In this document: positions 1 through 64,000 of the stretch, in pieces
Position numbering within the stretch: the first letter of the stretch is position 1
Layout of the letters: each line of letters opens with the position of its first letter
Source of the DNA: Methylotuvimicrobium alcaliphilum 20Z
GTDB taxonomy: Bacteria > Pseudomonadota > Gammaproteobacteria > Methylococcales > Methylomonadaceae
Assembly: GCF_000968535.2 (NCBI RefSeq)
Contig: NC_016112.1
Span: 2,418,001-2,482,000 of the forward strand
Length of the DNA: 64,000 nucleotides
Direction of reading: 5' to 3'
Made by a program: the position numbers and the translations under genes
The notes under the pieces: model-generated
What the model saw: the letters and a program-made list of their open reading frames with translations, nothing else
The model's database searches: none
What the model was told of the DNA's origin: nothing

Positions 1-518
1 GCGGTCTTTTTGACCGGATTGGATGTAACGTAACCTTGTTGGAAGGCATAGGTAAAAATCGCGGACAATATGCCTCGATACCGGTTAACGGTCGTATTCG
101 ATCGGGTTTTGTTGATGGTTTTGGTTTTTCCGGCGTTTTTGCCTCGACCGTTGCCGATGATGCACTTTCCGGATTGCAGGTTTTTGAGTTCTAAACGGAT
201 TCGATCCGCGTCGATTTCTTGAATGCGATATTCCCCGATGCGCTCTACCCAGTACTTAGCAACATGATGTTGGTGTTGCCAGTCTTTGCCGTGCCATTGA
301 AGAACATACTCATCGACCAATTCAGCAAAGGACATACGAGCGCCTTTGTTGCCGAATGCGGCGATTGCATCTCGGTCGGCCTCGATGCGATCGGCCCATG
401 CTCGGGCATCGCCTTTGCGCTTAAAGGTTTTGGATTTGATTTGTTTGCCTAGCCTGTCTCTGATAATTGCTCTATAGACAATGCCGGATTGATTTTCGAT
501 TTTTCGAATAGTTGCCAT
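1..518 (-). CDS. Tyrosine recombinase (phage-type integrase), N-terminal part, runs off the left edge
   Basis: Reading the minus strand from the ATG at 516-518 gives an open frame of 172 codons to the window edge with no stop. The protein begins MATIRKIENQSG and continues with an AP2-like arm-binding stretch (YRAIIRDRLGKQIKSKTF), then a SAM-like core-binding domain ending in TVNRYRGILSAIFTYAFQQ and SNPVKK. This is the usual layout ahead of the catalytic domain in phage and island integrases. The catalytic R-H-R-Y residues would lie outside the window. The start codon lies 141 bases from the 3' end of tRNA-Met, the usual place for an integrase beside its attachment site. It should catalyse site-specific integration and excision of a mobile island lying to the left. 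Family is confident; the island's identity is unknown. Confidence 0.85.
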   Translation of the reverse strand, partial: MATIRKIENQSGIVYRAIIRDRLGKQIKSKTFKRKGDARAWADRIEADRDAIAAFGNKGARMSFAELVDEYVLQWHGKDWQHQHHVAKYWVERIGEYRIQEIDADRIRLELKNLQSGKCIIGNGRGKNAGKTKTINKTRSNTTVNRYRGILSAIFTYAFQQGYVTSNPVKKT

Positions 519-564
519 CGTAAAAACTCCAGTCCGAAATGGATTCGGATTCCGCAATTATGGG

Positions 565-600
565 TTTCGGCATGGTGTAGTTTTTGGTGTAGTGCCGAAA
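565..600. repeat. Inverted repeat enclosing a direct repeat, between integrase and tRNA-Met
   Basis: TTTCGGCA (565-572) and TGCCGAAA (593-600) form a perfect 8-base inverted repeat. Between and overlapping its arms are two direct copies of TGGTGTAG (573-580 and 585-592). It lies in the 141-base gap between the integrase start and the tRNA 3' end. It could be an integrase or excisionase arm site, or part of the integrase promoter; the sequence alone does not decide. Confidence 0.4.
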
Positions 601-659
601 GTGTTGCGTGTTTTTTACCGATAGCAAACTGAAAAAATCCTTTATTTTCAGTGTTTTAT

Positions 660-736
660 TGGTGGCGATGGGTGGACTTGAACCACCGACCCCGGGGTTA
701 TGAATCCCGTGCTCTAACCAGCTGAGCTACATCGCC
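660..736 (-). tRNA. tRNA-Met (anticodon CAT, elongator type)
   Basis: The minus strand folds as a 77-base cloverleaf. The acceptor stem begins GGCGATG and pairs with CATCGCC. The D arm contains AGCTCAGCTGGTTAGAGC, the anticodon loop is TTCATAA and the T arm contains GGTTCAAGTCC. The 3' CCA is encoded (TGG at 660-662 on the plus strand). The first acceptor pair G-C and the D-loop GG fit elongator rather than initiator tRNA-Met. The closing pair of the anticodon stem looks like A-C, a small oddity. Its 3' end faces an integrase gene, so the end of this tRNA is a likely attachment site. Confidence 0.93.
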
Positions 737-789
737 ATTGAAGAGGTCTTGCAAAAGAGCGGGCATTATAGAGACCCGCTCTTGGTTTG

Positions 790-1881
790 TCAAACGTTGA
801 AACGAAAATGCATGACATCGCCGTCTTTAACGACATAATCTTTGCCTTCGAGACGCCATTTACCGGCATCCTTTGCACCCTGCTCACCTTTGTAAGTGAC
901 GAAGTCTTCATAAGAAATGACTTCGGCGCGGATGAAACCTTTTTCGAAATCGGTATGAATGACTCCTGCGGCTTGCGGAGCCGTGGCGCCGACGGGTATC
1001 GTCCAAGCTCTGACTTCTTTGACGCCGGCCGTGAAATAAGTCGATAGATCGAGCAATTGGTAACCGGCGCGTACGACTCGATTTAAACCCGGCTCGTCTA
1101 ATCCTAAATCATCAAGAAATTCTTGTTTTTCGTCTTCATCAAGCTGCACGATTTCCGCTTCGATTGCCGCGCATACCGGCACGACCATGGCGCCTTCTTT
1201 GTCGGCAAATGCTTTTACTTTGTCCAATATCGGATTGTTTTCAAAACCGTCGTCTTGAACATTGGCGATATACATCGTGGGTTTAACGGTTAACAAGCAC
1301 AAGTCTTTAATCAGGGCCATATCATCATCGGATAGATCCATCGCCCTAACCGGTTCGCCGGTGTTCAAATGTTCGTTAACTTTTTCCAATACGGCTTTTC
1401 TGGCCAGTTCGTCTTTGTTGCCGGATTTCGACGCCTTGGCCGCCCGTTGCAAGGCCCTTTCGACAGTCGACATATCGGCCAGCGCCAATTCGGTATTGAT
1501 GACTTCGATATCGGCTATCGGATCGATTTTTCCGGCGACGTGAATAACATTATCGTCTTCGAAACAACGAACGACATGTGCGATAGCATCGGTTTCGCGA
1601 ATATTGGCAAGAAATTGATTGCCCAGCCCCTCGCCTTTCGAAGCACCGGCAACCAATCCGGCGATATCGACGAACTCAATCGTGGTTGGCAGTACACGTT
1701 GAGGATTGACGATTTCAGCGAGTTTATCCAACCGCGGGTCGGGCACGGCAACAACACCGACATTAGGATCGATAGTACAAAAAGGATAGTTTTCGGCGGC
1801 GATTTCCGCCTTGGTTAAAGCATTGAATAAAGTCGATTTACCGACATTAGGCAAACCGACGATTCCGCAATATAGCGCCAT
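790..1881 (-). CDS. ychF: Redox-regulated ribosome-binding ATPase YchF (OLA1 family)
   Basis: A 363-residue protein, the same length as the E. coli protein. It opens with a P-loop in the setting [19 protein letters not shown], followed by [12 protein letters not shown] and the G3 motif [20 protein letters not shown]. The usual GTPase NKxD motif is replaced near residue 202 by NVQD, in line with the family's preference for ATP. A coiled-coil insertion lies around residues 125-200, and the C-terminal TGS-like domain runs to MHFRFNV. YchF binds the ribosome and is linked to translation fidelity and oxidative-stress control. The tRNA-Met gene follows 53 bases downstream on the same strand. The ATG start is the only sensible one. 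Confidence 0.97.
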
Positions 1882-2048
1882 AGAGGTCTCTGAAGTGTTT
1901 AAGCAATTGGGATAGTTGCTTTGATGATAAAAAACCGCAAATTATACAATTTTCGGACGAATTGATGAAACAACATTCACAGGATATTTAAGTGGTAAGC
2001 CTTAAAGCAGGAGCGAACCAAAAAAAATGCCGCATAAAAACCGATTTC

Positions 2049-2474
2049 CTACTCTTCTGTTGAAACGGTTATTTTTAGATATACGGTTAGCCTTCGAAAA
2101 TCGATTTCGTCCATGGCATCGTTAAAAATGACCTGGTAATGGTTTTTACCTTGCAATTCATAATGAAAAAAAATCGCAAGCGGCGTTAAGACCGTTGATC
2201 CGAGAATCCGAATTTGAGCGAAGCTATCCCCTGTGAAAAGCTGCCAACCGTAATCTTCGGAATATCTAAGCAAGCGTTCGGTATCGCCAATAAAATAGCG
2301 GCGTCGACAGACAATGCCGCTAAAGATAACAACCGCAATCAACAGCCATTGAACATAAGGCTCGATAGCACTAAGCGCAATCGCAAGCAAAGCCATCAAA
2401 TGCATTAGCAATAGAATTTTTTTCTCTCGCTTCGACACTCCGATTCGCAGTGTTACCAACTCTAAATGTTTCAT
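2049..2474 (-). CDS. ygfX: YgfX-like (CptA-type) inner-membrane protein
   Basis: 141 residues. A short N-terminal cytoplasmic piece is followed by two membrane segments (about residues 23-38 and 43-56, LLLMHLMALLAIALSAIEP and WLLIAVVIFSGIVC), then a soluble C-terminal half with a tryptophan-containing beta pattern (YGWQLFTGDSF). This is the YgfX architecture. The gene is divergent from ygfZ at 2723, the same neighbourhood as in enterobacteria. In E. coli YgfX is described as partner, and proposed toxin, of the succinate dehydrogenase assembly factor SdhE, whose gene normally precedes it. No sdhE is visible here: the 248 bases upstream hold no suitable frame. Assignment rests on topology and synteny more than on strong motifs. 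Confidence 0.65.
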   Translation of the reverse strand: MKHLELVTLRIGVSKREKKILLLMHLMALLAIALSAIEPYVQWLLIAVVIFSGIVCRRRYFIGDTERLLRYSEDYGWQLFTGDSFAQIRILGSTVLTPLAIFFHYELQGKNHYQVIFNDAMDEIDFRRLTVYLKITVSTEE

Positions 2475-2586
2475 AGAATCACAACGATGGTTTGATATTT
2501 TTCAAGCCATAAACAGACAGAAGTATACTTCGTGCGGTCATGTTTGCGGCTTTTATGGCAATGCTATTTTGTTCGGTAGCAAGGCA

Positions 2587-2624
2587 CGAAAACAGGCGCA
2601 TAGTAAGCTATGTAACTGTTTTCG
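2587..2624. repeat. Hairpin-forming palindromic repeat in the ygfX-ygfZ gap
   Basis: CGAAAACAG (2587-2595) pairs perfectly with CTGTTTTCG (2616-2624). An inner CATAG/CTATG pair gives an interrupted hairpin with a small loop. It lies in the divergent region between ygfX and ygfZ, where sdhE would be expected. It resembles the dispersed REP-like elements that fill intergenic DNA; a regulatory role is possible but not shown. Confidence 0.5.
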
Positions 2625-2722
2625 TAACGCCGCTATCGGACAAAAGAGCGCGTTAGAAAATCGCAAATGTGACCGCGCGAAGTATATAATCGGAAACTTT
2701 CAATCAACTCTAGCGATAATTC

Positions 2723-3712
2723 ATGAATCAAGCTTGGAAATCTTTTCTTATTGAACAGCAGACACGGATTAATACCAAAACTGCCGACATAGAAAAAATC
2801 GACGATTTAGACAAACAAACCGGGCAGGTTTGTCCGGTTATCGATCTAGCCGTGTTAAAAGTCACCGGCAACGATGCAGGCCGATTTCTACAAGGCCAAG
2901 TAACTTGCAATATCGACGAACTCTCCGAACAAAAGTGCAGTTTCGGAGCCTTTTGCAATGTTAAAGGGCGCGTTATCGCCAATTTTCTTGTATTCAAGTC
3001 GAACGACGGCTTCCTTCTAATCTTGCCCTCCGAATTACTCGATAGCATCATCGAAAAACTACGAAAATATATTTTACGTGCCGATGTGCAACTGATCGAT
3101 AGCCGAGACGAGTATTGCCTAGTTGGGATTAACAAAAGCCCGTCAAACTCTTTTTCGCCCGTTCCGGAGCATGAACTTCACATGCTTGCCGAGCCCTTCC
3201 GCTTGATAAAACTGCCTTCATCGAAATCACGTTATATAGCCGTTGAATCGGCGGAAAAAGCTATCGCACTATGGTCCATGGTTACCCAAGAACATGACTA
3301 TCATGCAAGCATCCCTGAGCAATGGCGGATATTCGATATCGAAGACAAAATACCGTGGGTCGATAAGGAAACTAGCGAAGAATTTATTCCGCAAATGCTG
3401 AATCTCGATCAACTAGGCGGCATCAGTTTTAACAAGGGTTGTTATACCGGGCAAGAAATCGTAGCGCGCACACATTATCTTGGAAAAACGAAAAGAATGC
3501 TGTTCTTAGCCGAATCCGCTGCCGCGGAAGTGCCACCTCCGAAAACGGCTATTCTCGACGGCAGCGGTCAAACAATAGGAAAAGTCCTGCGCGCTCAAAA
3601 GGAACGAAATACCATTAAACTGCTTGCGGTTCTTCCGAATTGCGAACTCGATAGCGAAAACTTAATGCTTGATACAACGGCTAAGGACAAAATCAGGCTA
3701 ATAACGCTATAA
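2723..3712 (+). CDS. ygfZ: Folate-binding Fe-S cluster/tRNA-modification protein YgfZ
   Basis: 329 residues, close to the 326 of the E. coli protein. The family signature KGCYTGQEIVAR is present at about residues 237-248, including the conserved cysteine. The N-terminal half has the T-protein/GcvT-like fold features LQGQVTCNI and FCNVKGRV. YgfZ is a tetrahydrofolate-dependent factor needed for activity of some Fe-S enzymes, including the tRNA methylthiolase MiaB. The gene stands alone and divergent from ygfX. The ATG at 2723 has only weak upstream ribosome-binding sequence (TAGCGATAATTC), and no better in-frame start is seen. Confidence 0.95.
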   Translation: MNQAWKSFLIEQQTRINTKTADIEKIDDLDKQTGQVCPVIDLAVLKVTGNDAGRFLQGQVTCNIDELSEQKCSFGAFCNVKGRVIANFLVFKSNDGFLLILPSELLDSIIEKLRKYILRADVQLIDSRDEYCLVGINKSPSNSFSPVPEHELHMLAEPFRLIKLPSSKSRYIAVESAEKAIALWSMVTQEHDYHASIPEQWRIFDIEDKIPWVDKETSEEFIPQMLNLDQLGGISFNKGCYTGQEIVARTHYLGKTKRMLFLAESAAAEVPPPKTAILDGSGQTIGKVLRAQKERNTIKLLAVLPNCELDSENLMLDTTAKDKIRLITL

Positions 3713-4000
3713 TTCTATGGAATTGGTGCTGTGTGATTGCGTCCATACTTGACGTTGGATGTCGAAATTTACCGATTTTAATGTCGGATAAAATGACTGT
3801 TTTATGGATTTTAAGTAAATAACTGGCGCTTTATAACTTATGATCATCAACAATTTCAAAAATATTTTGAATTTAAAAGCGGGAACACAGCAATTTAGCT
3901 AAAAATGTTTTTTTCGAAAACTTAGGCTTGACGGCGGCTTTCCTACTTGGACAGCTATTTGAATTTAAACTGTAAATCTTTGATGGGGACTTGAACTCGA

Positions 4001-4843
4001 ATGCAATTTAAATCAGTCCAGGCTTTTCTTGACCATGTTCAAAAAGAACTGGATGCCAATCGCCTGATATTGCCAACTCTCCCTGACATTGCGTTAAAAG
4101 TCCGCGATGCGGTAACTAAAGGCGAAGCAACAGCGCAGCAATTAGCAGACATGATAGTCACCGACGCAGCCCTGTCTACGCGCTTGATTCAAGTCTCTAA
4201 CAGCCCTTTATATCGCGGGGCCAACGAGATCAAGAGCATTCAAATGGCGGTCACGCGCCTAGGGCTTAAAACCATTAGCTCGTTGATAACCAGTCTGGTA
4301 ATGCAACAAATGTTTAACCCGACATCAAAAGTGCTCGAGCATTACTTTAGACAGTCCTGGGAGCAAAGCATCAATGTCTCGGCCATTAGTCGAGCATTGG
4401 CGACATGCACCCGACATTTAAATCCCGATGAAGCCATGCTGGCCGGACTCATACATCAAATCGGAAAATTGCCTATTTTGATGTTGGTTGAAGACATTCC
4501 GGAATTCAGAGACAGCCCTTCTCGTCTTGAAAAATTGTTGGAAAAAGCCCATCCGGCCGTCGGAAAAATAATCATGGATACCTGGACCTTTCCCGACGAG
4601 TTAAAATCCGTTCCGTATCAATATGTTAATTTTAACTATGATTCGGGTGAAAAAGCCGATTATGTTGATCTCGTGCAAGTCGCTTTTTTACAAAGCATAG
4701 CCGGGACCGATCACCCTGCAACACGGGTAGACTGGTCCACCGTGCCGGCATTTGCCAAGCTGGGCCTGTCTTCCGATGCGGAAATTTTGGAAATAGAAGG
4801 ACTATCCGAAGAAATAGAAATCGCACAGTCTATGTTCTCCTGA
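4001..4843 (+). CDS. HDOD domain protein (possible signalling protein)
   Basis: 280 residues, almost all one HDOD domain. It starts near residue 18 with LILPTLPDIALKV, then VTDAALSTRLIQVSNSPLY (about residues 52-70) and the helix IQMAVTRLGLKTISSLITSLV. An HxxxAxL-type site is present in CTRHLNPDEAMLAGLIHQIGKLPIL. HDOD proteins are HD-fold relatives that usually lack full metal-binding residues and act as scaffolds in motility, biofilm or stress signalling. There is no fused CheY, GGDEF or EAL domain here. It stands alone: 288 bases before it (3713-4000) hold no gene or obvious element, and 95 bases separate it from the heme A synthase gene. Partner and signal are unknown. Confidence 0.85.
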   Translation: MQFKSVQAFLDHVQKELDANRLILPTLPDIALKVRDAVTKGEATAQQLADMIVTDAALSTRLIQVSNSPLYRGANEIKSIQMAVTRLGLKTISSLITSLVMQQMFNPTSKVLEHYFRQSWEQSINVSAISRALATCTRHLNPDEAMLAGLIHQIGKLPILMLVEDIPEFRDSPSRLEKLLEKAHPAVGKIIMDTWTFPDELKSVPYQYVNFNYDSGEKADYVDLVQVAFLQSIAGTDHPATRVDWSTVPAFAKLGLSSDAEILEIEGLSEEIEIAQSMFS

Positions 4844-4938
4844 TGTTCGCTCCCGAATCGCTCTACTACAGGCCCTCCCTGGCGTAATGCAAAATCCGCA
4901 TTCACCGATATCCTCTCAAAAACATACAGATCACACCC

Positions 4939-5910
4939 ATGATTGACATTGAAGCCGCACTCAGGTTCAGACGCATCGGAACCATTACCATTTTCGCTGT
5001 TTATTTCTTGATCCTGGTCGGCGGCATCGTTCGCGCATCCGGGGCAGGAATGGGTTGCCCTGACTGGCCGACTTGCTTCGGCAAATTGATTCCCCCAACC
5101 GACATTTCTCAGCTTCCGCCGGACTACAAAACCATCTATGCCGAACGCGGTTATCAAAACACCGATTTCAATCCGGTCAAAACTTGGACCGAATACCTTA
5201 ACCGCTTAACCGGCGCCAGCATCGGCATTCTGATTTTACTGACCGCCTGGTCGTCCCGTATTTATCTCAAGTCCGATAAGACGGTATTTTATCTTTGCTT
5301 GGCGGTGGTTTTTATCGTCGGCTTTCAAGCCTGGCTAGGTTCCGTGGTTGTCGCCAGCAATCTAAAGCCGCTGATGATAACCTTACATATGCTATTGGCA
5401 TTGTTCATCGTGGCTTTGCTAATTTACGTGATAGCAAGATCGCAGCGGGAGTTTTTTCAAAGCCTTGATACACAGTCGCTGCCCCATGTTTTCAAGGGCG
5501 TGTTGACCGCCGCATTGGCCATGACCTTGATTCAAGTAGCAATGGGCACGCAAGTTCGAGAAGCCGTCGATCTAATTGCGAACGAACATGCCTATATCGA
5601 CCGTCAATATTGGCGCGATGACCTCCCCATCATTTTTTATGTACACCGCTCGTTTTCGTCGATTATCTTGTTTACAAACCTATGGCTAGCCTGGAAGCTA
5701 TATCGCTCGTCCGCTCAAAACAGACTATTACATACACTCGGCATCGCCTTGACAGTCATGGTCGTCATTGCAATTCTCGCCGGTGTCAGCCTCGACAGAC
5801 TCGGTTTTCCCGCTGCCGCGCAACCGATTCATTTATTGATGGCCAATTTTATTTTCGGTACGCAGTTTTTTATTTACATCTGCTTGATCTATTCCAAGCA
5901 GAACAGTTAA
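4939..5910 (+). CDS. ctaA: Heme A synthase (COX15/CtaA family)
   Basis: 323 residues with about eight hydrophobic membrane segments. The signature near the first loop is GGIVRASGAGMGCPDWPTCFG. Conserved histidines occur in TLHMLLALF, YVHRSFSSI and PIHLLMANF, the heme-binding positions of the two four-helix bundles. The enzyme oxidises the C8 methyl of heme O to make heme A for aa3-type cytochrome oxidases in the inner membrane. The first-bundle motif reads TEYLNRLTGA, so the first-bundle histidine found in Bacillus CtaA is an asparagine here, with the neighbouring glutamate kept. As far as I know some COX15/CtaA branches share this change. No other cytochrome oxidase gene is adjacent. Confidence 0.9.
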   Translation: MIDIEAALRFRRIGTITIFAVYFLILVGGIVRASGAGMGCPDWPTCFGKLIPPTDISQLPPDYKTIYAERGYQNTDFNPVKTWTEYLNRLTGASIGILILLTAWSSRIYLKSDKTVFYLCLAVVFIVGFQAWLGSVVVASNLKPLMITLHMLLALFIVALLIYVIARSQREFFQSLDTQSLPHVFKGVLTAALAMTLIQVAMGTQVREAVDLIANEHAYIDRQYWRDDLPIIFYVHRSFSSIILFTNLWLAWKLYRSSAQNRLLHTLGIALTVMVVIAILAGVSLDRLGFPAAAQPIHLLMANFIFGTQFFIYICLIYSKQNS

Positions 5911-5930
5911 GCCGCCGAGCCTAAGATTAA

Positions 5931-6037
5931 CCTAAAAAGAGCAGTTGGCATGTGTCTTAGACCGTTCGTGCGGGGCCAAGTCGAAGCATGAACGGTCTAC
6001 AAAACTTTCACCGGCTTGGTCAACTGCTCTTTTTAGG
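5931..6037. mobile_element. MITE-like element, copy 1, with perfect terminal inverted repeats
   Basis: A 107-base element is bounded by perfect 17-base inverted repeats, CCTAAAAAGAGCAGTTG (5931-5947) and its complement (6021-6037). The 5-base direct repeat ATTAA (5926-5930 and 6038-6042) flanks it and looks like a target-site duplication. The interior contains GACCGTTC and GAACGGTC as a further inner inverted repeat, so the whole unit can fold into a long hairpin. It has no coding capacity and abuts the stop codon of the cytosine deaminase gene. Related copies are seen near 6757-6949 and 30704-31090. Confidence 0.75.
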
Positions 6038-6038
6038 A

Positions 6039-6491
6039 TTAAGCATTATCACATTCGCCGATATCTTCAAACCAGATATGCGGCGATTGCTCGATAAAAC
6101 GCCTCATCAGCTCAATGCAATCGGCATCGTTCAACTCGATGACATTGACTCCCGCTTCCCTGAGCCAATCCAAATGACCTGAAAAATTGACCGATTCGCC
6201 GACAACAACGGTGCCGATATTAAACTGCCGAATCAATCCGGAGCAATACCAACAAGGTGCCAAGGTCGTCACAAGAATTTTATCGCGGTAGTTCGTTTGC
6301 CGCCCTGCTTTACGAAATGCGTCGGTTTCGCCATGTACCGATGGGTCTCCGTCTTGAACCCGCCGATTACGCCCCCGACCAAGCACACGGCCTTCGCAAT
6401 CGAATAACGCCGCACCAACCGGAACGCCGCCTTCGTCAAATCCCGTCCGGGCTTCTTCAAAAGCCACGGTTAACATATTCGAATAATTCAT
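6039..6491 (-). CDS. Cytosine deaminase, yeast Fcy1-like (zinc-dependent CDA fold)
   Basis: 150 residues. The zinc site is complete: H53-G-E55 (PSVHGETDAFRKAG) and C80-x-x-C83 (TTLAPCWYCSG). The C terminus WFEDIGE and the segment VVGESVNFSGHLDWL closely follow yeast cytosine deaminase rather than the larger bacterial CodA, so deamination of cytosine to uracil in pyrimidine salvage is the best guess. Guanine or another base is possible. Start choice: the frame can be extended to a TTG at 6503, but the bases TTGGAG form the Shine-Dalgarno, and the ATG at 6489-6491 lies six bases after GGAG. A tandem ATG at 6492-6494 is the alternative. Confidence 0.82.
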   Translation of the reverse strand: MNYSNMLTVAFEEARTGFDEGGVPVGAALFDCEGRVLGRGRNRRVQDGDPSVHGETDAFRKAGRQTNYRDKILVTTLAPCWYCSGLIRQFNIGTVVVGESVNFSGHLDWLREAGVNVIELNDADCIELMRRFIEQSPHIWFEDIGECDNA

Positions 6492-6756
6492 CATAAACTC
6501 CAAGTGAATGGTGTTTTAACCTAACGTTCATGAAAGCCCGGCAATCACCCCGGCAAATGAAAGTACGAGACGTGGGGAGGGCGCGGTCACTCGCCCGACA
6601 GGACGCCGTGAATACGTCCATGTAGGCTCGATGGCGGCTATCCTGCCGCCAACGCCTGTCGATCGAGCAACCGCACCCTCTCCGGAACCGGCATTGCCAG
6701 AACAGAGATTTGTATATCGAAAAATTAGATAATGAATCCAAATTTACGAACTTTCA

Positions 6757-6949
6757 TAGTAAAAAGAGCAGTTGAGAGCCTCAAACTACCGTTCGCCTTG
6801 AGCCCTTCGGCTACGCTCAGGAGAGCCCTGTCGAAGGGTGAAGGCTAGTTTGAGGCTTCACCAGGTCGGTGAAAGTGTTGTAGACCCTTCATGCTTCGAC
6901 TTGGCTCAGCACGAACGGTCTACAACACATGCCAAATGCTCTTTTCAGG
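6757..6949. mobile_element. MITE-like element, copy 2, imperfect and enlarged; sits in a 736-base gene-free stretch
   Basis: Its left end (TAGTAAAAAGAGCAGTTG) and right end (near GCTCTTTTCAGGATTA at 6938-6953) match the termini of the copy at 5931-6037 with a few changes. The right half repeats the internal GAACGGTCTACAA segment. The middle is longer, holding an inserted inverted repeat (TCAAACTA/TAGTTTGA, about 6780-6860). The surrounding stretch 6492-7227 has no gene I can support. It also holds an unrelated G+C-rich repeat at about 6560-6680 and the repeat at 7017-7110. Confidence 0.55.
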
Positions 6950-7016
6950 ATTAAGTATAGTGTTCCCACACATTAAAATTCGGTTTTTTTTAACCCTCTA
7001 GCGTTAGGTGATTCAT

Positions 7017-7110
7017 GTAGGGTACGCTGTGCGTACCATGGTAACCCCGCGATGTTGATGTGCCAACCGAACCGCCAGGGCACGGCTTTGGTACGCGCAG
7101 CATACCCTAC
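7017..7110. repeat. Palindromic intergenic repeat (GTAGGGTACGC family)
   Basis: GTAGGGTACGCTGTGCGTACCA at the left is the near-perfect inverted complement of the segment ending GCATACCCTAC at 7110, with about 50 bases between. A related single arm occurs at 32551-32584, and flanking words such as TCCAGCGTTAG and the TATAACGATGAG/CTCATCGTTATA pair are shared by both sites. This is a dispersed non-coding repeat family, probably MITE- or REP-like. It lies downstream of the tetR stop codon. Confidence 0.55.
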
Positions 7111-7227
7111 AATTTTTGTATAACGATGAGAGCTCCAGCGTAGGAAAGAGCGAATCCCCCTTTTCCAAAGGTAGAAGAAGGTTTAGCTTAATGGCAGTGA
7201 CGCAGTCTCCTGAAAACGAGTAAAAAC

Positions 7228-7842
7228 TCATTTTTTCAAACAACCGTGTAAAAACAAATCGACGGTCTGCCTAACCCAAAGATCTATTTCGGCTTCTTCC
7301 GGCGTTGATGCCAATCCAAGCTGCAACTTCTGAAAATGTTCGTTTCGCAGACAACTCAAAAAATAATCGGCTAAAACCCTCGGAGACACATCCGAAAAAT
7401 GCCCTTCTTGCTGTTTTTTGACGAAATAATCGACCAGCGTATCCCGGGCGCGTTGCGGGCCTTGCTCATAAAACTTTGCAGCCAATTCCGGAAAACGCAG
7501 CGACTCGCCGATTAAAATCGTCCTGATCCGCACCGCATCAGGGCGCGTTATGAGATGAACATAGTGTTTCGCGAAAACTCCCAGCGCCTCTCCCGGCTCG
7601 AGATTTTCGGGCAATCTGTCGACGAACTGGTCGCTGCAACGTTTGATTACGGCGCCGAATAACCCCGCCTTATTACCGAACCGGCTGTAAATCGTCCGCA
7701 TCGATACGTGAGCATCCTTCGCGATCGTTTCCATATTCAGATCACCGTAACCGTGCTCCAGAAACAGTTGCAACGCACTGTCCAACAGGCGCTCGCGGCT
7801 TTCACACTCCTGCCCTTTCGGCGGCCGTCCACATTTAACCAT
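7228..7842 (-). CDS. TetR/AcrR-family repressor, probable regulator of the divergent efflux operon
   Basis: 204 residues. The N-terminal helix-turn-helix of the TetR family is clear: SRERLLDSALQLFLEHGY, then METIAKDAHVSMRTIYSRFGNKAGLFGAVI (about residues 17-65). The ligand-binding half is all-helical and ends in VRQTVDLFLHGCLKK, like AcrR-type regulators of RND pumps. The gene starts 104 bases from, and divergent to, the membrane fusion protein gene. A perfect palindrome in that gap (7898-7913) is a likely operator. It should repress the pump, and perhaps itself, until an inducer binds; the inducer cannot be read from sequence. Confidence 0.9.
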   Translation of the reverse strand: MVKCGRPPKGQECESRERLLDSALQLFLEHGYGDLNMETIAKDAHVSMRTIYSRFGNKAGLFGAVIKRCSDQFVDRLPENLEPGEALGVFAKHYVHLITRPDAVRIRTILIGESLRFPELAAKFYEQGPQRARDTLVDYFVKKQQEGHFSDVSPRVLADYFLSCLRNEHFQKLQLGLASTPEEAEIDLWVRQTVDLFLHGCLKK

Positions 7843-7864
7843 GCTGTCTTACTCATAAAATACA

Positions 7865-7893
7865 TTGACAAGAACGACGATCATACCTAAATT
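7865..7893 (+). promoter_or_regulatory. Predicted sigma-70 promoter of the RND efflux operon
   Basis: TTGACA (7865-7870) is a perfect -35 box. TAAATT (7888-7893), 17 bases further on, matches four of six -10 positions. The start point would fall near 7900, inside the palindrome at 7898-7913, so a bound repressor there would block initiation. Coding begins at 7947. Confidence 0.6.
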
Positions 7894-7897
7894 AAAC

Positions 7898-7913
7898 GGT
7901 AATTTGTATTACC
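7898..7913. promoter_or_regulatory. Palindromic operator candidate for the TetR regulator
   Basis: GGTAAT-TTGT-ATTACC is a perfect 6-base inverted repeat with a 4-base centre, extended by A-T pairs on both sides (AAA/TTT). It lies in the divergent tetR-efflux gap and overlaps the predicted transcription start of the efflux operon. A short palindrome at that place is typical of TetR operators. Confidence 0.6.
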
Positions 7914-7946
7914 TTTTAATCCGCAGCGATCGAGGTCGCCTTACCG

Positions 7947-9161
7947 ATGAATCCAAAAACCGAACCAGCCCTTGCGATATATCGCCCCTCCGTCAACGAA
8001 GTTTCGCTTACGAGCGGTGGAAACATTCCGTCTTTGTCGCCAAGTCTGCTAGCGTTTTGGGTTATTACGGTTATTGCGATCGCGCTGACCGGATGCGGTG
8101 ACACAGCCGAAATCCAAGCTCCACCGGCGGCCAAGGTCAAAATCGCGCACCCGCTGTCCCGTGATGTCACCGAATGGGACGAATTCACGGGCCGCATCGA
8201 AGCGATCGAAGCAGTTGAGGTCCGGGCGCGGGTCGGCGGCCATTTGGAGAAGGTCAATTTCTTCGCCGGCGAAAAAGTCAAAAAAGGCGATTTATTGTTC
8301 ACGATCGATCCGAAACCCTATCAGGCTCAATTGAATCTGGCTCAAGCCGAATTGGAAAGAGCCAAATCCAAACGAGAACTCGCGCAGAACGACCTCGAGC
8401 GCGCCGAAAACTTATTAAAAGCCAAAGCGATATCCATCGAGGAATACGACGGGCGCAGCAAGGGCCTTCGCGAAGCCTCCGCCTCTGTGCAAGCCGCTGA
8501 AGCGAACGTATACCGAGCCAAACTCGATCTCGAATACACGCGTATTCATGCGCAGATCGACGGACGCGTCGGGCGCGAATTGATCACGACCGGAAACCTC
8601 GTCAACGGCGGCGGCGCCGCGACGCTGCTGACCCACATCGTCTCGATCGATCCTGTCTATGTCTACATCGACGCCGACGAGCGTTCGGTATTGAAATACA
8701 AACGTCAACTCAGCGGCCGCGAGAATCTTCAAGGCATGCCGATGCAACTGAACTTGACCGACGAAAGCGATTTTCCGCATCGCGGCACGCTCGACTATAT
8801 CGCGCCGAGCGCCGATACCGATACCGGCACCGTGACTCTGCGCGGCGTTTTCGAAAATACCCATAATCTGTTGAGTCCGGGCTTTTTCGCCCGCGTGCGC
8901 ATACAAGGCGGCGCCCCCTATCCGGCGCTATTGCTACCGGATCGCGCTATCGGTACCGATCAGGCGCAACGCTTCGTCTGGGTATTGAATCAAGACGATC
9001 AAGCCGAATACCGTAAGGTGATTCCGGGCGCGCGCATAGACGGTTTGCGAGTCATCTCCGAGGGCTTGACGGCCGAAGACAAAGTCGTGATCGAAGGACA
9101 GCAAAAAGTCAGGCCCGGCGCCAAAGTCGCGCCAGAACTCGTCACGTTTGGCGGAGAATAA
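7947..9161 (+). CDS. RND efflux membrane fusion protein (AcrA/MexE type lipoprotein)
   Basis: 404 residues. The N terminus is long and basic. A membrane stretch (SLLAFWVITVIAIALTGC) ends in the lipobox LTGC at Cys50, which would be lipidated and anchored in the inner membrane. A biotinyl-lipoyl half-motif (VRARVGGHLEKVNFFAGEKVKKGDLLF) is followed by a helical hairpin (about residues 130-200, rich in Ala, Glu and Lys), then GRVGRELITTGNLV and the beta-barrel/membrane-proximal domains. It links the RND pump to the outer-membrane channel. It is first in a three-gene operon, six bases from the pump gene. A later in-frame start could shorten the leader before the lipobox. Confidence 0.93.
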   Translation: MNPKTEPALAIYRPSVNEVSLTSGGNIPSLSPSLLAFWVITVIAIALTGCGDTAEIQAPPAAKVKIAHPLSRDVTEWDEFTGRIEAIEAVEVRARVGGHLEKVNFFAGEKVKKGDLLFTIDPKPYQAQLNLAQAELERAKSKRELAQNDLERAENLLKAKAISIEEYDGRSKGLREASASVQAAEANVYRAKLDLEYTRIHAQIDGRVGRELITTGNLVNGGGAATLLTHIVSIDPVYVYIDADERSVLKYKRQLSGRENLQGMPMQLNLTDESDFPHRGTLDYIAPSADTDTGTVTLRGVFENTHNLLSPGFFARVRIQGGAPYPALLLPDRAIGTDQAQRFVWVLNQDDQAEYRKVIPGARIDGLRVISEGLTAEDKVVIEGQQKVRPGAKVAPELVTFGGE

Positions 9162-9167
9162 ACAATC

Positions 9168-12100
9168 ATGTACCGATTTACGCATTTTTTCATCGACCGT
9201 CCGATCTTCGCGTCGGTCTTGTCGATTCTAATCGTCATGGTCGGCGGTCTCGCGCTGATCGCATTGCCGATCGCCCAGTATCCTGAAATCGCGCCGCCGA
9301 CCGTGATGGTCAGCACCGTCTATCCCGGCGCGAATGCCGCGGTCGTCGCCGAAACGGTCGCGACGCCGATCGAACAGGAAGTCAACGGCGTCGAAGACAT
9401 GCTGTATTTGTCGTCGCAATCGACCAACAGCGGCAATATGGCGCTGACGATCACGTTCAAGCCCGGCACCGACCTCGACAAGGCGCAAGTCCAGGTGCAA
9501 AACCGAGTCGCGCTGGCTGAACCGAAACTGCCCGAGGAAGTCCGGCGTCAAGGCATCAGCGTCAAAAAGCGCAGCCCGGACCTCAGCCTGGTCGTCAACC
9601 TGATTTCGCCGGATCAACGCTATGACAGCGTCTACCTGAGCAATTACGCATTATTGCAAATCAAGGACACGCTCGCTCGGCTGCCCGGCGTCGGCGAAAT
9701 ACTCGTGTTCGGCGCGCGCGATTACAGCATGCGCCTGTGGCTGGACCCGGAAAAAATCGCCGCGCGCAATATGACGGCAAGCGACGTCGTCAATGCCGTG
9801 CGCGAACAAAACATACAAGTCGCGGCCGGCGTCGTCGGCCAACAACCGTCTCCGGAAGCGACCGACTATCAATACACGGTCAGTACCTTGGGCCGGCTGA
9901 CCGATCCGGAACAGTTCGCCGATATCGTCATCAAGCAAGGTTCCGACGGAAAAATCACGCGTCTCAAGGATGTCGCGCGCATCGAATTGGGCGCGAAGGA
10001 TTACAACTCCAGTTTGTATTTGGACGGCGAACAAACGGTCGGCCTGGCCGTTTTCCAATTACCCGGCTCGAATGCCTTGGACACCAAAAAAGCCATCGAA
10101 GCCGAGATGGAAAAAATGAAGACGCACTTTCCGGAGGGCCTCGACTACACGCTCGTCTACGACACGGTCGTTTTCATTCAGCAATCGATCGACGCGGTCG
10201 TCAAGACCTTATTCGAAGCGCTGCTGCTGGTCGTTATCGTGGTTATCGTCTTCCTACAGAACTGGCGTGCCGCGATCATTCCGCTGCTCGCGGTGCCGGT
10301 GTCGTTGATCGGCACTTTCGCCGTGATGGCCGGCATGGGCTTATCGTTGAATACCTTGTCGCTGTTCGGATTGGTGCTCGCGATCGGCATCGTCGTCGAC
10401 GACGCGATCGTCGTCGTCGAAAACGTCGAACGCCATATCGCCGAGGGCATGAGCTCCCGAGACGCGACGCGCAAGGCGATGGAGGAAGTCATCGGGCCGA
10501 TCATCGCGACGACGCTGGTGCTGGTCGCGGTATTCATACCGACCGCCTTCATCACCGGCGTATCCGGTGCGTTCTATAAACAGTTCGCTTTGACGATCGC
10601 GGTTTCGACGCTAATCTCGACATTGAACTCGCTGACCTTGAGCCCGGCGATGTGCGCATTGTTGTTGGACCGCGCGCACGGCAACAATGATGCTTTCACG
10701 CGCTTGCTCGACCGGCTGTTCGGTTGGTTTTTCGCCGGCTTCAACCGCTTTTTCGATCGCTTCGGCGAAGGCTATGCGCGCCTGGTCGGCCGCCTGATCC
10801 GGATGACTGTCTTGGTATTGACGCTCTATGTCGGTCTGAACGGACTGAACTGGCTGGCCTTCGAAAAAGTACCGACCGGTTTCATTCCGCAACAAGACCA
10901 GGGCTATCTGATTCTGTACACGCAACTGCCCGATGCCGCATCATTAAGCCGCACGCAGGACGTGGTCAAGGAAGCCACTCGCATCATTCTCGATACCGAA
11001 GGCGTCGCGCATGTGATCGCGTATTCCGGCTGGTCGGTACTGACCGGCGCCAATCAGTCCAATGTCGCGACGATGTTCACCCCGCTGGACAAATTCAAGG
11101 ACCGCGCCGGCAAGCCCGAACTGCATGCCAACGAGATCATCAAAAAACTGCAACAACGCCTCGCGCAAATACCCGATGCGCATATCGCGGTATTCGCGCC
11201 GCCGCCGGTGCGCGGCATGGGTTCGGTCGGCGGTTTCAAACTGCAGATTCAGGACCGTACCAGCGCCGGCATCGATGCCTTGCAAGACGTCGCCAATGAG
11301 ATGATTGCCGAAGGAAACCAACAGCCCGGACTTACCGGATTATTCACGACCTTCCGGGCCAGCGTGCCGCAATTATTTCTCGACGTCGACCGGACTCGCG
11401 CGAAAGCGATGGACGTACCGTTGAAGGAAGTCTTCGAAACGCTGCAAATCTATTTGGGCTCGATGTACGTCAACGACTTCAATAGCTTCGGGCGGACCTA
11501 CCAAGTCGTCGCGCAGGCCGACGCCGACTACCGCATGCACCCGGAAGATATTACCGAATTGAAAACCCGGAACGCAGCCGGCGGCATCGTGCCGCTCGGC
11601 TCGCTCATCGACGTCAAGAAAATCACCGGTCCGGACAAGATCACGCGCTACAACATGTATCCTGCCGCCGAAATCAACGGCGGCACCTTGCCCGGAATCA
11701 GTTCCGGCCAAGCCATCGATATCATGAGCCGATTGCTCGACCAACAACTGCCGCCCGGATTCGGCTACGAATGGACCGAACTGAGCCTGCAGCAAGTCTT
11801 AGCCGGCAACGTGGCATTCCTGGTGTTCCCGCTCAGCGTCGTGTTCGTATTCCTGGTGCTCGCCGCACAATACGAAAGCTGGTCATTGCCGCTTGCGATC
11901 ATCTTGATCGTGCCGATGTGTATCTTGTCGTCGATGACCGGCATCTGGCTCAGCGGCATGGACAACAACATCTTTACCCAAATCGGCTTCATCGTACTGG
12001 TCGCGTTGGCCAGTAAAAACGCGATTCTGATCGTCGAATTCGCGAAGCAGCGCCAGGAAAGCGGACTCGACCGCTTCGCAGCCGTCATGGATGCTTCGCG

Positions 12101-12353
12101 AGTTCGGCTGCGTCCGATTCTGATGACATCGTTCGCATTCATCATGGGCGTTTTGCCGCTGGTGCTGGCGCAAGGCGCCGGCGCCGAATCCCGCCGCTTG
12201 CTGGGCACCGCGGTATTCAGCGGTATGATCGGCGTCACGTTGTTCGGCCTGTTGTTGACGCCGGTGTTTTATGTCAGCGTGCAGGGACTGGTCCAACGTC
12301 TGACCTCTTCTCGGAAACAAAAGCCGCAACACTCTACATCGGATTCTGAATGA
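9168..12353 (+). CDS. RND (HAE1-family) multidrug efflux permease, AcrB/MexF type
   Basis: 1061 residues, the usual size. The N terminus FFIDRPIFASVLSILIVMVGGLALIALP is classic for the family. The fourth membrane segment carries GIVVDDAIVVVENVERH, with the paired aspartates of the proton relay. The second half repeats the fold (LAAQYESWSLPLAIILIVPM, then GFIVLVALASKNAILIVEFA). The porter signature ANQSNVATMF is present. It takes up drugs or other amphipathic compounds from the inner membrane and periplasm and exports them with proton exchange, as a trimer with the adjacent fusion protein and outer-membrane factor. The stop codon overlaps the next gene's ATG. Confidence 0.96.
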   Translation: MYRFTHFFIDRPIFASVLSILIVMVGGLALIALPIAQYPEIAPPTVMVSTVYPGANAAVVAETVATPIEQEVNGVEDMLYLSSQSTNSGNMALTITFKPGTDLDKAQVQVQNRVALAEPKLPEEVRRQGISVKKRSPDLSLVVNLISPDQRYDSVYLSNYALLQIKDTLARLPGVGEILVFGARDYSMRLWLDPEKIAARNMTASDVVNAVREQNIQVAAGVVGQQPSPEATDYQYTVSTLGRLTDPEQFADIVIKQGSDGKITRLKDVARIELGAKDYNSSLYLDGEQTVGLAVFQLPGSNALDTKKAIEAEMEKMKTHFPEGLDYTLVYDTVVFIQQSIDAVVKTLFEALLLVVIVVIVFLQNWRAAIIPLLAVPVSLIGTFAVMAGMGLSLNTLSLFGLVLAIGIVVDDAIVVVENVERHIAEGMSSRDATRKAMEEVIGPIIATTLVLVAVFIPTAFITGVSGAFYKQFALTIAVSTLISTLNSLTLSPAMCALLLDRAHGNNDAFTRLLDRLFGWFFAGFNRFFDRFGEGYARLVGRLIRMTVLVLTLYVGLNGLNWLAFEKVPTGFIPQQDQGYLILYTQLPDAASLSRTQDVVKEATRIILDTEGVAHVIAYSGWSVLTGANQSNVATMFTPLDKFKDRAGKPELHANEIIKKLQQRLAQIPDAHIAVFAPPPVRGMGSVGGFKLQIQDRTSAGIDALQDVANEMIAEGNQQPGLTGLFTTFRASVPQLFLDVDRTRAKAMDVPLKEVFETLQIYLGSMYVNDFNSFGRTYQVVAQADADYRMHPEDITELKTRNAAGGIVPLGSLIDVKKITGPDKITRYNMYPAAEINGGTLPGISSGQAIDIMSRLLDQQLPPGFGYEWTELSLQQVLAGNVAFLVFPLSVVFVFLVLAAQYESWSLPLAIILIVPMCILSSMTGIWLSGMDNNIFTQIGFIVLVALASKNAILIVEFAKQRQESGLDRFAAVMDASRVRLRPILMTSFAFIMGVLPLVLAQGAGAESRRLLGTAVFSGMIGVTLFGLLLTPVFYVSVQGLVQRLTSSRKQKPQHSTSDSE

Positions 12354-13819
12354 TGAAACAAGTCATTTTTACGAATAGCAGCCGGGCGTGGTCCAATCTC
12401 GGATTGGGTCTGACTTCGTTATGCCTGACATTGCTCAGCGCCTGTGCGGTCGGTCCCGATTATCGACTGCCCTTTATCGAAACGCCGCAAGAATTCGGCC
12501 AGGCCGTCCATCCCGAATTTTCCAAGGAAGGCATCGAGCTTAACTGGTGGACCTTGTTCGAGGATAGCCAGTTGAATGACTTGGTCGAACAAGCCGTCGA
12601 GCACAATTACGACCTGAAAACGGCCTATGCCAATCTCGAAGAAGCCCGCGCTCTGTATTTGGAATCTGGATTGGATCTTGTCCCTGTCATCAACTCGCGT
12701 GCGGGCTATACCGACCAGAAACGCAGTTTCGGCGCGATGAATAACCGCACCTTCGCGCCGCGCGAATTGAAACTGTATAACATCGGTTTCGACGCCTTTT
12801 GGGAACTGGATTTGTTCGGCCGCGTTCGCCGCAGTGTCGAAGCCAGCGACGACGAAGTCGACGCACAAGAAGCGATCCTGCGCGATTTGAGCGTAAGCCT
12901 GATCGCCGAAGTCGCGCGTAATTATTTCGAGTTACGGGGCTTGCAAAATCAATTGGCCGTCGCACAAAAAAACGCCGAGAATCAGGCCGAAACAGCCGAA
13001 ATCACGCAGTCCAGGCTCGTAAACGGTCGAGGCACCGAACTCGACACATCGAGAGCGCTTGCCCAACTCGAAGCCACGAAAGCCGGTATTCCGCCCCTAA
13101 AAAGCGCGATCCAAAAAACGATACATCGTCTGAGCGTATTGACCGGGCAATTTCCCGGTGCACTGACCGAACGATTGTCGCGCCCTGCCCCGTTGCCGAA
13201 ATTGCCCGAAACGATTCAGATCGGCTCGCCAGCCGAACTGCTGCGCCGCCGCCCCGATATCCGCATCGCCGAACGCACATTGGCCTCATCGACCGCGCGC
13301 ATCGGCGTCGCAACGGCCGATCTTTTTCCGCGCGTCACCTTCGTCGGTTCGATCGCACTCGAAGCCAGTTCCTTATCGGGACTCGCTACGGGCGGTTCGG
13401 ACGCTTTTTCGGCGGGTCCGAGAATCACTTGGGCAGCGCTGGATCTCGGCCGCGTCCTCGCCCGTATTGATGCAGCCGATGCCCATGCCGAAGCCGATTT
13501 GGCACAATACGAACAAACGGTTTTGAATGCGCTCGAAGAAACCGAAAACGCATTGATCAATTACAACCAGGAGCGCGCCAGACGAAAATTGCTGGCCGCG
13601 GCGGCCGAGGCAAGTCAAAGAGCCCAAGAACTCGCTCACTTGCGCTTCAATGCCGGTCTCAGCGATTTTCTGACGGTCTTGGATATCGAATCGAGACTGC
13701 TGCAGGATCAGAGCAGCCTAGCTCAAAGCGAAACCGCAACCGCTACAGCGCTTGCCGCGTTATATAAGGCCTTGGGCGGCGGTTGGGAGACGACTCTAGA
13801 GACTAATGATGACGATTGA
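12350..13819 (+). CDS. Outer-membrane efflux lipoprotein (NodT/OprM family)
   Basis: 489 residues. The signal peptide ends in the lipobox LLSAC at Cys32 followed by AVGPDYRLP, the standard start of mature OprM-type proteins. Two OEP repeats follow; each has long helices with N-x-E and LEE patterns (AYANLEEARALYLESG; LAHLRFNAGLSDFLTVLDIESRLLQDQ). AELLRRRPDIRIAERTLA marks the repeat boundary. It forms the TolC-like trimeric channel of the pump encoded upstream and overlaps that gene by four bases (ATGA). Confidence 0.94.
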   Translation: MMKQVIFTNSSRAWSNLGLGLTSLCLTLLSACAVGPDYRLPFIETPQEFGQAVHPEFSKEGIELNWWTLFEDSQLNDLVEQAVEHNYDLKTAYANLEEARALYLESGLDLVPVINSRAGYTDQKRSFGAMNNRTFAPRELKLYNIGFDAFWELDLFGRVRRSVEASDDEVDAQEAILRDLSVSLIAEVARNYFELRGLQNQLAVAQKNAENQAETAEITQSRLVNGRGTELDTSRALAQLEATKAGIPPLKSAIQKTIHRLSVLTGQFPGALTERLSRPAPLPKLPETIQIGSPAELLRRRPDIRIAERTLASSTARIGVATADLFPRVTFVGSIALEASSLSGLATGGSDAFSAGPRITWAALDLGRVLARIDAADAHAEADLAQYEQTVLNALEETENALINYNQERARRKLLAAAAEASQRAQELAHLRFNAGLSDFLTVLDIESRLLQDQSSLAQSETATATALAALYKALGGGWETTLETNDDD

Positions 13820-13857
13820 TTTAAATATAATTTTTACGAAGTTCATTAGACTTCGCT

Positions 13858-13884
13858 CATTCCCAAGCTCTTTGCTTGGGAATG
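13858..13884. terminator. Hairpin downstream of the efflux operon
   Basis: CATTCCCAAG (13858-13867) and CTTGGGAATG (13875-13884) form a perfect 10-base stem with a 7-base loop, 39 bases after the outer-membrane factor stop codon. There is no run of T after it on either strand, so it may be a weak terminator or a dispersed repeat. The rest of 13820-14062 holds no gene. Confidence 0.4.
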
Positions 13885-14062
13885 CAGTACGGGAAGCTCC
13901 AGCTTCGCGAATTTGGCAAACTAGAGCTTGCGAGACTGAATACCAAGGAGTTTGGGAAACAACAAAATTTACCGCGTCTTGAACGGCGTTTGCGGCTATA
14001 GGCGTCATTGTTCGCTAATTTTCCAGGGAAATTAGCTGACCGGATCGGCAAAACTGCCTTTA

Positions 14063-14671
14063 TCATTGCTCTCCTTGACTGACGACTATAATAGCTAATC
14101 TGCGGTACATCATCAAAATCATGATGAATACGCATGTTAACCCCAACACGGCAGGGAAAAGAACGGTAGTCAGTGAATGGTGTTCAAGCGCCATAACAAC
14201 CAATAGATTGCGGATAGCGAACAAAGCATAAAAGTTTAACGGCTCGGATGTCGGCTGGTGATATGCCTTGCGAATCGTAGGACCGAACCCCAGCACATCC
14301 ACTGTTGTGAGAATAACAACCGCCCAGAGCGGATCCGAGGTGAAGTACCACAGCGGTAAAGAAGATAACGCCGTTATAAGGAATACCCAATCCGTTTTTG
14401 CGATCGTTACATCCCCGCGCTTTGCGAAAGCCAGTATGGCAATGAAGATCGTAAGAATCCCCGATACCCCGATTGGCCAAGCCCCAACGCCGCCTTGATT
14501 TTTAAGTTGCGCCAGAAAAACCACGAAGGTGGTTGTACCCCAAATCACCCAAGAAAATACATGCGGTTTGGTCGCACCTTTCAAAACGGAATATATGTAA
14601 GGAGCCGTCGCCAGAAAAGTCAACACGATGGCAACAATGCTCAATAGCTCTTTGTAAGATACGGTTTCCAT
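14063..14671 (-). CDS. Unrecognised polytopic membrane protein (about seven segments)
   Basis: 202 residues, mostly hydrophobic. Seven membrane segments alternate with short loops. The first hairpin, LATAPYIYSVLKGATKPHVFSWVIWGTTTF, has a proline between two helices and recalls PQ-loop/SWEET-type transporters, but the exact PQ dipeptide is missing. Polar residues repeat in VVILTTVDVLGFGPTIRKAY, a second PQ-loop-like place. I do not recognise a named family. It stands alone: 252 bases without a recognisable element (14672-14923) separate it from the R-M relic. Transport of a small solute is a guess only. Confidence 0.6.
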   Translation of the reverse strand: METVSYKELLSIVAIVLTFLATAPYIYSVLKGATKPHVFSWVIWGTTTFVVFLAQLKNQGGVGAWPIGVSGILTIFIAILAFAKRGDVTIAKTDWVFLITALSSLPLWYFTSDPLWAVVILTTVDVLGFGPTIRKAYHQPTSEPLNFYALFAIRNLLVVMALEHHSLTTVLFPAVLGLTCVFIMILMMYRRLAIIVVSQGEQ

Positions 14672-14923
14672 TGTTTCTATTGCCTATTTACCTAACATTA
14701 CCAATCACCCTGCGGCGACGAGTGATCCATTTGAAAACGCCAGACTTTGCCGCGCGGGTGCATTGGATTGTTATTCGCTCGGGTTACGCCTCGGCACCAT
14801 TTAGCCTTAGGCGCATTGCCAGTGGACCAATTTTGGAGATGTCATCGACACGAGATTGTAGCGTCAGATTTCCCCTAAAGTAACTGCTCCGCAGTTGTAT
14901 TTAAATCTCTGTACAAGTTAATT

Positions 14924-15094
14924 TTATTGAACTTCAACAATTGAGGCCGCATCGAAGCCGGTCAGCCACATATTGCGGACGATAACGAGCTTGACTTCAT
15001 CATTGTTATCCTTCATCCGTTCGGCCAAGGCTTTGCGTTGCTGCTTGGTGGTGTGATGTTTGGCCAGCTCGGAACCGTCTAACGAGTCATCCAT
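14924..15094 (-). pseudogene. Relic of type I restriction enzyme HsdR (helicase-domain fragment)
   Basis: A 56-codon frame reads from an ATG at 15092-15094 to a TAA at 14924-14926. It contains KLVIVRNMWLTGFDAAS, which matches the conserved motor motif (usually IVRDMWLTGFDAP) of the HsdR translocase. The preceding residues KQQRKALAERMKDNNDEV also fit that region. An intact HsdR has roughly 900-1100 residues, so this is a fragment with both ends lost. Its ATG overlaps the end of the rhuM-fic gene by eight bases. A matching hsdS relic lies 1.6 kb upstream on the same strand. Confidence 0.75.
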
Positions 15095-16094
15095 TGTTAC
15101 CATTGATTAAATTGATTATGACTTTGACGATGGTATCTTTTTCTTCCGGTTTGCTTTCGGCAATCAACAAAGTAAAGGCAACCAGGGCGTTATCGGCAAT
15201 GCGTTTTTCTCCGTTTGCGTTATACAGATAATCATGGCGCTGTAAAAACCAGGCAAAAATCGCCGCCGCGATGCGTTTGTTGCCATCGCTGAAAGAATGG
15301 TTTTTGACGATAAAATACAACAGATTCGCCGCTTTTTCCTCGATGCTCGGATACAGCTCTTCGCCGCCGAAGGTTTGATAAATCGTGGCCAGCGAACTTT
15401 TGAACGAGTCGTCTTTCTCGTTGCCGAACAAGCCGCTTAATTGTTCCTGTTCACGCCATAGCCGGATTTGAGCGATGGCTTCTTCATAGCCAATCGGCGT
15501 TTGCGTGGCTTTTTGCGTGCCCGCGATGACCAAGCGTTGATGGTCGTAATCATCCAGCACCGTCAAGGCGTGGCTGTATTGTTCCAGAATCGCCAAAATG
15601 CCTTGCGACTCGCTGGCTGACAAGGCTTTGTGATGCACCAGGCGCGACGATAACGCGATGGCCTGTTGCAGATCGGCCAGTTTTTCCCGGCTGTCACGTA
15701 GTTTTTGTTCGTTCAGCGCGTAACCTTGCAGTAGGTATTGCTTGAGGATAGTGTTGGCCCAGATGCGGAATTGGGTGCCTTTTTTGGAGTTGACGCGGTA
15801 GCCGACGGAAATAATCATATCCAGATTGTAATGCTCGACATCGCGGCTCACCTGGCGTTTGCCCTCTTGTTGAACTATCCGGAATTTCCGGATAGTTGCC
15901 TCGGCTTCTAATTCTTGCTCGGCCAGAATATTACGGATATGTTCATTGATGGTGCGCACATCTTTATCGAACAAGGCCGATAATTGGCGTTGGTTTAACC
16001 AAACGGTATCTTGTTCCAAGTGAACATCAATGCGAATGCTGCCGTCTTCATTTTGGTAGATGGCGATTTGTTGGGGTTGGTTTGTTGAAGTCAT
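15087..16094 (-). CDS. RhuM-family protein with C-terminal Fic/Doc domain
   Basis: 335 residues. The N-terminal part (about 1-120) is the RhuM virulence-protein domain: VWLNQRQLSALFDKDVRTINEHIRN, then YNLDMIISVGYRVNSKKGTQFRIWA. The C-terminal part holds the Fic motif HSFSDGNKR at about residues 265-273, with all canonical positions, so AMP-transfer or a related phosphotransfer is plausible. Such genes often sit inside type I R-M loci, as here. Start choice: the frame extends to a TTG at 16139 inside vapC, but the ATG at 16092-16094, 11 bases after the vapC stop, gives the normal RhuM N terminus. Whether it is a toxin or an accessory to restriction is not known. Confidence 0.85.
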   Translation of the reverse strand: MTSTNQPQQIAIYQNEDGSIRIDVHLEQDTVWLNQRQLSALFDKDVRTINEHIRNILAEQELEAEATIRKFRIVQQEGKRQVSRDVEHYNLDMIISVGYRVNSKKGTQFRIWANTILKQYLLQGYALNEQKLRDSREKLADLQQAIALSSRLVHHKALSASESQGILAILEQYSHALTVLDDYDHQRLVIAGTQKATQTPIGYEEAIAQIRLWREQEQLSGLFGNEKDDSFKSSLATIYQTFGGEELYPSIEEKAANLLYFIVKNHSFSDGNKRIAAAIFAWFLQRHDYLYNANGEKRIADNALVAFTLLIAESKPEEKDTIVKVIINLINGNNG

Positions 16095-16104
16095 GCGCTG
16101 ATGC

Positions 16105-16473
16105 TTAGGGTTGATAGCCCACATTGAGCTGCGTAGCAACGGCCAGTAGGCGGTTATCGCGTGTCCATAAGGTGGCGTTAAGCGCCAATTTTGCAGAGGC
16201 TAACAGATGCACATCGACAAAACCGATGCCCAAACCAAACAAGGTATTCGCTTCAATAAACCGGTTGATTTCCTCACCGAACGCAACCGGCGTTTGCGGC
16301 AAGTTATCCAATAGCTCCAAAAGAGTATGCCTTTGCGGTAAATTACCTAACGCGAGTTCACCCCGGACAAACGGATGACCTAAAACTTGAGCGCTTTCCA
16401 ATAAAGCGACTAACGCCGGTTCTTTTTTGCGAAAGTGGTCGATCCATACCGAGGTATCCACTAATACCGGCAT
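16105..16473 (-). CDS. vapC: VapC-type PIN-domain ribonuclease toxin
   Basis: 122 residues, usual for VapC. The acidic PIN residues are visible: D6 in VLVDTSVWIDHF, E in RGELALGNL, D in GFVDVHLLASA and D in TRDNRLL. These coordinate Mg2+ in a metal-dependent RNase that typically cuts tRNA or rRNA. It follows the vapB antitoxin gene by two bases on the same strand, so the two are co-transcribed and autoregulated by the complex in known systems. Confidence 0.92.
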   Translation of the reverse strand: MPVLVDTSVWIDHFRKKEPALVALLESAQVLGHPFVRGELALGNLPQRHTLLELLDNLPQTPVAFGEEINRFIEANTLFGLGIGFVDVHLLASAKLALNATLWTRDNRLLAVATQLNVGYQP

Positions 16474-16475
16474 TG

Positions 16476-16670
16476 TTACAACTCGGTTTGCCGGCGCGGG
16501 ATGGGCTGCAAATCAGGGGCAATACCGCCTAAGCTAGCTAGTCGCTTGGCGCTCTCGCGTTCAATCAGGGCCTTCAAGGCTTCTTTGATGAGGCTGGATT
16601 TTTCTTTTAGGTTGGTTAAGGCTTGAGCTTTTTCGAGTAATTCATCATCTAATACAACTGTCGTGCGCAT
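16476..16670 (-). CDS. vapB: VapB-type antitoxin
   Basis: 64 residues from the ATG at 16668-16670. It has a short ribbon-helix-helix-like N terminus (MRTTVVLDDELLEKAQAL) and helices ending in ALIERESAKRLASLGG, then a tail that should wrap the toxin. An upstream in-frame ATG exists at 16680-16682, but the chosen one has a G-rich Shine-Dalgarno six bases before it and gives the standard N terminus. It neutralises the VapC toxin encoded two bases downstream. Confidence 0.88.
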   Translation of the reverse strand: MRTTVVLDDELLEKAQALTNLKEKSSLIKEALKALIERESAKRLASLGGIAPDLQPIPRRQTEL

Positions 16671-16716
16671 AATGGCCCCCATAAAATGTCATCGAATGAT
16701 GCGCTTTTTTGTGCAG

Positions 16717-16956
16717 TTAGGCAATTTTCACCCGCACTTCGCCGCGCATCAACTTGGGGAGCAAGGTGTCGTGGAGTTTTTCTATTTCTATGGTACGAAT
16801 TTGAACAGCATTTATCAGTCTTTTTTCTTCTATACGTCTGATAATGTTAGTAAACCTATTGATACTTTCATTGTCGGGGAGCATAAAATCGGCATCATAT
16901 AAGCCGTCAATTGTTATTTGCGGCTGCGCGGAACCTGATACGTAAAGTTTGAAATC
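16717..16956 (-). pseudogene. Relic of type I R-M specificity subunit HsdS (C-terminal fragment)
   Basis: On the minus strand one frame reads YVSGSAQPQITIDGLY and then KLHDTLLPKLMRGEVRVKIA before a stop at 16717-16719. Both pieces are typical of HsdS: the GxAQPxI segment ending a target-recognition domain, and the TLLPKLMxGEVRV end of the second conserved helix. An in-frame stop lies just upstream at 16957-16959 and the rest of the gene is missing. The CRISPR array begins 137 bases beyond. With the hsdR piece at 14924-15094 it marks a destroyed type I R-M operon in which vapBC and rhuM-fic survive. Confidence 0.75.
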
Positions 16957-17092
16957 CTATGTAAGTGTCCAATATTTGAGCAGCTCAAAGCATATTTCAG
17001 ACTTTTTATACCTTTCAAGAGCCTAGTAAGACAGATATTGACCTTTCCTGACGCTTCACCTCGACAAGAAACCTTCCGTCGATCAAATGTGT

Positions 17093-19411
<2,319 letters not shown>

Positions 19412-19450
19412 GCGAAACCCCAAGCATTTTCATGAGTACTTGGGGTTCGC
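19412..19450 (-). terminator. Hairpin just after cas2
   Basis: On the minus strand GCGAACCCCAAG pairs with CTTGGGGTTTCGC across a loop of about 14 bases, starting one base after the cas2 stop codon. The stem is long and G+C-rich, but only AAAATG rather than a T-run follows. It probably ends or attenuates cas transcription before the leader. Confidence 0.55.
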
Positions 19451-19451
19451 G

Positions 19452-19742
19452 CTACATCAATAACAGCCCATTCAAATCCAATACCTTTTTGGCTCCAACA
19501 TGTTCTACCTTTCGTTCCCAATTGTTGCCCAGATAATAAAACCGCAAACTATCCTCCTCCGGGTCCATCACATTAATCAGGTCGTTTTTCAACTGCGTCC
19601 ATTGAGCCATATCGACTTCGATCTCGAACACCGAGTATTGAACCCGTTGCCCGAATACTTGGCAAAGTCTCGCGATTTTCCGCAAGCGCTTGGGCCCGGT
19701 TTCGGTCTTAAAACTAACATCGTAGGTCACCAGTATCATCAT
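19452..19742 (-). CDS. cas2: CRISPR-associated endonuclease Cas2 (type I-C)
   Basis: 96 residues from the ATG at 19740-19742. The first strand MMILVTYDVSF with its Asp is the Cas2 ferredoxin-fold signature. RLRKIARLCQVFGQRVQYSVFEIEV follows, typical of the type I-C branch. With Cas1 it forms the spacer-integration complex. The frame is open upstream to 19832, but that stretch is cas1 sequence in another frame; a GGGAG Shine-Dalgarno lies eight bases before the chosen ATG, and cas1 ends 14 bases upstream. It is last in the cas operon. Confidence 0.95.
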   Translation of the reverse strand: MMILVTYDVSFKTETGPKRLRKIARLCQVFGQRVQYSVFEIEVDMAQWTQLKNDLINVMDPEEDSLRFYYLGNNWERKVEHVGAKKVLDLNGLLLM

Positions 19743-19756
19743 CGATCTATCTCCCA

Positions 19757-20791
19757 TTATTTCCACAAGAACGGCACGTAGCTGTCGCAATCGCCGCGCA
19801 AGAATCTCGCCAGTATTTGGGCTTGCAGCCACGGTAATAAACCAACCGGTACGGTTTCTTCAAACCAAGGATGCATCAAGGTATCTTGCTTGCGATCCTG
19901 CCAGGCGGCCAACAATGTTTTACGCGGCTCTTCCTTGAGCGTCACCGAACCATTCGGCCAGGTTTCGAAGTCATTAAGGGCAAGTTGACGTTTGTTGATC
20001 AACGACAGGACGAAGCGTTCGACCATCGGCCTGAATTCCTCGACCAAATCCAACGCCAATGACGGTCTGCCGCTACGCAATTGATGCAAAAAACCGCTGG
20101 CAGGATCGAGGCCGACCGTTTCGAGCGCGGAACGGCAATCATGGGTCAGCAGGGTATAACAAAACGACAAGAGTGCGTTGACCGGATCGGTCGGCGGCCG
20201 GCGTCTGCGTGCGTCGAATTCGAAGCCCGGTTGACGGATCAAGTGTTGAAACACGCCGAAATAAACCTGTGCCGCCTCCCCTTCCCTGCCCATCAAGGTA
20301 TCAATCCCGTTACAGTCGGCCAGTTGTTGCATACATCGGCTCAAGCGTTTCTCGGCGGCTGCCAGATCGTGCGTCATATTTTGCTGCTCGGCTTGATTCC
20401 CGTAATCACGCAGATAACGTCTCAATACCGAGCGCTGATTATAAAGCTTTCCGGTCAACATCGTTCGTGCGATCGCGACGCTCTTTGCGGTATCCGCGCC
20501 GGTCAGGTGTTGGGTACGACGCAGCAAAACATTGCCGCTTACGGGCCCTTCGACTCGCGCCAGAAATTTTCCGAATTGATTTAGATAGGTAATCGTTATG
20601 CCGTTTTCCGCGCAATGCGCCATCAAATAAGGCGAAATACTGACTTGCCCGAAGCAAACCAGTCCTTGTAATTTATGGATCGGTACACGCGCTTTCAGCT
20701 CTTTATCGACTTTTAGAACCAGATTCTCGTTGTCTTTGTGTAACCAGGAATTTTGAGTTTGGATATAAATGACGTTTCTTAACGGTCGCAT
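19757..20791 (-). CDS. cas1: CRISPR-associated endonuclease/integrase Cas1 (type I-C)
   Basis: 344 residues. It starts MRPLRNVIYIQTQNSWLHKDNE, the normal type I-C N terminus. The catalytic region is visible: a glutamate in GREGEAAQVYFGVFQHL, a histidine in LLTHDCRSALETVGLDPASGFLHQ, and the acidic run LALDLVEEFRP. Cas1 integrates new spacers next to the leader. The start at 20789-20791 is two bases after the cas4 stop; a longer frame to 20887 would run through cas4. Confidence 0.96.
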   Translation of the reverse strand: MRPLRNVIYIQTQNSWLHKDNENLVLKVDKELKARVPIHKLQGLVCFGQVSISPYLMAHCAENGITITYLNQFGKFLARVEGPVSGNVLLRRTQHLTGADTAKSVAIARTMLTGKLYNQRSVLRRYLRDYGNQAEQQNMTHDLAAAEKRLSRCMQQLADCNGIDTLMGREGEAAQVYFGVFQHLIRQPGFEFDARRRRPPTDPVNALLSFCYTLLTHDCRSALETVGLDPASGFLHQLRSGRPSLALDLVEEFRPMVERFVLSLINKRQLALNDFETWPNGSVTLKEEPRKTLLAAWQDRKQDTLMHPWFEETVPVGLLPWLQAQILARFLRGDCDSYVPFLWK

Positions 20792-20793
20792 AT

Positions 20794-21420
20794 TCAGTCC
20801 TGTGCAAGTTGCCGGGCCAACCAGGCCGACGCGGATTTGCCAAATATTTGCGGATGGCATTGTTCGAGCAACGAACAGTTTCGGCATTTTTTCGCTTGGT
20901 AATCGGCTTTCGGCGTTTCTTTGCTGCGGATAATTTCGCGGCAGCCCGTAATAGTCTCCAGCGTCAATTCACGTAATGTCTGATCGAAAACGACCGCATG
21001 CCGCCTGCGTACTTCGCCGTAAAACAAAGCGCCTTCCGGCACTTCGACATTTTCCATATCTTCCAGACAGAGCGCTTGGGCGCATAACTGGACTTCATCG
21101 GCCCGGTGCGCCTTGGGCCGGCCGCGTTTGTATTCGATCGGAAATGGAACTTCCGTACCGTCCGACTGCCGGTGATATTCGACCACATCGGCCACGCCTT
21201 CGATGCCCAATTCGGCATGAGACAAACGCAGCGCTCTAACGGTACGAATATCTCCGCGCGTCTCGCGGTCGGGTTGGTTGACTCGCTGATGCAACACTTG
21301 TCCCTCGGCGGTAAAGCGATTTTCGAGCCAAACGTCTTCCAATTCGATCAGCGCGAATTGCCGGGGGCAATACAAATAGTGTTGCAGGCGGGATAGGTAA
21401 ATCGGTTCGAGATCGTTCAT
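20794..21420 (-). CDS. cas4: CRISPR-associated exonuclease Cas4 (type I-C)
   Basis: 208 residues. The iron-sulfur cysteines are all present: one in YLYCPRQFALIE near the start, and three in KKCRNCSLLEQCHP near the end. The RecB-like nuclease motifs GVADVVEYH and PIEYKRGRPK lie between. Cas4 trims prespacers and sets PAM choice and orientation with Cas1-Cas2. The ATG at 21418-21420 is preferred over a TTG six bases earlier. A 60-base gap to cas7 contains a TGTAGGAGCGACTTCC word that looks like a dispersed repeat. Confidence 0.95.
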   Translation of the reverse strand: MNDLEPIYLSRLQHYLYCPRQFALIELEDVWLENRFTAEGQVLHQRVNQPDRETRGDIRTVRALRLSHAELGIEGVADVVEYHRQSDGTEVPFPIEYKRGRPKAHRADEVQLCAQALCLEDMENVEVPEGALFYGEVRRRHAVVFDQTLRELTLETITGCREIIRSKETPKADYQAKKCRNCSLLEQCHPQIFGKSASAWLARQLAQD

Positions 21421-21480
21421 CGTCAAAATTTGCAGAAAACCATTCAGTCGCGCTCTGGAAGTCGCTCCTACAGCTTGTCG

Positions 21481-22344
21481 TCAAAAGCCTTCTTTTTCCT
21501 CCGGCTGCAATCCAGGAAGCGTTTCCAGCTCATAACTGCCGTCGGCATTGACCGTCAAACTGCCATGTACCTTGGCCGAAGAATATTGACCGCTTCGGCT
21601 ATTATGTTGCCACCAAATCACTTTTTTGACGGCCATGGAGCCTTCGGGCCTTGCCGATGACGCATCGCCTTCGAACAGTCTCGGCAAAACCTTTTTGATC
21701 GCCTCGGCATCGTCATCGCTGAACCCGGTTTTCTCGGCCAGTTGCGGCGTGATCGCACCGTAAGCGACATAAACGGCATGGTCGACCCTGTGCTTCATGC
21801 CCATCGTATCGGCTCCTTTTTTACTACCATCGCCTTCGCTGTTGACGCTCTTGGTGATTTGCGTACTGGTAATACTGACCGGTTCGACGCTGAAAGCCGA
21901 TTGGATCGTGACCGGCCCTCGAATCGGAATCGAAACGCCGGCTGCATCGCCGTCCTTACCGAACGCAAAGACTTGCCCGAAAGCGCGAACGTCAAACCAT
22001 TTCGCACAGGCCATTTGCGCGGTTTGATCCTTGCTTTGCTTCTTGGGATTGAACGCATCCTTACCCAATCCGATTGGTGGTTCCGCTTCGGCCCGATTTT
22101 TCAAACTGGTCATACCGTCGGTTTTCTTTTCGTCGGATTGCACGAAAATCGAAAAGCTTTCGCTTTGCAAGCGGTCGCGGATTTTCCGTTTCAGACAAAC
22201 ATCGGTCATTTCGCCGTAACCGTCATAATCGGTGCGCGGCCGGTTGCCGTTGAGCGGGTCGCCGTTGGGATTGGCGTGATCGACGCTGAAAATAACGGCA
22301 AAGTCGATTTTATGGCTCAATGTGTTTCGGTCCAGTTCGCTCAT
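21481..22344 (-). CDS. cas7: Cascade backbone subunit Cas7 (Csd2), type I-C
   Basis: 287 residues. The family signature DFAVIFSVDHANPNGDPLNGNRPRTDYDGYG lies at residues 14-44. Further conserved pieces are DVRAFGQVFAFG, SIPIRGPVTIQSAFS and HRVDHAVYVAYG. It is the RRM-fold protein that polymerises along the crRNA in the interference complex. Its ATG overlaps the cas8c stop by four bases. Confidence 0.96.
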   Translation of the reverse strand: MSELDRNTLSHKIDFAVIFSVDHANPNGDPLNGNRPRTDYDGYGEMTDVCLKRKIRDRLQSESFSIFVQSDEKKTDGMTSLKNRAEAEPPIGLGKDAFNPKKQSKDQTAQMACAKWFDVRAFGQVFAFGKDGDAAGVSIPIRGPVTIQSAFSVEPVSITSTQITKSVNSEGDGSKKGADTMGMKHRVDHAVYVAYGAITPQLAEKTGFSDDDAEAIKKVLPRLFEGDASSARPEGSMAVKKVIWWQHNSRSGQYSSAKVHGSLTVNADGSYELETLPGLQPEEKEGF

Positions 22345-24371
22345 TCTGAGTCTCCTTGTGCTTCAGTTTCGTTGGGTTCGTGAGTGTCTGTTTTCGTTTT
22401 GAATTTTTGCCGCTGGCAGTGATATGCCAGCAAAAATTCGCCGGAAAGCGGCGCTTTGCTTCTGAAATCTTCGCCATTAAATAAAGCGATCACGGCATCG
22501 AGCTCTTTCTGCCGGTTGGTTAAAAAGCCGGCGCGCGACACGCGCAATCGTTGAATATAGGGTTGCAAGGCCAACTCGATCGAGCGCCAAGTTTCGTAGG
22601 GACGGTCGGCGAAGCGTTGCATCAAACGAGCCGCTGTAGTCGACCGGTTTTCCCCGCCGACATTAAGAGCCACTTCTTCGATACGCTCGGCGATCGCAAG
22701 TAACCGTCCGTACAAGTAGTCTCGCGATCGATTGTTTTCTTCTAATGCCATGGCATAGTTTCTCCTTTGATTTGAGTTTGGGTGTCTGCGGTAATAGCCT
22801 TTGAAAAGCGCGCAGGCAATGGCGAGGTTTTTCTCCCACAGCCATTGTCCATCACTGGCGTAAGCGTTGCGGTTAGTCGCCTTGCGAATGCAGTTGTCGA
22901 CCAAATCCCAAGGAAAGGGTTGACCGTCGACGATACAGGGCACCAAGCGCTCGATGACTTTTTTCTTGAGATTGTCGGTGACCTTCTCGCCGTAGGCGGC
23001 TTTGGCAATCGCGATAGGAACGGGCGAACTGACCGGCCAAATGACTTTGGTTTTCGGTTTTCTCCCCGTATCGTTCGGAATTTCGAGCGTATGACGTTGC
23101 GGCCACGAAAACTCGGTATGCCAGGACTCAAGCCGATTGAAAAAATCGTCCCGAAATAATTCACGGTAATAGAGGATTCCCATACGCCCGGGTGTCGCCG
23201 AATCAATGCCCATCACGACGATTTGCTCGTTGGCCGTCAATTCGGCCCGATAGCCGGCCATTTTTTTGCTCAGCTGTTGCGCATAGGATTGGCCTAAATC
23301 AATCGAATGATCGACAGTGTCGTCCGTTTGCTCAGGCGCCTCGGCCTGATCGACTTCTTCCAAATCGAAATCGCCGGTATTCAGAAAAGACCAGGTATCG
23401 GCCAACGGTTCCGGGATCGGCTTACCCGAAACCGCCCAGGCTACATAGACTTGATCGCCGTTTCGGTAGCCTTGACGGGATATGAGCCAGCGCAATGCGT
23501 TATGAGCTTTCTGCGTTGTTAAAAGTCCAACTCCGACCGACTGGCTACCATTTTTTTTAAAACTCTCTTTGGTATCAGTAAATTTTCCTAAGACTGTAAA
23601 ACCATTAAAGTCATTGAATGAAATTAATTTGGCCTTGTCTCCAGTATGACGTATTTTTGCAGGATGATTAGAAGCAAGTGCAGTGAAATTTCCTGTAACA
23701 AAACATAGTCCCCCCACACCTTCATTAGCTGAAATAAATGTGTTCCAGCTATTTTGCAGGCTAATGTCTTTCCATGTGTCAGAATCTGGTTGATTTTCAA
23801 TTTCAACAGACCAACAAACCAATGCAGCCCCCTGGTCTACCTGCTTTTTTTCTTTAGGTAAAACTTTAAAAATTAGGGGCATTTCATCACTGCTATCGCT
23901 TGTCCATTGGCGTAATAAATATTTTTTTTCTTGATCTAAGAATAAGATTTTGTTCTCTACCAGATCTGAAATAACTCTTCCTTTTTTTACATATTCCAAA
24001 ACGGCATTTGCTTTTGGATGGCTAAATTTTGAATCACACCAGCTTTTTAAAAGCTTGTAATATTCCTCAAAAAAGCTTGGTTTGTAAGTTATGAATTCTG
24101 AATAATCTTTGGCTACATACTGCAATTTATCCGCCAAAGGGTGCGGAGGGGGTTTAGTTCCTGTTCTTCCGGCTGATTGTTCGGTAGCCGGCAACACGAT
24201 CTGTGTTTTTTCCAGCACTGTTGCACGCTTGAAATTACCTTCACCATTGATAACGATATTAATATGAGCATTTTGATTCGTATGACTAATCGGCATCAAA
24301 CGCTGTTCTATCGGCAAATCCAGTAATATCGCCGCTTCATAGGTTTGATAAAGCTTTTCCATCCAACTCAT
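22341..24371 (-). CDS. cas8c: Cascade large subunit Cas8c (Csd1), type I-C
   Basis: 676 residues, longer than many Csd1 proteins. It begins MSWMEKLYQTYEAAILL and contains the Csd1 marks NIVINGEGNF, GTKPPPHPLADKLQYVAKDY and FVTGNFTALASNHPAKIRHTGDKAKLISFNDFNGFT. The C-terminal helical part includes AFALGRLLAIAE-like sequence (YLYGRLLAIAERIEEVAL). It recognises the PAM and recruits Cas3. The N-terminal half of the gene (about 23530-24330 on the plus strand) is visibly A+T-richer than the rest of the operon, suggesting a recombined or selected segment. Both ends overlap neighbours by four bases. Confidence 0.95.
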   Translation of the reverse strand: MSWMEKLYQTYEAAILLDLPIEQRLMPISHTNQNAHINIVINGEGNFKRATVLEKTQIVLPATEQSAGRTGTKPPPHPLADKLQYVAKDYSEFITYKPSFFEEYYKLLKSWCDSKFSHPKANAVLEYVKKGRVISDLVENKILFLDQEKKYLLRQWTSDSSDEMPLIFKVLPKEKKQVDQGAALVCWSVEIENQPDSDTWKDISLQNSWNTFISANEGVGGLCFVTGNFTALASNHPAKIRHTGDKAKLISFNDFNGFTVLGKFTDTKESFKKNGSQSVGVGLLTTQKAHNALRWLISRQGYRNGDQVYVAWAVSGKPIPEPLADTWSFLNTGDFDLEEVDQAEAPEQTDDTVDHSIDLGQSYAQQLSKKMAGYRAELTANEQIVVMGIDSATPGRMGILYYRELFRDDFFNRLESWHTEFSWPQRHTLEIPNDTGRKPKTKVIWPVSSPVPIAIAKAAYGEKVTDNLKKKVIERLVPCIVDGQPFPWDLVDNCIRKATNRNAYASDGQWLWEKNLAIACALFKGYYRRHPNSNQRRNYAMALEENNRSRDYLYGRLLAIAERIEEVALNVGGENRSTTAARLMQRFADRPYETWRSIELALQPYIQRLRVSRAGFLTNRQKELDAVIALFNGEDFRSKAPLSGEFLLAYHCQRQKFKTKTDTHEPNETEAQGDSE

Positions 24372-25072
24372 CTGCGATTCTCCTCATCCTCGACGGCCAG
24401 TAAATTACTGCCTATTCCGAACGGCTTGCGGCGCATCGGCCTGACGAAACGACTGACCGGACAGTTTTCCGGTCTTGGAAATTCTAAAATGCCTTTTTTC
24501 ATCGTCGCGTGCCAAAATCGGCTGTGCAATTCGTCGATGCCGGTTTCGTCCGGGTAGGCGAAACTGTGGAACATCAAGCCGAATGCCAATTCGTCGATTT
24601 CATCGTAAGCACCTTCTATAGAGCCGAATTCGCACGGTTCGACGTAAGCCTGGCAATCGCGCGTGCCCAAAAAAATATCCTGCCGGCCGCCCCGTTCCAG
24701 CATACGCTGTACGATGCTGTAATGCTTGCCGTCGATTCTGTCCTTTGCCAATTCGGGCCGATGCTCGTTCCATTCGAAATGCGCTTGTACCTGATACTCA
24801 ACGTCCCGTAAAAAGGTATAAATGGCCAGCGTATTGCCGCCGTTCCAAACCAATGGCTTGGTCCCTTTGGTCTGCGTTCTCAGCGGCTTGATTACTCTGA
24901 CTTTATCTACGTACCAGATCAAGGTTGGTTTCCAGTAGATCGACTTGAGCACGCCCTTGATCGCTTCATAGGTCGGCAGATGATAAGAACATTTCTCGCC
25001 GCCGATGCGCGTTACCGGATCGGTAAATAAGGCGTGACGCCCCCACAATCGAAAACTGATGCTGTTTTTCAC
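24368..25072 (-). CDS. cas5c: Cas5c (Cas5d), crRNA-processing endonuclease of type I-C
   Basis: 234 residues from a GTG at 25070-25072. An AAGGAG Shine-Dalgarno ends five bases before it; a GTG two codons earlier would overlap that site. With this start the catalytic residues fall at Tyr46 (in SIYWKPT), Lys116 and His117 (in DGKHYSIVQ), the same numbers reported for the Bacillus halodurans enzyme. The protein cuts pre-crRNA in the repeat hairpin, replacing Cas6, which is absent here as expected, and stays in the complex at the 5' handle. Confidence 0.95.
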   Translation of the reverse strand: MKNSISFRLWGRHALFTDPVTRIGGEKCSYHLPTYEAIKGVLKSIYWKPTLIWYVDKVRVIKPLRTQTKGTKPLVWNGGNTLAIYTFLRDVEYQVQAHFEWNEHRPELAKDRIDGKHYSIVQRMLERGGRQDIFLGTRDCQAYVEPCEFGSIEGAYDEIDELAFGLMFHSFAYPDETGIDELHSRFWHATMKKGILEFPRPENCPVSRFVRPMRRKPFGIGSNLLAVEDEENRR

Positions 25073-25081
25073 GAACACTCC

Positions 25082-27556
25082 TTATAAAATTATTGCCTCG
25101 GCTTTGCTGACCGGCTCGGTCGACAGGCCGAAGGCTTCACTGTAATAACGCTCGTCCAGACCGTAAATTCCTTCGCCAGGTTGAATTTCGTAAACCGCCT
25201 GCTGTTCGACCAGTCGGCGCCAGACGTTCGGAAAGACATTGACGCTGTATTGCTGAGCGCGTTGCAAACATTCACGAAACCGCCGCGCTTCAAATCGTTT
25301 GGCGATACCGCCCAACTCGACAAGTAACTGCTTTCCTTCAAGATACGGCACGATAACCGAATGCGTCGGCGCGTCGATCGCCTTGAACACATTGCCGGCG
25401 GTCATGAACGATTGCTTCAAATGCAATGCGGCACCGACTCCGACGTTGTACTTGTTCTGGCTCAATAAATTCAACAAAGAATCGTCCCTTCCCACTTGTT
25501 TGGCCGAAAGCGGATAACTCATGTCATCCGCACGGTCATAAAAGTAGTATTGAAAATAACGCCGCATCGCTTCGGGAGACAATAAGTCTTCATCTTCGAT
25601 TTCGCTCAAAACGCGCTTGGTTTTTTCCTGGCCGACCTTGATATCGATCAATTGCGATATGGTTTCCCGAGCCGGATTGACAATGTGCACCGTCGCGGTC
25701 GACAAGTGTCCGTTGCGATTGCAACGCCCCGCCGCTTGCGCTATCGAGTCGAGTCCGGCCAAAAAACGAACGACGCCGGCAAAATCGATATCGACGCCCG
25801 CCTCGATCAATTGCGTGCTGATGCATAGCACCGGCAACCCGTCCGCCAAACGCTGGCGCATAAGCTTGAACAAGGCCTTTCGATGCGCGGCGCATTGGCC
25901 TGTGCTCAGGTGAAACAGGCTTTCGATATCGACGGTTTCGGCGCATTTCAAATACAAGGCCTGCGCCCAGGCTTTGGTATTGACGATGACCAGGCAATTT
26001 CCTTTTGTGTCGAGTTCGGTCAGCGCCAATTCGGCGATTTCGTCTTCGCTCCAACCTTCGGGTTTGGTCTTGTCACTGATAACGACCCGCTTGAGTTGAT
26101 CGAACAAGCCGCTGATATCGGGCATCAACTCGCTGTTTTGCGGTAACGACAACTGGCCTTTGTCCGACGCCCGCAAACGATCCAGCACCGGCTGCGTGGC
26201 GGTGCACAGTACGGCGGTCATCCCGGCATGATCGGCTAAAAAGTTTAGCGCATTACAGAATAAATGCGTGCACTGAATCGGTAGGGTTTGAATTTCATCG
26301 AAAATCACGACGCTGTTCGCCAGTTGATGTAAGCGCCGAACACCGCGTGTGCCGCCGCCGAACAGAGTTTCCAAAAACTGCACCATTGTCGTTAAAACGA
26401 TCGGCGCATCCCAGTTTTCTGCCGCTAATTTGCTATGCCAGGTTTGTCGTTCCGGTTCCAAATTGCTGTGTTGTTCAAGCACCCACGGATACGCATCGCT
26501 TTCCCGTTCAAGTGCGCTGCGTATCGCGGCGGCATTTTGTTCAATGATCGAAGTATATGGAATGACGTAAATGATGCGCTCCAATTTATGCTTTTGAGCG
26601 TGGTGCAAGGCATAGCGCAAACTTGCGTAGGTTTTGCCGCCGCCGGTCGGTACGGTCAGCGTATAGATGCCTTGCGGCTCGTGGGCACGGTTTTTACACA
26701 CTTCGGAAATTTCGCGCCGGATTCCGTCAATCGGAGTATTGGATTCGGTCGGTTTATTCGAGAATCCTGCCAAAAACAATTCCAGACGTTCTATCGCCAC
26801 TGTCAATTGCAAGTCGTTTTTGTTTCGGTAGCACGCATTACCGGGTGTTTCAAAATCGGCGCTGTCGATGCGATCGGCATCGATCAGACAGCTAAACAAA
26901 AATCGCGTCCAAAAGCCCAAATAAAATTCTCGTATCGTTGTTGACTGCTTCGAGCCGGACATCATCATTACCCTGATTTGTTCGAGCATCGCTTTTAGCA
27001 GCGGCTTGTCCATTAGTTTCTTTGCTCGTTCGAGAATTTGACTGTCGGCGTTCTCCTTGCATTCGGCCAAATGCGTTCGAACGTCGTCTTTCTGCATGCG
27101 CACATTGAAACCGTTGCTGCCGTCCGGTTTCAGGCAGTCGATCAGGCCGCTGTGATGCGAGGCAATGCAAACCGCCATAATCTGCCCGCACAAGCGGCCT
27201 TCGCCGTTATTGCCATAACGGCTCAACTCTTGCCAAATCCATTGCGCACCGGCGCTGGAGTGATCAATTTTACCTTTCAGCGCTTTGGCGTCGACGGCTT
27301 CATTGTCGATGTCAGGATCGATCAGCCCCGTGGCTGATTGCAGATAATTTTGAAACTCAGTGCTGTATTTGCCGAAATCATGCAGCAAACCGATCAATTC
27401 GCCCGCTTCCGGCAGGTTGATTTTAGTGGCCAGTTTTTTTGCAATTTCAGCAACATCGATAAGGTGCTCTTCCAAAGTTTGTATTTTCTTATCATTAGAA
27501 CGGACATGTGCAACATAAAGCGTGTCTTTTATTTTCAAAATACGATCTCGATACAA
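25082..27556 (-). CDS. cas3: Cas3 helicase-nuclease (type I-C)
   Basis: 824 residues. The N-terminal HD nuclease has EEHLIDVAE, LLHDFGKYS (His59-Asp60) and DHSSAGAQW. The superfamily 2 helicase has Walker A TVPTGGGKTYASL near residue 305, the DEAD-box variant FDEIQTLP near 422, and motif VI QAAGRCNRNG near 607. It unwinds and degrades the non-target strand after recruitment by the interference complex. No ATG lies at the expected N terminus: the frame starts with TTG at 27556, with a second TTG at codon 7, before the conserved LYVAHVRSNDKKIQTLEEH. It is first in the cas operon. Confidence 0.95.
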   Translation of the reverse strand: MYRDRILKIKDTLYVAHVRSNDKKIQTLEEHLIDVAEIAKKLATKINLPEAGELIGLLHDFGKYSTEFQNYLQSATGLIDPDIDNEAVDAKALKGKIDHSSAGAQWIWQELSRYGNNGEGRLCGQIMAVCIASHHSGLIDCLKPDGSNGFNVRMQKDDVRTHLAECKENADSQILERAKKLMDKPLLKAMLEQIRVMMMSGSKQSTTIREFYLGFWTRFLFSCLIDADRIDSADFETPGNACYRNKNDLQLTVAIERLELFLAGFSNKPTESNTPIDGIRREISEVCKNRAHEPQGIYTLTVPTGGGKTYASLRYALHHAQKHKLERIIYVIPYTSIIEQNAAAIRSALERESDAYPWVLEQHSNLEPERQTWHSKLAAENWDAPIVLTTMVQFLETLFGGGTRGVRRLHQLANSVVIFDEIQTLPIQCTHLFCNALNFLADHAGMTAVLCTATQPVLDRLRASDKGQLSLPQNSELMPDISGLFDQLKRVVISDKTKPEGWSEDEIAELALTELDTKGNCLVIVNTKAWAQALYLKCAETVDIESLFHLSTGQCAAHRKALFKLMRQRLADGLPVLCISTQLIEAGVDIDFAGVVRFLAGLDSIAQAAGRCNRNGHLSTATVHIVNPARETISQLIDIKVGQEKTKRVLSEIEDEDLLSPEAMRRYFQYYFYDRADDMSYPLSAKQVGRDDSLLNLLSQNKYNVGVGAALHLKQSFMTAGNVFKAIDAPTHSVIVPYLEGKQLLVELGGIAKRFEARRFRECLQRAQQYSVNVFPNVWRRLVEQQAVYEIQPGEGIYGLDERYYSEAFGLSTEPVSKAEAIIL

Positions 27557-27909
27557 AATTTTTATCTATTTCAGACGAGATATACCGTTCACTCTGGTGA
27601 AAACTCCGAAGGTTCCAAGACAAATTAAATCGGCATTCTCATTCTGCAAATGTAGAGCATGCCAACCGTTTACGCTAGACAATAAAGCCTTGCCCTTGGC
27701 AAAGTAATCGAAATGACCAAAGTAAGCCGAAAAAATTGGAACTAGAAAAAGGGGCAGGATTAATTTCCCTCACGCCGACGAAACTGCATTGCACTAAAAG
27801 CCTTGTATTTTGCCTCCGCCTGCGCTATTCGCGCGGACTCCGGCAAAACACCCGGCAATACGGCTATCGGTGGCTAAAAATCTTCACTTCGCTAACGCTC
27901 CATTGTTGA
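27557..27909. other. Gene-free stretch upstream of cas3
   Basis: The 353 bases between cas3 and the group II intron should hold the cas promoter on the minus strand, but I see no convincing -35/-10 pair. The part at about 27780-27909 is the 3' exon side of the intron. No supported coding frame or RNA gene is seen. Confidence 0.4.
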
Positions 27910-27943
27910 GTAGACCGCAGGCACTTCCCCCACAGACTCTCGC

Positions 27944-27978
27944 AGAACGGTACGTGAACCTCTCGATTCATACCGCTC
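27944..27978 (-). ncRNA. Group II intron domain V
   Basis: On the minus strand it begins GAGCGGTATG and ends GTACCGTTCT. It forms the hairpin with the catalytic AGC triad, a GAGA tetraloop and a bulge, as expected of domain V. It lies just after the reverse transcriptase stop codon, the standard place. Domain VI follows to about 27910. Confidence 0.8.
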
Positions 27979-27981
27979 CCA

Positions 27982-29232
27982 TCAGGCAAACGCACCTATC
28001 ATTCCCGCCCGCCAATGGGCAAACAAGTTTGGATGTTGATCTGCAATCTTCTCCAGAAACAGCATTGCCTTTATTTTATGCTGGCGTAGCGGCTTGAACT
28101 TTCGTCTTACCCACCTCACCAGAGTCATGTTGACGTGACGACACATACCATATAACGCAGATCGGGTATAACAACCATAATAGCCTATCCATCCCCTAAT
28201 GATGGGATTCAACCATTGTGCTATTTGCCCTAAGCTCAACTCGGTACGCGTTCTGACTCGTAACTTTCTGACCTTTCCTCGCATTGACTTCAGCGCCGCT
28301 TTACTCACCGCCGGCGTAAAGTTTACAAACACACTGTTTCTTTTGCGATTCCTACACAGTCGCCGTCTGAACGTATACCCCAGAAAATCAAAGGAGGTAT
28401 GCTTATAGCGCCCTTTGCGACTTCCATCTTTACAGTAAACAATCTTGGTTTTCACCGGATGAAGTTCAAGCCCACAGGACTGAAAGCGTTGTTTCAGTGC
28501 TTCCAGCATGTGTTTGGCTTCTGCCTCACTCCGGCAGTGCACCAGACCATCATCGGCATAACGACACCAGGGTGTATCCGAGTAGTGCTTTTGCAACCAT
28601 TTGTCGAAGACATAGTGCAGAAACAGATTACTGAGCACCGGACTGACAACTCCACCTTGTGGCGTGCCTTTTCCCCGGCTACTCAATTCCCCATTGGGCA
28701 TCTGCATCGGCACCGTCAACCAGCGCTCGATATACAATCTCACCCAAGCCGTATCGGTATGCTTATAGACCGCTTTAAGCAATAGATCATGCGGTATATT
28801 GTCGAATAATCCCTTAATATCAAACTCAAGTACCCAGTCATAGCGCCAACAACGTTCTCGCGTGACACCCACCGCATCGAGTGCTGACTTATTCGGCCTG
28901 TAGCCATACGAGTCAGGCAAAAAGTGCGGCTCAACCTGGGGTTCAAATTCCAGTTTGACGACCATCTGAGCAATACGATCACTCACGGTGGGTATACCCA
29001 AAATCCGTTCGCCACCTGCTTTCTTCGGTATGGCTACCGCTTTGACAGGCGGCGGGAAGTAACTGCCGGACGACAGCCGATTCCATAACTTGTAAAGATT
29101 GTCTTTCAGATTTCTTTCAAAATCTGCCAACGATTGCCTATCAACACCTGCAGCACCCGCATTGGCTTTCACCAATTCAAATGCACGCATCACTTGCCAT
29201 TTCGAAATGACAAATGGCTTTGCCTCGCTCAT
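27982..29232 (-). CDS. ltrA: Group II intron reverse transcriptase/maturase
   Basis: 416 residues. RT motifs are in order: GVDRQSLADFERNL, YFPPPVKAVAIPKKAGGERILGIPTVSDRIAQ, LEFDIKGLFDNIPHDLL, GTPQGGVVSPVLSNLFLHYVFD, and the active site RYADDGLV near residue 227. The thumb/X domain contains GWIGYYGCY and the end reads FAHWRAGMIGAFA. No HNH endonuclease domain follows, so mobility would rely on nicks made during replication. An AGGAGG Shine-Dalgarno precedes the ATG. The gene lies within the intron RNA described here, which argues against a retron or defence reverse transcriptase. Confidence 0.95.
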   Translation of the reverse strand: MSEAKPFVISKWQVMRAFELVKANAGAAGVDRQSLADFERNLKDNLYKLWNRLSSGSYFPPPVKAVAIPKKAGGERILGIPTVSDRIAQMVVKLEFEPQVEPHFLPDSYGYRPNKSALDAVGVTRERCWRYDWVLEFDIKGLFDNIPHDLLLKAVYKHTDTAWVRLYIERWLTVPMQMPNGELSSRGKGTPQGGVVSPVLSNLFLHYVFDKWLQKHYSDTPWCRYADDGLVHCRSEAEAKHMLEALKQRFQSCGLELHPVKTKIVYCKDGSRKGRYKHTSFDFLGYTFRRRLCRNRKRNSVFVNFTPAVSKAALKSMRGKVRKLRVRTRTELSLGQIAQWLNPIIRGWIGYYGCYTRSALYGMCRHVNMTLVRWVRRKFKPLRQHKIKAMLFLEKIADQHPNLFAHWRAGMIGAFA

Positions 29233-29836
29233 ATCATCCTCCTGCCTTTCAACAGTTGTGATAGCAATAAAGGCTGCCTGATGTTGCCCCTTCGCTCCTC
29301 GTTCATTACAAACGCTTCAACACTACTACGAGCAACTCCGCCCCAGTATCACGCATCGGTACTCTCATACTTATCAATTTAGTGATTTGCATTTCTCCCT
29401 TAACATCATGATGACTGGTTCCCACAGTTCCCATTGAAAGCCCGGTACAGAGTCACGCCCACTATACGCCGGACACCATCTGCACAGACTTCGGATCCGC
29501 TTGCAGACTCATCCCTGAAGTCTTGGACGCCCCAGGTTTTGATGTCGAGTCTCTGAATAACGACGCGTCAACATAGGTTCGGTTTAACTCGTCTCTCTGT
29601 ACCCTACCTGCTAATTATGAATTAGCTTTTCCTCAACGCTCACTACCTGCACTCTTAATACAAGCAGCTTGAGGTGGTTTAAAGCCGGTTTCCGACAACA
29701 GACTTTGATGGACCTACCATCATCTTCCAATGAGCTTATACACATCTGATCGCTATTTCCGTATAGCGTCAGTTTGTGTGCCTGTGGCACACTCCAAGAT
29801 TTTCAGCGAATGTTGTTGAAACGATTTCCCTCATTC

Positions 29837-29880
29837 CCATAACGCAAAGCTAAGCCGACCGCTTGAGCGCCTCGTTAAGT
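29837..29880 (-). other. attC-like recombination site (tentative)
   Basis: On the minus strand an ACTTAAC box (RYYYAAC form) is followed by GAGGCGCTCAAGC, a short loop, GGCTTAGC and TTTGCGTTATG. The inner arms CTCAAGC and GCTTAG pair with one unpaired base, the asymmetry seen in integron attC sites. The right box GTTATGG departs from GTTRRRY. It lies just after the brnA gene. A weaker similar stretch lies before brnT (about 30601-30662). No integron integrase is in the window, so this remains a suggestion. Confidence 0.3.
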
Positions 29881-30015
29881 TTATAACGTAATTTCGGCAA
29901 CTAACTCATCAATTGAAAGAATTGCTCCGCCAGCGATAGCATGACGATCTTTTGGGTGCGACGGAAAGACAGAAATTGGCGAAGAGGTGCGACATCAGTG
30001 CGCTTTAACGCTCTG

Positions 30016-30285
30016 CTAATGTGCGCCGTTTGAGGCATCACCATTGAGGGCTTTGTTAGCAGCTTCAGCTTTCAAGCGCTCAACCAGCCAGACCTTGATG
30101 ATCAATTGCCGGGTAACACCGATACGAGCCGCTTCACGGTCCAACGAGTCTACTACCCACGAAGGAAAGTCGACATTTATGCGCTTCTGTTCCTGGTTGA
30201 CACGACGCGCCGTGGATAAGTCAAGATCATCAATGATGTCTTTTTTACCTTGGTCAAATTTCTTATCAAAATCTTTAGCTTTCAT
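30016..30285 (-). CDS. brnA: BrnA-type antitoxin (CopG/ribbon-helix-helix)
   Basis: 89 residues. The DNA-binding segment INVDFPSWVVDSLDREAARIGVTRQLIIKVWLVERLK is the BrnA pattern with a ribbon strand and two helices. The N terminus is charged (MKAKDFDKKFDQGKKDI) and should contact the toxin. It overlaps the end of the brnT frame by 11 bases, the typical toxin-first order. In known systems BrnA inhibits BrnT and represses the shared promoter. Here its toxin partner is interrupted, so it may be an orphan. Confidence 0.85.
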   Translation of the reverse strand: MKAKDFDKKFDQGKKDIIDDLDLSTARRVNQEQKRINVDFPSWVVDSLDREAARIGVTRQLIIKVWLVERLKAEAANKALNGDASNGAH

Positions 30286-30538
30286 ATAGTTCTACCTCTC
30301 GTTTGCGGGAGCGCCTTACAGAAATAAGCCGAACTGTTCCGTTTCTATAGGTGACGACGGCTGACCAGTGTTTCGAATCAATCAGACCTATGACCAGAAA
30401 ACGAGGTTCATCATCCGATCTAGCTTGGAGTTCCAGCAGGTCAGTGTCTCGCCTGAGGGCCTGGGCATCCAGAAAGTCGATTCCGTGCTTTTCCAGATTG
30501 GCTTGGCTTTTATCGTCATCTTATTCAAAGTCGCTCAT
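30275..30538 (-). pseudogene. brnT: brnT toxin gene with an in-frame premature stop at codon 6
   Basis: From an ATG at 30536-30538 the frame reads MSDFE, then TAA (30521-30523), then DDDKSQANLEKHGIDFLDAQAL and on through EPRFLVIGLIDSKHWSAVVTYRNG and LISVRRSRKREVELYES to a stop at 30275. This is a complete BrnT ribonuclease apart from the early TAA, which replaces the tyrosine of the usual FEYD motif (TAT to TAA). The rest of the frame is intact, so the mutation is recent or the window has a base error. No good in-frame restart is seen. The antitoxin gene downstream is intact. Confidence 0.85.
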
Positions 30539-30703
30539 GAGTATAAAATATTCTTTTTTTACTCATTTGGCAAAGAGGGGAAAACGTGGGAGTAGCTGCT
30601 ATCGCCAAGCTTAGCCGGGGAGGCGCGTCAGCGCCGACGTCGTCTGGAGCTTAGTGTTGAACAAGCCCGGCCCGGTTGTATCAGCATGGATGGGATGCTT
30701 TAT

Positions 30704-31090
30704 CCTAAAAAGAGCTTCACCAATTCGGTGAAGGTGTTTTAGACCCTTCAAGCTTCGATTTGGCTCTCATGAAGATAATTTTTTATACTTTTAATATCAA
30801 TTGCTTGATGAGATATGAAAAGAGCAGAAAATGTTGGTAAACAATGCTGGTTTCATGGTAACGCCATGCACCCATAAGAGCTAACTTAGTGCTTATCCTA
30901 TGCGCATTTGCCGCTTTATTAGTCATATTGGCATGGATTACCGATATCCAGGTAAGGTTAGGCATTACCATCCATGGCACTGGATTCCGCCAATCCCTGG
31001 CGGAATGACGCTTAAGTTAGCTGACCCTACGGTTGCTTTCTTTGCTCGGCAGGAACGGCCTACAGCACATATCATCTGCTGCTTTAGGTT
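30704..31090. mobile_element. MITE-like element, copy 3, with inserted DNA; fills most of a 570-base gap
   Basis: The left end CCTAAAAAGAGC (30704-30715) and the next 60 bases (CGGTGAAGGTGTTTTAGACCC, GCTTCGATTTGGC) follow the reverse-complement reading of the copy at 5931-6037. The matching other end, with CGGCCTACAGCACAT and CTGCTGCTTTAGG, appears only near 31050-31085, so about 250 bases seem to have entered the middle. That insert contains another palindrome, GGATTCCGCC/GGCGGAATG, near 30980. No gene is supported in 30539-31108. Confidence 0.5.
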
Positions 31091-31108
31091 TATAGTAGCG
31101 AGCAAAAT

Positions 31109-32434
31109 CTAAACAACCTTGCCTTCTTTAATGAATTCGCGTTGGATCGCGGTTTCTAGTCTCTTTAGGTCGAGCTTAACGCTTTGCGCCGCCATGATTT
31201 CAACCGCGCAATAGTGCGTGACATTTAAAATGCTCGCTCCCGACAGTTCGTACCGGTTCGCTACCTGCCGCCAATCGATATCGAGATGAACCTCGAGTTG
31301 TTCGGGAATCGTTTTGCGCCAAATTTCGTAGCGCTCATCCGCACCCGGCATTGGAAAGTGAATGATCGCTTGAAAGCGCCGCACGAACGCCTCGTCGATA
31401 TTGGCTCGCTGGTTTGAGGCCAGAATCACTAAGCCGTTATAGTTCTCGATCCGCTGCAACAAATAAGCGACTTCTTGATTGGCGTATTTATCGTGGGCGT
31501 CTCGTATGTCGGTGCGCTTGCCGAACAATGCGTCGGCTTCGTCGAAAAATAAGATCCAATCTTTGTTTTCGGCCTTGTCGAACAAACGCGACAGGTTCTT
31601 TTCGGTTTCGCCGATGTATTTCGATACGACGCGCGACAAGTCGATTCGAAACACGTCCTTGCCGGTCTGCTTGCCGAGCAGTGTCGCGGTCAAGGTTTTG
31701 CCTGTGCCGGGCGGTCCGTAGAATAACGCCCGATAGCCCGGCTTGATCTTTTTCTTCATGCCCCAGTCTTGCAGTAAGGTATCGTTGTATTCGATCCAAT
31801 GTTCGATTTCGCGTATTTGTTTAAAGGTCGACGGCGGCAATACCAAGTCGTCCCAAGCCATTTCGGTTTCGATATATTCGGCCGGAAAGTCGATACTGAA
31901 GCGCGGTTTGCTAATCGTGCCGAGCGTCAACCATTCGACGATTTCAGGGTCGAGCACCAAGCGCCCGCTCATGATCGGCTCGCCTTCGGGTACCGGGTCG
32001 AGCCGGAGAATTTTTTGTTTCGCGAACCAATGGTCGTCGTTGAAGATTTTTTGAATTTCGAGACGTTTTTCCAGATCGTCCCCGGCCAGAATGAATTGCG
32101 CGGTTTCGCCGGTGGGAAGAATGCCTCGGTGATTAGTGCCTTTGACGCCGCCGAATTCGGGGAAATCGCCGCCTTCGGGAAGAAACTCGGAAATCAATTT
32201 ATTGAAGAAATGAGGTTGGAGGTGAGGAACGATAGCGAGTAACAGTACGACAAACTCTTCCAGGCTAGGGTTGTATTTTTCTATGAATTCGGTCAGCCAT
32301 GATTCACTGCTATAAAAACTCAACGACTTTATTTCAATTTCCGAGGGTTTTCTAAGGCGTGAATATAGGCAATCTTCAATAAAGGATTTTAACCAGTTAA
32401 GGGCTATTTCAAGGTTCACGATGTCAACGTTCAT
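31109..32434 (-). CDS. eCIS AAA+ ATPase (Afp15/Pvc15-like)
   Basis: 441 residues. A long N-terminal region ends before a single AAA+ module: Walker A FYGPPGTGKTLTAT near residue 240, Walker B WILFFDEADALFGKR near 296, sensor 1 ILASNQRANID, arginine finger region EAFVRRFQAIIHFPMP, and sensor 2 LSGASILNVTHY. This is the ATPase found at the distal end of Afp, PVC and MAC-type contractile injection clusters; it helps assembly or cargo loading in the cytoplasm. It is separated from the rest of the cluster by about 3 kb of mobile DNA (32435-35513) but keeps the same strand. The promoter that drives it after the insertion is unclear. Confidence 0.92.
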   Translation of the reverse strand: MNVDIVNLEIALNWLKSFIEDCLYSRLRKPSEIEIKSLSFYSSESWLTEFIEKYNPSLEEFVVLLLAIVPHLQPHFFNKLISEFLPEGGDFPEFGGVKGTNHRGILPTGETAQFILAGDDLEKRLEIQKIFNDDHWFAKQKILRLDPVPEGEPIMSGRLVLDPEIVEWLTLGTISKPRFSIDFPAEYIETEMAWDDLVLPPSTFKQIREIEHWIEYNDTLLQDWGMKKKIKPGYRALFYGPPGTGKTLTATLLGKQTGKDVFRIDLSRVVSKYIGETEKNLSRLFDKAENKDWILFFDEADALFGKRTDIRDAHDKYANQEVAYLLQRIENYNGLVILASNQRANIDEAFVRRFQAIIHFPMPGADERYEIWRKTIPEQLEVHLDIDWRQVANRYELSGASILNVTHYCAVEIMAAQSVKLDLKRLETAIQREFIKEGKVV

Positions 32435-32550
32435 TGAGTCATTTCATTGAATTTTATTGAGGATAAGGACCGAAAAAAATGCCGATTTATGCTTATTCCT
32501 AAGCATCGAATCCTTACTCAGGTCAAATCATATTGGCTTGGTTAACACCA

Positions 32551-32584
32551 GTAGGGTTACCGTGGTACGCACAGCGTACCCTAC
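32551..32584. repeat. Single arm of the GTAGGGTACGC repeat family; 626-base gene-free stretch
   Basis: GTAGGGTTACC followed by TGGTACGCACAGCGTACCCTAC matches an arm of the repeat at 7017-7110. Nearby words TCCAGCGTTAG and CTCATCGTTATACA are also shared. The whole stretch 32435-33060 lacks a supported gene. Its right part (about 32850-33060) is A+T-rich and should contain the left end of the insertion sequence, but I could not define terminal repeats. Confidence 0.45.
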
Positions 32585-33060
32585 AGGACTCGCTTCCACC
32601 GCTCCAGCGTTAGAATGCATAGCGATCTTGTCTCGGCAGCGAAGGTTTGGGTTTCCACGAAGTACCGCTCATCGTTATACATAAGTCTTGAATTACCCTT
32701 TTGCAATCTTAGCCAATGAGGCCTCGATACCATTGATTGTCGCTTAACAACACACTAGGCTTCGAAATCGCGATCTGGGGATCGCTCTAGGCTGTCGAAA
32801 CGCATGCATCAAATCACATACCTTATTAATATTCAATAACTTAAAATCATTCTGGACGCAATCGTTTGACCAAAACGACAGCTTAAGCCGCTTTTATTTT
32901 GCTCATAAAGCGACTAATCAATGACTTAGCTAAAAGAAGCACACCTGAATGGCTTATAATTGTTCACTTTACAGTGATTTTATTTCCTCAGCTTGTGGAT
33001 TTAAAATTATCGCTGTATGCGGTATAAATAGGTCTTATTTTAACCCATCCCCCAAATACT

Positions 33061-33309
33061 ATGCTTCAAATGTCAAAACTACTAAACAGCCGCGATGAAT
33101 GGAAAAACAAAGCGACTGAGCGCGCAGCTGAGCTTCGTGAGCTTAGAAAAACACAAAAACGTCATTTGAAAAAAATAGCGGAACTGAAACGGAATAATTG
33201 CCAGTTAGAACAGCTTGTCGAAGCAAAAAAACATTACCTTCGAGCATCAGTCAACCCTAGCAACCCAGGATATTGCTGTTGTACCCGCGAATACTTCAAC
33301 GGTTATTGA
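33061..33309 (+). CDS. 5' part of the IS transposase gene, in a different frame
   Basis: The first about 56 codons (MLQMSKLLNSRDEWKNKAT, then lysine- and glutamate-rich helices) look like a coiled-coil N terminus. The frame passes into a run of seven A (33225-33231), after which the sensible continuation lies in the next frame. If the run had six A, the sequence would read straight through into the transposase at 33215. Codons after the run (HYLRASVNPS) are therefore probably not functional. Confidence 0.55.
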   Translation: MLQMSKLLNSRDEWKNKATERAAELRELRKTQKRHLKKIAELKRNNCQLEQLVEAKKHYLRASVNPSNPGYCCCTREYFNGY

Positions 33310-34585
33310 CATAACACAAGCTCAGCAAACGCGACTTTTATGCGTGCTTATCGTGCTTGATGCGGTGGTTTCTTTTCGTAGCGTTCCGCGCATTCTTGAA
33401 TTATTTCATTCACAAACATCGCTTGAATTACCGTGGACGCCACATTTTACTTCGGTGATTAACTGGAGTTTGCGCGTTGGTTTAGGGTTACTGCGCCAAG
33501 TGTGCCCAACGTGCGAGCCTTGGATTGCGATTATTGATTACTCCATTGATATAGGGACTAAAAAAGCACTGGTCGTGCTCCGCGTAAAAACACAGTCTCT
33601 ATGCCAACGCGGCAGCGCCATTCAATTGCAAGATTGTGAATGTATCGGTCTTAAGGTGCGTGAAACGGTTAATCATCAGACGGTTTGCCAGGACTTAGAG
33701 GACATTTTTGCTATCGCCGGCGTACCTCAAGCGATTGTTAAAGACTGCGACTACACGCTAGCAAAAGGTGTGCGACAGTGGTCGGCCAAACAAGAAAAAC
33801 CGGTGCCCGTCATTGATGACATCGGTCACTGCATGGCCAGCGCGCTGAAAAGTCAATTTGAAAAAACAGCGGATTATAAAGCCTTTACTGCGGCACTGGG
33901 TCAAGGTGCGAAATGCCTGAGACAGACAGAATTTGCCTGTTTGACACCCCCTAAATTACGGACTAAAGGGCGTTTTCAAAGCATCAGTAAACTCGGTGAA
34001 TGGGGGGCTAAAATGCTGGATGTCTTTGCCGTTAAAGGCGGCGCGAAGAAAGGCAGCGTGTTAGCTAAATTACGGACGGTGTTTCCGGGCTTTTTACGGA
34101 TGAAACCCTTTATTGAGCGCTTCGCGTTGACGACTAAAATAGTCTCAGAGGTGATGGAAATCATTAAAAACAAAGGGCTTAACAAAGTCACCTACCAACA
34201 ATGTTACCAATTATCAAAAACATTGCCGCGAAATTCTAAAGTCAAAACACACCTACAAGCTTGGTTAAAAAAGCATGTGCAGATTCAAGCAGAGCTGACC
34301 GAACTGCCGTTGTTAAGCAGTAGCGATATTATTGAAACGCTGTTTGGAAATTATAAATACATGCTTGAACGCAGTCCGCAAGCCGACATGAATCGCTCCG
34401 TGCTATTGATTCCTGCTTTATGTGGCAGTCGAAAAGAAGCGGTGATTGACCAGGCATTAAATAAAGCATTTCAAGTAGATCTAGCACACTGGGAGGAGAA
34501 GAATATCCCTTATACGGTAAGAAAAAAGCGCCAAGAATTTTTTAAACATAAAAGCCAAAAATCGGGGAAAATAATAACGGACTAG
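33215..34585 (+). CDS. IS transposase, DDE type (family not recognised)
   Basis: 456 residues in this frame. Candidate catalytic acids are Asp in IAIIDYSIDIGTKKALVVLRV, Asp in AIVKDCDYTLAKGVRQW, and Glu in SSSDIIETLFGNYKYMLERSP. The frame's first codon is a TTG inside the upstream coiled-coil region, so the true start is probably the ATG at 33061 with a frameshift at the A7 run. It is the only plus-strand gene between the eCIS cargo gene and its ATPase, so an IS has inserted in the eCIS operon or beside it. The IS family and terminal repeats are not determined. Confidence 0.75.
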   Translation: MSKQKNITFEHQSTLATQDIAVVPANTSTVIDITQAQQTRLLCVLIVLDAVVSFRSVPRILELFHSQTSLELPWTPHFTSVINWSLRVGLGLLRQVCPTCEPWIAIIDYSIDIGTKKALVVLRVKTQSLCQRGSAIQLQDCECIGLKVRETVNHQTVCQDLEDIFAIAGVPQAIVKDCDYTLAKGVRQWSAKQEKPVPVIDDIGHCMASALKSQFEKTADYKAFTAALGQGAKCLRQTEFACLTPPKLRTKGRFQSISKLGEWGAKMLDVFAVKGGAKKGSVLAKLRTVFPGFLRMKPFIERFALTTKIVSEVMEIIKNKGLNKVTYQQCYQLSKTLPRNSKVKTHLQAWLKKHVQIQAELTELPLLSSSDIIETLFGNYKYMLERSPQADMNRSVLLIPALCGSRKEAVIDQALNKAFQVDLAHWEEKNIPYTVRKKRQEFFKHKSQKSGKIITD

Positions 34586-34636
34586 ATCAGTCTTTCGACA
34601 GGCTAGGATCGCTCCCACAGAGCATCCGACCCTTTG

Positions 34637-35403
34637 ATAGGGGTAGGGAAGATTTCTCTCCCCTCCCTCCGAACCGTGCATGCGGTTCTCCCGCACACGG
34701 CTCTCCAGTCGGTGGTTTCCTCATCGGGACAAGCTGGTGAGCAATGGTGTTATTAATTGGTGAACCCCATTACTCCGCGTTACCACGTCAGCCCGCAAAC
34801 TCGGTTTGATTCGTTACCTTCGGCTCCCTTCAACGGCTGAGCCTCTTTAAGCCTTTTACCTGAGGTTGGCTTAATGGCCGTGACACCGAACGCTACCTCG
34901 TTTCCACCTTCCTACCCTTCTTTCCTATGGCCGGTTTTGCTAGCCGGCTTTTACCATCTTTTCCCCTCTCGGTTTAGGCTCGTGTTTGTTTTCTCTGTTT
35001 GCGCCTGGTTTCCCAGCGGTGCCACACTGTCCTCGCCTTGCCTTGAGCTTCCTCGACTTACGGTAATATAAGGGTTCTGACTCCTGCCACGGTCACCTCC
35101 GTAACAGGTCTCCCCAGTTTCTTCACAATACCTTCTGAACATTCCACTCCCAACCACAAGGTAGGCCCATTTATCGTTTTATCTGCCACAACAACGTAAA
35201 TGATGGTTTTCAGGCTTCGTCGACTCCCAGGGGACTCGCCGCCTTACCCCGCCGAATCGGATTCGCTTTACTGCGGACTGCTCTTTTGCCTCCAGTTGCT
35301 CTCCACCCCACCTCGCGGTGACGCAGTTACTTTCAGCTACGACGTTATGGCTTACGCCGACAGGGACTTACACCCTGCTGATTTTGTGCCCTCCTGGGCG
35401 CAC
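34637..35403 (-). mobile_element. ORF-less group II intron
   Basis: On the minus strand the 5' end GTGCGCCCAGGAGGGCAC (35403 and down) is followed by TGTAAGTCCCTGTCGGCGTAAGCC, typical of domain I. Near the other end lies a canonical domain V (34671-34703, starting GAGCCGTGTGCGGG and ending CACGGTTC). A G+C-rich domain VI follows to about 34637. The 767 bases between hold no reverse transcriptase frame. It lies between the IS and the eCIS cargo gene. If active it would need a maturase supplied in trans. Ends are approximate. Confidence 0.75.
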
Positions 35404-35513
35404 TGGGAGCGACGCCTTCGTCGCGATTTTCGAAGCCATTGACTTTCAATACCCACTGATTTTTCCAACAGTACCGTTCCCAGGTATTCGACGAAATAAG
35501 TGTAATTCAACTA

Positions 35514-38500
35514 CTACTCCCCCGGTCCTCGGAAATTAACACCGACCTTCTCTGTATAATTAACGCCTCTGCTTCCCAATCTATTATTAAGCTTTTTGGA
35601 CATCAGCTTATAAGTCGTCAAACTGCTATTCCAATTTTCCCTGGATGATTGCGTCGTGTCGTTACCTTGCTTATTCGTCCAGTGAACAGCAATTGGCGGG
35701 TCATGATCCGGGGAAGCGTGCGCCAAAGGTACAATGGCTTTCCCGTTTAATTTTTGTGTATAACCTTCTGCCGATTCGTCCGCGGCTGAGCCTTCACTTA
35801 AAAACTTTGTCGAATCGTTTGGGTGTTTCAATGCCGGCAACTTGCTATTTTTTATGCTGCTACGACTTGACGATGAATCCGAATAAAATGTTGAACGTAT
35901 ATTATTTGAACCACGGACACCGGGTTTTAACACAAAAGTGGCGCCGCTCCCTTCCAAAATTACAAAATTCGATGGATGCGAAAAGCTGCTGCGCTCCCAG
36001 TCGACCCCTTCTTTACTGTAACTCAATAAACCGGCCGTGCCATCGGTTTTTGTGGTTGAAAAAGAAACGGCTTCTAATTGCCCATCCGCTCCTCGTTTAA
36101 CAACGGATCTTGCAGCGCTTACTCGCTCGAATAAACCTGTTTTTAAATTCTTAATCCAGGAACCGACTGTGACTGGCTCAGAAACTCCTCCAGTTGGTAC
36201 CTTCGCACCGCTAGGTACACCTAGATTTTGGTTGGTAACCGGATTAATCGTCATCTTAACCCACCACTGTCCGTCTCTTTCGTAAGGTTCTATTTGTTGC
36301 AAACCATAACGGACTTTAATAAAGTTCATAGCAGCCGTTAGTAACGGCTTAGTAATCCGACCTGTTAATTTTCGAGCGGCGGCGACAGCCGCATTCGCCG
36401 CCAACTTCAGGCGTTCATTAGGGTCTTTCGGAACGCCGGCTTGCAATAGCGCACTACCGGCCTTCTTCAGCATTTTCCCCAACCAAGCCACAATCTTATC
36501 CAATCCCTTATCGATCGGCTTGCGGATTTTATTGATGATACCGACGATTTTTTCAGGAATATTACCGAGGCCCGCGAATTTGGCCAGGAACGCCAACACC
36601 AAGGTCAAGGTATTCGCCATCGTTTGCTCGACTCGTTTGGCCGCGGCGGCGATTTGTCCGGCTGCGATCGCCGCGATCGAATTGATGAACGCGCCGACCA
36701 CTGCGCCGATTTGCCTCAGTTTTTGCACGAAGAACGTGATCGTATTGTAAATCGCGATGATCGCCTGAATCACCGCGCCGGCCGGATTCAGCATGCTAAC
36801 CAGCTTGGTTATCGCGGCCTTGACGATTTCAGTCGAAACCATTTGCGTGACTTGCGCGATCAGCAGGTCTTTCAATTCGCTCAATTCGGTTTTGATTTGC
36901 TCCCAGGCAGCGGCCGGCCCCTCCTTGACCAGCGTCACCAATATTTCCGAGGTTTTTTCCAAACCGGCCAGAATCGGATCGGGAATGATCTTGACCAATT
37001 TCGCGCGTATTGCCTGCCAAGTGAGACCCAATACCGACAAGACCAACTTGACGATTTCAATCAGACTGAACGATTTCGGAATGTACACGCCGGCATCCGC
37101 CAACGGCCCGACGATCCATTTGATCAACGCGGTTTTCAAATGCTTCACGATATTCCCGGCGAATAGCCGAAAACCCATTTTGCCGGCATTGACCAGATTG
37201 CCGACGAAGCCGATAGGATTCCTTAGGATGCTCTGAAACGCCCCTTTGGCTTTTTGCAGATAAGGCATGATACCCGGTGCGACGACCGAAAACAGAATCT
37301 CCAATAAACCGATCACTTGATTGAAGGCCCAGATCATGAACTCGCCGGCGATGTTTAAAAACGCGCTAACGATTTTACTAAACGCGCCGGCCACGGTAAT
37401 GATATCTGCGAACGTCAACGATTTAAGGGTATTGACGATCTTGCCCGGTATGGCTCTGACCATGCCCATCAAGCCGGCCAATGCACCTTGAAACCATGTC
37501 CAGGCTCGTGCGACGGCATTGCCTTTTTTGAGGTTTTCCCAGATTTCTTGTTGACCGATCAGCTTCATGAAGCCGCCGATCAAGGTATCGGCATTGCGCG
37601 GCATCGGTTCGTCGGTAATCGGATCTTGCCCGAGCACCGCGCATAACAGATCGTAACCGGCCGTGCCCTGCGCCAGCGCTGCCAAAGGTTTGAGAATCGC
37701 ATCCTTGACCATTTTCAGGATGTCGACGACCAAGCCTTTGGCGAATGAAATCAACCGGCCGATCGGGTCGGTAAAAATACGCTTGGCTCTATTCCATACT
37801 CCGCCGAGGTTTAAGATATCCCGCCAGCGGAGCGAATCCAAGAATTGCTTCAAACCGGATACGATCGAAGCGCCGATATCGCCCAACTCCGCAATCTTTT
37901 GTTCGACCCAGCTTGCGACCTTGGTGAATACGCCGTGGTTATCGAGCGCCTGCGTAATCAAATGACCACCCGGTATGAACTCGATCAAGGCTCTGAGAAT
38001 ATTGGCCGCGCTGCGGTCGGTCGAACGCATGTTGATCGGATTGAAGCCCAACAATATCGTCAGCATCCGAAAGCCGGGTATGTGATAGGCTTTGTCGGCG
38101 AAATAATCCAACGCATCGCGAACGCCGAGCCGCTGTACGGCCGGCGGTGTCGTTGTCGTCGTCACCTGCGGACTCCGCTGCACGGCGGCGCCCTGTTGTA
38201 TCGTATGGGTCAGTTCGTGTGCGAGCAGTTGCTTGCCTTCGCCGGTACCGGGCCGGTATTGGTCGTGGGAAAAGAATATGTGATTGCGGTAGGTAAAGGC
38301 TTTCGCGCTGAGTCGATTGCTCAAGCCGCCGGCTTCGGCGTCGTGATGAATCCTAATGTTGCTGAAGTCGGCGCCGAAGCGAGGCTCCATGAAGCCTCGG
38401 ACATCGCCTGACAAAGCCTCGCCGCCGGTGGTTTTATTATGAATCGCCGATTGGACTTGGCTACTGACGGCTGGCGCGCCGTCGCCTTTGCGTTGTAATT

Positions 38501-39017
38501 GTTCTTCTTCTTTTTTCCGGATCTCTTCGTCGCTTGATTCGGCTTTCTGCAGATCTTCCTCGGGAGCTTCGGCCCTTTGTAAGGGCTCTTCCTCTTGCTT
38601 TTGCAACTTGTCTTCTGGAGCTTCGGTCTTTTGCAGTATTTCGTCTTCTTGCTTTTGTATCGTTCGCTCGGGCTCTTCGGCTTTTTGGAGCGGTTCTTCC
38701 TCTTGTTTTTGGACTTTTTCTTCCGGAAGCTCGGCTTTTTGAAGAGGCTCTTCTTGTTTCTGAACTTTTTCCTCCGGTAATTCCGCCTTTTGCACTCGCT
38801 CTTCCGGCGCCGGCATCTTCATGACCTTATCGGCCATGTTATCGGCCTCATTTTCGAATTTGTCGCCGGGCTTGTTGGCCGTCATTTTCAATTGCACGGC
38901 CGGCGCTTTCGGTTCGTTCGCGGCAGCAAAAAATCCGCTCGAACCGGCTTTGGCAAAAAAAGCTTGATTGGCCGGTTTCGAAACAGTGCCGGATGATTTT
39001 TTTACACCGGTTTTCAT
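35514..39017 (-). CDS. eCIS cargo/effector with DUF4157 (eCIS core) domain and polymorphic C terminus
   Basis: 1167 residues from the ATG at 39015-39017, which overlaps the tape-measure stop (ATGA) and follows GGAGTGGAG; a GTG 12 codons earlier is less likely. Residues about 70-185 are a charged repeat built on VQKQEEEPLQKAE-like units. The DUF4157 domain follows with FGADFSNIRIHHDAEA and LLAHELTHTIQQG, an HExxH zinc-protease motif at His267. A long helical region (about 300-850) includes KAAITKLVSMLNPAGAVIQAI, common in eCIS cargo. The last about 240 residues are lower in G+C and end with DHDPPIAVHW, a possible His-Asp active site. DUF4157 marks proteins loaded in eCIS. The target is unknown and no immunity gene is visible. 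Confidence 0.85.
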   Translation of the reverse strand: MKTGVKKSSGTVSKPANQAFFAKAGSSGFFAAANEPKAPAVQLKMTANKPGDKFENEADNMADKVMKMPAPEERVQKAELPEEKVQKQEEPLQKAELPEEKVQKQEEEPLQKAEEPERTIQKQEDEILQKTEAPEDKLQKQEEEPLQRAEAPEEDLQKAESSDEEIRKKEEEQLQRKGDGAPAVSSQVQSAIHNKTTGGEALSGDVRGFMEPRFGADFSNIRIHHDAEAGGLSNRLSAKAFTYRNHIFFSHDQYRPGTGEGKQLLAHELTHTIQQGAAVQRSPQVTTTTTPPAVQRLGVRDALDYFADKAYHIPGFRMLTILLGFNPINMRSTDRSAANILRALIEFIPGGHLITQALDNHGVFTKVASWVEQKIAELGDIGASIVSGLKQFLDSLRWRDILNLGGVWNRAKRIFTDPIGRLISFAKGLVVDILKMVKDAILKPLAALAQGTAGYDLLCAVLGQDPITDEPMPRNADTLIGGFMKLIGQQEIWENLKKGNAVARAWTWFQGALAGLMGMVRAIPGKIVNTLKSLTFADIITVAGAFSKIVSAFLNIAGEFMIWAFNQVIGLLEILFSVVAPGIMPYLQKAKGAFQSILRNPIGFVGNLVNAGKMGFRLFAGNIVKHLKTALIKWIVGPLADAGVYIPKSFSLIEIVKLVLSVLGLTWQAIRAKLVKIIPDPILAGLEKTSEILVTLVKEGPAAAWEQIKTELSELKDLLIAQVTQMVSTEIVKAAITKLVSMLNPAGAVIQAIIAIYNTITFFVQKLRQIGAVVGAFINSIAAIAAGQIAAAAKRVEQTMANTLTLVLAFLAKFAGLGNIPEKIVGIINKIRKPIDKGLDKIVAWLGKMLKKAGSALLQAGVPKDPNERLKLAANAAVAAARKLTGRITKPLLTAAMNFIKVRYGLQQIEPYERDGQWWVKMTINPVTNQNLGVPSGAKVPTGGVSEPVTVGSWIKNLKTGLFERVSAARSVVKRGADGQLEAVSFSTTKTDGTAGLLSYSKEGVDWERSSFSHPSNFVILEGSGATFVLKPGVRGSNNIRSTFYSDSSSSRSSIKNSKLPALKHPNDSTKFLSEGSAADESAEGYTQKLNGKAIVPLAHASPDHDPPIAVHWTNKQGNDTTQSSRENWNSSLTTYKLMSKKLNNRLGSRGVNYTEKVGVNFRGPGE

Positions 39018-40438
39018 AGGCTCCACTCCACCCAAAGCAGGTTTTGCATCCACGGCAGCTTAATCGTTGCAATGTTCCAAGGCAGGCTATCCAATAAAAT
39101 ATCGCAGCTTCGATATTCGACATTCAGTTGCCAGTCGCCATCGCCGCGCCGCATCAGTTTTCCGGGCCTCAGAATAAACGTTCCTCGTAAACTGTCGATC
39201 GAGGTATTTCGTAATACGTCCCAATGTTTCACCACGGCAGTCAATAATTCATCGGCTTCGCTTCGTTCTTCGAGACTCAGTTCCGTTAGGGTTTCGACCG
39301 GCATCGGCAAGTCGATATTGCACAGTACCTTGGGTAATACCAAGTCGTATTCGTGTGCGGTCGGTTCTCCGGTTGCCAGATAATGCAAAAGCGCTAAAGC
39401 CCTGCCGGTTTTAACGATTTTATAGTCTTGCAAACAAGCCGATGCGGTAAACAGTTGCGGCAAAAATGGATGCAGCAACACCAAGCCGGCATTATCGACA
39501 TAGATGCCTTCGTCGATATCCGGATCGTCGAAGGGATACGATGAATGCGCTAGTGGCTCGTCTTCCTGCCGATGTGTCGCTGGTGTTGGAGACCGTGACG
39601 CCAAATCGCTTCTCCGAGAGTCTTGATGTTGCCGCTTTTCTTCGAAATATCGATCCGGCGCGTAGTTTGCATCGTATCGGTCTTTAACAATTTCACCCAT
39701 TTTGTCCAGCATCGTTTGGCTAACGGCTTGACCCGACGACAATATGACCAACAGGTTCTGCACAACCGTTCTTAAGCGGTCTTCCTCGGCAATTGCGGGC
39801 GGTACGGAATCCGTTAAGTCTTGCCGTATTTTCTCGAAAACGACAGCGGTTTCCGGAAAATAGCGAACTAACAAGCGGGCAACGGAATCCGTCGAAAACT
39901 GCCGAAGCAAACGAATTCTAGCCGCATCGTCTCGTAAAACTCCGATCAGCGCCTTGCTGAAATGCCGGCCACCCAAGGCGGACTCGTTATCACGCCAGTT
40001 TTCGGTCAAAACCTGTTCCAAATTTTGACCAGTCGGCAAACGGAACGACCAAGGCAGGCGGCCTGTCCTCAAAAAAAACAACAGCGCTTCGTTTACGGCT
40101 TGTTGTCTCGATTGCCGATAATTTCCGCCGGCGATGAGCGCCCTCGAATCGTCGGTATGCGAAGCGCTAATATCGGCTAAGGCGCTTTCCAGATTGGTAG
40201 CAATTCTTTTCGGTAACTCGCTTTCCAGATTATCCAATTCGATGCTTCCGACATCGATCGTCAAGCGTTCGAGATACAGATAATCGTTCGGCGATGAAAA
40301 ACGCTCCAAAACACCGTCGAGAATTTGAACAATTTTGTCGTGAGTCAAGCGAGTCAATAGGCGTTGTAATTCGACGCCGTCCGCATCGGAGCCGGTCGTT
40401 TCGGCATCGAGCGCATAGCATCGAATCACTGCGTTCAT
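39014..40438 (-). CDS. eCIS tape measure protein (CIS_TMP family, Afp14 role)
   Basis: 474 residues. The family pattern is clear in the C-terminal half: DNAGLVLLHPFLPQLF near residue 316, GRALALLHYLATGE, LVLPKVLCNIDLPMPV, and the end PWNIATIKLPWMQNLLWVEW. The N terminus IVQILDGVLERFSSPNDYLYLERLTIDVGSI also fits. These proteins are proposed to set the length of the tube in contractile injection systems. It overlaps both neighbours by four bases. Its rather small size suggests a shorter tube than systems with tape measures above 700 residues, but that is inference. Confidence 0.88.
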   Translation of the reverse strand: MNAVIRCYALDAETTGSDADGVELQRLLTRLTHDKIVQILDGVLERFSSPNDYLYLERLTIDVGSIELDNLESELPKRIATNLESALADISASHTDDSRALIAGGNYRQSRQQAVNEALLFFLRTGRLPWSFRLPTGQNLEQVLTENWRDNESALGGRHFSKALIGVLRDDAARIRLLRQFSTDSVARLLVRYFPETAVVFEKIRQDLTDSVPPAIAEEDRLRTVVQNLLVILSSGQAVSQTMLDKMGEIVKDRYDANYAPDRYFEEKRQHQDSRRSDLASRSPTPATHRQEDEPLAHSSYPFDDPDIDEGIYVDNAGLVLLHPFLPQLFTASACLQDYKIVKTGRALALLHYLATGEPTAHEYDLVLPKVLCNIDLPMPVETLTELSLEERSEADELLTAVVKHWDVLRNTSIDSLRGTFILRPGKLMRRGDGDWQLNVEYRSCDILLDSLPWNIATIKLPWMQNLLWVEWSL

Positions 40439-43400
40439 CGGAGCAATAAGGTTCGTTCGGTAACGTAATGGCAGCCGTTTGCAGTGATTACGGTGAGTCT
40501 TGCGCTAGGTCCAAGGCTCTCGAACCCAACTTCGACTTTTTCGCCGGCATATAACGATTCTGACGTTCGAGCAGATGGAAAATCCCATATCCAGGCAATG
40601 ATTGGAGGCGATGCTCTCCCTTCGACGCCTCCCGAGAAACTCATTAGGTTCGTACCAACCGACTCGAATGTTATCGTGGGCCGGATATCAGGTCCGTCGC
40701 AAAGCCTTCTGAATTCGCCGTCCACGCATTGGTTGCGTTCGCTGCAGTCAAAGGCCGGAATCCGGGTTTCGGTATTGCGCCTGCGGTCTCGTATGATCAC
40801 ACCGTTGAACGCATTGCCGTTAGGCAACGGCTCATTGCTATAACGCACGCTAATATCGAAGACCGGCGCCGGTTGCCCATAGCTCATGGCCCATTCCAGA
40901 CTGAAGCGTTCGCAAACAAAATGCTCGATTCGCAAGACCGAGAACGGTTCCTTTTCGTCCGGCTCGTATGAGACGATCAGGCGCCCCCTGCCCGCCTCGC
41001 CGAATTCGTCGACCAACACTTCTTCTATCGATGCGTTCAGTATTTTAATGGCTCCGCCTATCGTATTATCGAAAGATTGATTCAAGTTAGCCGCCGTGAC
41101 ATCCGCAAAGACTTTTTCTGCACCTATCTCGAAATTTTGACCATTGAAGCGGAAATGGATCAGGTTGCCGCTTAGTCGAACCACCTCATAAGGCGTTTCC
41201 GGACCGGGCGCTTGCAGCCATAAACGATAAGCGCAGCGTCTCGACAGACCTTCACACGGTAAATCGCATTCCGCTTCGCAAACAAAGACCAATTCGGTTC
41301 TAACGCTACATTGATTACGGTCGACAACTTCGACCGGCAGCATTTGACCGCTCGCTGTCGGCGGTGAAACGAACACATCTTCGCTTAACAATTCGCCGTT
41401 TACCGAATACGGCTGCGTGCCGCCGGTAATCCGCACGGTCACGATATAGGCATCGGCATCGGGGCATTGATAATCCGGTTCGAGCAGGCGCAAAGGCTCG
41501 GCGATCACGATATCGCGCACGATCGACTCGCTATCGTCGGCATCGATGATGCGAATGCGATGAGCGCCCGTGTTTAATATCAGCGGCTTATCGGTCAAAG
41601 GCACATAGGCTTGATCGTTCAGTTGCAAACGATAAGGCGCTTTTCCGCTCAGCGGTATCACGGAAACTTCCGCTTGATGGTTAGGATTCGTGCAGCCCAC
41701 TTCAATATCGAAGGTCGGCGGCGATTTCGGCAAAACGAATTGAATCGGCGCGCAGTCGGAACAGCACAAATAAGGCAGATAAAAATCGGCGATGACCGAA
41801 CCGTCCGGTAATTGACCGACAACCGCATCCAAGAGTTTTTGCCAGTTCGACGGCGCTGCTGTCTCCGGACGAAACGGTCTTCCGGTCACGGTTTCAAGTA
41901 GCCATTGCAAATCTTTATCGTCCGCCAATGCGGGATTGTTTTTCAGCCTATCGGCAGCCGCCTTTGCTCTTGTATGTGCAACGGATGGCTGCATGCCTTC
42001 AACGGTTGATGCTGCGGCGGCAACATTTTTCACTGCGGATACCCCAGATTTTGCTTCGGATTTGGACGTCTGGTGATAGACCAACACGAATGTGCCGCCG
42101 ATGGGCACGCCGGCTTTATGGCGGATACCCGGATGTTTTTGTAAAAAATGGCTCAGAAAGCGTTTTTTCTTGACTTCGCGAACCCGACGCAACAACTCTT
42201 CTTCTATGAGTTCCAGGGCTTCGAGCTTGCATTGATCGAGCATCGATTTCAAGACAAGAGAAAGCGCTTTCCAATCGAGTTCGCCTGCGGTTTCATCGCC
42301 TTCCCGCTGTTTTTCGATTTCGGCCGTCCATTGTTTAAGCCCTTCCATGTTTTGCTGCAATGATGGCCAGTCGATTTCGGCGAGATCCTCGACCAATAGA
42401 TGTTCGAATTTGTGGAGATAACCCACCGACCGAATCGCGGCATTCATCAAAGGGGGTTCGCCGATATCGACCAAATCGCACACATCACGTCCCCGATATT
42501 TTTCGGCGAATAAGGCGCCCAGAGTACCTGGCTGACGATCGAGTCTTGCTATGCGGCTTTCGGCGGAGAGAGCTTGCCGGCCGATGTTTTTGTTCAACAA
42601 AGCCGATAGCGCCTTAGAAGACGCGCATAAAATTTCTCGCTTGTAGGCTCGGTAGAGCGTCAGTAAATCCTCGAAATAACAGGCATGCTCTTTAAGATCG
42701 ACGGTTCCGGTTTCTTCGAACGCTCCGGTACGCAATGCCATGATTTGTATCGGCAATCGGTAACGCTCTTTTTGCAGCAGTAGATTTTCCAGTACATCCT
42801 GATAGGGTTTGCCTAAGTGTCCTTCGATGCGCAAAAAATTGTAAGGCTCAAGATCGAAACGCAGCGGATCGAGCACGAACGCTTGCGAAGCATATTCAAA
42901 GGCGCGGTAGCCTAGATTTTGTGCGTCCCGACCGCGCCGGGTCATAACCGGATTCCATAAGCGATACAACGGCGGATTGCCGTTTTGCAAATAATAGTAA
43001 GGAATCGCCTTCTCCGATAATGCGACTGCGCCCAAACGGCTAGGCGTTATCTTGATCTGCTGCGTTGCATCGTTCGTTAATGGCGGCTTATTCGAGAACC
43101 GCTCGACCATCTCGACCAAACGCGCGAACAACTGTTGTAGCGTTCGGGTTTGCTCTGTACAGGCGCCGACCGCAGGAGACGGCAAAAAACGATGCCGGTA
43201 ATGGCCGGGCTCGGCGACGGCTTCGGGAAACAATAAACCCAACATTAAATGCCGTGGAAACAACTCTGTCGGCGGGCCGCATAAACAAATCAACTCAGCC
43301 GCTTGCCAGCGGAATTCGTCGTAAGCGGACAACAAGTCGTCGAAACAATCGTAATAATACGGTAGAAATAAAACTTGTTCGGCCGAATCGGGTTGGCTAT

Positions 43401-44220
43401 TCAAAAAACCGAATTTCGCGTCGAAGCCTTCGAACGGATCGTTCGGATAATCGTTCTCGACGAGCGGTTTAAAGGCTCGATACCCGGCCGATAAGGCCTC
43501 GCCGACTTTAGCGGCCAAGCCGGAAGAGGAAAAAACAGCGTGAAATGCCGCCAAGACCTGCTGCGAAGTCGCCAAAGACGTACTCGGGACACTGATATTC
43601 GGCAAACGCAAATCCGGCAGATTGAAACGTTCGGCCAATTGATTTTCCAAATCGGCGGAACTCAGACCCGCATCGAGGCCGTTGAGCGCGGCAATGATGT
43701 CGGCTAAATCGGTGCGTTTGATCAACAAACGCCTAAGCGTGACCGTCACCGACGATCCTTTGTCGTCGCAATTATTCGGACTGCAATTGCGCAGCGGGGC
43801 CTTTTTCAACTCCAAAAACAACAGCAGCGCCTTATCGTTCAGAAAACCGGACGGTTGATTCAAGGCTTGGGTATTCGGCTCGCCGTCCGGAAACAGCTCC
43901 CAAAGCGGATAGCCTTCAAATGGTGCATACTCGATATCGTTCGGCAGCGTGTAGGAGCGATAGGCGCTCAGCTCGATATCGTCGGCTTGGCTGATCAAAT
44001 ATCCTTCCGAAGTGATACCGACGCCCTTCGATAGCCGAATAACCGCTTCCGGAGACGTCGTGTATTCGAGTTCGAACCCGCATACGATGCCGATACCGAT
44101 CAGGTTCGAGCGCGTCAGCCGGTTTTGCTCGTCCAAGTAATTAAATACCTGATTCAGATGCCGGTTGCTCAACACCTGATTGGCTTCGAAAATTGGAAAT
44201 TGATCGTATTCAGCTTTCAT
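40435..44220 (-). CDS. Very large eCIS protein at the fibre position, function unknown
   Basis: 1261 residues from the ATG at 44218-44220 (an ATG at 44268 would overlap the upstream gene by 32 bases). The N terminus FEANQVLSNRHLNQVFNYLDEQNRLTRSNLIGIGIVCGFELEYT looks like a structured baseplate-attachment domain. The middle is helical with a conserved-looking lysine-rich segment near residues 680-720. The C-terminal third has repeated beta-type segments (FDIEVGCTNPNHQAEVSV; IAWIWDFPSARTSESLYAGE, PKD-like) and cysteine clusters (CSDCAP, CEAECDLPCEGLSRRC). In Afp/PVC clusters this slot holds the Afp13 tail fibre, so a receptor-binding fibre or baseplate-spanning protein is the best guess. No adenovirus-type fibre repeats are seen. 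Confidence 0.6.
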   Translation of the reverse strand: MKAEYDQFPIFEANQVLSNRHLNQVFNYLDEQNRLTRSNLIGIGIVCGFELEYTTSPEAVIRLSKGVGITSEGYLISQADDIELSAYRSYTLPNDIEYAPFEGYPLWELFPDGEPNTQALNQPSGFLNDKALLLFLELKKAPLRNCSPNNCDDKGSSVTVTLRRLLIKRTDLADIIAALNGLDAGLSSADLENQLAERFNLPDLRLPNISVPSTSLATSQQVLAAFHAVFSSSGLAAKVGEALSAGYRAFKPLVENDYPNDPFEGFDAKFGFLNSQPDSAEQVLFLPYYYDCFDDLLSAYDEFRWQAAELICLCGPPTELFPRHLMLGLLFPEAVAEPGHYRHRFLPSPAVGACTEQTRTLQQLFARLVEMVERFSNKPPLTNDATQQIKITPSRLGAVALSEKAIPYYYLQNGNPPLYRLWNPVMTRRGRDAQNLGYRAFEYASQAFVLDPLRFDLEPYNFLRIEGHLGKPYQDVLENLLLQKERYRLPIQIMALRTGAFEETGTVDLKEHACYFEDLLTLYRAYKREILCASSKALSALLNKNIGRQALSAESRIARLDRQPGTLGALFAEKYRGRDVCDLVDIGEPPLMNAAIRSVGYLHKFEHLLVEDLAEIDWPSLQQNMEGLKQWTAEIEKQREGDETAGELDWKALSLVLKSMLDQCKLEALELIEEELLRRVREVKKKRFLSHFLQKHPGIRHKAGVPIGGTFVLVYHQTSKSEAKSGVSAVKNVAAAASTVEGMQPSVAHTRAKAAADRLKNNPALADDKDLQWLLETVTGRPFRPETAAPSNWQKLLDAVVGQLPDGSVIADFYLPYLCCSDCAPIQFVLPKSPPTFDIEVGCTNPNHQAEVSVIPLSGKAPYRLQLNDQAYVPLTDKPLILNTGAHRIRIIDADDSESIVRDIVIAEPLRLLEPDYQCPDADAYIVTVRITGGTQPYSVNGELLSEDVFVSPPTASGQMLPVEVVDRNQCSVRTELVFVCEAECDLPCEGLSRRCAYRLWLQAPGPETPYEVVRLSGNLIHFRFNGQNFEIGAEKVFADVTAANLNQSFDNTIGGAIKILNASIEEVLVDEFGEAGRGRLIVSYEPDEKEPFSVLRIEHFVCERFSLEWAMSYGQPAPVFDISVRYSNEPLPNGNAFNGVIIRDRRRNTETRIPAFDCSERNQCVDGEFRRLCDGPDIRPTITFESVGTNLMSFSGGVEGRASPPIIAWIWDFPSARTSESLYAGEKVEVGFESLGPSARLTVITANGCHYVTERTLLLR

Positions 44221-44236
44221 GACGTTTTGACCGTAT

Positions 44237-47200
44237 TCATGGGTTTTCAAAGGGCCGTGGTACGGCATTGAGCGAACCGAGGGCCGTTTTATCGAGCCGT
44301 ACCGGATTATGATCGCTGCCGTCGTCGCAGTCGTGCAGAGTCGCTTCGGGGTAAATAGATTTCAGATCGGCCAGCAAATTGACCACGACTCTCAGCCGGT
44401 ACGACACGTCGATATAGTCTTGGTAATGCTTATCGAGCAAGGCTTTCAATTCGTCTTCGGTACCGGTTTTAAATTGAGCATCGGAACATAGCACGATCGG
44501 TGCCGGCTCGAACGATGACAAATCTTCCGGCGGTTCCAAGCCGTTTTCGACATAGCCGTTCAGCCAATCGGAAAACGCCGTGCCGTAATCGGCAAGAATG
44601 CCGGCGGCGCATCGGCACAACGACGTTTCGTCTCCATCGAGCAAAGCCTCGGCCAACAAGGCTTCGACTCTTTCCTGCAGGCGCTGTTCGGTCCAATCGA
44701 TCGAGGCGTTCGCTTCAAGCCACAAGCACCAAGCCGTTTCGAAACGTTCGAACTGCCGGCCGTAACGGGCGATTTCAGCAAAATGTTCGGTCAACCGAGA
44801 AACGATAGTGTTCCATAAAACGGCGCCGATCGCCGCGGCACACTCTATCCCGCCGGGATTCAGGATCGACTCGAATTCGCTTGCCAGCTGCGCCCGCAAA
44901 ACGTCCGGATCGAAATAATCCAGGGTTTTGCCGTGGTACCAGTCATTGAAGACTCGGCTGAATTCGCTAAAAATCGCTGTTGCACAGTCGCAGGCCTCCT
45001 CTTCCGTAGCCTGGTTTTGTTCGAGCAATAGCGCGGCCAACTCGTTCACGAGCGGTTCGCAGGGATTGTCGATAATCCCTTGATTGCCGACCCAACATAT
45101 TTTGCTCAATAAGTGCGCCGGCGTTTCTTGGCGTATCGTGCGTTCGGCAAACGCTCGCAAATCCAAGTTGACGTTATACGACGAGGTCCAGCCCGGCATG
45201 ACCCAGGTTAAACGAAACGAATAAGGGTCCTCAAAGCCGCAGGTTTTACATACGCCTTCAGAGCATACGGGATAAAGCGCGTCGCCGGGAAACTTCGGTC
45301 TGAGCAGCACATGTTCGACCAGGATCGTTCGTTGGTGCGCGCTCCAATTCAGTAAAACGGCCTTGATCTTTTGCGCCTCGGCCTCTGTCGCCAAATCATC
45401 CGGATGAGCGGCGCGCAATACGATCGTATCCTCCTCAAGCGTTAATCGATGAGTCTGCTCATCTATCCGATAAATTTCAGGGTCGCTCATTTGCTTGACG
45501 ACCGTACGGTAAGCGGCGGTGTTCGATGCAGCGTATGCGTCAAGCTCAAGCGTCCCGGTCAACCAGGGCCGATTATTCCAATCCATCAATTCAAAAGCGA
45601 TTTCGGTCTTGCCGGCGATGGTTTCCAATGGCGACAATGTCATCTTCAGATCGGCAATGCCCAGCAGCAGATTGACGCGTTTTTTCAGAACCGGATATTG
45701 CTTTTGCGCGCAAGCTTCGCCGGTAGTGTCGAACGACCGGTAACGGTACCGGCTAATTTCCGGCAGTCCTTTGAGCAGGGCGAGTTTGGTATCGATCAAG
45801 GATGCTTGCGCTTTTTGACGGCCGGCAAGGTCGCTTAGCAATAAGGTGTAGTCGGATAACTGTTCGCCGAAACGGGCCAATAAGTGATCGAGAAACCGGT
45901 TACGCCGCTGCAAGAATTCCGGTTCGGACTCGATCAGCTTTTCGAGTTTTTCTTTATCCAAACCGGCGACCAGATCGTCGTAACCATCGATAATATCTTG
46001 CGTTAACTCCTTGATAAAATAGGTTTGACGTATGCCGGGGTCCAACGAAAAACAATCGGCACTTTGCGCTAGCTGTGCTATTTGATTGGCTAAGAATTGC
46101 TCGAATACCAGCAAATAGGCTTTCAATTGTTTGGCTTGAGCCCGGCGTAATTTGGACGCATGGCTGGGCAGGCCTTCGGGGCTGATGCCATAGCTCTGCG
46201 GAAATTCGTTTTGTATCGAAAAATAATGGCCGGGATCTCGGTATGTTCCCTTCGGCAACGGCAGGTCTTTCGGCGTATTTTTGATCTTCGGGCGTTCGGC
46301 TTCGCCGCGTAATTGATGCAAGGTCGCAATGGCTTCGTCGTGCCTCGCTTGAAAAGGCAGGCCGTTTTTAAAAAACAAGAATCGCGATGCTTCGCGGTAA
46401 AATCGCGGCTGTCTGCGATCGTCGAGCATCAGCAACCAGGCCGCGCTGATTCGATCCGGATTGAACAAAGGCTTGCCGTCGTTTTGCCAAATCGGGTCAG
46501 CCTTGCCTTTGACGATTCGGCCTTGCGAATCGTAGAGGGTCAACTGCAGGTTGTTGACCGCCAGAACGCCGTCGATCGCCATCAAACGCTTGACGATATC
46601 GGACGTTCTGATTTCCGATTTCAACATTGCTCGCTGCAGATCTTCGGATTTGATGAAACCGTTGTCGAGCGCCGGCCCGTTGAAAATAGCTTCGACCGAC
46701 AAGCCTTCATCGAGCAATTCTTGCAAACTGTAAAACGCGATCGGCGGGTTCAGATAATGCTCGATTTCCTGCCAGATGCGCGCTTGCACGCGGTCGATAT
46801 CGACATCGGAGGCCACTTCGAGATCGGCGCATACCGCAATTTCGGCCAACGCTATGCCTTCGATACGGCAATAATCCTCATCGAGATTGCGTCTCTGATG
46901 CAATGACAGCTTGGCCTGTTCGACGGCCTTGGCGATCTTGAGCGTTTTGCGCCGGTAGAGCCCGACGATTCCCGAATCCGAAGCGTCCAGCAGCAACTCC
47001 TCCAGTTCGTCCAGCGTCGTTTCCCCCTGTGCATCGGCATTGCCGAACACGCGCAGCGTGGCATTGTCGATTGCCAGCGTTAATTCTTCCGATGTCAACA
47101 GAAAATCCACATAGAACAATTCCCGCCAATGTCTTTTTAAATAGCTTTCCTTGTCGGCCTGATCCAGAGCCGAGTCGGTCAAGACATCGTAGCCTTTGGC

Positions 47201-47908
47201 CGCACCGATTCGAACACTGATCTCATAATCGTGGAAATTATCTAAAAAAGCCTGCCATTCGTCCGCTGCGGACAAGGATAAATCAGGGAAACGCACTTCG
47301 ACGACCCGAGTCTGAACTCTGCCTTCGGCGTCATAAAAAAGGCGCGTTTTCTGAATTTTGCGGGCATTCAAGTCGCCCAGCTCAGGATCGGATTCCAGTT
47401 CCAGCAGAACCTCGTATAAACCCAATACCGCTACTTTTTTCGGGGCTAACTCGCCTTGCTCGGGCTTCCGGTAGGACAAAACCAAACGCTCATCGTCGCA
47501 TAGTGCGTAATAATCGGTTTCGCAGGCGCATTGCTTACAAAATACCCAAGCATTACGCACCGGCTCCAAATCGATTAGCACGCGCCTGAAATCGTCCGGT
47601 GTGACGGGACCGTTCGTTAGTATCTCGCGTGCAGTATAAAACGCTTGAGCCGGGAACGGGTCGGCGGCGGTCGAGGATTCTCGGGTCAACAAGTCCTTGA
47701 TATCCCAACCGCTTCGATAAGCGATATCGGTCAACGCATAACATAAGGCTTCCAGGATCGTGATGCCCGGATCGTGGGTGTTGTAATCGGTCCAATGCCG
47801 ACTGCCGGCCTGCTCGATATAGCCGATGCCTTCGCGGCGCAACGCAAAAAAGTCTTCGCTAGGCTTTTGCGAATCCAGTCGGGGTAAGAAAACGGCTGGC
47901 TCTTTCAT
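44237..47908 (-). CDS. eCIS baseplate protein, Afp12-like
   Basis: 1223 residues from the ATG at 47906-47908, overlapping the upstream gene's stop as ATGA; a GTG three codons earlier is less likely. The hallmark segment HWTDYNTHDPGITILEALCYALTDIAYR lies near residues 38-65. It is the baseplate-wedge signature of Afp12-type proteins, related to gpJ/gp6. A cluster CFEDPYS-like cysteine motif (CSEGVCKTCGFEDPYSF) follows near residue 900. The C-terminal 300 residues are helical. It should form the outer baseplate wedge with the Afp11-like protein encoded upstream. Confidence 0.85.
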   Translation of the reverse strand: MKEPAVFLPRLDSQKPSEDFFALRREGIGYIEQAGSRHWTDYNTHDPGITILEALCYALTDIAYRSGWDIKDLLTRESSTAADPFPAQAFYTAREILTNGPVTPDDFRRVLIDLEPVRNAWVFCKQCACETDYYALCDDERLVLSYRKPEQGELAPKKVAVLGLYEVLLELESDPELGDLNARKIQKTRLFYDAEGRVQTRVVEVRFPDLSLSAADEWQAFLDNFHDYEISVRIGAAKGYDVLTDSALDQADKESYLKRHWRELFYVDFLLTSEELTLAIDNATLRVFGNADAQGETTLDELEELLLDASDSGIVGLYRRKTLKIAKAVEQAKLSLHQRRNLDEDYCRIEGIALAEIAVCADLEVASDVDIDRVQARIWQEIEHYLNPPIAFYSLQELLDEGLSVEAIFNGPALDNGFIKSEDLQRAMLKSEIRTSDIVKRLMAIDGVLAVNNLQLTLYDSQGRIVKGKADPIWQNDGKPLFNPDRISAAWLLMLDDRRQPRFYREASRFLFFKNGLPFQARHDEAIATLHQLRGEAERPKIKNTPKDLPLPKGTYRDPGHYFSIQNEFPQSYGISPEGLPSHASKLRRAQAKQLKAYLLVFEQFLANQIAQLAQSADCFSLDPGIRQTYFIKELTQDIIDGYDDLVAGLDKEKLEKLIESEPEFLQRRNRFLDHLLARFGEQLSDYTLLLSDLAGRQKAQASLIDTKLALLKGLPEISRYRYRSFDTTGEACAQKQYPVLKKRVNLLLGIADLKMTLSPLETIAGKTEIAFELMDWNNRPWLTGTLELDAYAASNTAAYRTVVKQMSDPEIYRIDEQTHRLTLEEDTIVLRAAHPDDLATEAEAQKIKAVLLNWSAHQRTILVEHVLLRPKFPGDALYPVCSEGVCKTCGFEDPYSFRLTWVMPGWTSSYNVNLDLRAFAERTIRQETPAHLLSKICWVGNQGIIDNPCEPLVNELAALLLEQNQATEEEACDCATAIFSEFSRVFNDWYHGKTLDYFDPDVLRAQLASEFESILNPGGIECAAAIGAVLWNTIVSRLTEHFAEIARYGRQFERFETAWCLWLEANASIDWTEQRLQERVEALLAEALLDGDETSLCRCAAGILADYGTAFSDWLNGYVENGLEPPEDLSSFEPAPIVLCSDAQFKTGTEDELKALLDKHYQDYIDVSYRLRVVVNLLADLKSIYPEATLHDCDDGSDHNPVRLDKTALGSLNAVPRPFENP

Positions 47909-50900
47909 GGTTCGCACGGACAGGTTTCGCCGAGTTCATGCACTGCGGCGGGTTTGATGACATCGATTTGGTGTTCGCCGGCCGGCGCCGAAACCAAAAT
48001 CGATGCCGCAGTCGAGCCTGCCGCCTCATGGACCGCGACGTCTCCTGTCGCCCCGCCGCTATCGTGATACAACACAAAGTCGGTCAAATAATCGACATAA
48101 GTCTGCTCTTCGATGAAACGAATCAATACCGATTGATGAATTTTTCCGCCGAAAGAGGGCTTTGCATCGTTCGCAAAAGCCCAGGGCGACAAAAACCGGG
48201 TAATCGCTTGGCGTAGCGTATTGCGATAAAACGTCTCGTCGAAGCCTTCATGAAAACGGACTTTACACGAGCAGTGCACGGTCTCGAAGCGCGGATTGCG
48301 AACATGCAAGTTGACGAAACAGGGCACGCGCGAACTCAAAAAATCCTTGATTTCATCGAGCAAGCCCAGACTCGTATAGGGTTTGAGGGGATCGCGATAC
48401 GTTTGGAATCGCAGATTGGGAATCGCGACTAGCGTAACATGGCCCGGCGCGAGTTCCCGGTAGATGAAATCGCCGTTTTCTCCGGGCTCGTACTGAGTAT
48501 GATTCAGGCATTTGACGCGATAAATTTGCGGAAAGGCTTCCAAAACCAGGTGTTCGTAATCCCAAAGCGCGACCGCTCTGTCCTTATGACGCAAACGTTC
48601 GCTAACGCGTGTATAAAAAGCCGACGGCGTTTCGGCGCCACGTCCGCCGAACGCTGAAAAAGGCTGCTCGATCTTTTTGACGGCCGCATTTGGCCGCTCC
48701 AACTTGCTAATCGTGCCGGCTTTTAGCGGTTTCGCCGAGAAGCCGGGATCGTTGCCTCGGTCGCTAAAGGTCGCCTGTAAGGCTTGCGCGGAAACGGCCT
48801 GTAAACGGCAAACCGCTTCGCTGTGCGATGCAACCGCCGCCCTTAGCCAATGCATGCCGGGGGGCAAAATCGAGTTGTTGTTATCGGCGTCGTTCGGCAG
48901 TGCAAACCTGATGATGCCGGAGTTCAATAGACCGCCCGCGCCGTCCTCGACTTCGTCTTTCTTGAAAGCGATCCATTCGTTACCCCGTAGATAACTCCAG
49001 TGGATATGCGGGTCGGGTTTGATCGTCAACGGGTCGGCCGTGCCGTCCGCGACTTGGAACAGCAGCGACAGGTTTTGCGGCGGTTCGAGCCCTGTTAGTC
49101 CGATGTAAAACTCGGCTTCGCTCATTATTTCGTCATGGTTTTGTTGGAAACGAAAACCCGGTATCAAATAAACCTTACGCGTCGAATTAAGAAACGGATG
49201 CTGTTCACAGTGACCGAACGGCGCCAAATGAAAGAAAAAGGCTTGCCTATTCCGCCAAATGCCTGAATCGGTGCTATCGAGCGCAATCATTTGCTCATCC
49301 GTGGTGTAATCAAGAGTCAACTCGGTCATCCATGGGCCGACAGGAGGCTTGGGCTTGATAGGCTCGTCACCTAGGACTTCGCCTATTCCCTCAACCATCG
49401 TCGAGACACCGGCAACAAGGCCTGCAACGTTATTATTGAATTGAATAGTCTGGGCACCGAAATCCTCAATAAGTTGACTGCCGGCCGACATAACAACCGA
49501 TGTCTTTTCAGTTACCCACTTACCGGCATTATCGAGCTTGATCATTTCGCTCGCTATCCGATTGATATCATCATGAGTATTGGCTACGAGACTCATAAAA
49601 GTATTGATCGTTTGAGTTAGGTTGGTGACCCCCGTTTTTTCTTCTATTTCTTTTGCAATATTGACGACCGTATTTTTCAAATTGGAAAGCCTGGTTACTG
49701 TTTCATTCAATCGACCAATGAGATCAGGAACTCCCTCACTAGCATCGTCAGGAGTAAGTAAACCTGGAAGATTACTCCAGTCATTGACGCCAACAAGGTC
49801 TATCTCTACGTCAAAAGATTGTTGTAAAAGATTACGGATAGCAGGTCCGATTTCCCCTGTCATTTCGACGTAGACTTGGTTTATTTTTTCAAAAACTTTC
49901 TCAGTGTTTTGGATCACTTCAGGAAACCTTTCAATCAAATCATTGGTAACTTCAGCCATCTGAGTGGGTAATTGACTGAGATTTTCAATGACTGAATTGT
50001 GCAAATCATTGAATTCTTGCACCCTAGTATTGATTTGGCCGATAAAATCGACTGCCGTCTGCACTCCCTTTGCCAATTCCTTATCGTTATCCATCAGCTT
50101 TCTGATGTAATCGATCAAAGCTTTTTCATACTTGTCTTGCCCGAAACCTTCGCTCGTCGAAAACCGCACAAAACCATGACGCGCAGCGGAGTTATAAAAC
50201 ACTGGCTCATTGAAATCGGCGGCATCAACGATGGTTTGATTGATTTCGCTATCTAGCGAATAGGAATCGCTTGTAATCGCTTTGGTCTCGCTAGTCGCTT
50301 GTTTCCAGGTCCCCGACTGTAAATAATCGATTTTGATATTGACTTGGGTACCGAAAGGCTCGGGAGGATTTTGCCATTGCAAATTGACTTTCGCTGAAAG
50401 CAGTCTTTTTTGAAAGGCTTCTTTGGAACCCAGGATTAATGAACTATTGGCCACCGGAGCTGGGCCGAATGGCTGGAAAGGCTTAGAGGCGACCACCGAA
50501 CCGAAATCATTGGAAACCTTTAAGGTTCTGAGTCCTTTGACGGCAACGTTCAATCCGATTTTATCGAGCACTGCGTTGGCGAGTAACGCCACAGGATAAA
50601 GGCGGTCGCTTTGATGCCGAAATTTGACTAATAAAATCGGCAAGTTGGTTGAAAAATCAAAGCCATGAACTTTAGGGCTATACGCCGTTATTGCAGGATC
50701 GGCCCCGGAAAGTTTGATTTTCAATTGAAGCCTGCCTTGCACGCTTTCAAATTTCATTGCCGACTTTTCGAGCCAACCTTCTTCGGTAGACAAAGAACAA
50801 ACCAGATCCGCTTTCAAATCGCCGGGCAACGTATTGAAAGTAATATCACTCAAATAAAATTCGACCGTCACGGTCCGCTCGCCTTCGGCCAACCATAAAT

Positions 50901-52302
50901 AGTGCGAAGCGATAGCAAAACCCAGTTCGGCCTCGGGCATCGCAATGCTGTCCAGTTGCGCATTGCTATAGCGTTTATTGAAAAAAGGATGCCAAGATTG
51001 TTCTTCGTTGGTCAGTTTCTCCCCCAGTCCGTCTTCGGAATCGGCAACCGGCGAGGCATAGTAACGGCCCGACTGTTTAGCCGCGTTGACACCCAATTCG
51101 GCAACCGCTTCGCCGCCATGCCGGTAAACGGTCTTCAGCGCCGCGACCTTCGCTTTATTGGCAATGAAATCGCGGTCGTTCGTAAAAAAGGCCTCGATGC
51201 CTGACTCGTCCTTTCCGGCCTTGAACGACACGCCACTATCGAACAGGTGGCTGTCGGCATGTTTAGCCAATTCGGCCAATAAATGGACCCGAGGCGGTTC
51301 GGCGGGTTTTTCCTTGAGCTGTAAAATGTCCCGGTAATAAAAATCCAGGTGCCGGCTTGTCAAGGTGTTGATCTCGGCCCGCGTCCCTTCGAATAAGCGT
51401 AAGAAGGCGATCAGCAGCGCATAATGCGGTTCATGATTGCCGTTTTGAATGAACGAATGTTCCAATTCTTGTTTGGCTTCAACGACGATGCGCGCATAGA
51501 TTTTTAAAAAATCATCGAATATCGATGTAAAAAGGTTGTGACTGGCGATCGAATTATGGATCGAAAACCAATAATTCGGATTGGACGGGTCAAGCAGTGG
51601 GCCGAAAACCCCCGCATCCTTGACGATGCTGTCGATGTAATGCGGCCAATCCGGAAAGTTGCCGATGATCCAATCTTTCGAAAAGGGCCTTCGATAGATA
51701 TCGCCGAAGGCTTGGGCTTCTTGACCGAATATCGTCAATTCCGCAGCAACGTCCAGCTCGTCGGCGGTCAATCCGAAATCGCTCTCGTAAGCCTTGTAGT
51801 AGGCGATAAGCCGTTTGAAACCTTGCGCCGACTGCGATCGTATGCGGTTTTGCAAAAGATTTTTCAGCGCCGTATCGACCGGCAAGTTTTCTTTCAAGCG
51901 GTCTAGTCGCTTGGCCATGGTCGCCGCGATACTGAACAAGAAACCCAAGCGTTGTTTGAGCGCCTCTGCTTGCGTTCGATTGCCGCTATTATTCAAAAAA
52001 TCGAAATAGGCTTTGACTGCCGAGCGGTACGCGTCGACGTCTTGTATCGCGGCGACAGCCAACAACACAGAGACATCCTTATCGAAAAAACTTTGCCAAT
52101 CGCCGGTGACGCTGTTGTTCGGGTCATAATAATTGAGATAGGCCGAATAGGCTTTTGCAAACACCAGACCGTACTCCGGTCCTCGTTCATTGACCGGCAC
52201 ATGGTTCGGATCCAAAGCCTTCGGCACACGCAAGTCTCGGCTGCTGCCTTCATGCGCTAGCCTCGAGGCATCGGTGTTTTGTTTGCAATCCGAGTTGGCC
52301 AT
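47905..52302 (-). CDS. eCIS baseplate protein, Afp11-like, with a large coiled-coil insertion
   Basis: 1465 residues, longer than usual for the role. The C-terminal part has the gpJ-type segment ALWDYEHLVLEAFPQIYRVKCLNHTQ and KDFLSSRVPCFVNLHVRNPRFETV, which identify an Afp11/gpJ baseplate wedge. The N-terminal half contains LLAELAKHADSHLFDSGVSFKAGKD, typical of eCIS gpJ proteins. Between about residues 700 and 985 lies an acidic coiled coil (TAVDFIGQINTRVQEFNDLH; VFEKINQVYVEMTGEIGPAI). Its DNA (about 49350-50200) is more A+T-rich than the flanks. The insertion seems to be an added domain. Position: just after gp25, as in other clusters. Confidence 0.85.
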   Translation of the reverse strand: MANSDCKQNTDASRLAHEGSSRDLRVPKALDPNHVPVNERGPEYGLVFAKAYSAYLNYYDPNNSVTGDWQSFFDKDVSVLLAVAAIQDVDAYRSAVKAYFDFLNNSGNRTQAEALKQRLGFLFSIAATMAKRLDRLKENLPVDTALKNLLQNRIRSQSAQGFKRLIAYYKAYESDFGLTADELDVAAELTIFGQEAQAFGDIYRRPFSKDWIIGNFPDWPHYIDSIVKDAGVFGPLLDPSNPNYWFSIHNSIASHNLFTSIFDDFLKIYARIVVEAKQELEHSFIQNGNHEPHYALLIAFLRLFEGTRAEINTLTSRHLDFYYRDILQLKEKPAEPPRVHLLAELAKHADSHLFDSGVSFKAGKDESGIEAFFTNDRDFIANKAKVAALKTVYRHGGEAVAELGVNAAKQSGRYYASPVADSEDGLGEKLTNEEQSWHPFFNKRYSNAQLDSIAMPEAELGFAIASHYLWLAEGERTVTVEFYLSDITFNTLPGDLKADLVCSLSTEEGWLEKSAMKFESVQGRLQLKIKLSGADPAITAYSPKVHGFDFSTNLPILLVKFRHQSDRLYPVALLANAVLDKIGLNVAVKGLRTLKVSNDFGSVVASKPFQPFGPAPVANSSLILGSKEAFQKRLLSAKVNLQWQNPPEPFGTQVNIKIDYLQSGTWKQATSETKAITSDSYSLDSEINQTIVDAADFNEPVFYNSAARHGFVRFSTSEGFGQDKYEKALIDYIRKLMDNDKELAKGVQTAVDFIGQINTRVQEFNDLHNSVIENLSQLPTQMAEVTNDLIERFPEVIQNTEKVFEKINQVYVEMTGEIGPAIRNLLQQSFDVEIDLVGVNDWSNLPGLLTPDDASEGVPDLIGRLNETVTRLSNLKNTVVNIAKEIEEKTGVTNLTQTINTFMSLVANTHDDINRIASEMIKLDNAGKWVTEKTSVVMSAGSQLIEDFGAQTIQFNNNVAGLVAGVSTMVEGIGEVLGDEPIKPKPPVGPWMTELTLDYTTDEQMIALDSTDSGIWRNRQAFFFHLAPFGHCEQHPFLNSTRKVYLIPGFRFQQNHDEIMSEAEFYIGLTGLEPPQNLSLLFQVADGTADPLTIKPDPHIHWSYLRGNEWIAFKKDEVEDGAGGLLNSGIIRFALPNDADNNNSILPPGMHWLRAAVASHSEAVCRLQAVSAQALQATFSDRGNDPGFSAKPLKAGTISKLERPNAAVKKIEQPFSAFGGRGAETPSAFYTRVSERLRHKDRAVALWDYEHLVLEAFPQIYRVKCLNHTQYEPGENGDFIYRELAPGHVTLVAIPNLRFQTYRDPLKPYTSLGLLDEIKDFLSSRVPCFVNLHVRNPRFETVHCSCKVRFHEGFDETFYRNTLRQAITRFLSPWAFANDAKPSFGGKIHQSVLIRFIEEQTYVDYLTDFVLYHDSGGATGDVAVHEAAGSTAASILVSAPAGEHQIDVIKPAAVHELGETCPCEP

Positions 52303-52305
52303 GAT

Positions 52306-52743
52306 TCAATCGCTATCGGGCAAGAGGTTGACGGCTGCGGTTAGGTTAATATCGGTACCCTCCAATTTGTAATAGGGATAAACGAAATTGAAGCGCGAGT
52401 TCGTAGCCTTGACGCGGTAGATCACTTCGATCAATACCACGCCCTCGAGCTCCAGGCTATCGTCGAGCCGAACGCTTTCCAGTTCGACACGCGGCTCATG
52501 ATATAAAATCGCCGATTCCACTTTGTCCGCCATCAAGGTCTTCATGCGCGTATCCAAATTTTCGAACACCAACTCCTGCAAATTACAGCCGTATCTAGGC
52601 AGCATCGTGCGCTCGCCTTGCGCGGTGCTCAGTAGAATCTCAAGGCTCGAAGCGATGTCCGCTTCGGCTTCGAGCATCGTAACGCCGCCACTTGCCCGGT
52701 TGAATGTCGGCGGAAAAGACCAGCCGCGTCCGAGAAAACTCAT
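52306..52743 (-). CDS. eCIS baseplate protein, gp25-like (Afp9)
   Basis: 145 residues. The gp25 pattern is clear: ADIASSLEILLSTAQGERTMLPRYGCNLQELVFENL, with the conserved GERxMxPxxG, and the C-terminal strand VLIEVIYRVKATNSRFNFVYPYY. This small protein starts sheath polymerisation on the baseplate in phage T4 and T6SS. A GGAGG site precedes the ATG. It lies between the PAAR and Afp11-like genes. Confidence 0.94.
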   Translation of the reverse strand: MSFLGRGWSFPPTFNRASGGVTMLEAEADIASSLEILLSTAQGERTMLPRYGCNLQELVFENLDTRMKTLMADKVESAILYHEPRVELESVRLDDSLELEGVVLIEVIYRVKATNSRFNFVYPYYKLEGTDINLTAAVNLLPDSD

Positions 52744-52744
52744 G

Positions 52745-53014
52745 TCATCCTCCTATCAATACTGTCGGCATACCGGGCGGCAGGATCGCGCCGCCCGAAG
52801 CGCTCGAATCGCCGACACGCGCGGCCGGCATGCCGCCGATCATGACCGTTGCCGAACCCATGATAATCGCATCGACTCCGCACGAATCTCCCAAGCGCGC
52901 CGCCGGCAGACCGCCGATCAAAACGGTCGGTTCGCCCGGCGGAATGATCGGCACCGGGGCGCCTTGCGTCGCGGTGCTGACGATCATGTCGGTGATTCTG
53001 GCTGCCGGTAACAT
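52745..53014 (-). CDS. PAAR-repeat spike tip protein (Afp10 role)
   Basis: 89 residues with repeated PAAR units: MLPAARITDMIV, GGLPAARLGDSCG, GGMPAARVGDSSA, and glycine-proline turns such as PPGEPTVLIGG. PAAR proteins cap the VgrG-like spike with a sharp, zinc-bound cone. There is no C-terminal effector extension. A GGAG Shine-Dalgarno lies eight bases before the ATG, 12 bases after the spike gene. Confidence 0.95.
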   Translation of the reverse strand: MLPAARITDMIVSTATQGAPVPIIPPGEPTVLIGGLPAARLGDSCGVDAIIMGSATVMIGGMPAARVGDSSASGGAILPPGMPTVLIGG

Positions 53015-53026
53015 CGCTTCATCTCC

Positions 53027-54793
53027 TCAATTGATCTGCACGACGCCGCCTTGGATCGTGGTGCTGGCACTGCCCTTGACCGTGGTGCTGGCGCCGGAAA
53101 TTTCGGCCGAACCGGAACCCGAGGCCTTGAATTCGGCTTGCGCGCTCAGTTCGGTATTGATGCCTTCGATCTTGACGTCACCGGCGGCTTGTAATATCAA
53201 GTCTTTGACGCTTTCGAGCTTGATGCCGTCGGCATTCATGGTGACTTTATTGCCGTTCTGATCCTCGATCACGACAGCCTGATCGGCTTCGGACAAAGTC
53301 AGACGGTTGCCGCCCGGCGTTTCGAGCACGACGACCTTGTTTTCATCGTCGAAGGTCAGGGCCATCTTTTCGCGGCTGACATAGCCTTTCAGATGATTGT
53401 CGTCCTTCGCTGTCTCCGGCGCCGGTTTCGCACTGCTGTGGCACATGCCCAACACGACCGGATAACGCGGATCGTCACCGAGAAATCCGACCACGACTTC
53501 ATCGCCGATCTCGGGCCGAAAAAATGTTCCTCGACCGTCGCCGGCATCGAGCGTTGCAAGCCTTGCCCAAATGCCTTCATCGGCCGTGTCGACCAGCGGC
53601 AGCCGAACCTTTATTCTGTCTTCGCCTTTGGGATCGCTTTCCAATACCGTCACGACGCCCATTTGCAATCCGCAGACCGACGGCAATAATCCCGCCGCCG
53701 GCAACGGGCGTAAATTATAGGTTTCGGCGAATAGATCGGGATTTAGGCCCAGTTGCGCATCGGTTTCCCAGTTGCCGCCGGAAACGCAATGCCGCACGCC
53801 CGACACATAAAACAGTCCGGCAAAGCGCTCGCCGATGCCGCTGACTTCGATCACGGTCCCCGGCATGACCTCGGCAATGCCTTGAAATTTCGCTCGGCCT
53901 CTGATTCTGGCTAGACGCTCCTTCAACAAACGCGCATCGGCCCAGGTTTTCAATTCCGGCTGACTCAATCCGCCGCCATGGCGTATTTCATGCATTTCAG
54001 TGCCTAATATCGCCGCCAATGTCTCGGCATCGATATTGCCGGCACTGGCGGATTTCGGTTCGGAAGCTTCGGCTTCGATCAATGTCTGATCGGCCGCATG
54101 CCAAGCCGTAGCCTTGATTCCGGGACTTTGCAAACGTGCATCGATTTCGGCATCCAGTTCCAACAGGGTCGAACCGTAACCGACCTTCACGACCGATTCT
54201 TCGCCGGTTGCGGGCTTGCCGACGGTAATCGCATCGTCGCCGACATTGACGACGAAACCGTTCGCTTCGGCCCGGCATAGCATAAAATCCCAATCGGTCG
54301 ATTCGAATTGCACGACCTCTTGTAAATCCGGTTCCGTCGTATCGCTCGTGCCGGTCAAGCCGTAATCGCCGAATAATGTTTCGATAATGTCGCTGTCTTT
54401 TTGTTCGGTAAAGTAGCGGCTGTGTATGCCGGACGTCATTTTGACCGCTTCATGCCGGCAGTCCAGAATCAAGAGGCTTTCGTTTTTTCTGAGCTTGATA
54501 CTATGCTTGACGATCATGCCTTTAAATACCGTGGCGTTTTGCGAGCGGTAACCGAACTGAATCTCGATCTTTTGACCCGGAATGAACAATCCGGTATTAC
54601 TGGCGGGAAAGTCGGCTTGCGCCGCTTCGCCGTCTTTCAGTTGAATCGTGGCTGACGGAATCCGGTTCAATTCTTTATTGACGCTGACCGATAGCACCTG
54701 AAATTGTCCCGGAATTTCGGTGCCGTCGATTAATAAGGCCACCGTGCAGACATCGGGAGTGGCCGGCGTTGGAATGGCGGATTCGTTTCTCAT
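53027..54793 (-). CDS. eCIS central spike protein, VgrG-like (Afp8)
   Basis: 588 residues. It begins with a gp27-like domain (FQVLSVSVNKELNRIPSATIQLKDG; IQFGYRSQNATVFKGMIVKHSI). An OB-fold/gp5 base follows (KVRLPLVDTADEGIWARLATLDAGDGRGTFFRPEIGDEVVVGFLGDDPRYPVVLG). It ends in a beta-helix needle of short repeats (SADQAVVIEDQNGNKVTMN-like; DVKIEGINTELSAQAEF; GASTTVKGSASTTIQGGVVQIN). It is the trimeric spike below the tube. No C-terminal toxin is fused. It overlaps the LysM gene by four bases. Confidence 0.95.
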   Translation of the reverse strand: MRNESAIPTPATPDVCTVALLIDGTEIPGQFQVLSVSVNKELNRIPSATIQLKDGEAAQADFPASNTGLFIPGQKIEIQFGYRSQNATVFKGMIVKHSIKLRKNESLLILDCRHEAVKMTSGIHSRYFTEQKDSDIIETLFGDYGLTGTSDTTEPDLQEVVQFESTDWDFMLCRAEANGFVVNVGDDAITVGKPATGEESVVKVGYGSTLLELDAEIDARLQSPGIKATAWHAADQTLIEAEASEPKSASAGNIDAETLAAILGTEMHEIRHGGGLSQPELKTWADARLLKERLARIRGRAKFQGIAEVMPGTVIEVSGIGERFAGLFYVSGVRHCVSGGNWETDAQLGLNPDLFAETYNLRPLPAAGLLPSVCGLQMGVVTVLESDPKGEDRIKVRLPLVDTADEGIWARLATLDAGDGRGTFFRPEIGDEVVVGFLGDDPRYPVVLGMCHSSAKPAPETAKDDNHLKGYVSREKMALTFDDENKVVVLETPGGNRLTLSEADQAVVIEDQNGNKVTMNADGIKLESVKDLILQAAGDVKIEGINTELSAQAEFKASGSGSAEISGASTTVKGSASTTIQGGVVQIN

Positions 54794-55497
54794 GGTCGAG
54801 CCGTTTTGTTGACCGGAGGAAACATGATTTCACGGCCGGGTTCGAGCGACCTGAAGTGATCCAATCGGTTGATTTTTGCGATTTCCAAGTAATAACGCGG
54901 ATCGCCGTAGATTTTGTAACACATCAGCGGCAACGTATCGCCGGCCTTGACTCTGCGGCTGTGGCTCAAGTCGGGCGAGCTTTTGTTTTCTTTCGCGGCG
55001 CGTTTTTCTTCTTCGATACTGCTTTTGAACTTGACCTTGACCAATGCCCGTATCGGCGTGCCGTCCGGTCTGAACAGTTTGTAAGTAATGCCGACTTCGA
55101 CGACCCGCCCCTTAAAAATCGAATGCTCGCCCCAAACCAGCTTAAAATGACGCGGTTCGTGAGCATCGCCTTTATAGCCGGTCAACACTTCCTTGAACGC
55201 CTTGATGTCGTCGGCGATCGAGTCGCGCGGTTTACCGTCGATGATGCCGGTATTGTCGAATAAAAATTCGAAGGAAATTTCTTCCGGTTCGGTATATTCG
55301 TATTTTAATTGTTGACCGCTGGTCCCCTGCCCTTGCCCGGATTCGGAAAACTTAAGCTTATAGTCGAGCGTATAGCTCTCCGGATTGATCAAGGCCTCGA
55401 AGCTTTCGTCGGCTTCGAGCAAGCCGCCGCTTTCGGCTTTTTCCGAATCGGAGAAAGCCAGTATCAACATCTTTTCCAATTTCCCGTTTTCGGCCAT
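54790..55497 (-). CDS. eCIS LysM-domain protein (Afp7-like)
   Basis: 235 residues. The N-terminal domain LINPESYTLDYKLKFSESGQG and EFLFDNTGIIDGKPR is the tube/spike adaptor part (gp53-like). The C terminus is a LysM module: KAGDTLPLMCYKIYGDPRYYLEIAKINRLDHFRSLEPGREIMFPP. In Afp/PVC structures this protein joins tube, spike and baseplate. It starts inside the stop codon of the small gene upstream (TGATG). Confidence 0.93.
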   Translation of the reverse strand: MAENGKLEKMLILAFSDSEKAESGGLLEADESFEALINPESYTLDYKLKFSESGQGQGTSGQQLKYEYTEPEEISFEFLFDNTGIIDGKPRDSIADDIKAFKEVLTGYKGDAHEPRHFKLVWGEHSIFKGRVVEVGITYKLFRPDGTPIRALVKVKFKSSIEEEKRAAKENKSSPDLSHSRRVKAGDTLPLMCYKIYGDPRYYLEIAKINRLDHFRSLEPGREIMFPPVNKTARP

Positions 55498-55685
55498 CAG
55501 CGCTCCGTTTTATTTTGCAGAATCTGTAAAACTTGTTCGACGCACTCGGCAATCAAGGCATCTTGGTCGATCGGATTTGCCGCCGAACCTCCTCTGCCGG
55601 CATTGCCCGGTTCTTGCCATAAACTCCCTTCTTCGGGCGGGTTGACCGTGACTTTGATATGCAGTTCTTTGATTTCAATCGGCAT
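55497..55685 (-). CDS. Small eCIS protein, DUF5908 family (Afp6-like)
   Basis: 62 residues. The start MPIEIKELHIKVTVNPPEEG is the family mark, a short strand followed by a disordered glycine-rich middle and a C-terminal helix (DQDALIAECVEQVLQILQNKTER). Members lie between the tube and LysM genes of most eCIS clusters; the role is not settled. It is one of the few genes here without a known structure role. Confidence 0.85.
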   Translation of the reverse strand: MPIEIKELHIKVTVNPPEEGSLWQEPGNAGRGGSAANPIDQDALIAECVEQVLQILQNKTER

Positions 55686-55692
55686 GGCGGAC

Positions 55693-56133
55693 TCAGGTTT
55701 GCACCGTGAAATAACGGTAGGTCAATTCGATCGTTTCGATGACGACCGCGCTTTCGTTGGCGTTGAAATCGCCGATCTGCCATTTTTTCGGTATCGCCTG
55801 AGCGACTTTCCAAGTTCGCAAGGGCTCACTTTTTTCATTCATCAAAATTACATTGACCGACGCGGGCTTGAACACACGGTCGCGAAAGGCATCGAGCAAC
55901 CAATCGATCACGTCGGAATCGGTCAACATACCGCGTTTCAAGACCATGTCGGCATACTTGGTTCGGACCGGCAATTTATGTTCGAAACGGTTTTCGCCGC
56001 CTTCCTTGAAACTTTCATAATCGTATTCCACGGTGAGACCCGAGACCGACTGAAACCGGACGTCATTGCTCACTTGGCTGATGCCGAACTCCACTTTGTA
56101 ATAAAAGCCGAGCGGCGGATAGTAATCGGCCAT
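55693..56133 (-). CDS. eCIS tube-initiator/inner tube protein 2 (Afp5-like)
   Basis: 146 residues with the phage tail tube (gp19/Hcp-like) fold: YYKVEFGISQVSNDVRFQSVSGLTVEYDYES, then VRTKYADMVLKRGMLTDSDVIDWL and VVIETIELTYRYFTV. It is related to the other tube protein encoded just upstream (56139-56576) but differs in the N terminus, as initiator tube proteins do where the tube meets the spike. Confidence 0.93.
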   Translation of the reverse strand: MADYYPPLGFYYKVEFGISQVSNDVRFQSVSGLTVEYDYESFKEGGENRFEHKLPVRTKYADMVLKRGMLTDSDVIDWLLDAFRDRVFKPASVNVILMNEKSEPLRTWKVAQAIPKKWQIGDFNANESAVVIETIELTYRYFTVQT

Positions 56134-56138
56134 CGGCG

Positions 56139-56576
56139 TTATACTTTCATTAGTTTGAGTCCTTCGTGCGCGACTTCGATGGTTTCGATCGCGACTTCAT
56201 TGGCGTCGGACTTTAAATCGGGCGCGGTGACCTTGACCGGAAAACAACGTGTCGCCGACCAAGCCGCAACCGGTTCGTGTTTTTCGTTCAATAAACGAAT
56301 CACGACATCGCGGCGGCCTTCGACTCGTTCGTTGGCGATTTCGTCGAGCCAATCGTTATAATCGAAGTCGCCTTCGAATTTGCCGCGTTTCATCGTGATA
56401 TTGCTGAGTTTGATCAGTCCGGGCATGCTGATCTTGCTGAAATCCTTGCTGTCGCTATGCCGGTATTCGACCTTTTCACGCTCCATCACAAGGCCAGTGA
56501 CTTCGGTAAAACTCAATTTTGCACCGCCCCAATCCACTTGAAAGTGAAAACGCGGTAATGGATAAACTTGCGCCAT
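56139..56576 (-). CDS. eCIS main inner tube protein (Afp1-like)
   Basis: 145 residues, gp19/Hcp-type: PRFHFQVDWGGAKLSFTEVTGLVMEREKVEYRH, then LIKLSNITMKRGKFEGDFDYNDWLDE and EVAIETIEVAHEGLKLMKV. It stacks as hexamers to form the tube that carries cargo. It follows the sheath gene, the opposite of the classic Afp1-sheath order but common in other eCIS clusters. Confidence 0.94.
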   Translation of the reverse strand: MAQVYPLPRFHFQVDWGGAKLSFTEVTGLVMEREKVEYRHSDSKDFSKISMPGLIKLSNITMKRGKFEGDFDYNDWLDEIANERVEGRRDVVIRLLNEKHEPVAAWSATRCFPVKVTAPDLKSDANEVAIETIEVAHEGLKLMKV

Positions 56577-56618
56577 GATGATGCCCTCTTGTTTGCTAAA
56601 GTATGTCGGCCGCTAAAA

Positions 56619-58058
56619 TCAGGATTCGGGCATTTTGTGCGAGAATCTGAGAATGATGAATTCGGCCGGCCTAACCGCAGCCATGCCGATTTCGATAATC
56701 ATCCGGCCTTCCAAAATATCGAGCGGCGTCATCGTTTTACCCAAGCCCACCGCGACATAAAAGGCATGCTCCGGCTTGATGCCTTGCAACGCGCCTTGCC
56801 GCCATAACACGGTCAAGAAGTTTTCGATCATCGCCTGTACCTTGACCCAGGTATTCGCATCGTTCGGTTCGAAAACGAATTGTTCGGTCGCCTTTTTGGT
56901 CGATTCCTCGACGAAAATAAAAAAACGTCTGACATTGACATAACGCCATTCGTTGTCGTTGCCGGCTAGAGTACGGGCACCCCAAACTAGTGTGCCTTTG
57001 CCTATGAATGGCCGAATCGCATTGACCGATTTGCCGGCCGTCGGATCGACGTTCATTCGATCTTGCTGCACGTTCGAAAACTCAATCGTCGGCTTGATCG
57101 CGGCAGTCACACTGACGTTCGCCGGTGCTTTCCAGACCCCCCGGCTGTTGTCGACCGCCGAGTAAATACCCGCGATCGCGCCGCTCGGCGGCATTTTACA
57201 AGGCAAGTCTCGAATCGCCGCCTTAGCCTTTTGATAGACCTGATTGTTTCCGCTTATCAAGGTCTCGAGTTTAACAGGGCTCGCTGACGTGCCGTCGATC
57301 ACATGAACGAAATCGACTTCATTTTCATCGATCGCGAAATCGAGTACGGTTTCTATATTCGGCGCATAGGCCGCACCGTATTTGAGATTGTTCGCTCCGA
57401 TTCCGTCGCTTCTAAAATTACCGATGCCGGTCAACAGGTTAGCGGCGCTGTTGGACATCGACACCGACCCTCCGTGAACATCCATGATGACGAAACGGTC
57501 TTTCAAGGCTTCGCATTGCGCCAACGCCCGATTGTGTAAGGTCGCGAAGTCGCTGATACCACTGAGAAACTGTGCTTCCGGAAATATGATCAAGGTCGGT
57601 TCGTCCGCAGTTTCCAATGCTTCCAATCCTGCCTCCAGATCGTTTCTAACCAGATCACCGCCCAAATCCTTATAAGGGTTGACCGAAACGATATAGCAAG
57701 GTCCGCCACCGTTCGCGAAAAACAATAGCAGCGCATAATACATAACATGTTTCGAACGGTTGCCTTCCGCCAATGTCGCAACCGCCGTTTGTGTCAATGT
57801 ATTTCCGTCTTCGTCCTGCGTTTCGTTGAGCGTCACGACTATTGCCTCCTCGGGTTGGGGACCGCCGAAAAGACTTTCGTATTCAACCAGCGAGGCAATA
57901 CGCGTCGGTTTGAGATGAAGGTCGTCATCAACGAATTCCATGGCCTTCTCGGTGTAACCGATAAACGCGGGAATCGCGGTTTCGACCGGTGCAATGGACG
58001 GAGGGAATTTCGGAATTTCCTCGATATAAACGCCAGGAGTTTTATACGCTGTAGCCAT
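56619..58058 (-). CDS. Contractile sheath protein
   Basis: 479 residues. The N terminus ATAYKTPGVYIEEIPKFPPSIAPVETAIPAFIGYTE is diagnostic of phage-type tail sheath proteins. The C-terminal domain ends RPAEFIILRFSHKMPES after GKGTLVWGARTLAGNDNEWRYVNVRRFFIFVEESTKKAT. It forms the outer sheath whose contraction drives the tube. There is only one sheath gene here, where Afp has three. Confidence 0.96.
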   Translation of the reverse strand: MATAYKTPGVYIEEIPKFPPSIAPVETAIPAFIGYTEKAMEFVDDDLHLKPTRIASLVEYESLFGGPQPEEAIVVTLNETQDEDGNTLTQTAVATLAEGNRSKHVMYYALLLFFANGGGPCYIVSVNPYKDLGGDLVRNDLEAGLEALETADEPTLIIFPEAQFLSGISDFATLHNRALAQCEALKDRFVIMDVHGGSVSMSNSAANLLTGIGNFRSDGIGANNLKYGAAYAPNIETVLDFAIDENEVDFVHVIDGTSASPVKLETLISGNNQVYQKAKAAIRDLPCKMPPSGAIAGIYSAVDNSRGVWKAPANVSVTAAIKPTIEFSNVQQDRMNVDPTAGKSVNAIRPFIGKGTLVWGARTLAGNDNEWRYVNVRRFFIFVEESTKKATEQFVFEPNDANTWVKVQAMIENFLTVLWRQGALQGIKPEHAFYVAVGLGKTMTPLDILEGRMIIEIGMAAVRPAEFIILRFSHKMPES

Positions 58059-58083
58059 GATAATTACCGATTCATATTAAAGA

Positions 58084-59091
58084 TTACTCATAAATCTCCG
58101 AAACGAGTTTAATCACTCTATCGCCGCTTAAAACCGGCTTGACTGAGTTTTCGGAGGGTTTGCGGCGATTGCCGGCATTGCCGAAATAAGTTGAGGGCAA
58201 CGGCTCGGCGGTTTCGAATTCCAAGGAACCGTTGCTTTGGTTTAAATAATGCCAAAATGTCGAGCGATTTTTTAGTCGCACATGAAACGAAGGCGGGGTT
58301 TGCTTTGCCCTGCCCTGACTATCGATCAAACTGAATCGGCTATCGCCCGGTCTTTCGGCATGCAAGCGAATCAGCGCAAATACATCCTTCGGCAGATTCG
58401 AATCCAAGGCAATACCGCGAAAAACCGCGCCCTCCATCTCCGGCACTTCCATTACCGGAACATCGCCTTGATGTACATAAACCGGCCAAAGCCCGGCTTG
58501 ATCGGTAATCGTATGAAGGAGATCGCCCGGCTGGTCTGCGATAAGCTGTGTCAGCGAGTTGCCCGATAAGCCTATCGCTTCGACGAGATCGTCATTGGCG
58601 ATAGCCGGAAATTCCTTGGATAAAAACAGGACTTCATCGTTGCCGGCACCTCGAGAAGCACCGGTCAAATTCGATAAGACCGGTACGTTTTCCTTGTACA
58701 AATAACGTTTGCCTAGTTCGGCATCATAAAGATCGACGATGCGTTGCCGTCTCAGCGTCAACGCGGTGTAATTAATGAATGCCGGGTTGCGCACGATAAC
58801 CGCAAACTCGAAAAGCGCATCGCTAGCGATAACAGCCTCTTCCGGAACCGCCGCGATCACGCCCAAAGTGCTATTGATCACAATAGCCCGATAGGCTTCA
58901 AGCTGTTTCTCTGTCGATGAGGTCGGCCGAATCTCAAGGAAGGTGCGGACATCATAAGACGATAAGCGTTGTTGTTTTTTCAGCGGGTCGGCGATCGAAT
59001 CGAATACGGTTGAGCCATCGTCCAGCCAATAGTGATGCAGCACCTTCACTTCGAAGAGGCGCCGATATTTAACGCGAATTTGCTCACTCAT
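58084..59091 (-). CDS. Unrecognised eCIS-linked protein between cap and sheath genes
   Basis: 335 residues. It starts SEQIRVKYRRLFEVKVLHHYWLDDGST and has no signal peptide or membrane segment. Its pattern is alternating beta strands with helices (GIIAAVPEEAVIASDALFEFAVIVRNPAF-like). The C-terminal part reads SRFSLIDSQGRAKQTPPSFHVRLKNRSTFWHYLN. I do not recognise a family. It overlaps the cap gene by eight bases and lies 26 bases before the sheath gene, so it is co-expressed with the particle. A role in the cap or its adaptor is a guess from position only. Confidence 0.55.
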   Translation of the reverse strand: MSEQIRVKYRRLFEVKVLHHYWLDDGSTVFDSIADPLKKQQRLSSYDVRTFLEIRPTSSTEKQLEAYRAIVINSTLGVIAAVPEEAVIASDALFEFAVIVRNPAFINYTALTLRRQRIVDLYDAELGKRYLYKENVPVLSNLTGASRGAGNDEVLFLSKEFPAIANDDLVEAIGLSGNSLTQLIADQPGDLLHTITDQAGLWPVYVHQGDVPVMEVPEMEGAVFRGIALDSNLPKDVFALIRLHAERPGDSRFSLIDSQGRAKQTPPSFHVRLKNRSTFWHYLNQSNGSLEFETAEPLPSTYFGNAGNRRKPSENSVKPVLSGDRVIKLVSEIYE

Positions 59092-59725
59092 TGGCGACCG
59101 CCAATCCGGATTTATGCCGGAAATCGTGAACGACTTCAGTAATGACGCCCCTCTCGCTTTTGACCGCCCGGAATTTCAAATCCAACATACGCAGTACATA
59201 GATCGCAAACGGGTATTGTTTACCGCCCAAGGTTCCCCAGAGGTGATTGACTTCCTCCATCGTCGGAGAATACAGATCGAAAATCAGTTTGAACGATTCG
59301 AGTTGATCGAGCGGATTGGCGGGCGCATTATTCGAAATCGACGCCGGATCGACCGTGTCCTGCGTGAAAACGTTTTGCGCCTGAAAGAAGCGTATCGCTC
59401 GCGACAGCATCAATAAGGCATTGGTGTAATTACTGTGCGAGGCGACGATCAGTATTTGAAAATTGAGAAAGGTCGGCGGGTTTTCATAGACGGTGCGGAG
59501 TGTAACGTCGTTGCGCGTGTAGTTCGGCACGTTTTTTAAGGTTTTTTCTTCCTTGATGTTGACCAACGACAAATAAAGCACATCACGCGGATTCGCGCCC
59601 GCCCCGTTTCCGAAACCGTCGGCTAGGTTCCCCAAGCGACAGACATTCATGACATCCGCCCCGTAATGGCCAGTCAAATGTCGATTGAGTTCGTTCAGGA
59701 CTATCGTCAGAGCATGTGCGATCAT
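59084..59725 (-). CDS. eCIS tail-terminator/cap protein, DUF4255 (Afp16/Pvc16-like)
   Basis: 213 residues from the ATG at 59723-59725, giving MIAHALTIVLNELNRHL, the normal Pvc16 start. AGGAAG lies six bases before it. The frame extends to an ATG at 59768-59770, but that lies at the predicted transcription start of the sigma-54 promoter, so it is unlikely to be used. Family segments include VLYLSLVNIKEEKTLKNVPN, PPTFLNFQILIVASHSNYTNALLMLSRAIRFFQ and LWGTLGGKQYPFAIYVLRMLDL. The protein closes the distal end of the tube and sheath. It is the first gene of the operon. Confidence 0.92.
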   Translation of the reverse strand: MIAHALTIVLNELNRHLTGHYGADVMNVCRLGNLADGFGNGAGANPRDVLYLSLVNIKEEKTLKNVPNYTRNDVTLRTVYENPPTFLNFQILIVASHSNYTNALLMLSRAIRFFQAQNVFTQDTVDPASISNNAPANPLDQLESFKLIFDLYSPTMEEVNHLWGTLGGKQYPFAIYVLRMLDLKFRAVKSERGVITEVVHDFRHKSGLAVANE

Positions 59726-59779
59726 GCGGTGCTTCCTATTACCGAATTTATTCATTGAATAGCTTTTCATGAATAAACG

Positions 59780-59794
59780 GCAAAAACGATGCCA
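59780..59794 (-). promoter_or_regulatory. Predicted sigma-54 (-24/-12) promoter of the eCIS operon
   Basis: On the minus strand TGGCATCGTTTTTGC fits the consensus TGGCAC-N5-TTGC: the GG and GC doublets have exactly ten bases between them, and TGGCA and TTGC are perfect. Transcription would start near 59768, giving a leader of about 44 bases before the cap gene ATG at 59725, with AGGAAG as ribosome-binding site. Two palindromes further upstream could be enhancer sites. Confidence 0.75.
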
Positions 59795-59870
59795 TGCTCG
59801 ACGAATCGATTAATAATACAAATTATTGATAAATATAAGAAAATATTAGATCGAATTCGTCACGTTTTGC

Positions 59871-59898
59871 TCTCTGTAACAACAGCCTGTTACAGAGA
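59871..59898. promoter_or_regulatory. Palindrome 1, candidate enhancer-binding site
   Basis: TCTCTGTAACA-N6-TGTTACAGAGA, a perfect 11-base inverted repeat with a 6-base centre. It is centred about 116 bases upstream of the predicted sigma-54 start. The same half-site occurs in a second palindrome 81 bases further upstream. Paired distal palindromes upstream of a -24/-12 promoter are typical of sigma-54 activator sites. Confidence 0.7.
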
Positions 59899-59953
59899 AC
59901 GAAGGAAAGCTTATCAATCGAATAGAATATGCTTTATTAACAGAGACTTGAAA

Positions 59954-59977
59954 TCTGTAACATTAAGGTGTTACAGA
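59954..59977. promoter_or_regulatory. Palindrome 2, candidate enhancer-binding site
   Basis: TCTGTAACA-N6-TGTTACAGA, a perfect 9-base inverted repeat with the same half-site and centre length as palindrome 1. It is centred about 197 bases upstream of the predicted start, and 34 bases after the spoVR stop codon. It could also fold as a hairpin in the spoVR transcript, but no T-run follows. Confidence 0.65.
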
Positions 59978-60010
59978 CTGTGACAGTTGTATTCGAATTA
60001 CTGTGTAGGA

Positions 60011-61507
60011 TTAAAGTTTGCATTCCATTATCGTCTGCAGCGTTCCGTCTTCATCCACTGTTTCAAGCCGAACATCGAAGCCCCAAAGTCTTGCGACATG
60101 CTTTAAGACATGTTCGGCGCTTTGAGCTAAGAACCTTCTGTGATATTGGGTATGGCGTAGCGTCAGCGAACGGTCGCCTTTACGGTCGACATGATAAACC
60201 TGAATATTGGGTTCGTTACTACCCAAATTGTACTGTTCGGACAAGGCTTGCCGGATATGCCGATAACCGTCTTCGTCATGAATCGAGGTCACGGCGATCT
60301 CTTGCTCATTGGAATCATCCAAGATGGAAAATAGTTTGAGGTCGCGAATGACTTTAGGGGATAAAAACTGGCTGATAAAGCTTTCGTCCTTGAAATTCTG
60401 CATCGCGAAATGCAGTGTCTTGTTCCAATCGCTGCCGGCTATTTCCGGAAACCAACGTTCGTCCTCGGGCGTCGGCGTTTCGCAAATCCTGCGGATGTCG
60501 CTCATCATCGAGAAACCCAAGGCATAGGGGTTTATACCCGAATAATAAGGGCTATCGAAGGCCGGTTGGTAAACGACATTGGTATGCGATTGGAGAAATT
60601 CGATCATGAACCCATCGGTCACCAGACCTTCCTGATACATTTGATGCAAGATCGTGTAATGCCAGAAAGTCGCCCAGCCTTCGTTCATCACCTGAGTTTG
60701 GCGTTGCGGATAAAAATATTGGGCTATCTTGCGCACGATGCGAATGATTTCGCGTTGCCAGGGCTCCAGGAAAGGGGCATTTTTTTCAATGAAATAGAGA
60801 ATATTTTCTTGAGGTTCCTCGGGAAAGCGGACGGCTTCGTTAGCGGCGCTATAGACCGGTTCTTTGGTCGGTATGGTGCGCCATAACTCGTTGACTTGGG
60901 ATTGCAGATAGGCTTCGCGATCCCGCTGCCGGGCTTGCTCTTCTTGTAGAGACAATCTGGAGGGGCGTTTGTAACGGTCCACGCCAAAGTTTCTCAAGGC
61001 GTGGCAAGAGTCGAGAATGGCTTCGACCTGCTCTTCGCCGTAGCGCTCTTCGCACTCGGCTATATAATTTTTGGCAAACAGCAGATAGTCGATAATAGAA
61101 TCGGCGCTGGTCCAGGTCGTGAATAAGTAATTATTTTTGAAAAACGAATTGTGGCCGTAAGCGGCATGCGCGATTACCAGAGCCTGCATCGTCATGCTGT
61201 TTTCTTCCATTAAATAGGCGATACAGGGGTTCGAATTGATCACAATTTCATAAGCCAGGCCCATTTGGCCTTTTTGATAGCGTTTTTCGTTCTTGACGAA
61301 TTCCTTGCCGAATGACCAATGGCTATAGCCGATGGGCATGCCGACCGAGGCATAGGCGTCCATCATTTGTTCGGCCGTGATGATTTCCAGTTGTACCGGA
61401 TAGGTATCCAATCCGAAATCACTTGCGATACGGGCGATTTCCGTATGGTATTTTTCAATCAGCTCGAAGGTCCACTCCGATGTTTCCGATAGGGTTTTTC
61501 TACTCAT
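60011..61507 (-). CDS. ycgB: SpoVR family protein (YcgB-like)
   Basis: 498 residues, close to the 510 of E. coli YcgB. Conserved segments are DAYASVGMPIGYSHWSFGKEF, HAAYGHNSFFKNNYLF, and EGWATFWHYTILHQMYQEG, with repeated histidines and acids that suggest metal binding. It ends in a C-terminal domain with DRSLTLRHTQYHRRFL. The biochemical activity is not known; in enterobacteria the gene belongs to the general stress/stationary phase group with yeaGH. It overlaps the upstream DUF444 gene by four bases (ATGA), so the three form one operon. It ends 285 bases before the eCIS cap gene. Confidence 0.95.
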   Translation of the reverse strand: MSRKTLSETSEWTFELIEKYHTEIARIASDFGLDTYPVQLEIITAEQMMDAYASVGMPIGYSHWSFGKEFVKNEKRYQKGQMGLAYEIVINSNPCIAYLMEENSMTMQALVIAHAAYGHNSFFKNNYLFTTWTSADSIIDYLLFAKNYIAECEERYGEEQVEAILDSCHALRNFGVDRYKRPSRLSLQEEQARQRDREAYLQSQVNELWRTIPTKEPVYSAANEAVRFPEEPQENILYFIEKNAPFLEPWQREIIRIVRKIAQYFYPQRQTQVMNEGWATFWHYTILHQMYQEGLVTDGFMIEFLQSHTNVVYQPAFDSPYYSGINPYALGFSMMSDIRRICETPTPEDERWFPEIAGSDWNKTLHFAMQNFKDESFISQFLSPKVIRDLKLFSILDDSNEQEIAVTSIHDEDGYRHIRQALSEQYNLGSNEPNIQVYHVDRKGDRSLTLRHTQYHRRFLAQSAEHVLKHVARLWGFDVRLETVDEDGTLQTIMECKL

Positions 61508-62766
61508 GCTTTTGACTTCTCGAAAAGTTTACGAAATACCGGATAGATATCGGCCACTGTGGCAATTCGTTGCATCGCAAAATTGCTCCAGGTGTCTTTC
61601 AGAGTCGAATATTCGTGCCAGAGGTTTTGATGTCTGTCCTCGGTGATTTCGATATAGGCGTAATACTGCATATAGGGCATGATTTGCTCGGACAGTATTT
61701 TTTTGCAGTCTATCGAATCGTTATCCCAGTTGTCGCCGTCGGAGGCCTGCGCGGCATAGATATTCCATTCTGAGATCGGAAAACGTTCCTTGATGATCTT
61801 TTTCATCAAGATGAGTGCGCTCGATACGACCGTACCGCCGGTTTCCCGGGAATAGAAAAAGGTTTCTTCATCGACTTCATTGGCTTCGGTATGATGAGAG
61901 ATAAATACGACCTGGGTTTTTTCATAGGTGCGCGTCAGAAAAAGATACAGCAGCATGAAGAAGCGTTTTGCCATATCTTTTTCTTCGGGCCCCATCGAAC
62001 CTGAAACATCCATGATGCAAAACATCACCGCTTGGGTCGTCGGTTTAGGCATGTCTATGCGGTTGTCGTAGCGTAAATCGAAGGTATCGATAAACGGAAT
62101 GCGCTCGATTTTTTCCTTGAGCCGTTTGATTTCTTCACGCAACTCGATAACCACGGCATCGGTTTCGCTGTAACGTTTGAGCAAGTCTTCCAGTTGTGCT
62201 TCGGCCTCCTCAATCCTATTACGATAGGGCGCGCGCAAGGCGATGCGCCGTCCCATCGCGCTCCGCAATGAACGAATGACATTGATATTGGTAGGTATAC
62301 CGTCGCTGGTATGGCCGGCGCGCACTTTTTTGGTTTCCTGGAGCGTCGCCAGACGGGTTTTGACTAGGTTGGGCAACTCGAGATCTTCAAAAAAGAAGTG
62401 CAAAAATTCCTCACGAGTTAATTCGAAGACGAATTCATCCATTCCTTCGCCGGAATCGGAGGCCTGTTTGCCTCGCCCGCCTCCGGCGCTTTCGGGCCGT
62501 TTTATTTTATCGCCTTGCCGAAACTCCTTGTTTCCCGGATGAATGATCTCCCGATAACCGTCGTTACCATGGTGAAAAAAAGGCTCCGAGATATCTTTTG
62601 CAGGAATGGAAACTTTTTCGCCTTTATCCAAATCCGTCACGCTCCGCTCGTTTACCGCGTCGGTCACGGCCTTTTTAATCTGGCTGCGAAAACGGCGAAT
62701 AAATTTCTGCCGGTTGACGGCGCTCTTATTCTTTCCGTTCAGACGTCTATCTACAATTTGAGTCAC
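61504..62766 (-). CDS. yeaH: DUF444 protein, YeaH/YhbH family
   Basis: 420 residues, close to the 427 of E. coli YeaH. The N-terminal third is highly charged (RRFRSQIKKAVTDAVNERSV; GNKEFRQGDKIKRPES). The C-terminal half is von Willebrand A-like: VMFCIMDVSGSMGPEEKDMAKRFF holds the DxSxS metal site, with FISHHTEANEVDEETFF and GGTVVSSALILM after it. It works with the PrkA/YeaG kinase in stress response, mechanism unclear. The start is a GTG at 62764-62766, supported by AGGAG seven bases before it. Confidence 0.95.
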   Translation of the reverse strand: MTQIVDRRLNGKNKSAVNRQKFIRRFRSQIKKAVTDAVNERSVTDLDKGEKVSIPAKDISEPFFHHGNDGYREIIHPGNKEFRQGDKIKRPESAGGGRGKQASDSGEGMDEFVFELTREEFLHFFFEDLELPNLVKTRLATLQETKKVRAGHTSDGIPTNINVIRSLRSAMGRRIALRAPYRNRIEEAEAQLEDLLKRYSETDAVVIELREEIKRLKEKIERIPFIDTFDLRYDNRIDMPKPTTQAVMFCIMDVSGSMGPEEKDMAKRFFMLLYLFLTRTYEKTQVVFISHHTEANEVDEETFFYSRETGGTVVSSALILMKKIIKERFPISEWNIYAAQASDGDNWDNDSIDCKKILSEQIMPYMQYYAYIEITEDRHQNLWHEYSTLKDTWSNFAMQRIATVADIYPVFRKLFEKSKA

Positions 62767-62783
62767 ACATTTCTCCTCAAGCG

Positions 62784-64000
62784 TTAAGACGATTTACGCA
62801 CCCTCAAATACCATTCGCTAAGTAAGCGCACTTGTTTTTCGGTATAGCCTTTTTCAATCATCCGATCGATAAACTGTTCATGTTTCTTCTGATCTTCGGG
62901 CGAAGCCTTGGCGTTAAAAGAAATCACCGGCAATAAGTCTTCTGTCGTTGAAAACATTTTCTTTTCGATCACAGTGCGAAGTTTCTCGTAACTGGTCCAG
63001 GCCGGATATTTTCCGCCGTTTTTGGCGCGAGCCCGTAACACAAAGTTGACGATTTCGTTACGGAAATCCTTCGGATTACTAATACCGGCCGGTTTCTCGA
63101 TTTTTTCAAGTTCATCGTTCAAGGAGCTCCGGTCGAACATCTCTCCGGTATCCGGGTCGCGGTAATTGGTATCCTGTATCCAATAATCGGCATAGGTCAC
63201 GTAGCGATCGAAGATATTTTGTCCGTATTCCGAATAGGATTGCAGATAGGCGGTTTGAATCTCCTTGCCAATGAAATCGATGTATTTTTGCGTTAGATAA
63301 CCCTTGAGGTAAGACAAATACCTCTCCTCGACTTCGGCCGGAAATTGTTCGCGTTCGATTTGCTGTTCGAGGACATACAAAAGATGAACCGGATTGGCCG
63401 CGACTTCGGTGTTGTCGAAGTTGAATACCTTAGACAGAATCTTAAAAGCGAACCGAGTGGAGAGACCGGTCATGCCTTCATCGACGCCGGCGAAATCGCG
63501 GTATTCTTGATAAGACTTGGCATGCGGATCGGTATCTTTCAGATTCTCGCCGTTATACACCCGCATCTTGGAAAAAATATTGGAGTTTTCCGGCTCTTTC
63601 AAGCGGGATAACACCGCAAATTGCGCCATCATTTCTAAGGTGCCGGGCGCGCATGGCGCGTCGTGCAATGAGCTGTTTTCCAGCAGTTTGTCGTAGATTT
63701 TGATTTCTTCCGAAACGCGCAGGCAATAAGGTACCTTGACGATATAAATCCGGTCGAGAAACGCTTCATTGTTTTTGTTGTTCCTGAAAGCCTGCCACTC
63801 CGATTCGTTCGAGTGGGCCAGAATGATGCCCTGGAACGGTATCGCCGGAAAACCTTCCGTGCCTTTGTAATTGCCTTCCTGCGTCGCGGTCAGCAGCGGA
63901 TGTAGTACCTTGATCGGCGCCTTGAACATTTCCACGAATTCCAGCAAGCCTTGGTTGGCCCGGCACAAGCCGCCCGAATAGCTGTAGGCATCGGGATCGT
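62784..64000 (-). CDS. yeaG: PrkA/YeaG serine protein kinase, C-terminal part, runs off the right edge
   Basis: 405 codons are visible without a start. The sequence enters at DPDAYSYSGGLCRANQGLLEF, part of the AAA+-like domain, and continues AFLDRIYIVKVPYCLRVSEEIKIYDKLL. The C-terminal kinase-like domain follows, with LSYLKGYLTQKYIDFIGKEI, to a final WYLRVRKSS. PrkA is a stress-linked serine protein kinase. It is first in the yeaG-yeaH-ycgB operon, with 17 bases to yeaH. About 240 N-terminal residues lie outside the window, judged from the usual 640-residue length. Confidence 0.95.
   Translation of the reverse strand, partial: DPDAYSYSGGLCRANQGLLEFVEMFKAPIKVLHPLLTATQEGNYKGTEGFPAIPFQGIILAHSNESEWQAFRNNKNNEAFLDRIYIVKVPYCLRVSEEIKIYDKLLENSSLHDAPCAPGTLEMMAQFAVLSRLKEPENSNIFSKMRVYNGENLKDTDPHAKSYQEYRDFAGVDEGMTGLSTRFAFKILSKVFNFDNTEVAANPVHLLYVLEQQIEREQFPAEVEERYLSYLKGYLTQKYIDFIGKEIQTAYLQSYSEYGQNIFDRYVTYADYWIQDTNYRDPDTGEMFDRSSLNDELEKIEKPAGISNPKDFRNEIVNFVLRARAKNGGKYPAWTSYEKLRTVIEKKMFSTTEDLLPVISFNAKASPEDQKKHEQFIDRMIEKGYTEKQVRLLSEWYLRVRKSS

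What the first reader, a model, noticed from the sequence alone, without database searches (positions are those of the whole stretch)
59780..59977. Sigma-54 promoter with two upstream palindromes controls the eCIS operon
The minus strand shows TGGCATCGTTTTTGC with exact GG-N10-GC spacing, and upstream two copies of TCTGTAACA-N6-TGTTACAGA with the same half-site and centre length. The predicted start falls where the long cap-gene frame would begin and so explains the shorter start with AGGAAG. This points to an enhancer-binding activator that switches on a contractile injection system. Control of eCIS by sigma-54 is, to my knowledge, little described.
Basis: partly seen in the sequence, partly recalled or inferred. 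Interest (0 to 1): 0.82.

Follow-up and report, generated by a model that had tools for sequence, protein, structure and literature searches.

The report
Sigma-54 switch for phage-tail-like injector
A methane-eating bacterium appears to switch on the genes of its phage-tail-like injection machine through a special promoter and a dedicated activator protein, and the same kind of switch sits beside such machines in distantly related bacteria.

Summary
In the whole genome TGTNACA-N6-TGTNACA (0 mismatches) occurs four times: two sites upstream of the eCIS operon and two beside a sigma-54 activator (EBP) gene about 9 kb away, before a protease-like gene. Both pairs are 81 bp apart. The EBP belongs to a well-separated group of 26 sequences bearing seven phylum labels. 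Downstream of the EBP gene, 10 of 23 group regions have the palindrome followed 99-119 bp on by a sigma-54-like promoter, against 0 of 53 control regions. eCIS genes lie in 12 of 25 group loci, against 0 of 54 controls. A second eCIS operon in two sister genomes and an eCIS operon in an Acidiferrobacterales genome carry the same architecture. The EBP's receiver domain has lost its phosphorylation residues. Limits: some group members sit beside polysaccharide-export or unknown operons, 8 of 21 group genomes lack a strict site, and 70 of 78 Methylococcales genomes with the eCIS cap gene lack this EBP. No expression or binding data were available. Ten paper searches listed no report of sigma-54 control of eCIS.

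The parts
59780..59794 (-). sigma-54-type promoter TGGCATCGTTTTTGC (-24 GG, -12 GC); predicted +1 about 59768
   Evidence: conserved in 3 related genomes; same position relative to the palindrome in related loci
59873..59896 (.). proximal activator-site palindrome TCTGTAACA-N6-TGTTACAGA
59954..59977 (.). distal activator-site palindrome, 81 bp from the proximal one
59979..59985 (-). extra half-site TGTCACA next to the distal palindrome (TGTAACA in G124)
59819..59831 (-). candidate IHF site TATCAATAATTTG (consensus recalled) between palindrome and promoter
   Evidence: found at 7 of 8 promoters examined of this genus, 0 of 13 of other lineages
59732..59737 (-). ribosome-binding sequence AGGAAG
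59084..59725 (-). first eCIS gene, Pvc16_N cap protein (start ATG 59725; longest frame begins 59770)
56619..58058 (-). eCIS sheath protein
56139..56576 (-). eCIS tube protein (Phage_T4_gp19)
52306..55497 (-). CIS_tube, Phage_base_V spike and gp25 proteins
31109..52302 (-). rest of the eCIS genes identified: Baseplate_J, tape measure (CIS_TMP), eCIS_core and AAA proteins (with unassigned ORFs between)
60011..63968 (-). spoVR, DUF444 and prkA (runs off the window), the genes between the eCIS and the activator; no strict sites of their own. The activator (EBP) gene itself lies outside the window, at G000:C2:2487116-2488468

Best explanation
The stretch is the control region of the eCIS operon. 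A dedicated sigma-54 activator (450 aa: receiver-like domain, AAA sigma-54 domain, Fis-type HTH; gene at G000:C2:2487116-2488468, about 9 kb upstream) binds the TGTNACA-N6-TGTNACA sites. DNA looping, in this genus perhaps helped by IHF, brings it to RNA polymerase with sigma-54 at TGGCATCGTTTTTGC; its ATPase opens the promoter and the operon is transcribed from about 59768. The receiver-like domain lacks the phosphorylation residues, so control is probably by a ligand, a protein partner or the activator's own level rather than by a kinase. Shown by sequence: sites, promoter, activator gene, rarity, linkage, conservation. Inferred: binding, RpoN dependence, IHF, signal.
For: Four strict sites in the genome, in two pairs each 81 bp apart: at the eCIS and beside the EBP gene. 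EBP domains and GAFTGA present; one rpoN found. Strict palindromes in 12 of 25 group loci and 0 of 54 control EBP loci; eCIS genes in 12 of 25 and 0 of 54. Palindrome plus promoter unit in 10 of 23 group downstream regions, 0 of 53 control regions, mean 0.0 in 200 shuffles; whole loci 14 of 25 against 0 of 54. Second eCIS operon in G164 and G166 and an eCIS operon in L215 have the same unit. In Methylococcales all 9 of 9 genomes with the EBP have the pattern against 26 of 292, and 8 of 9 have Pvc16_N against 70 of 292. 27 of 27 viewed Pvc16_N loci from genomes without the EBP lack the palindrome in the 1.5 kb upstream.
Against: No expression, footprint or mutant data. 8 of 21 group genomes have no strict site. 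L032, L034, L037, L044 EBPs sit beside other operons. L047 has palindromes but no promoter at my threshold; L043, L046 and L054 are weak or lack units. G124 has one strict site elsewhere and G129's only strict site is not at its EBP. The protease-gene promoter has GT, not GC, at -12. Unit thresholds were set after seeing examples. The palindromes can also fold as RNA hairpins.
Confidence: 0.87

Rival explanations
1. The palindromes are RNA hairpins (terminator or stabiliser after spoVR) and the -24/-12 match is chance.
For: Both fold as RNA hairpins: proximal -20.5 kcal/mol (z -5.5, 0 of 200 shuffles as good), distal -12.1 (z -3.0, 1 of 200). The distal one begins 33 bases after the spoVR stop.
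Against: Neither is called terminator-like. The only other strict sites in the genome are another pair with the same 81 bp spacing. Relatives have half-sites that do not pair fully (for example TGTAACA with TGTGACA in L033 and L040), in other gene contexts, followed by sigma-54-like promoters.
Confidence: 0.04
2. The promoter is sigma-54 dependent, but a different activator of this genome uses the palindromes.
For: Twelve strong Sigma54_activat hits in the genome.
Against: The other two sites lie beside this EBP gene, and site and EBP group go together in other genomes while 54 control EBP loci have none. Eight of the other 11 fall outside the group in the tree; 3 were not extracted by my script, but only this EBP matches P0001 at 1e-80 or better in the genome.
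Confidence: 0.05
3. The sites bind a repressor or a sigma-70 regulator and the sigma-54-like element is unused.
For: Palindromes alone do not tell activator from repressor; one weak sigma-70-like match lies nearby on the other strand.
Against: The site-to-promoter distance is kept (94-103 bp in Methylococcaceae-type loci, 113-119 in most others) and the linked regulator has a sigma-54 activation domain with GAFTGA. The one sigma-70-like match is no more than shuffles give (1.1).
Confidence: 0.04

Closest known systems
NtrC-type bacterial enhancer-binding proteins (for example NtrC, AtoC, PrsR of PEP-CTERM systems)
   Same: Receiver-like, AAA sigma-54 and Fis-type HTH domains; GAFTGA loop; palindromic sites about 100 bp upstream of a -24/-12 promoter
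   Different: No NCBIfam model shown reaches its cut-off; the phospho-acceptor and Lys are lost in nearly the whole group; linked to eCIS
GerE (LuxR-type), BTAD and RfaH regulators of eCIS (Geller et al. 2021, PMC8213781, passages read)
   Same: Regulator genes lying near eCIS loci
   Different: The EBP has HTH_8 and a sigma-54 domain, not GerE; 'sigma' does not occur in that paper's main text
VasH-type sigma-54 control of type VI secretion (recalled, not compared here)
   Same: A contractile injection machine under a sigma-54 activator
   Different: Type VI secretion is anchored in the cell; eCIS particles are phage-tail-like; no sequence comparison with VasH was run
TyrR box TGTAAA-N6-TTTACA (recalled)
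   Same: Similar outer half-site letters and a 6-base centre
   Different: TyrR's model is far below its cut-off for this EBP (223.8 against 576 bits)

Membership tests
sigma-54-dependent promoter | GG and GC 10 bases apart, near TGGCAC-N5-TTGC | tested here: met
   conserved in relatives
sigma-54-dependent promoter | rpoN gene in the genome | tested here: met
   one Sigma54_DBD match, E 5e-70
sigma-54-dependent promoter | transcription depends on RpoN | not testable with these tools
   needs a deletion mutant
NtrC-type enhancer-binding protein | AAA sigma-54 activation domain with GAFTGA | tested here: met
   PF00158 E 4.8e-68; GAFTGA in 24 of 26 group rows, GAYTGA in L054, none in L042
NtrC-type enhancer-binding protein | Fis-type HTH at the C end | tested here: met
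   HTH_8 E 1.4e-13
two-component response regulator | phosphorylatable receiver (Asp, Lys) | tested here: not met
   aligned phospho-acceptor is Asp in 2 of 26 group rows against 53 of 62 controls; Lys in 0 of 26 against 57 of 62; in this EBP Glu and Tyr
PEP-CTERM response regulator (TIGR02915) | score above the curated cut-off | tested here: not met
   333.6 bits against 502.6
eCIS | cap, sheath, tube, spike, baseplate, tape measure, AAA genes together | tested here: met
GerE-type eCIS regulator | GerE DNA-binding domain | tested here: not met
   not among the Pfam matches of the EBP
intrinsic terminator | G+C-rich hairpin followed by a T run | tested here: not met
   neither palindrome is in the terminator-like list

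The most novel reading that the evidence does not exclude
An undescribed family of lone activators, with a receiver domain that can no longer be phosphorylated, is a travelling master switch for contractile injection systems. It has moved between phyla together with eCIS loci, its palindrome and its sigma-54 promoter, and it senses its cue without a kinase. In this genus it co-activates two eCIS types and a trypsin-like protease gene. In many other lineages the first gene after the promoter is a small DUF3467-like protein that could be its partner.
Probability: 0.5. Interest if true: 0.8.

Novelty: new variant of a known kind. Interest (0 to 1): 0.72.

Why it matters
What switches eCIS on is largely unknown; the survey read here in passages names GerE, BTAD and RfaH as regulators with 'yet unknown signals'. 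A defined activator, binding site and promoter in a cultivable methanotroph genus would make eCIS induction directly testable. The palindrome-promoter unit also serves as a search key: here it led to a second eCIS operon and to a candidate co-regulated protease gene.

Tried and rejected
Chance: rejected by genome-wide counts and control loci. Terminator or hairpin: see rivals. A named NCBIfam activator family: no cut-off reached among the best 25 models shown for each of 9 proteins. A kinase partner: among protein clusters shared by at least 3 of the 25 neighbourhoods given, apart from the EBP and DUF3467-like ones, none looked other than eCIS; names of some clusters rest on earlier Pfam hits, not on a scan of every member. 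prkA-spoVR as a target: no strict sites there.

Other eCIS: of 30 Pvc16_N loci viewed (of 78 genomes with a match), 27 are from genomes without the EBP; none has the palindrome in the 1.5 kb upstream, and only two score 10 or more for a sigma-54-like site. Their regulation stays unknown. A survey of 347 genomes of the phylum of L034's genome found one match at E 1e-104 or better, the query's own genome, so the group is rare there.

Sites elsewhere: 3 of 18 strict sites in 21 group genomes are at neither an EBP of the group nor eCIS: G302:C21 (end of another EBP-like gene), G303:C558 (before a response regulator with GGDEF), G321:C196 (within about 1 kb of a NuoF-like gene).

Literature: ten searches. 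I saw listings, and passages of PMC8213781 and PMC10599522 (its one 'contractile injection' hit is in the reference list). No listed title or abstract start reports sigma-54 control of eCIS; the other listed papers were not opened, and one search listed 20 of 376. Subscription papers are mostly not held.

Full report
OBSERVATION. The promoter match alone is weak; the palindromes are not (2 hits, shuffle mean 0.05). The first gene downstream encodes a Pvc16_N cap protein, followed by sheath, tube, spike, gp25, Baseplate_J, tape-measure, eCIS_core and AAA proteins, so the eCIS is real. The likely start is ATG 59725 with AGGAAG, conserved in the four genomes aligned. The ATG at 59770 is out of frame in two of the three relatives and TTG in the third.

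GENOME SEARCH. The genome (4.80 Mb, two contigs) is Methylotuvimicrobium: its EBP is 97% identical to that of M. buryatense 5G. The strain, perhaps M. alcaliphilum 20Z, is recalled and not tested. TGTAACA-N6-TGTTACA occurs three times with no mismatch and TGTNACA-N6-TGTNACA four times: two at the eCIS and two at C2:2486979-2487079, each pair 81 bp apart. At 2 mismatches there is no enrichment over the reversed pattern (7 against 12). The second pair lies just downstream of a gene for a 450-aa sigma-54 activator (receiver-like, Sigma54_activat, HTH_8) and upstream of a trypsin-like peptidase gene and a small protein gene. Between these and the eCIS lie a LysR-type substrate-domain protein, pirin and prkA-DUF444-spoVR. 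One rpoN was found.

RELATIVES. A scan of species genomes kept 79 loci. In a tree of 88 rows (79 loci and 9 of the 12 strong EBPs of this genome) the EBP and 25 loci form 26 rows on one side of a branch with SH-aLRT 100 (quick method, root for drawing only). They bear the labels Pseudomonadota, Acidobacteriota, Thermodesulfobacteriota, Myxococcota, Fibrobacterota, Planctomycetota and Nitrospirota; most are metagenome bins, so single labels may be wrong. The other 54 loci are my controls. Strict palindromes: 12 of 25 group loci, 0 of 54 controls. eCIS genes by tblastn with window proteins: 12 of 25 and 0 of 54 (four of the 12 by AAA and eCIS_core proteins only). Downstream of the EBP gene, a palindrome (spacer 5-7, at most 1 mismatch) followed 85-130 bp on by a promoter scoring at least 9 of 11 occurs in 10 of 23 group regions, 0 of 53 control regions, mean 0.0 in 200 shuffles. 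Over whole loci it is 14 of 25 against 0 of 54 (830,014 bp). These thresholds were set after seeing examples. Start-to-start distances are 94-103 bp in Methylococcaceae-type loci and 113-119 bp in most others; L046 (105) and L054 (91) are weak units.

OTHER TARGETS. In two sister genomes (G164, G166) a further site stands before a second eCIS operon that begins with a sheath gene, with TGGCATGTTCCATGC 99 bp on. In the Acidiferrobacterales genome of L041 a second site stands before a sheath/tube operon with a promoter. In a Kuenenia genome the strict site lies about 1.7 kb downstream of a second EBP-like gene, which matches in two frames, and directly before a DUF3467-like gene. Over 21 group genomes 13 of 18 strict sites adjoin the EBP gene, two are those just named, and three lie elsewhere; 8 of 21 genomes have none. 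The protease-like gene has the palindromes and, 102 bp on, TGGTATCATTATTGT, with GT rather than GC at -12. A candidate IHF site (consensus recalled) sits 42-44 bp after the proximal palindrome at 7 of 8 promoters of the genus examined and at 0 of 13 of other lineages; it is at most a feature of this genus.

CO-OCCURRENCE. In Methylococcales 9 of 301 genomes have the EBP at 59% identity or more, the next best being 42% or less among the rows listed. All 9 contain the degenerate pattern, against 26 of 292 others; 8 of 9 have Pvc16_N, against 70 of 292. Fisher p values are 1.4e-9 and 1.1e-4, but the genomes are related and not independent. Against the reading: one of two sites in G124 lies elsewhere, and in G129 the only strict site is not at its EBP. 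G129 and L031's genome G302 show the same places, and L031 has a 7-base-spacer unit at the EBP. Most Methylococcales with Pvc16_N (70 of 78) lack this switch.

ACTIVATOR. The receiver-like domain has lost the phospho-acceptor (Asp in 2 of 26 rows, 53 of 62 controls) and the Lys (0 of 26, 57 of 62), while GAFTGA is kept in 24 of 26 and SRMTLYRK of the HTH in 19 of 26 rows (three others lack that end). Among clusters shared by at least 3 of 25 neighbourhoods given are a DUF3467-like small protein (12), sheath (9), AAA-WHD ATPase (7), tube (7) and eCIS_core (6), and no histidine kinase cluster. Pfam adds DUF3467 in the genomes of L031 and L040 beside the EBP; it was not found in five Methylotuvimicrobium genomes, the Methylicorpusculum genome or G320, so it cannot be a general partner. 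Some group members sit beside polysaccharide-export (L032, L034), subtilase (L037) or radical-SAM (L044) genes. The group is enriched at eCIS, not confined to it.

WHAT IS KNOWN. Geller et al. 2021 (PMC8213781; [quoted passage not shown] 'sigma' does not occur in its main text. None of ten searches (listed in Tried and rejected) listed a report of sigma-54 control of eCIS. The machinery, a sigma-54 promoter with an NtrC-type activator, is a known kind; its use here, the palindrome and the unphosphorylatable activator group appear new.

VERDICT.

Noticed in passing
L024 about 5660-5830 (G000:C2 about 2486660-2486830): A palindromic repeat element lies between the candidate sigma-54 promoter and the protease-like gene and is missing at the same place in L028. 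A 27-base piece of it matches 133 places in the genome (58 forward, 75 reverse, up to 2 mismatches).
   Followed up: partly
L216:5355 (G302:C21): A perfect AT-rich TGTAACA-N6-TGTTACA palindrome sits at the end of a different EBP-like gene; the same 20 bases (other strand) occur in G207, which lacks the EBP.
   Followed up: no
L024:4516-5517: Trypsin-like peptidase gene (Trypsin_2, NAL1_N) plus a 94-aa protein gene behind a paired site; a candidate accessory gene of the eCIS regulon, 96% identical in L028.
   Followed up: partly
DUF3467-like genes, for example L033:3067-3558, L037:11998-12384, L044:11820-12068: A small DUF3467-like protein is encoded near the EBP in 12 of 25 neighbourhoods, also where no eCIS was seen.
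   Followed up: partly
window 25082-29232: A group II intron reverse transcriptase (27982-29232) and a Cas3-like helicase (25082-27556) lie beyond the eCIS genes.
   Followed up: no
window 60011-63968: prkA-DUF444-spoVR lies between the activator and the eCIS in this genus, but the activator adjoins the eCIS directly in Methylicorpusculum L029.
   Followed up: no
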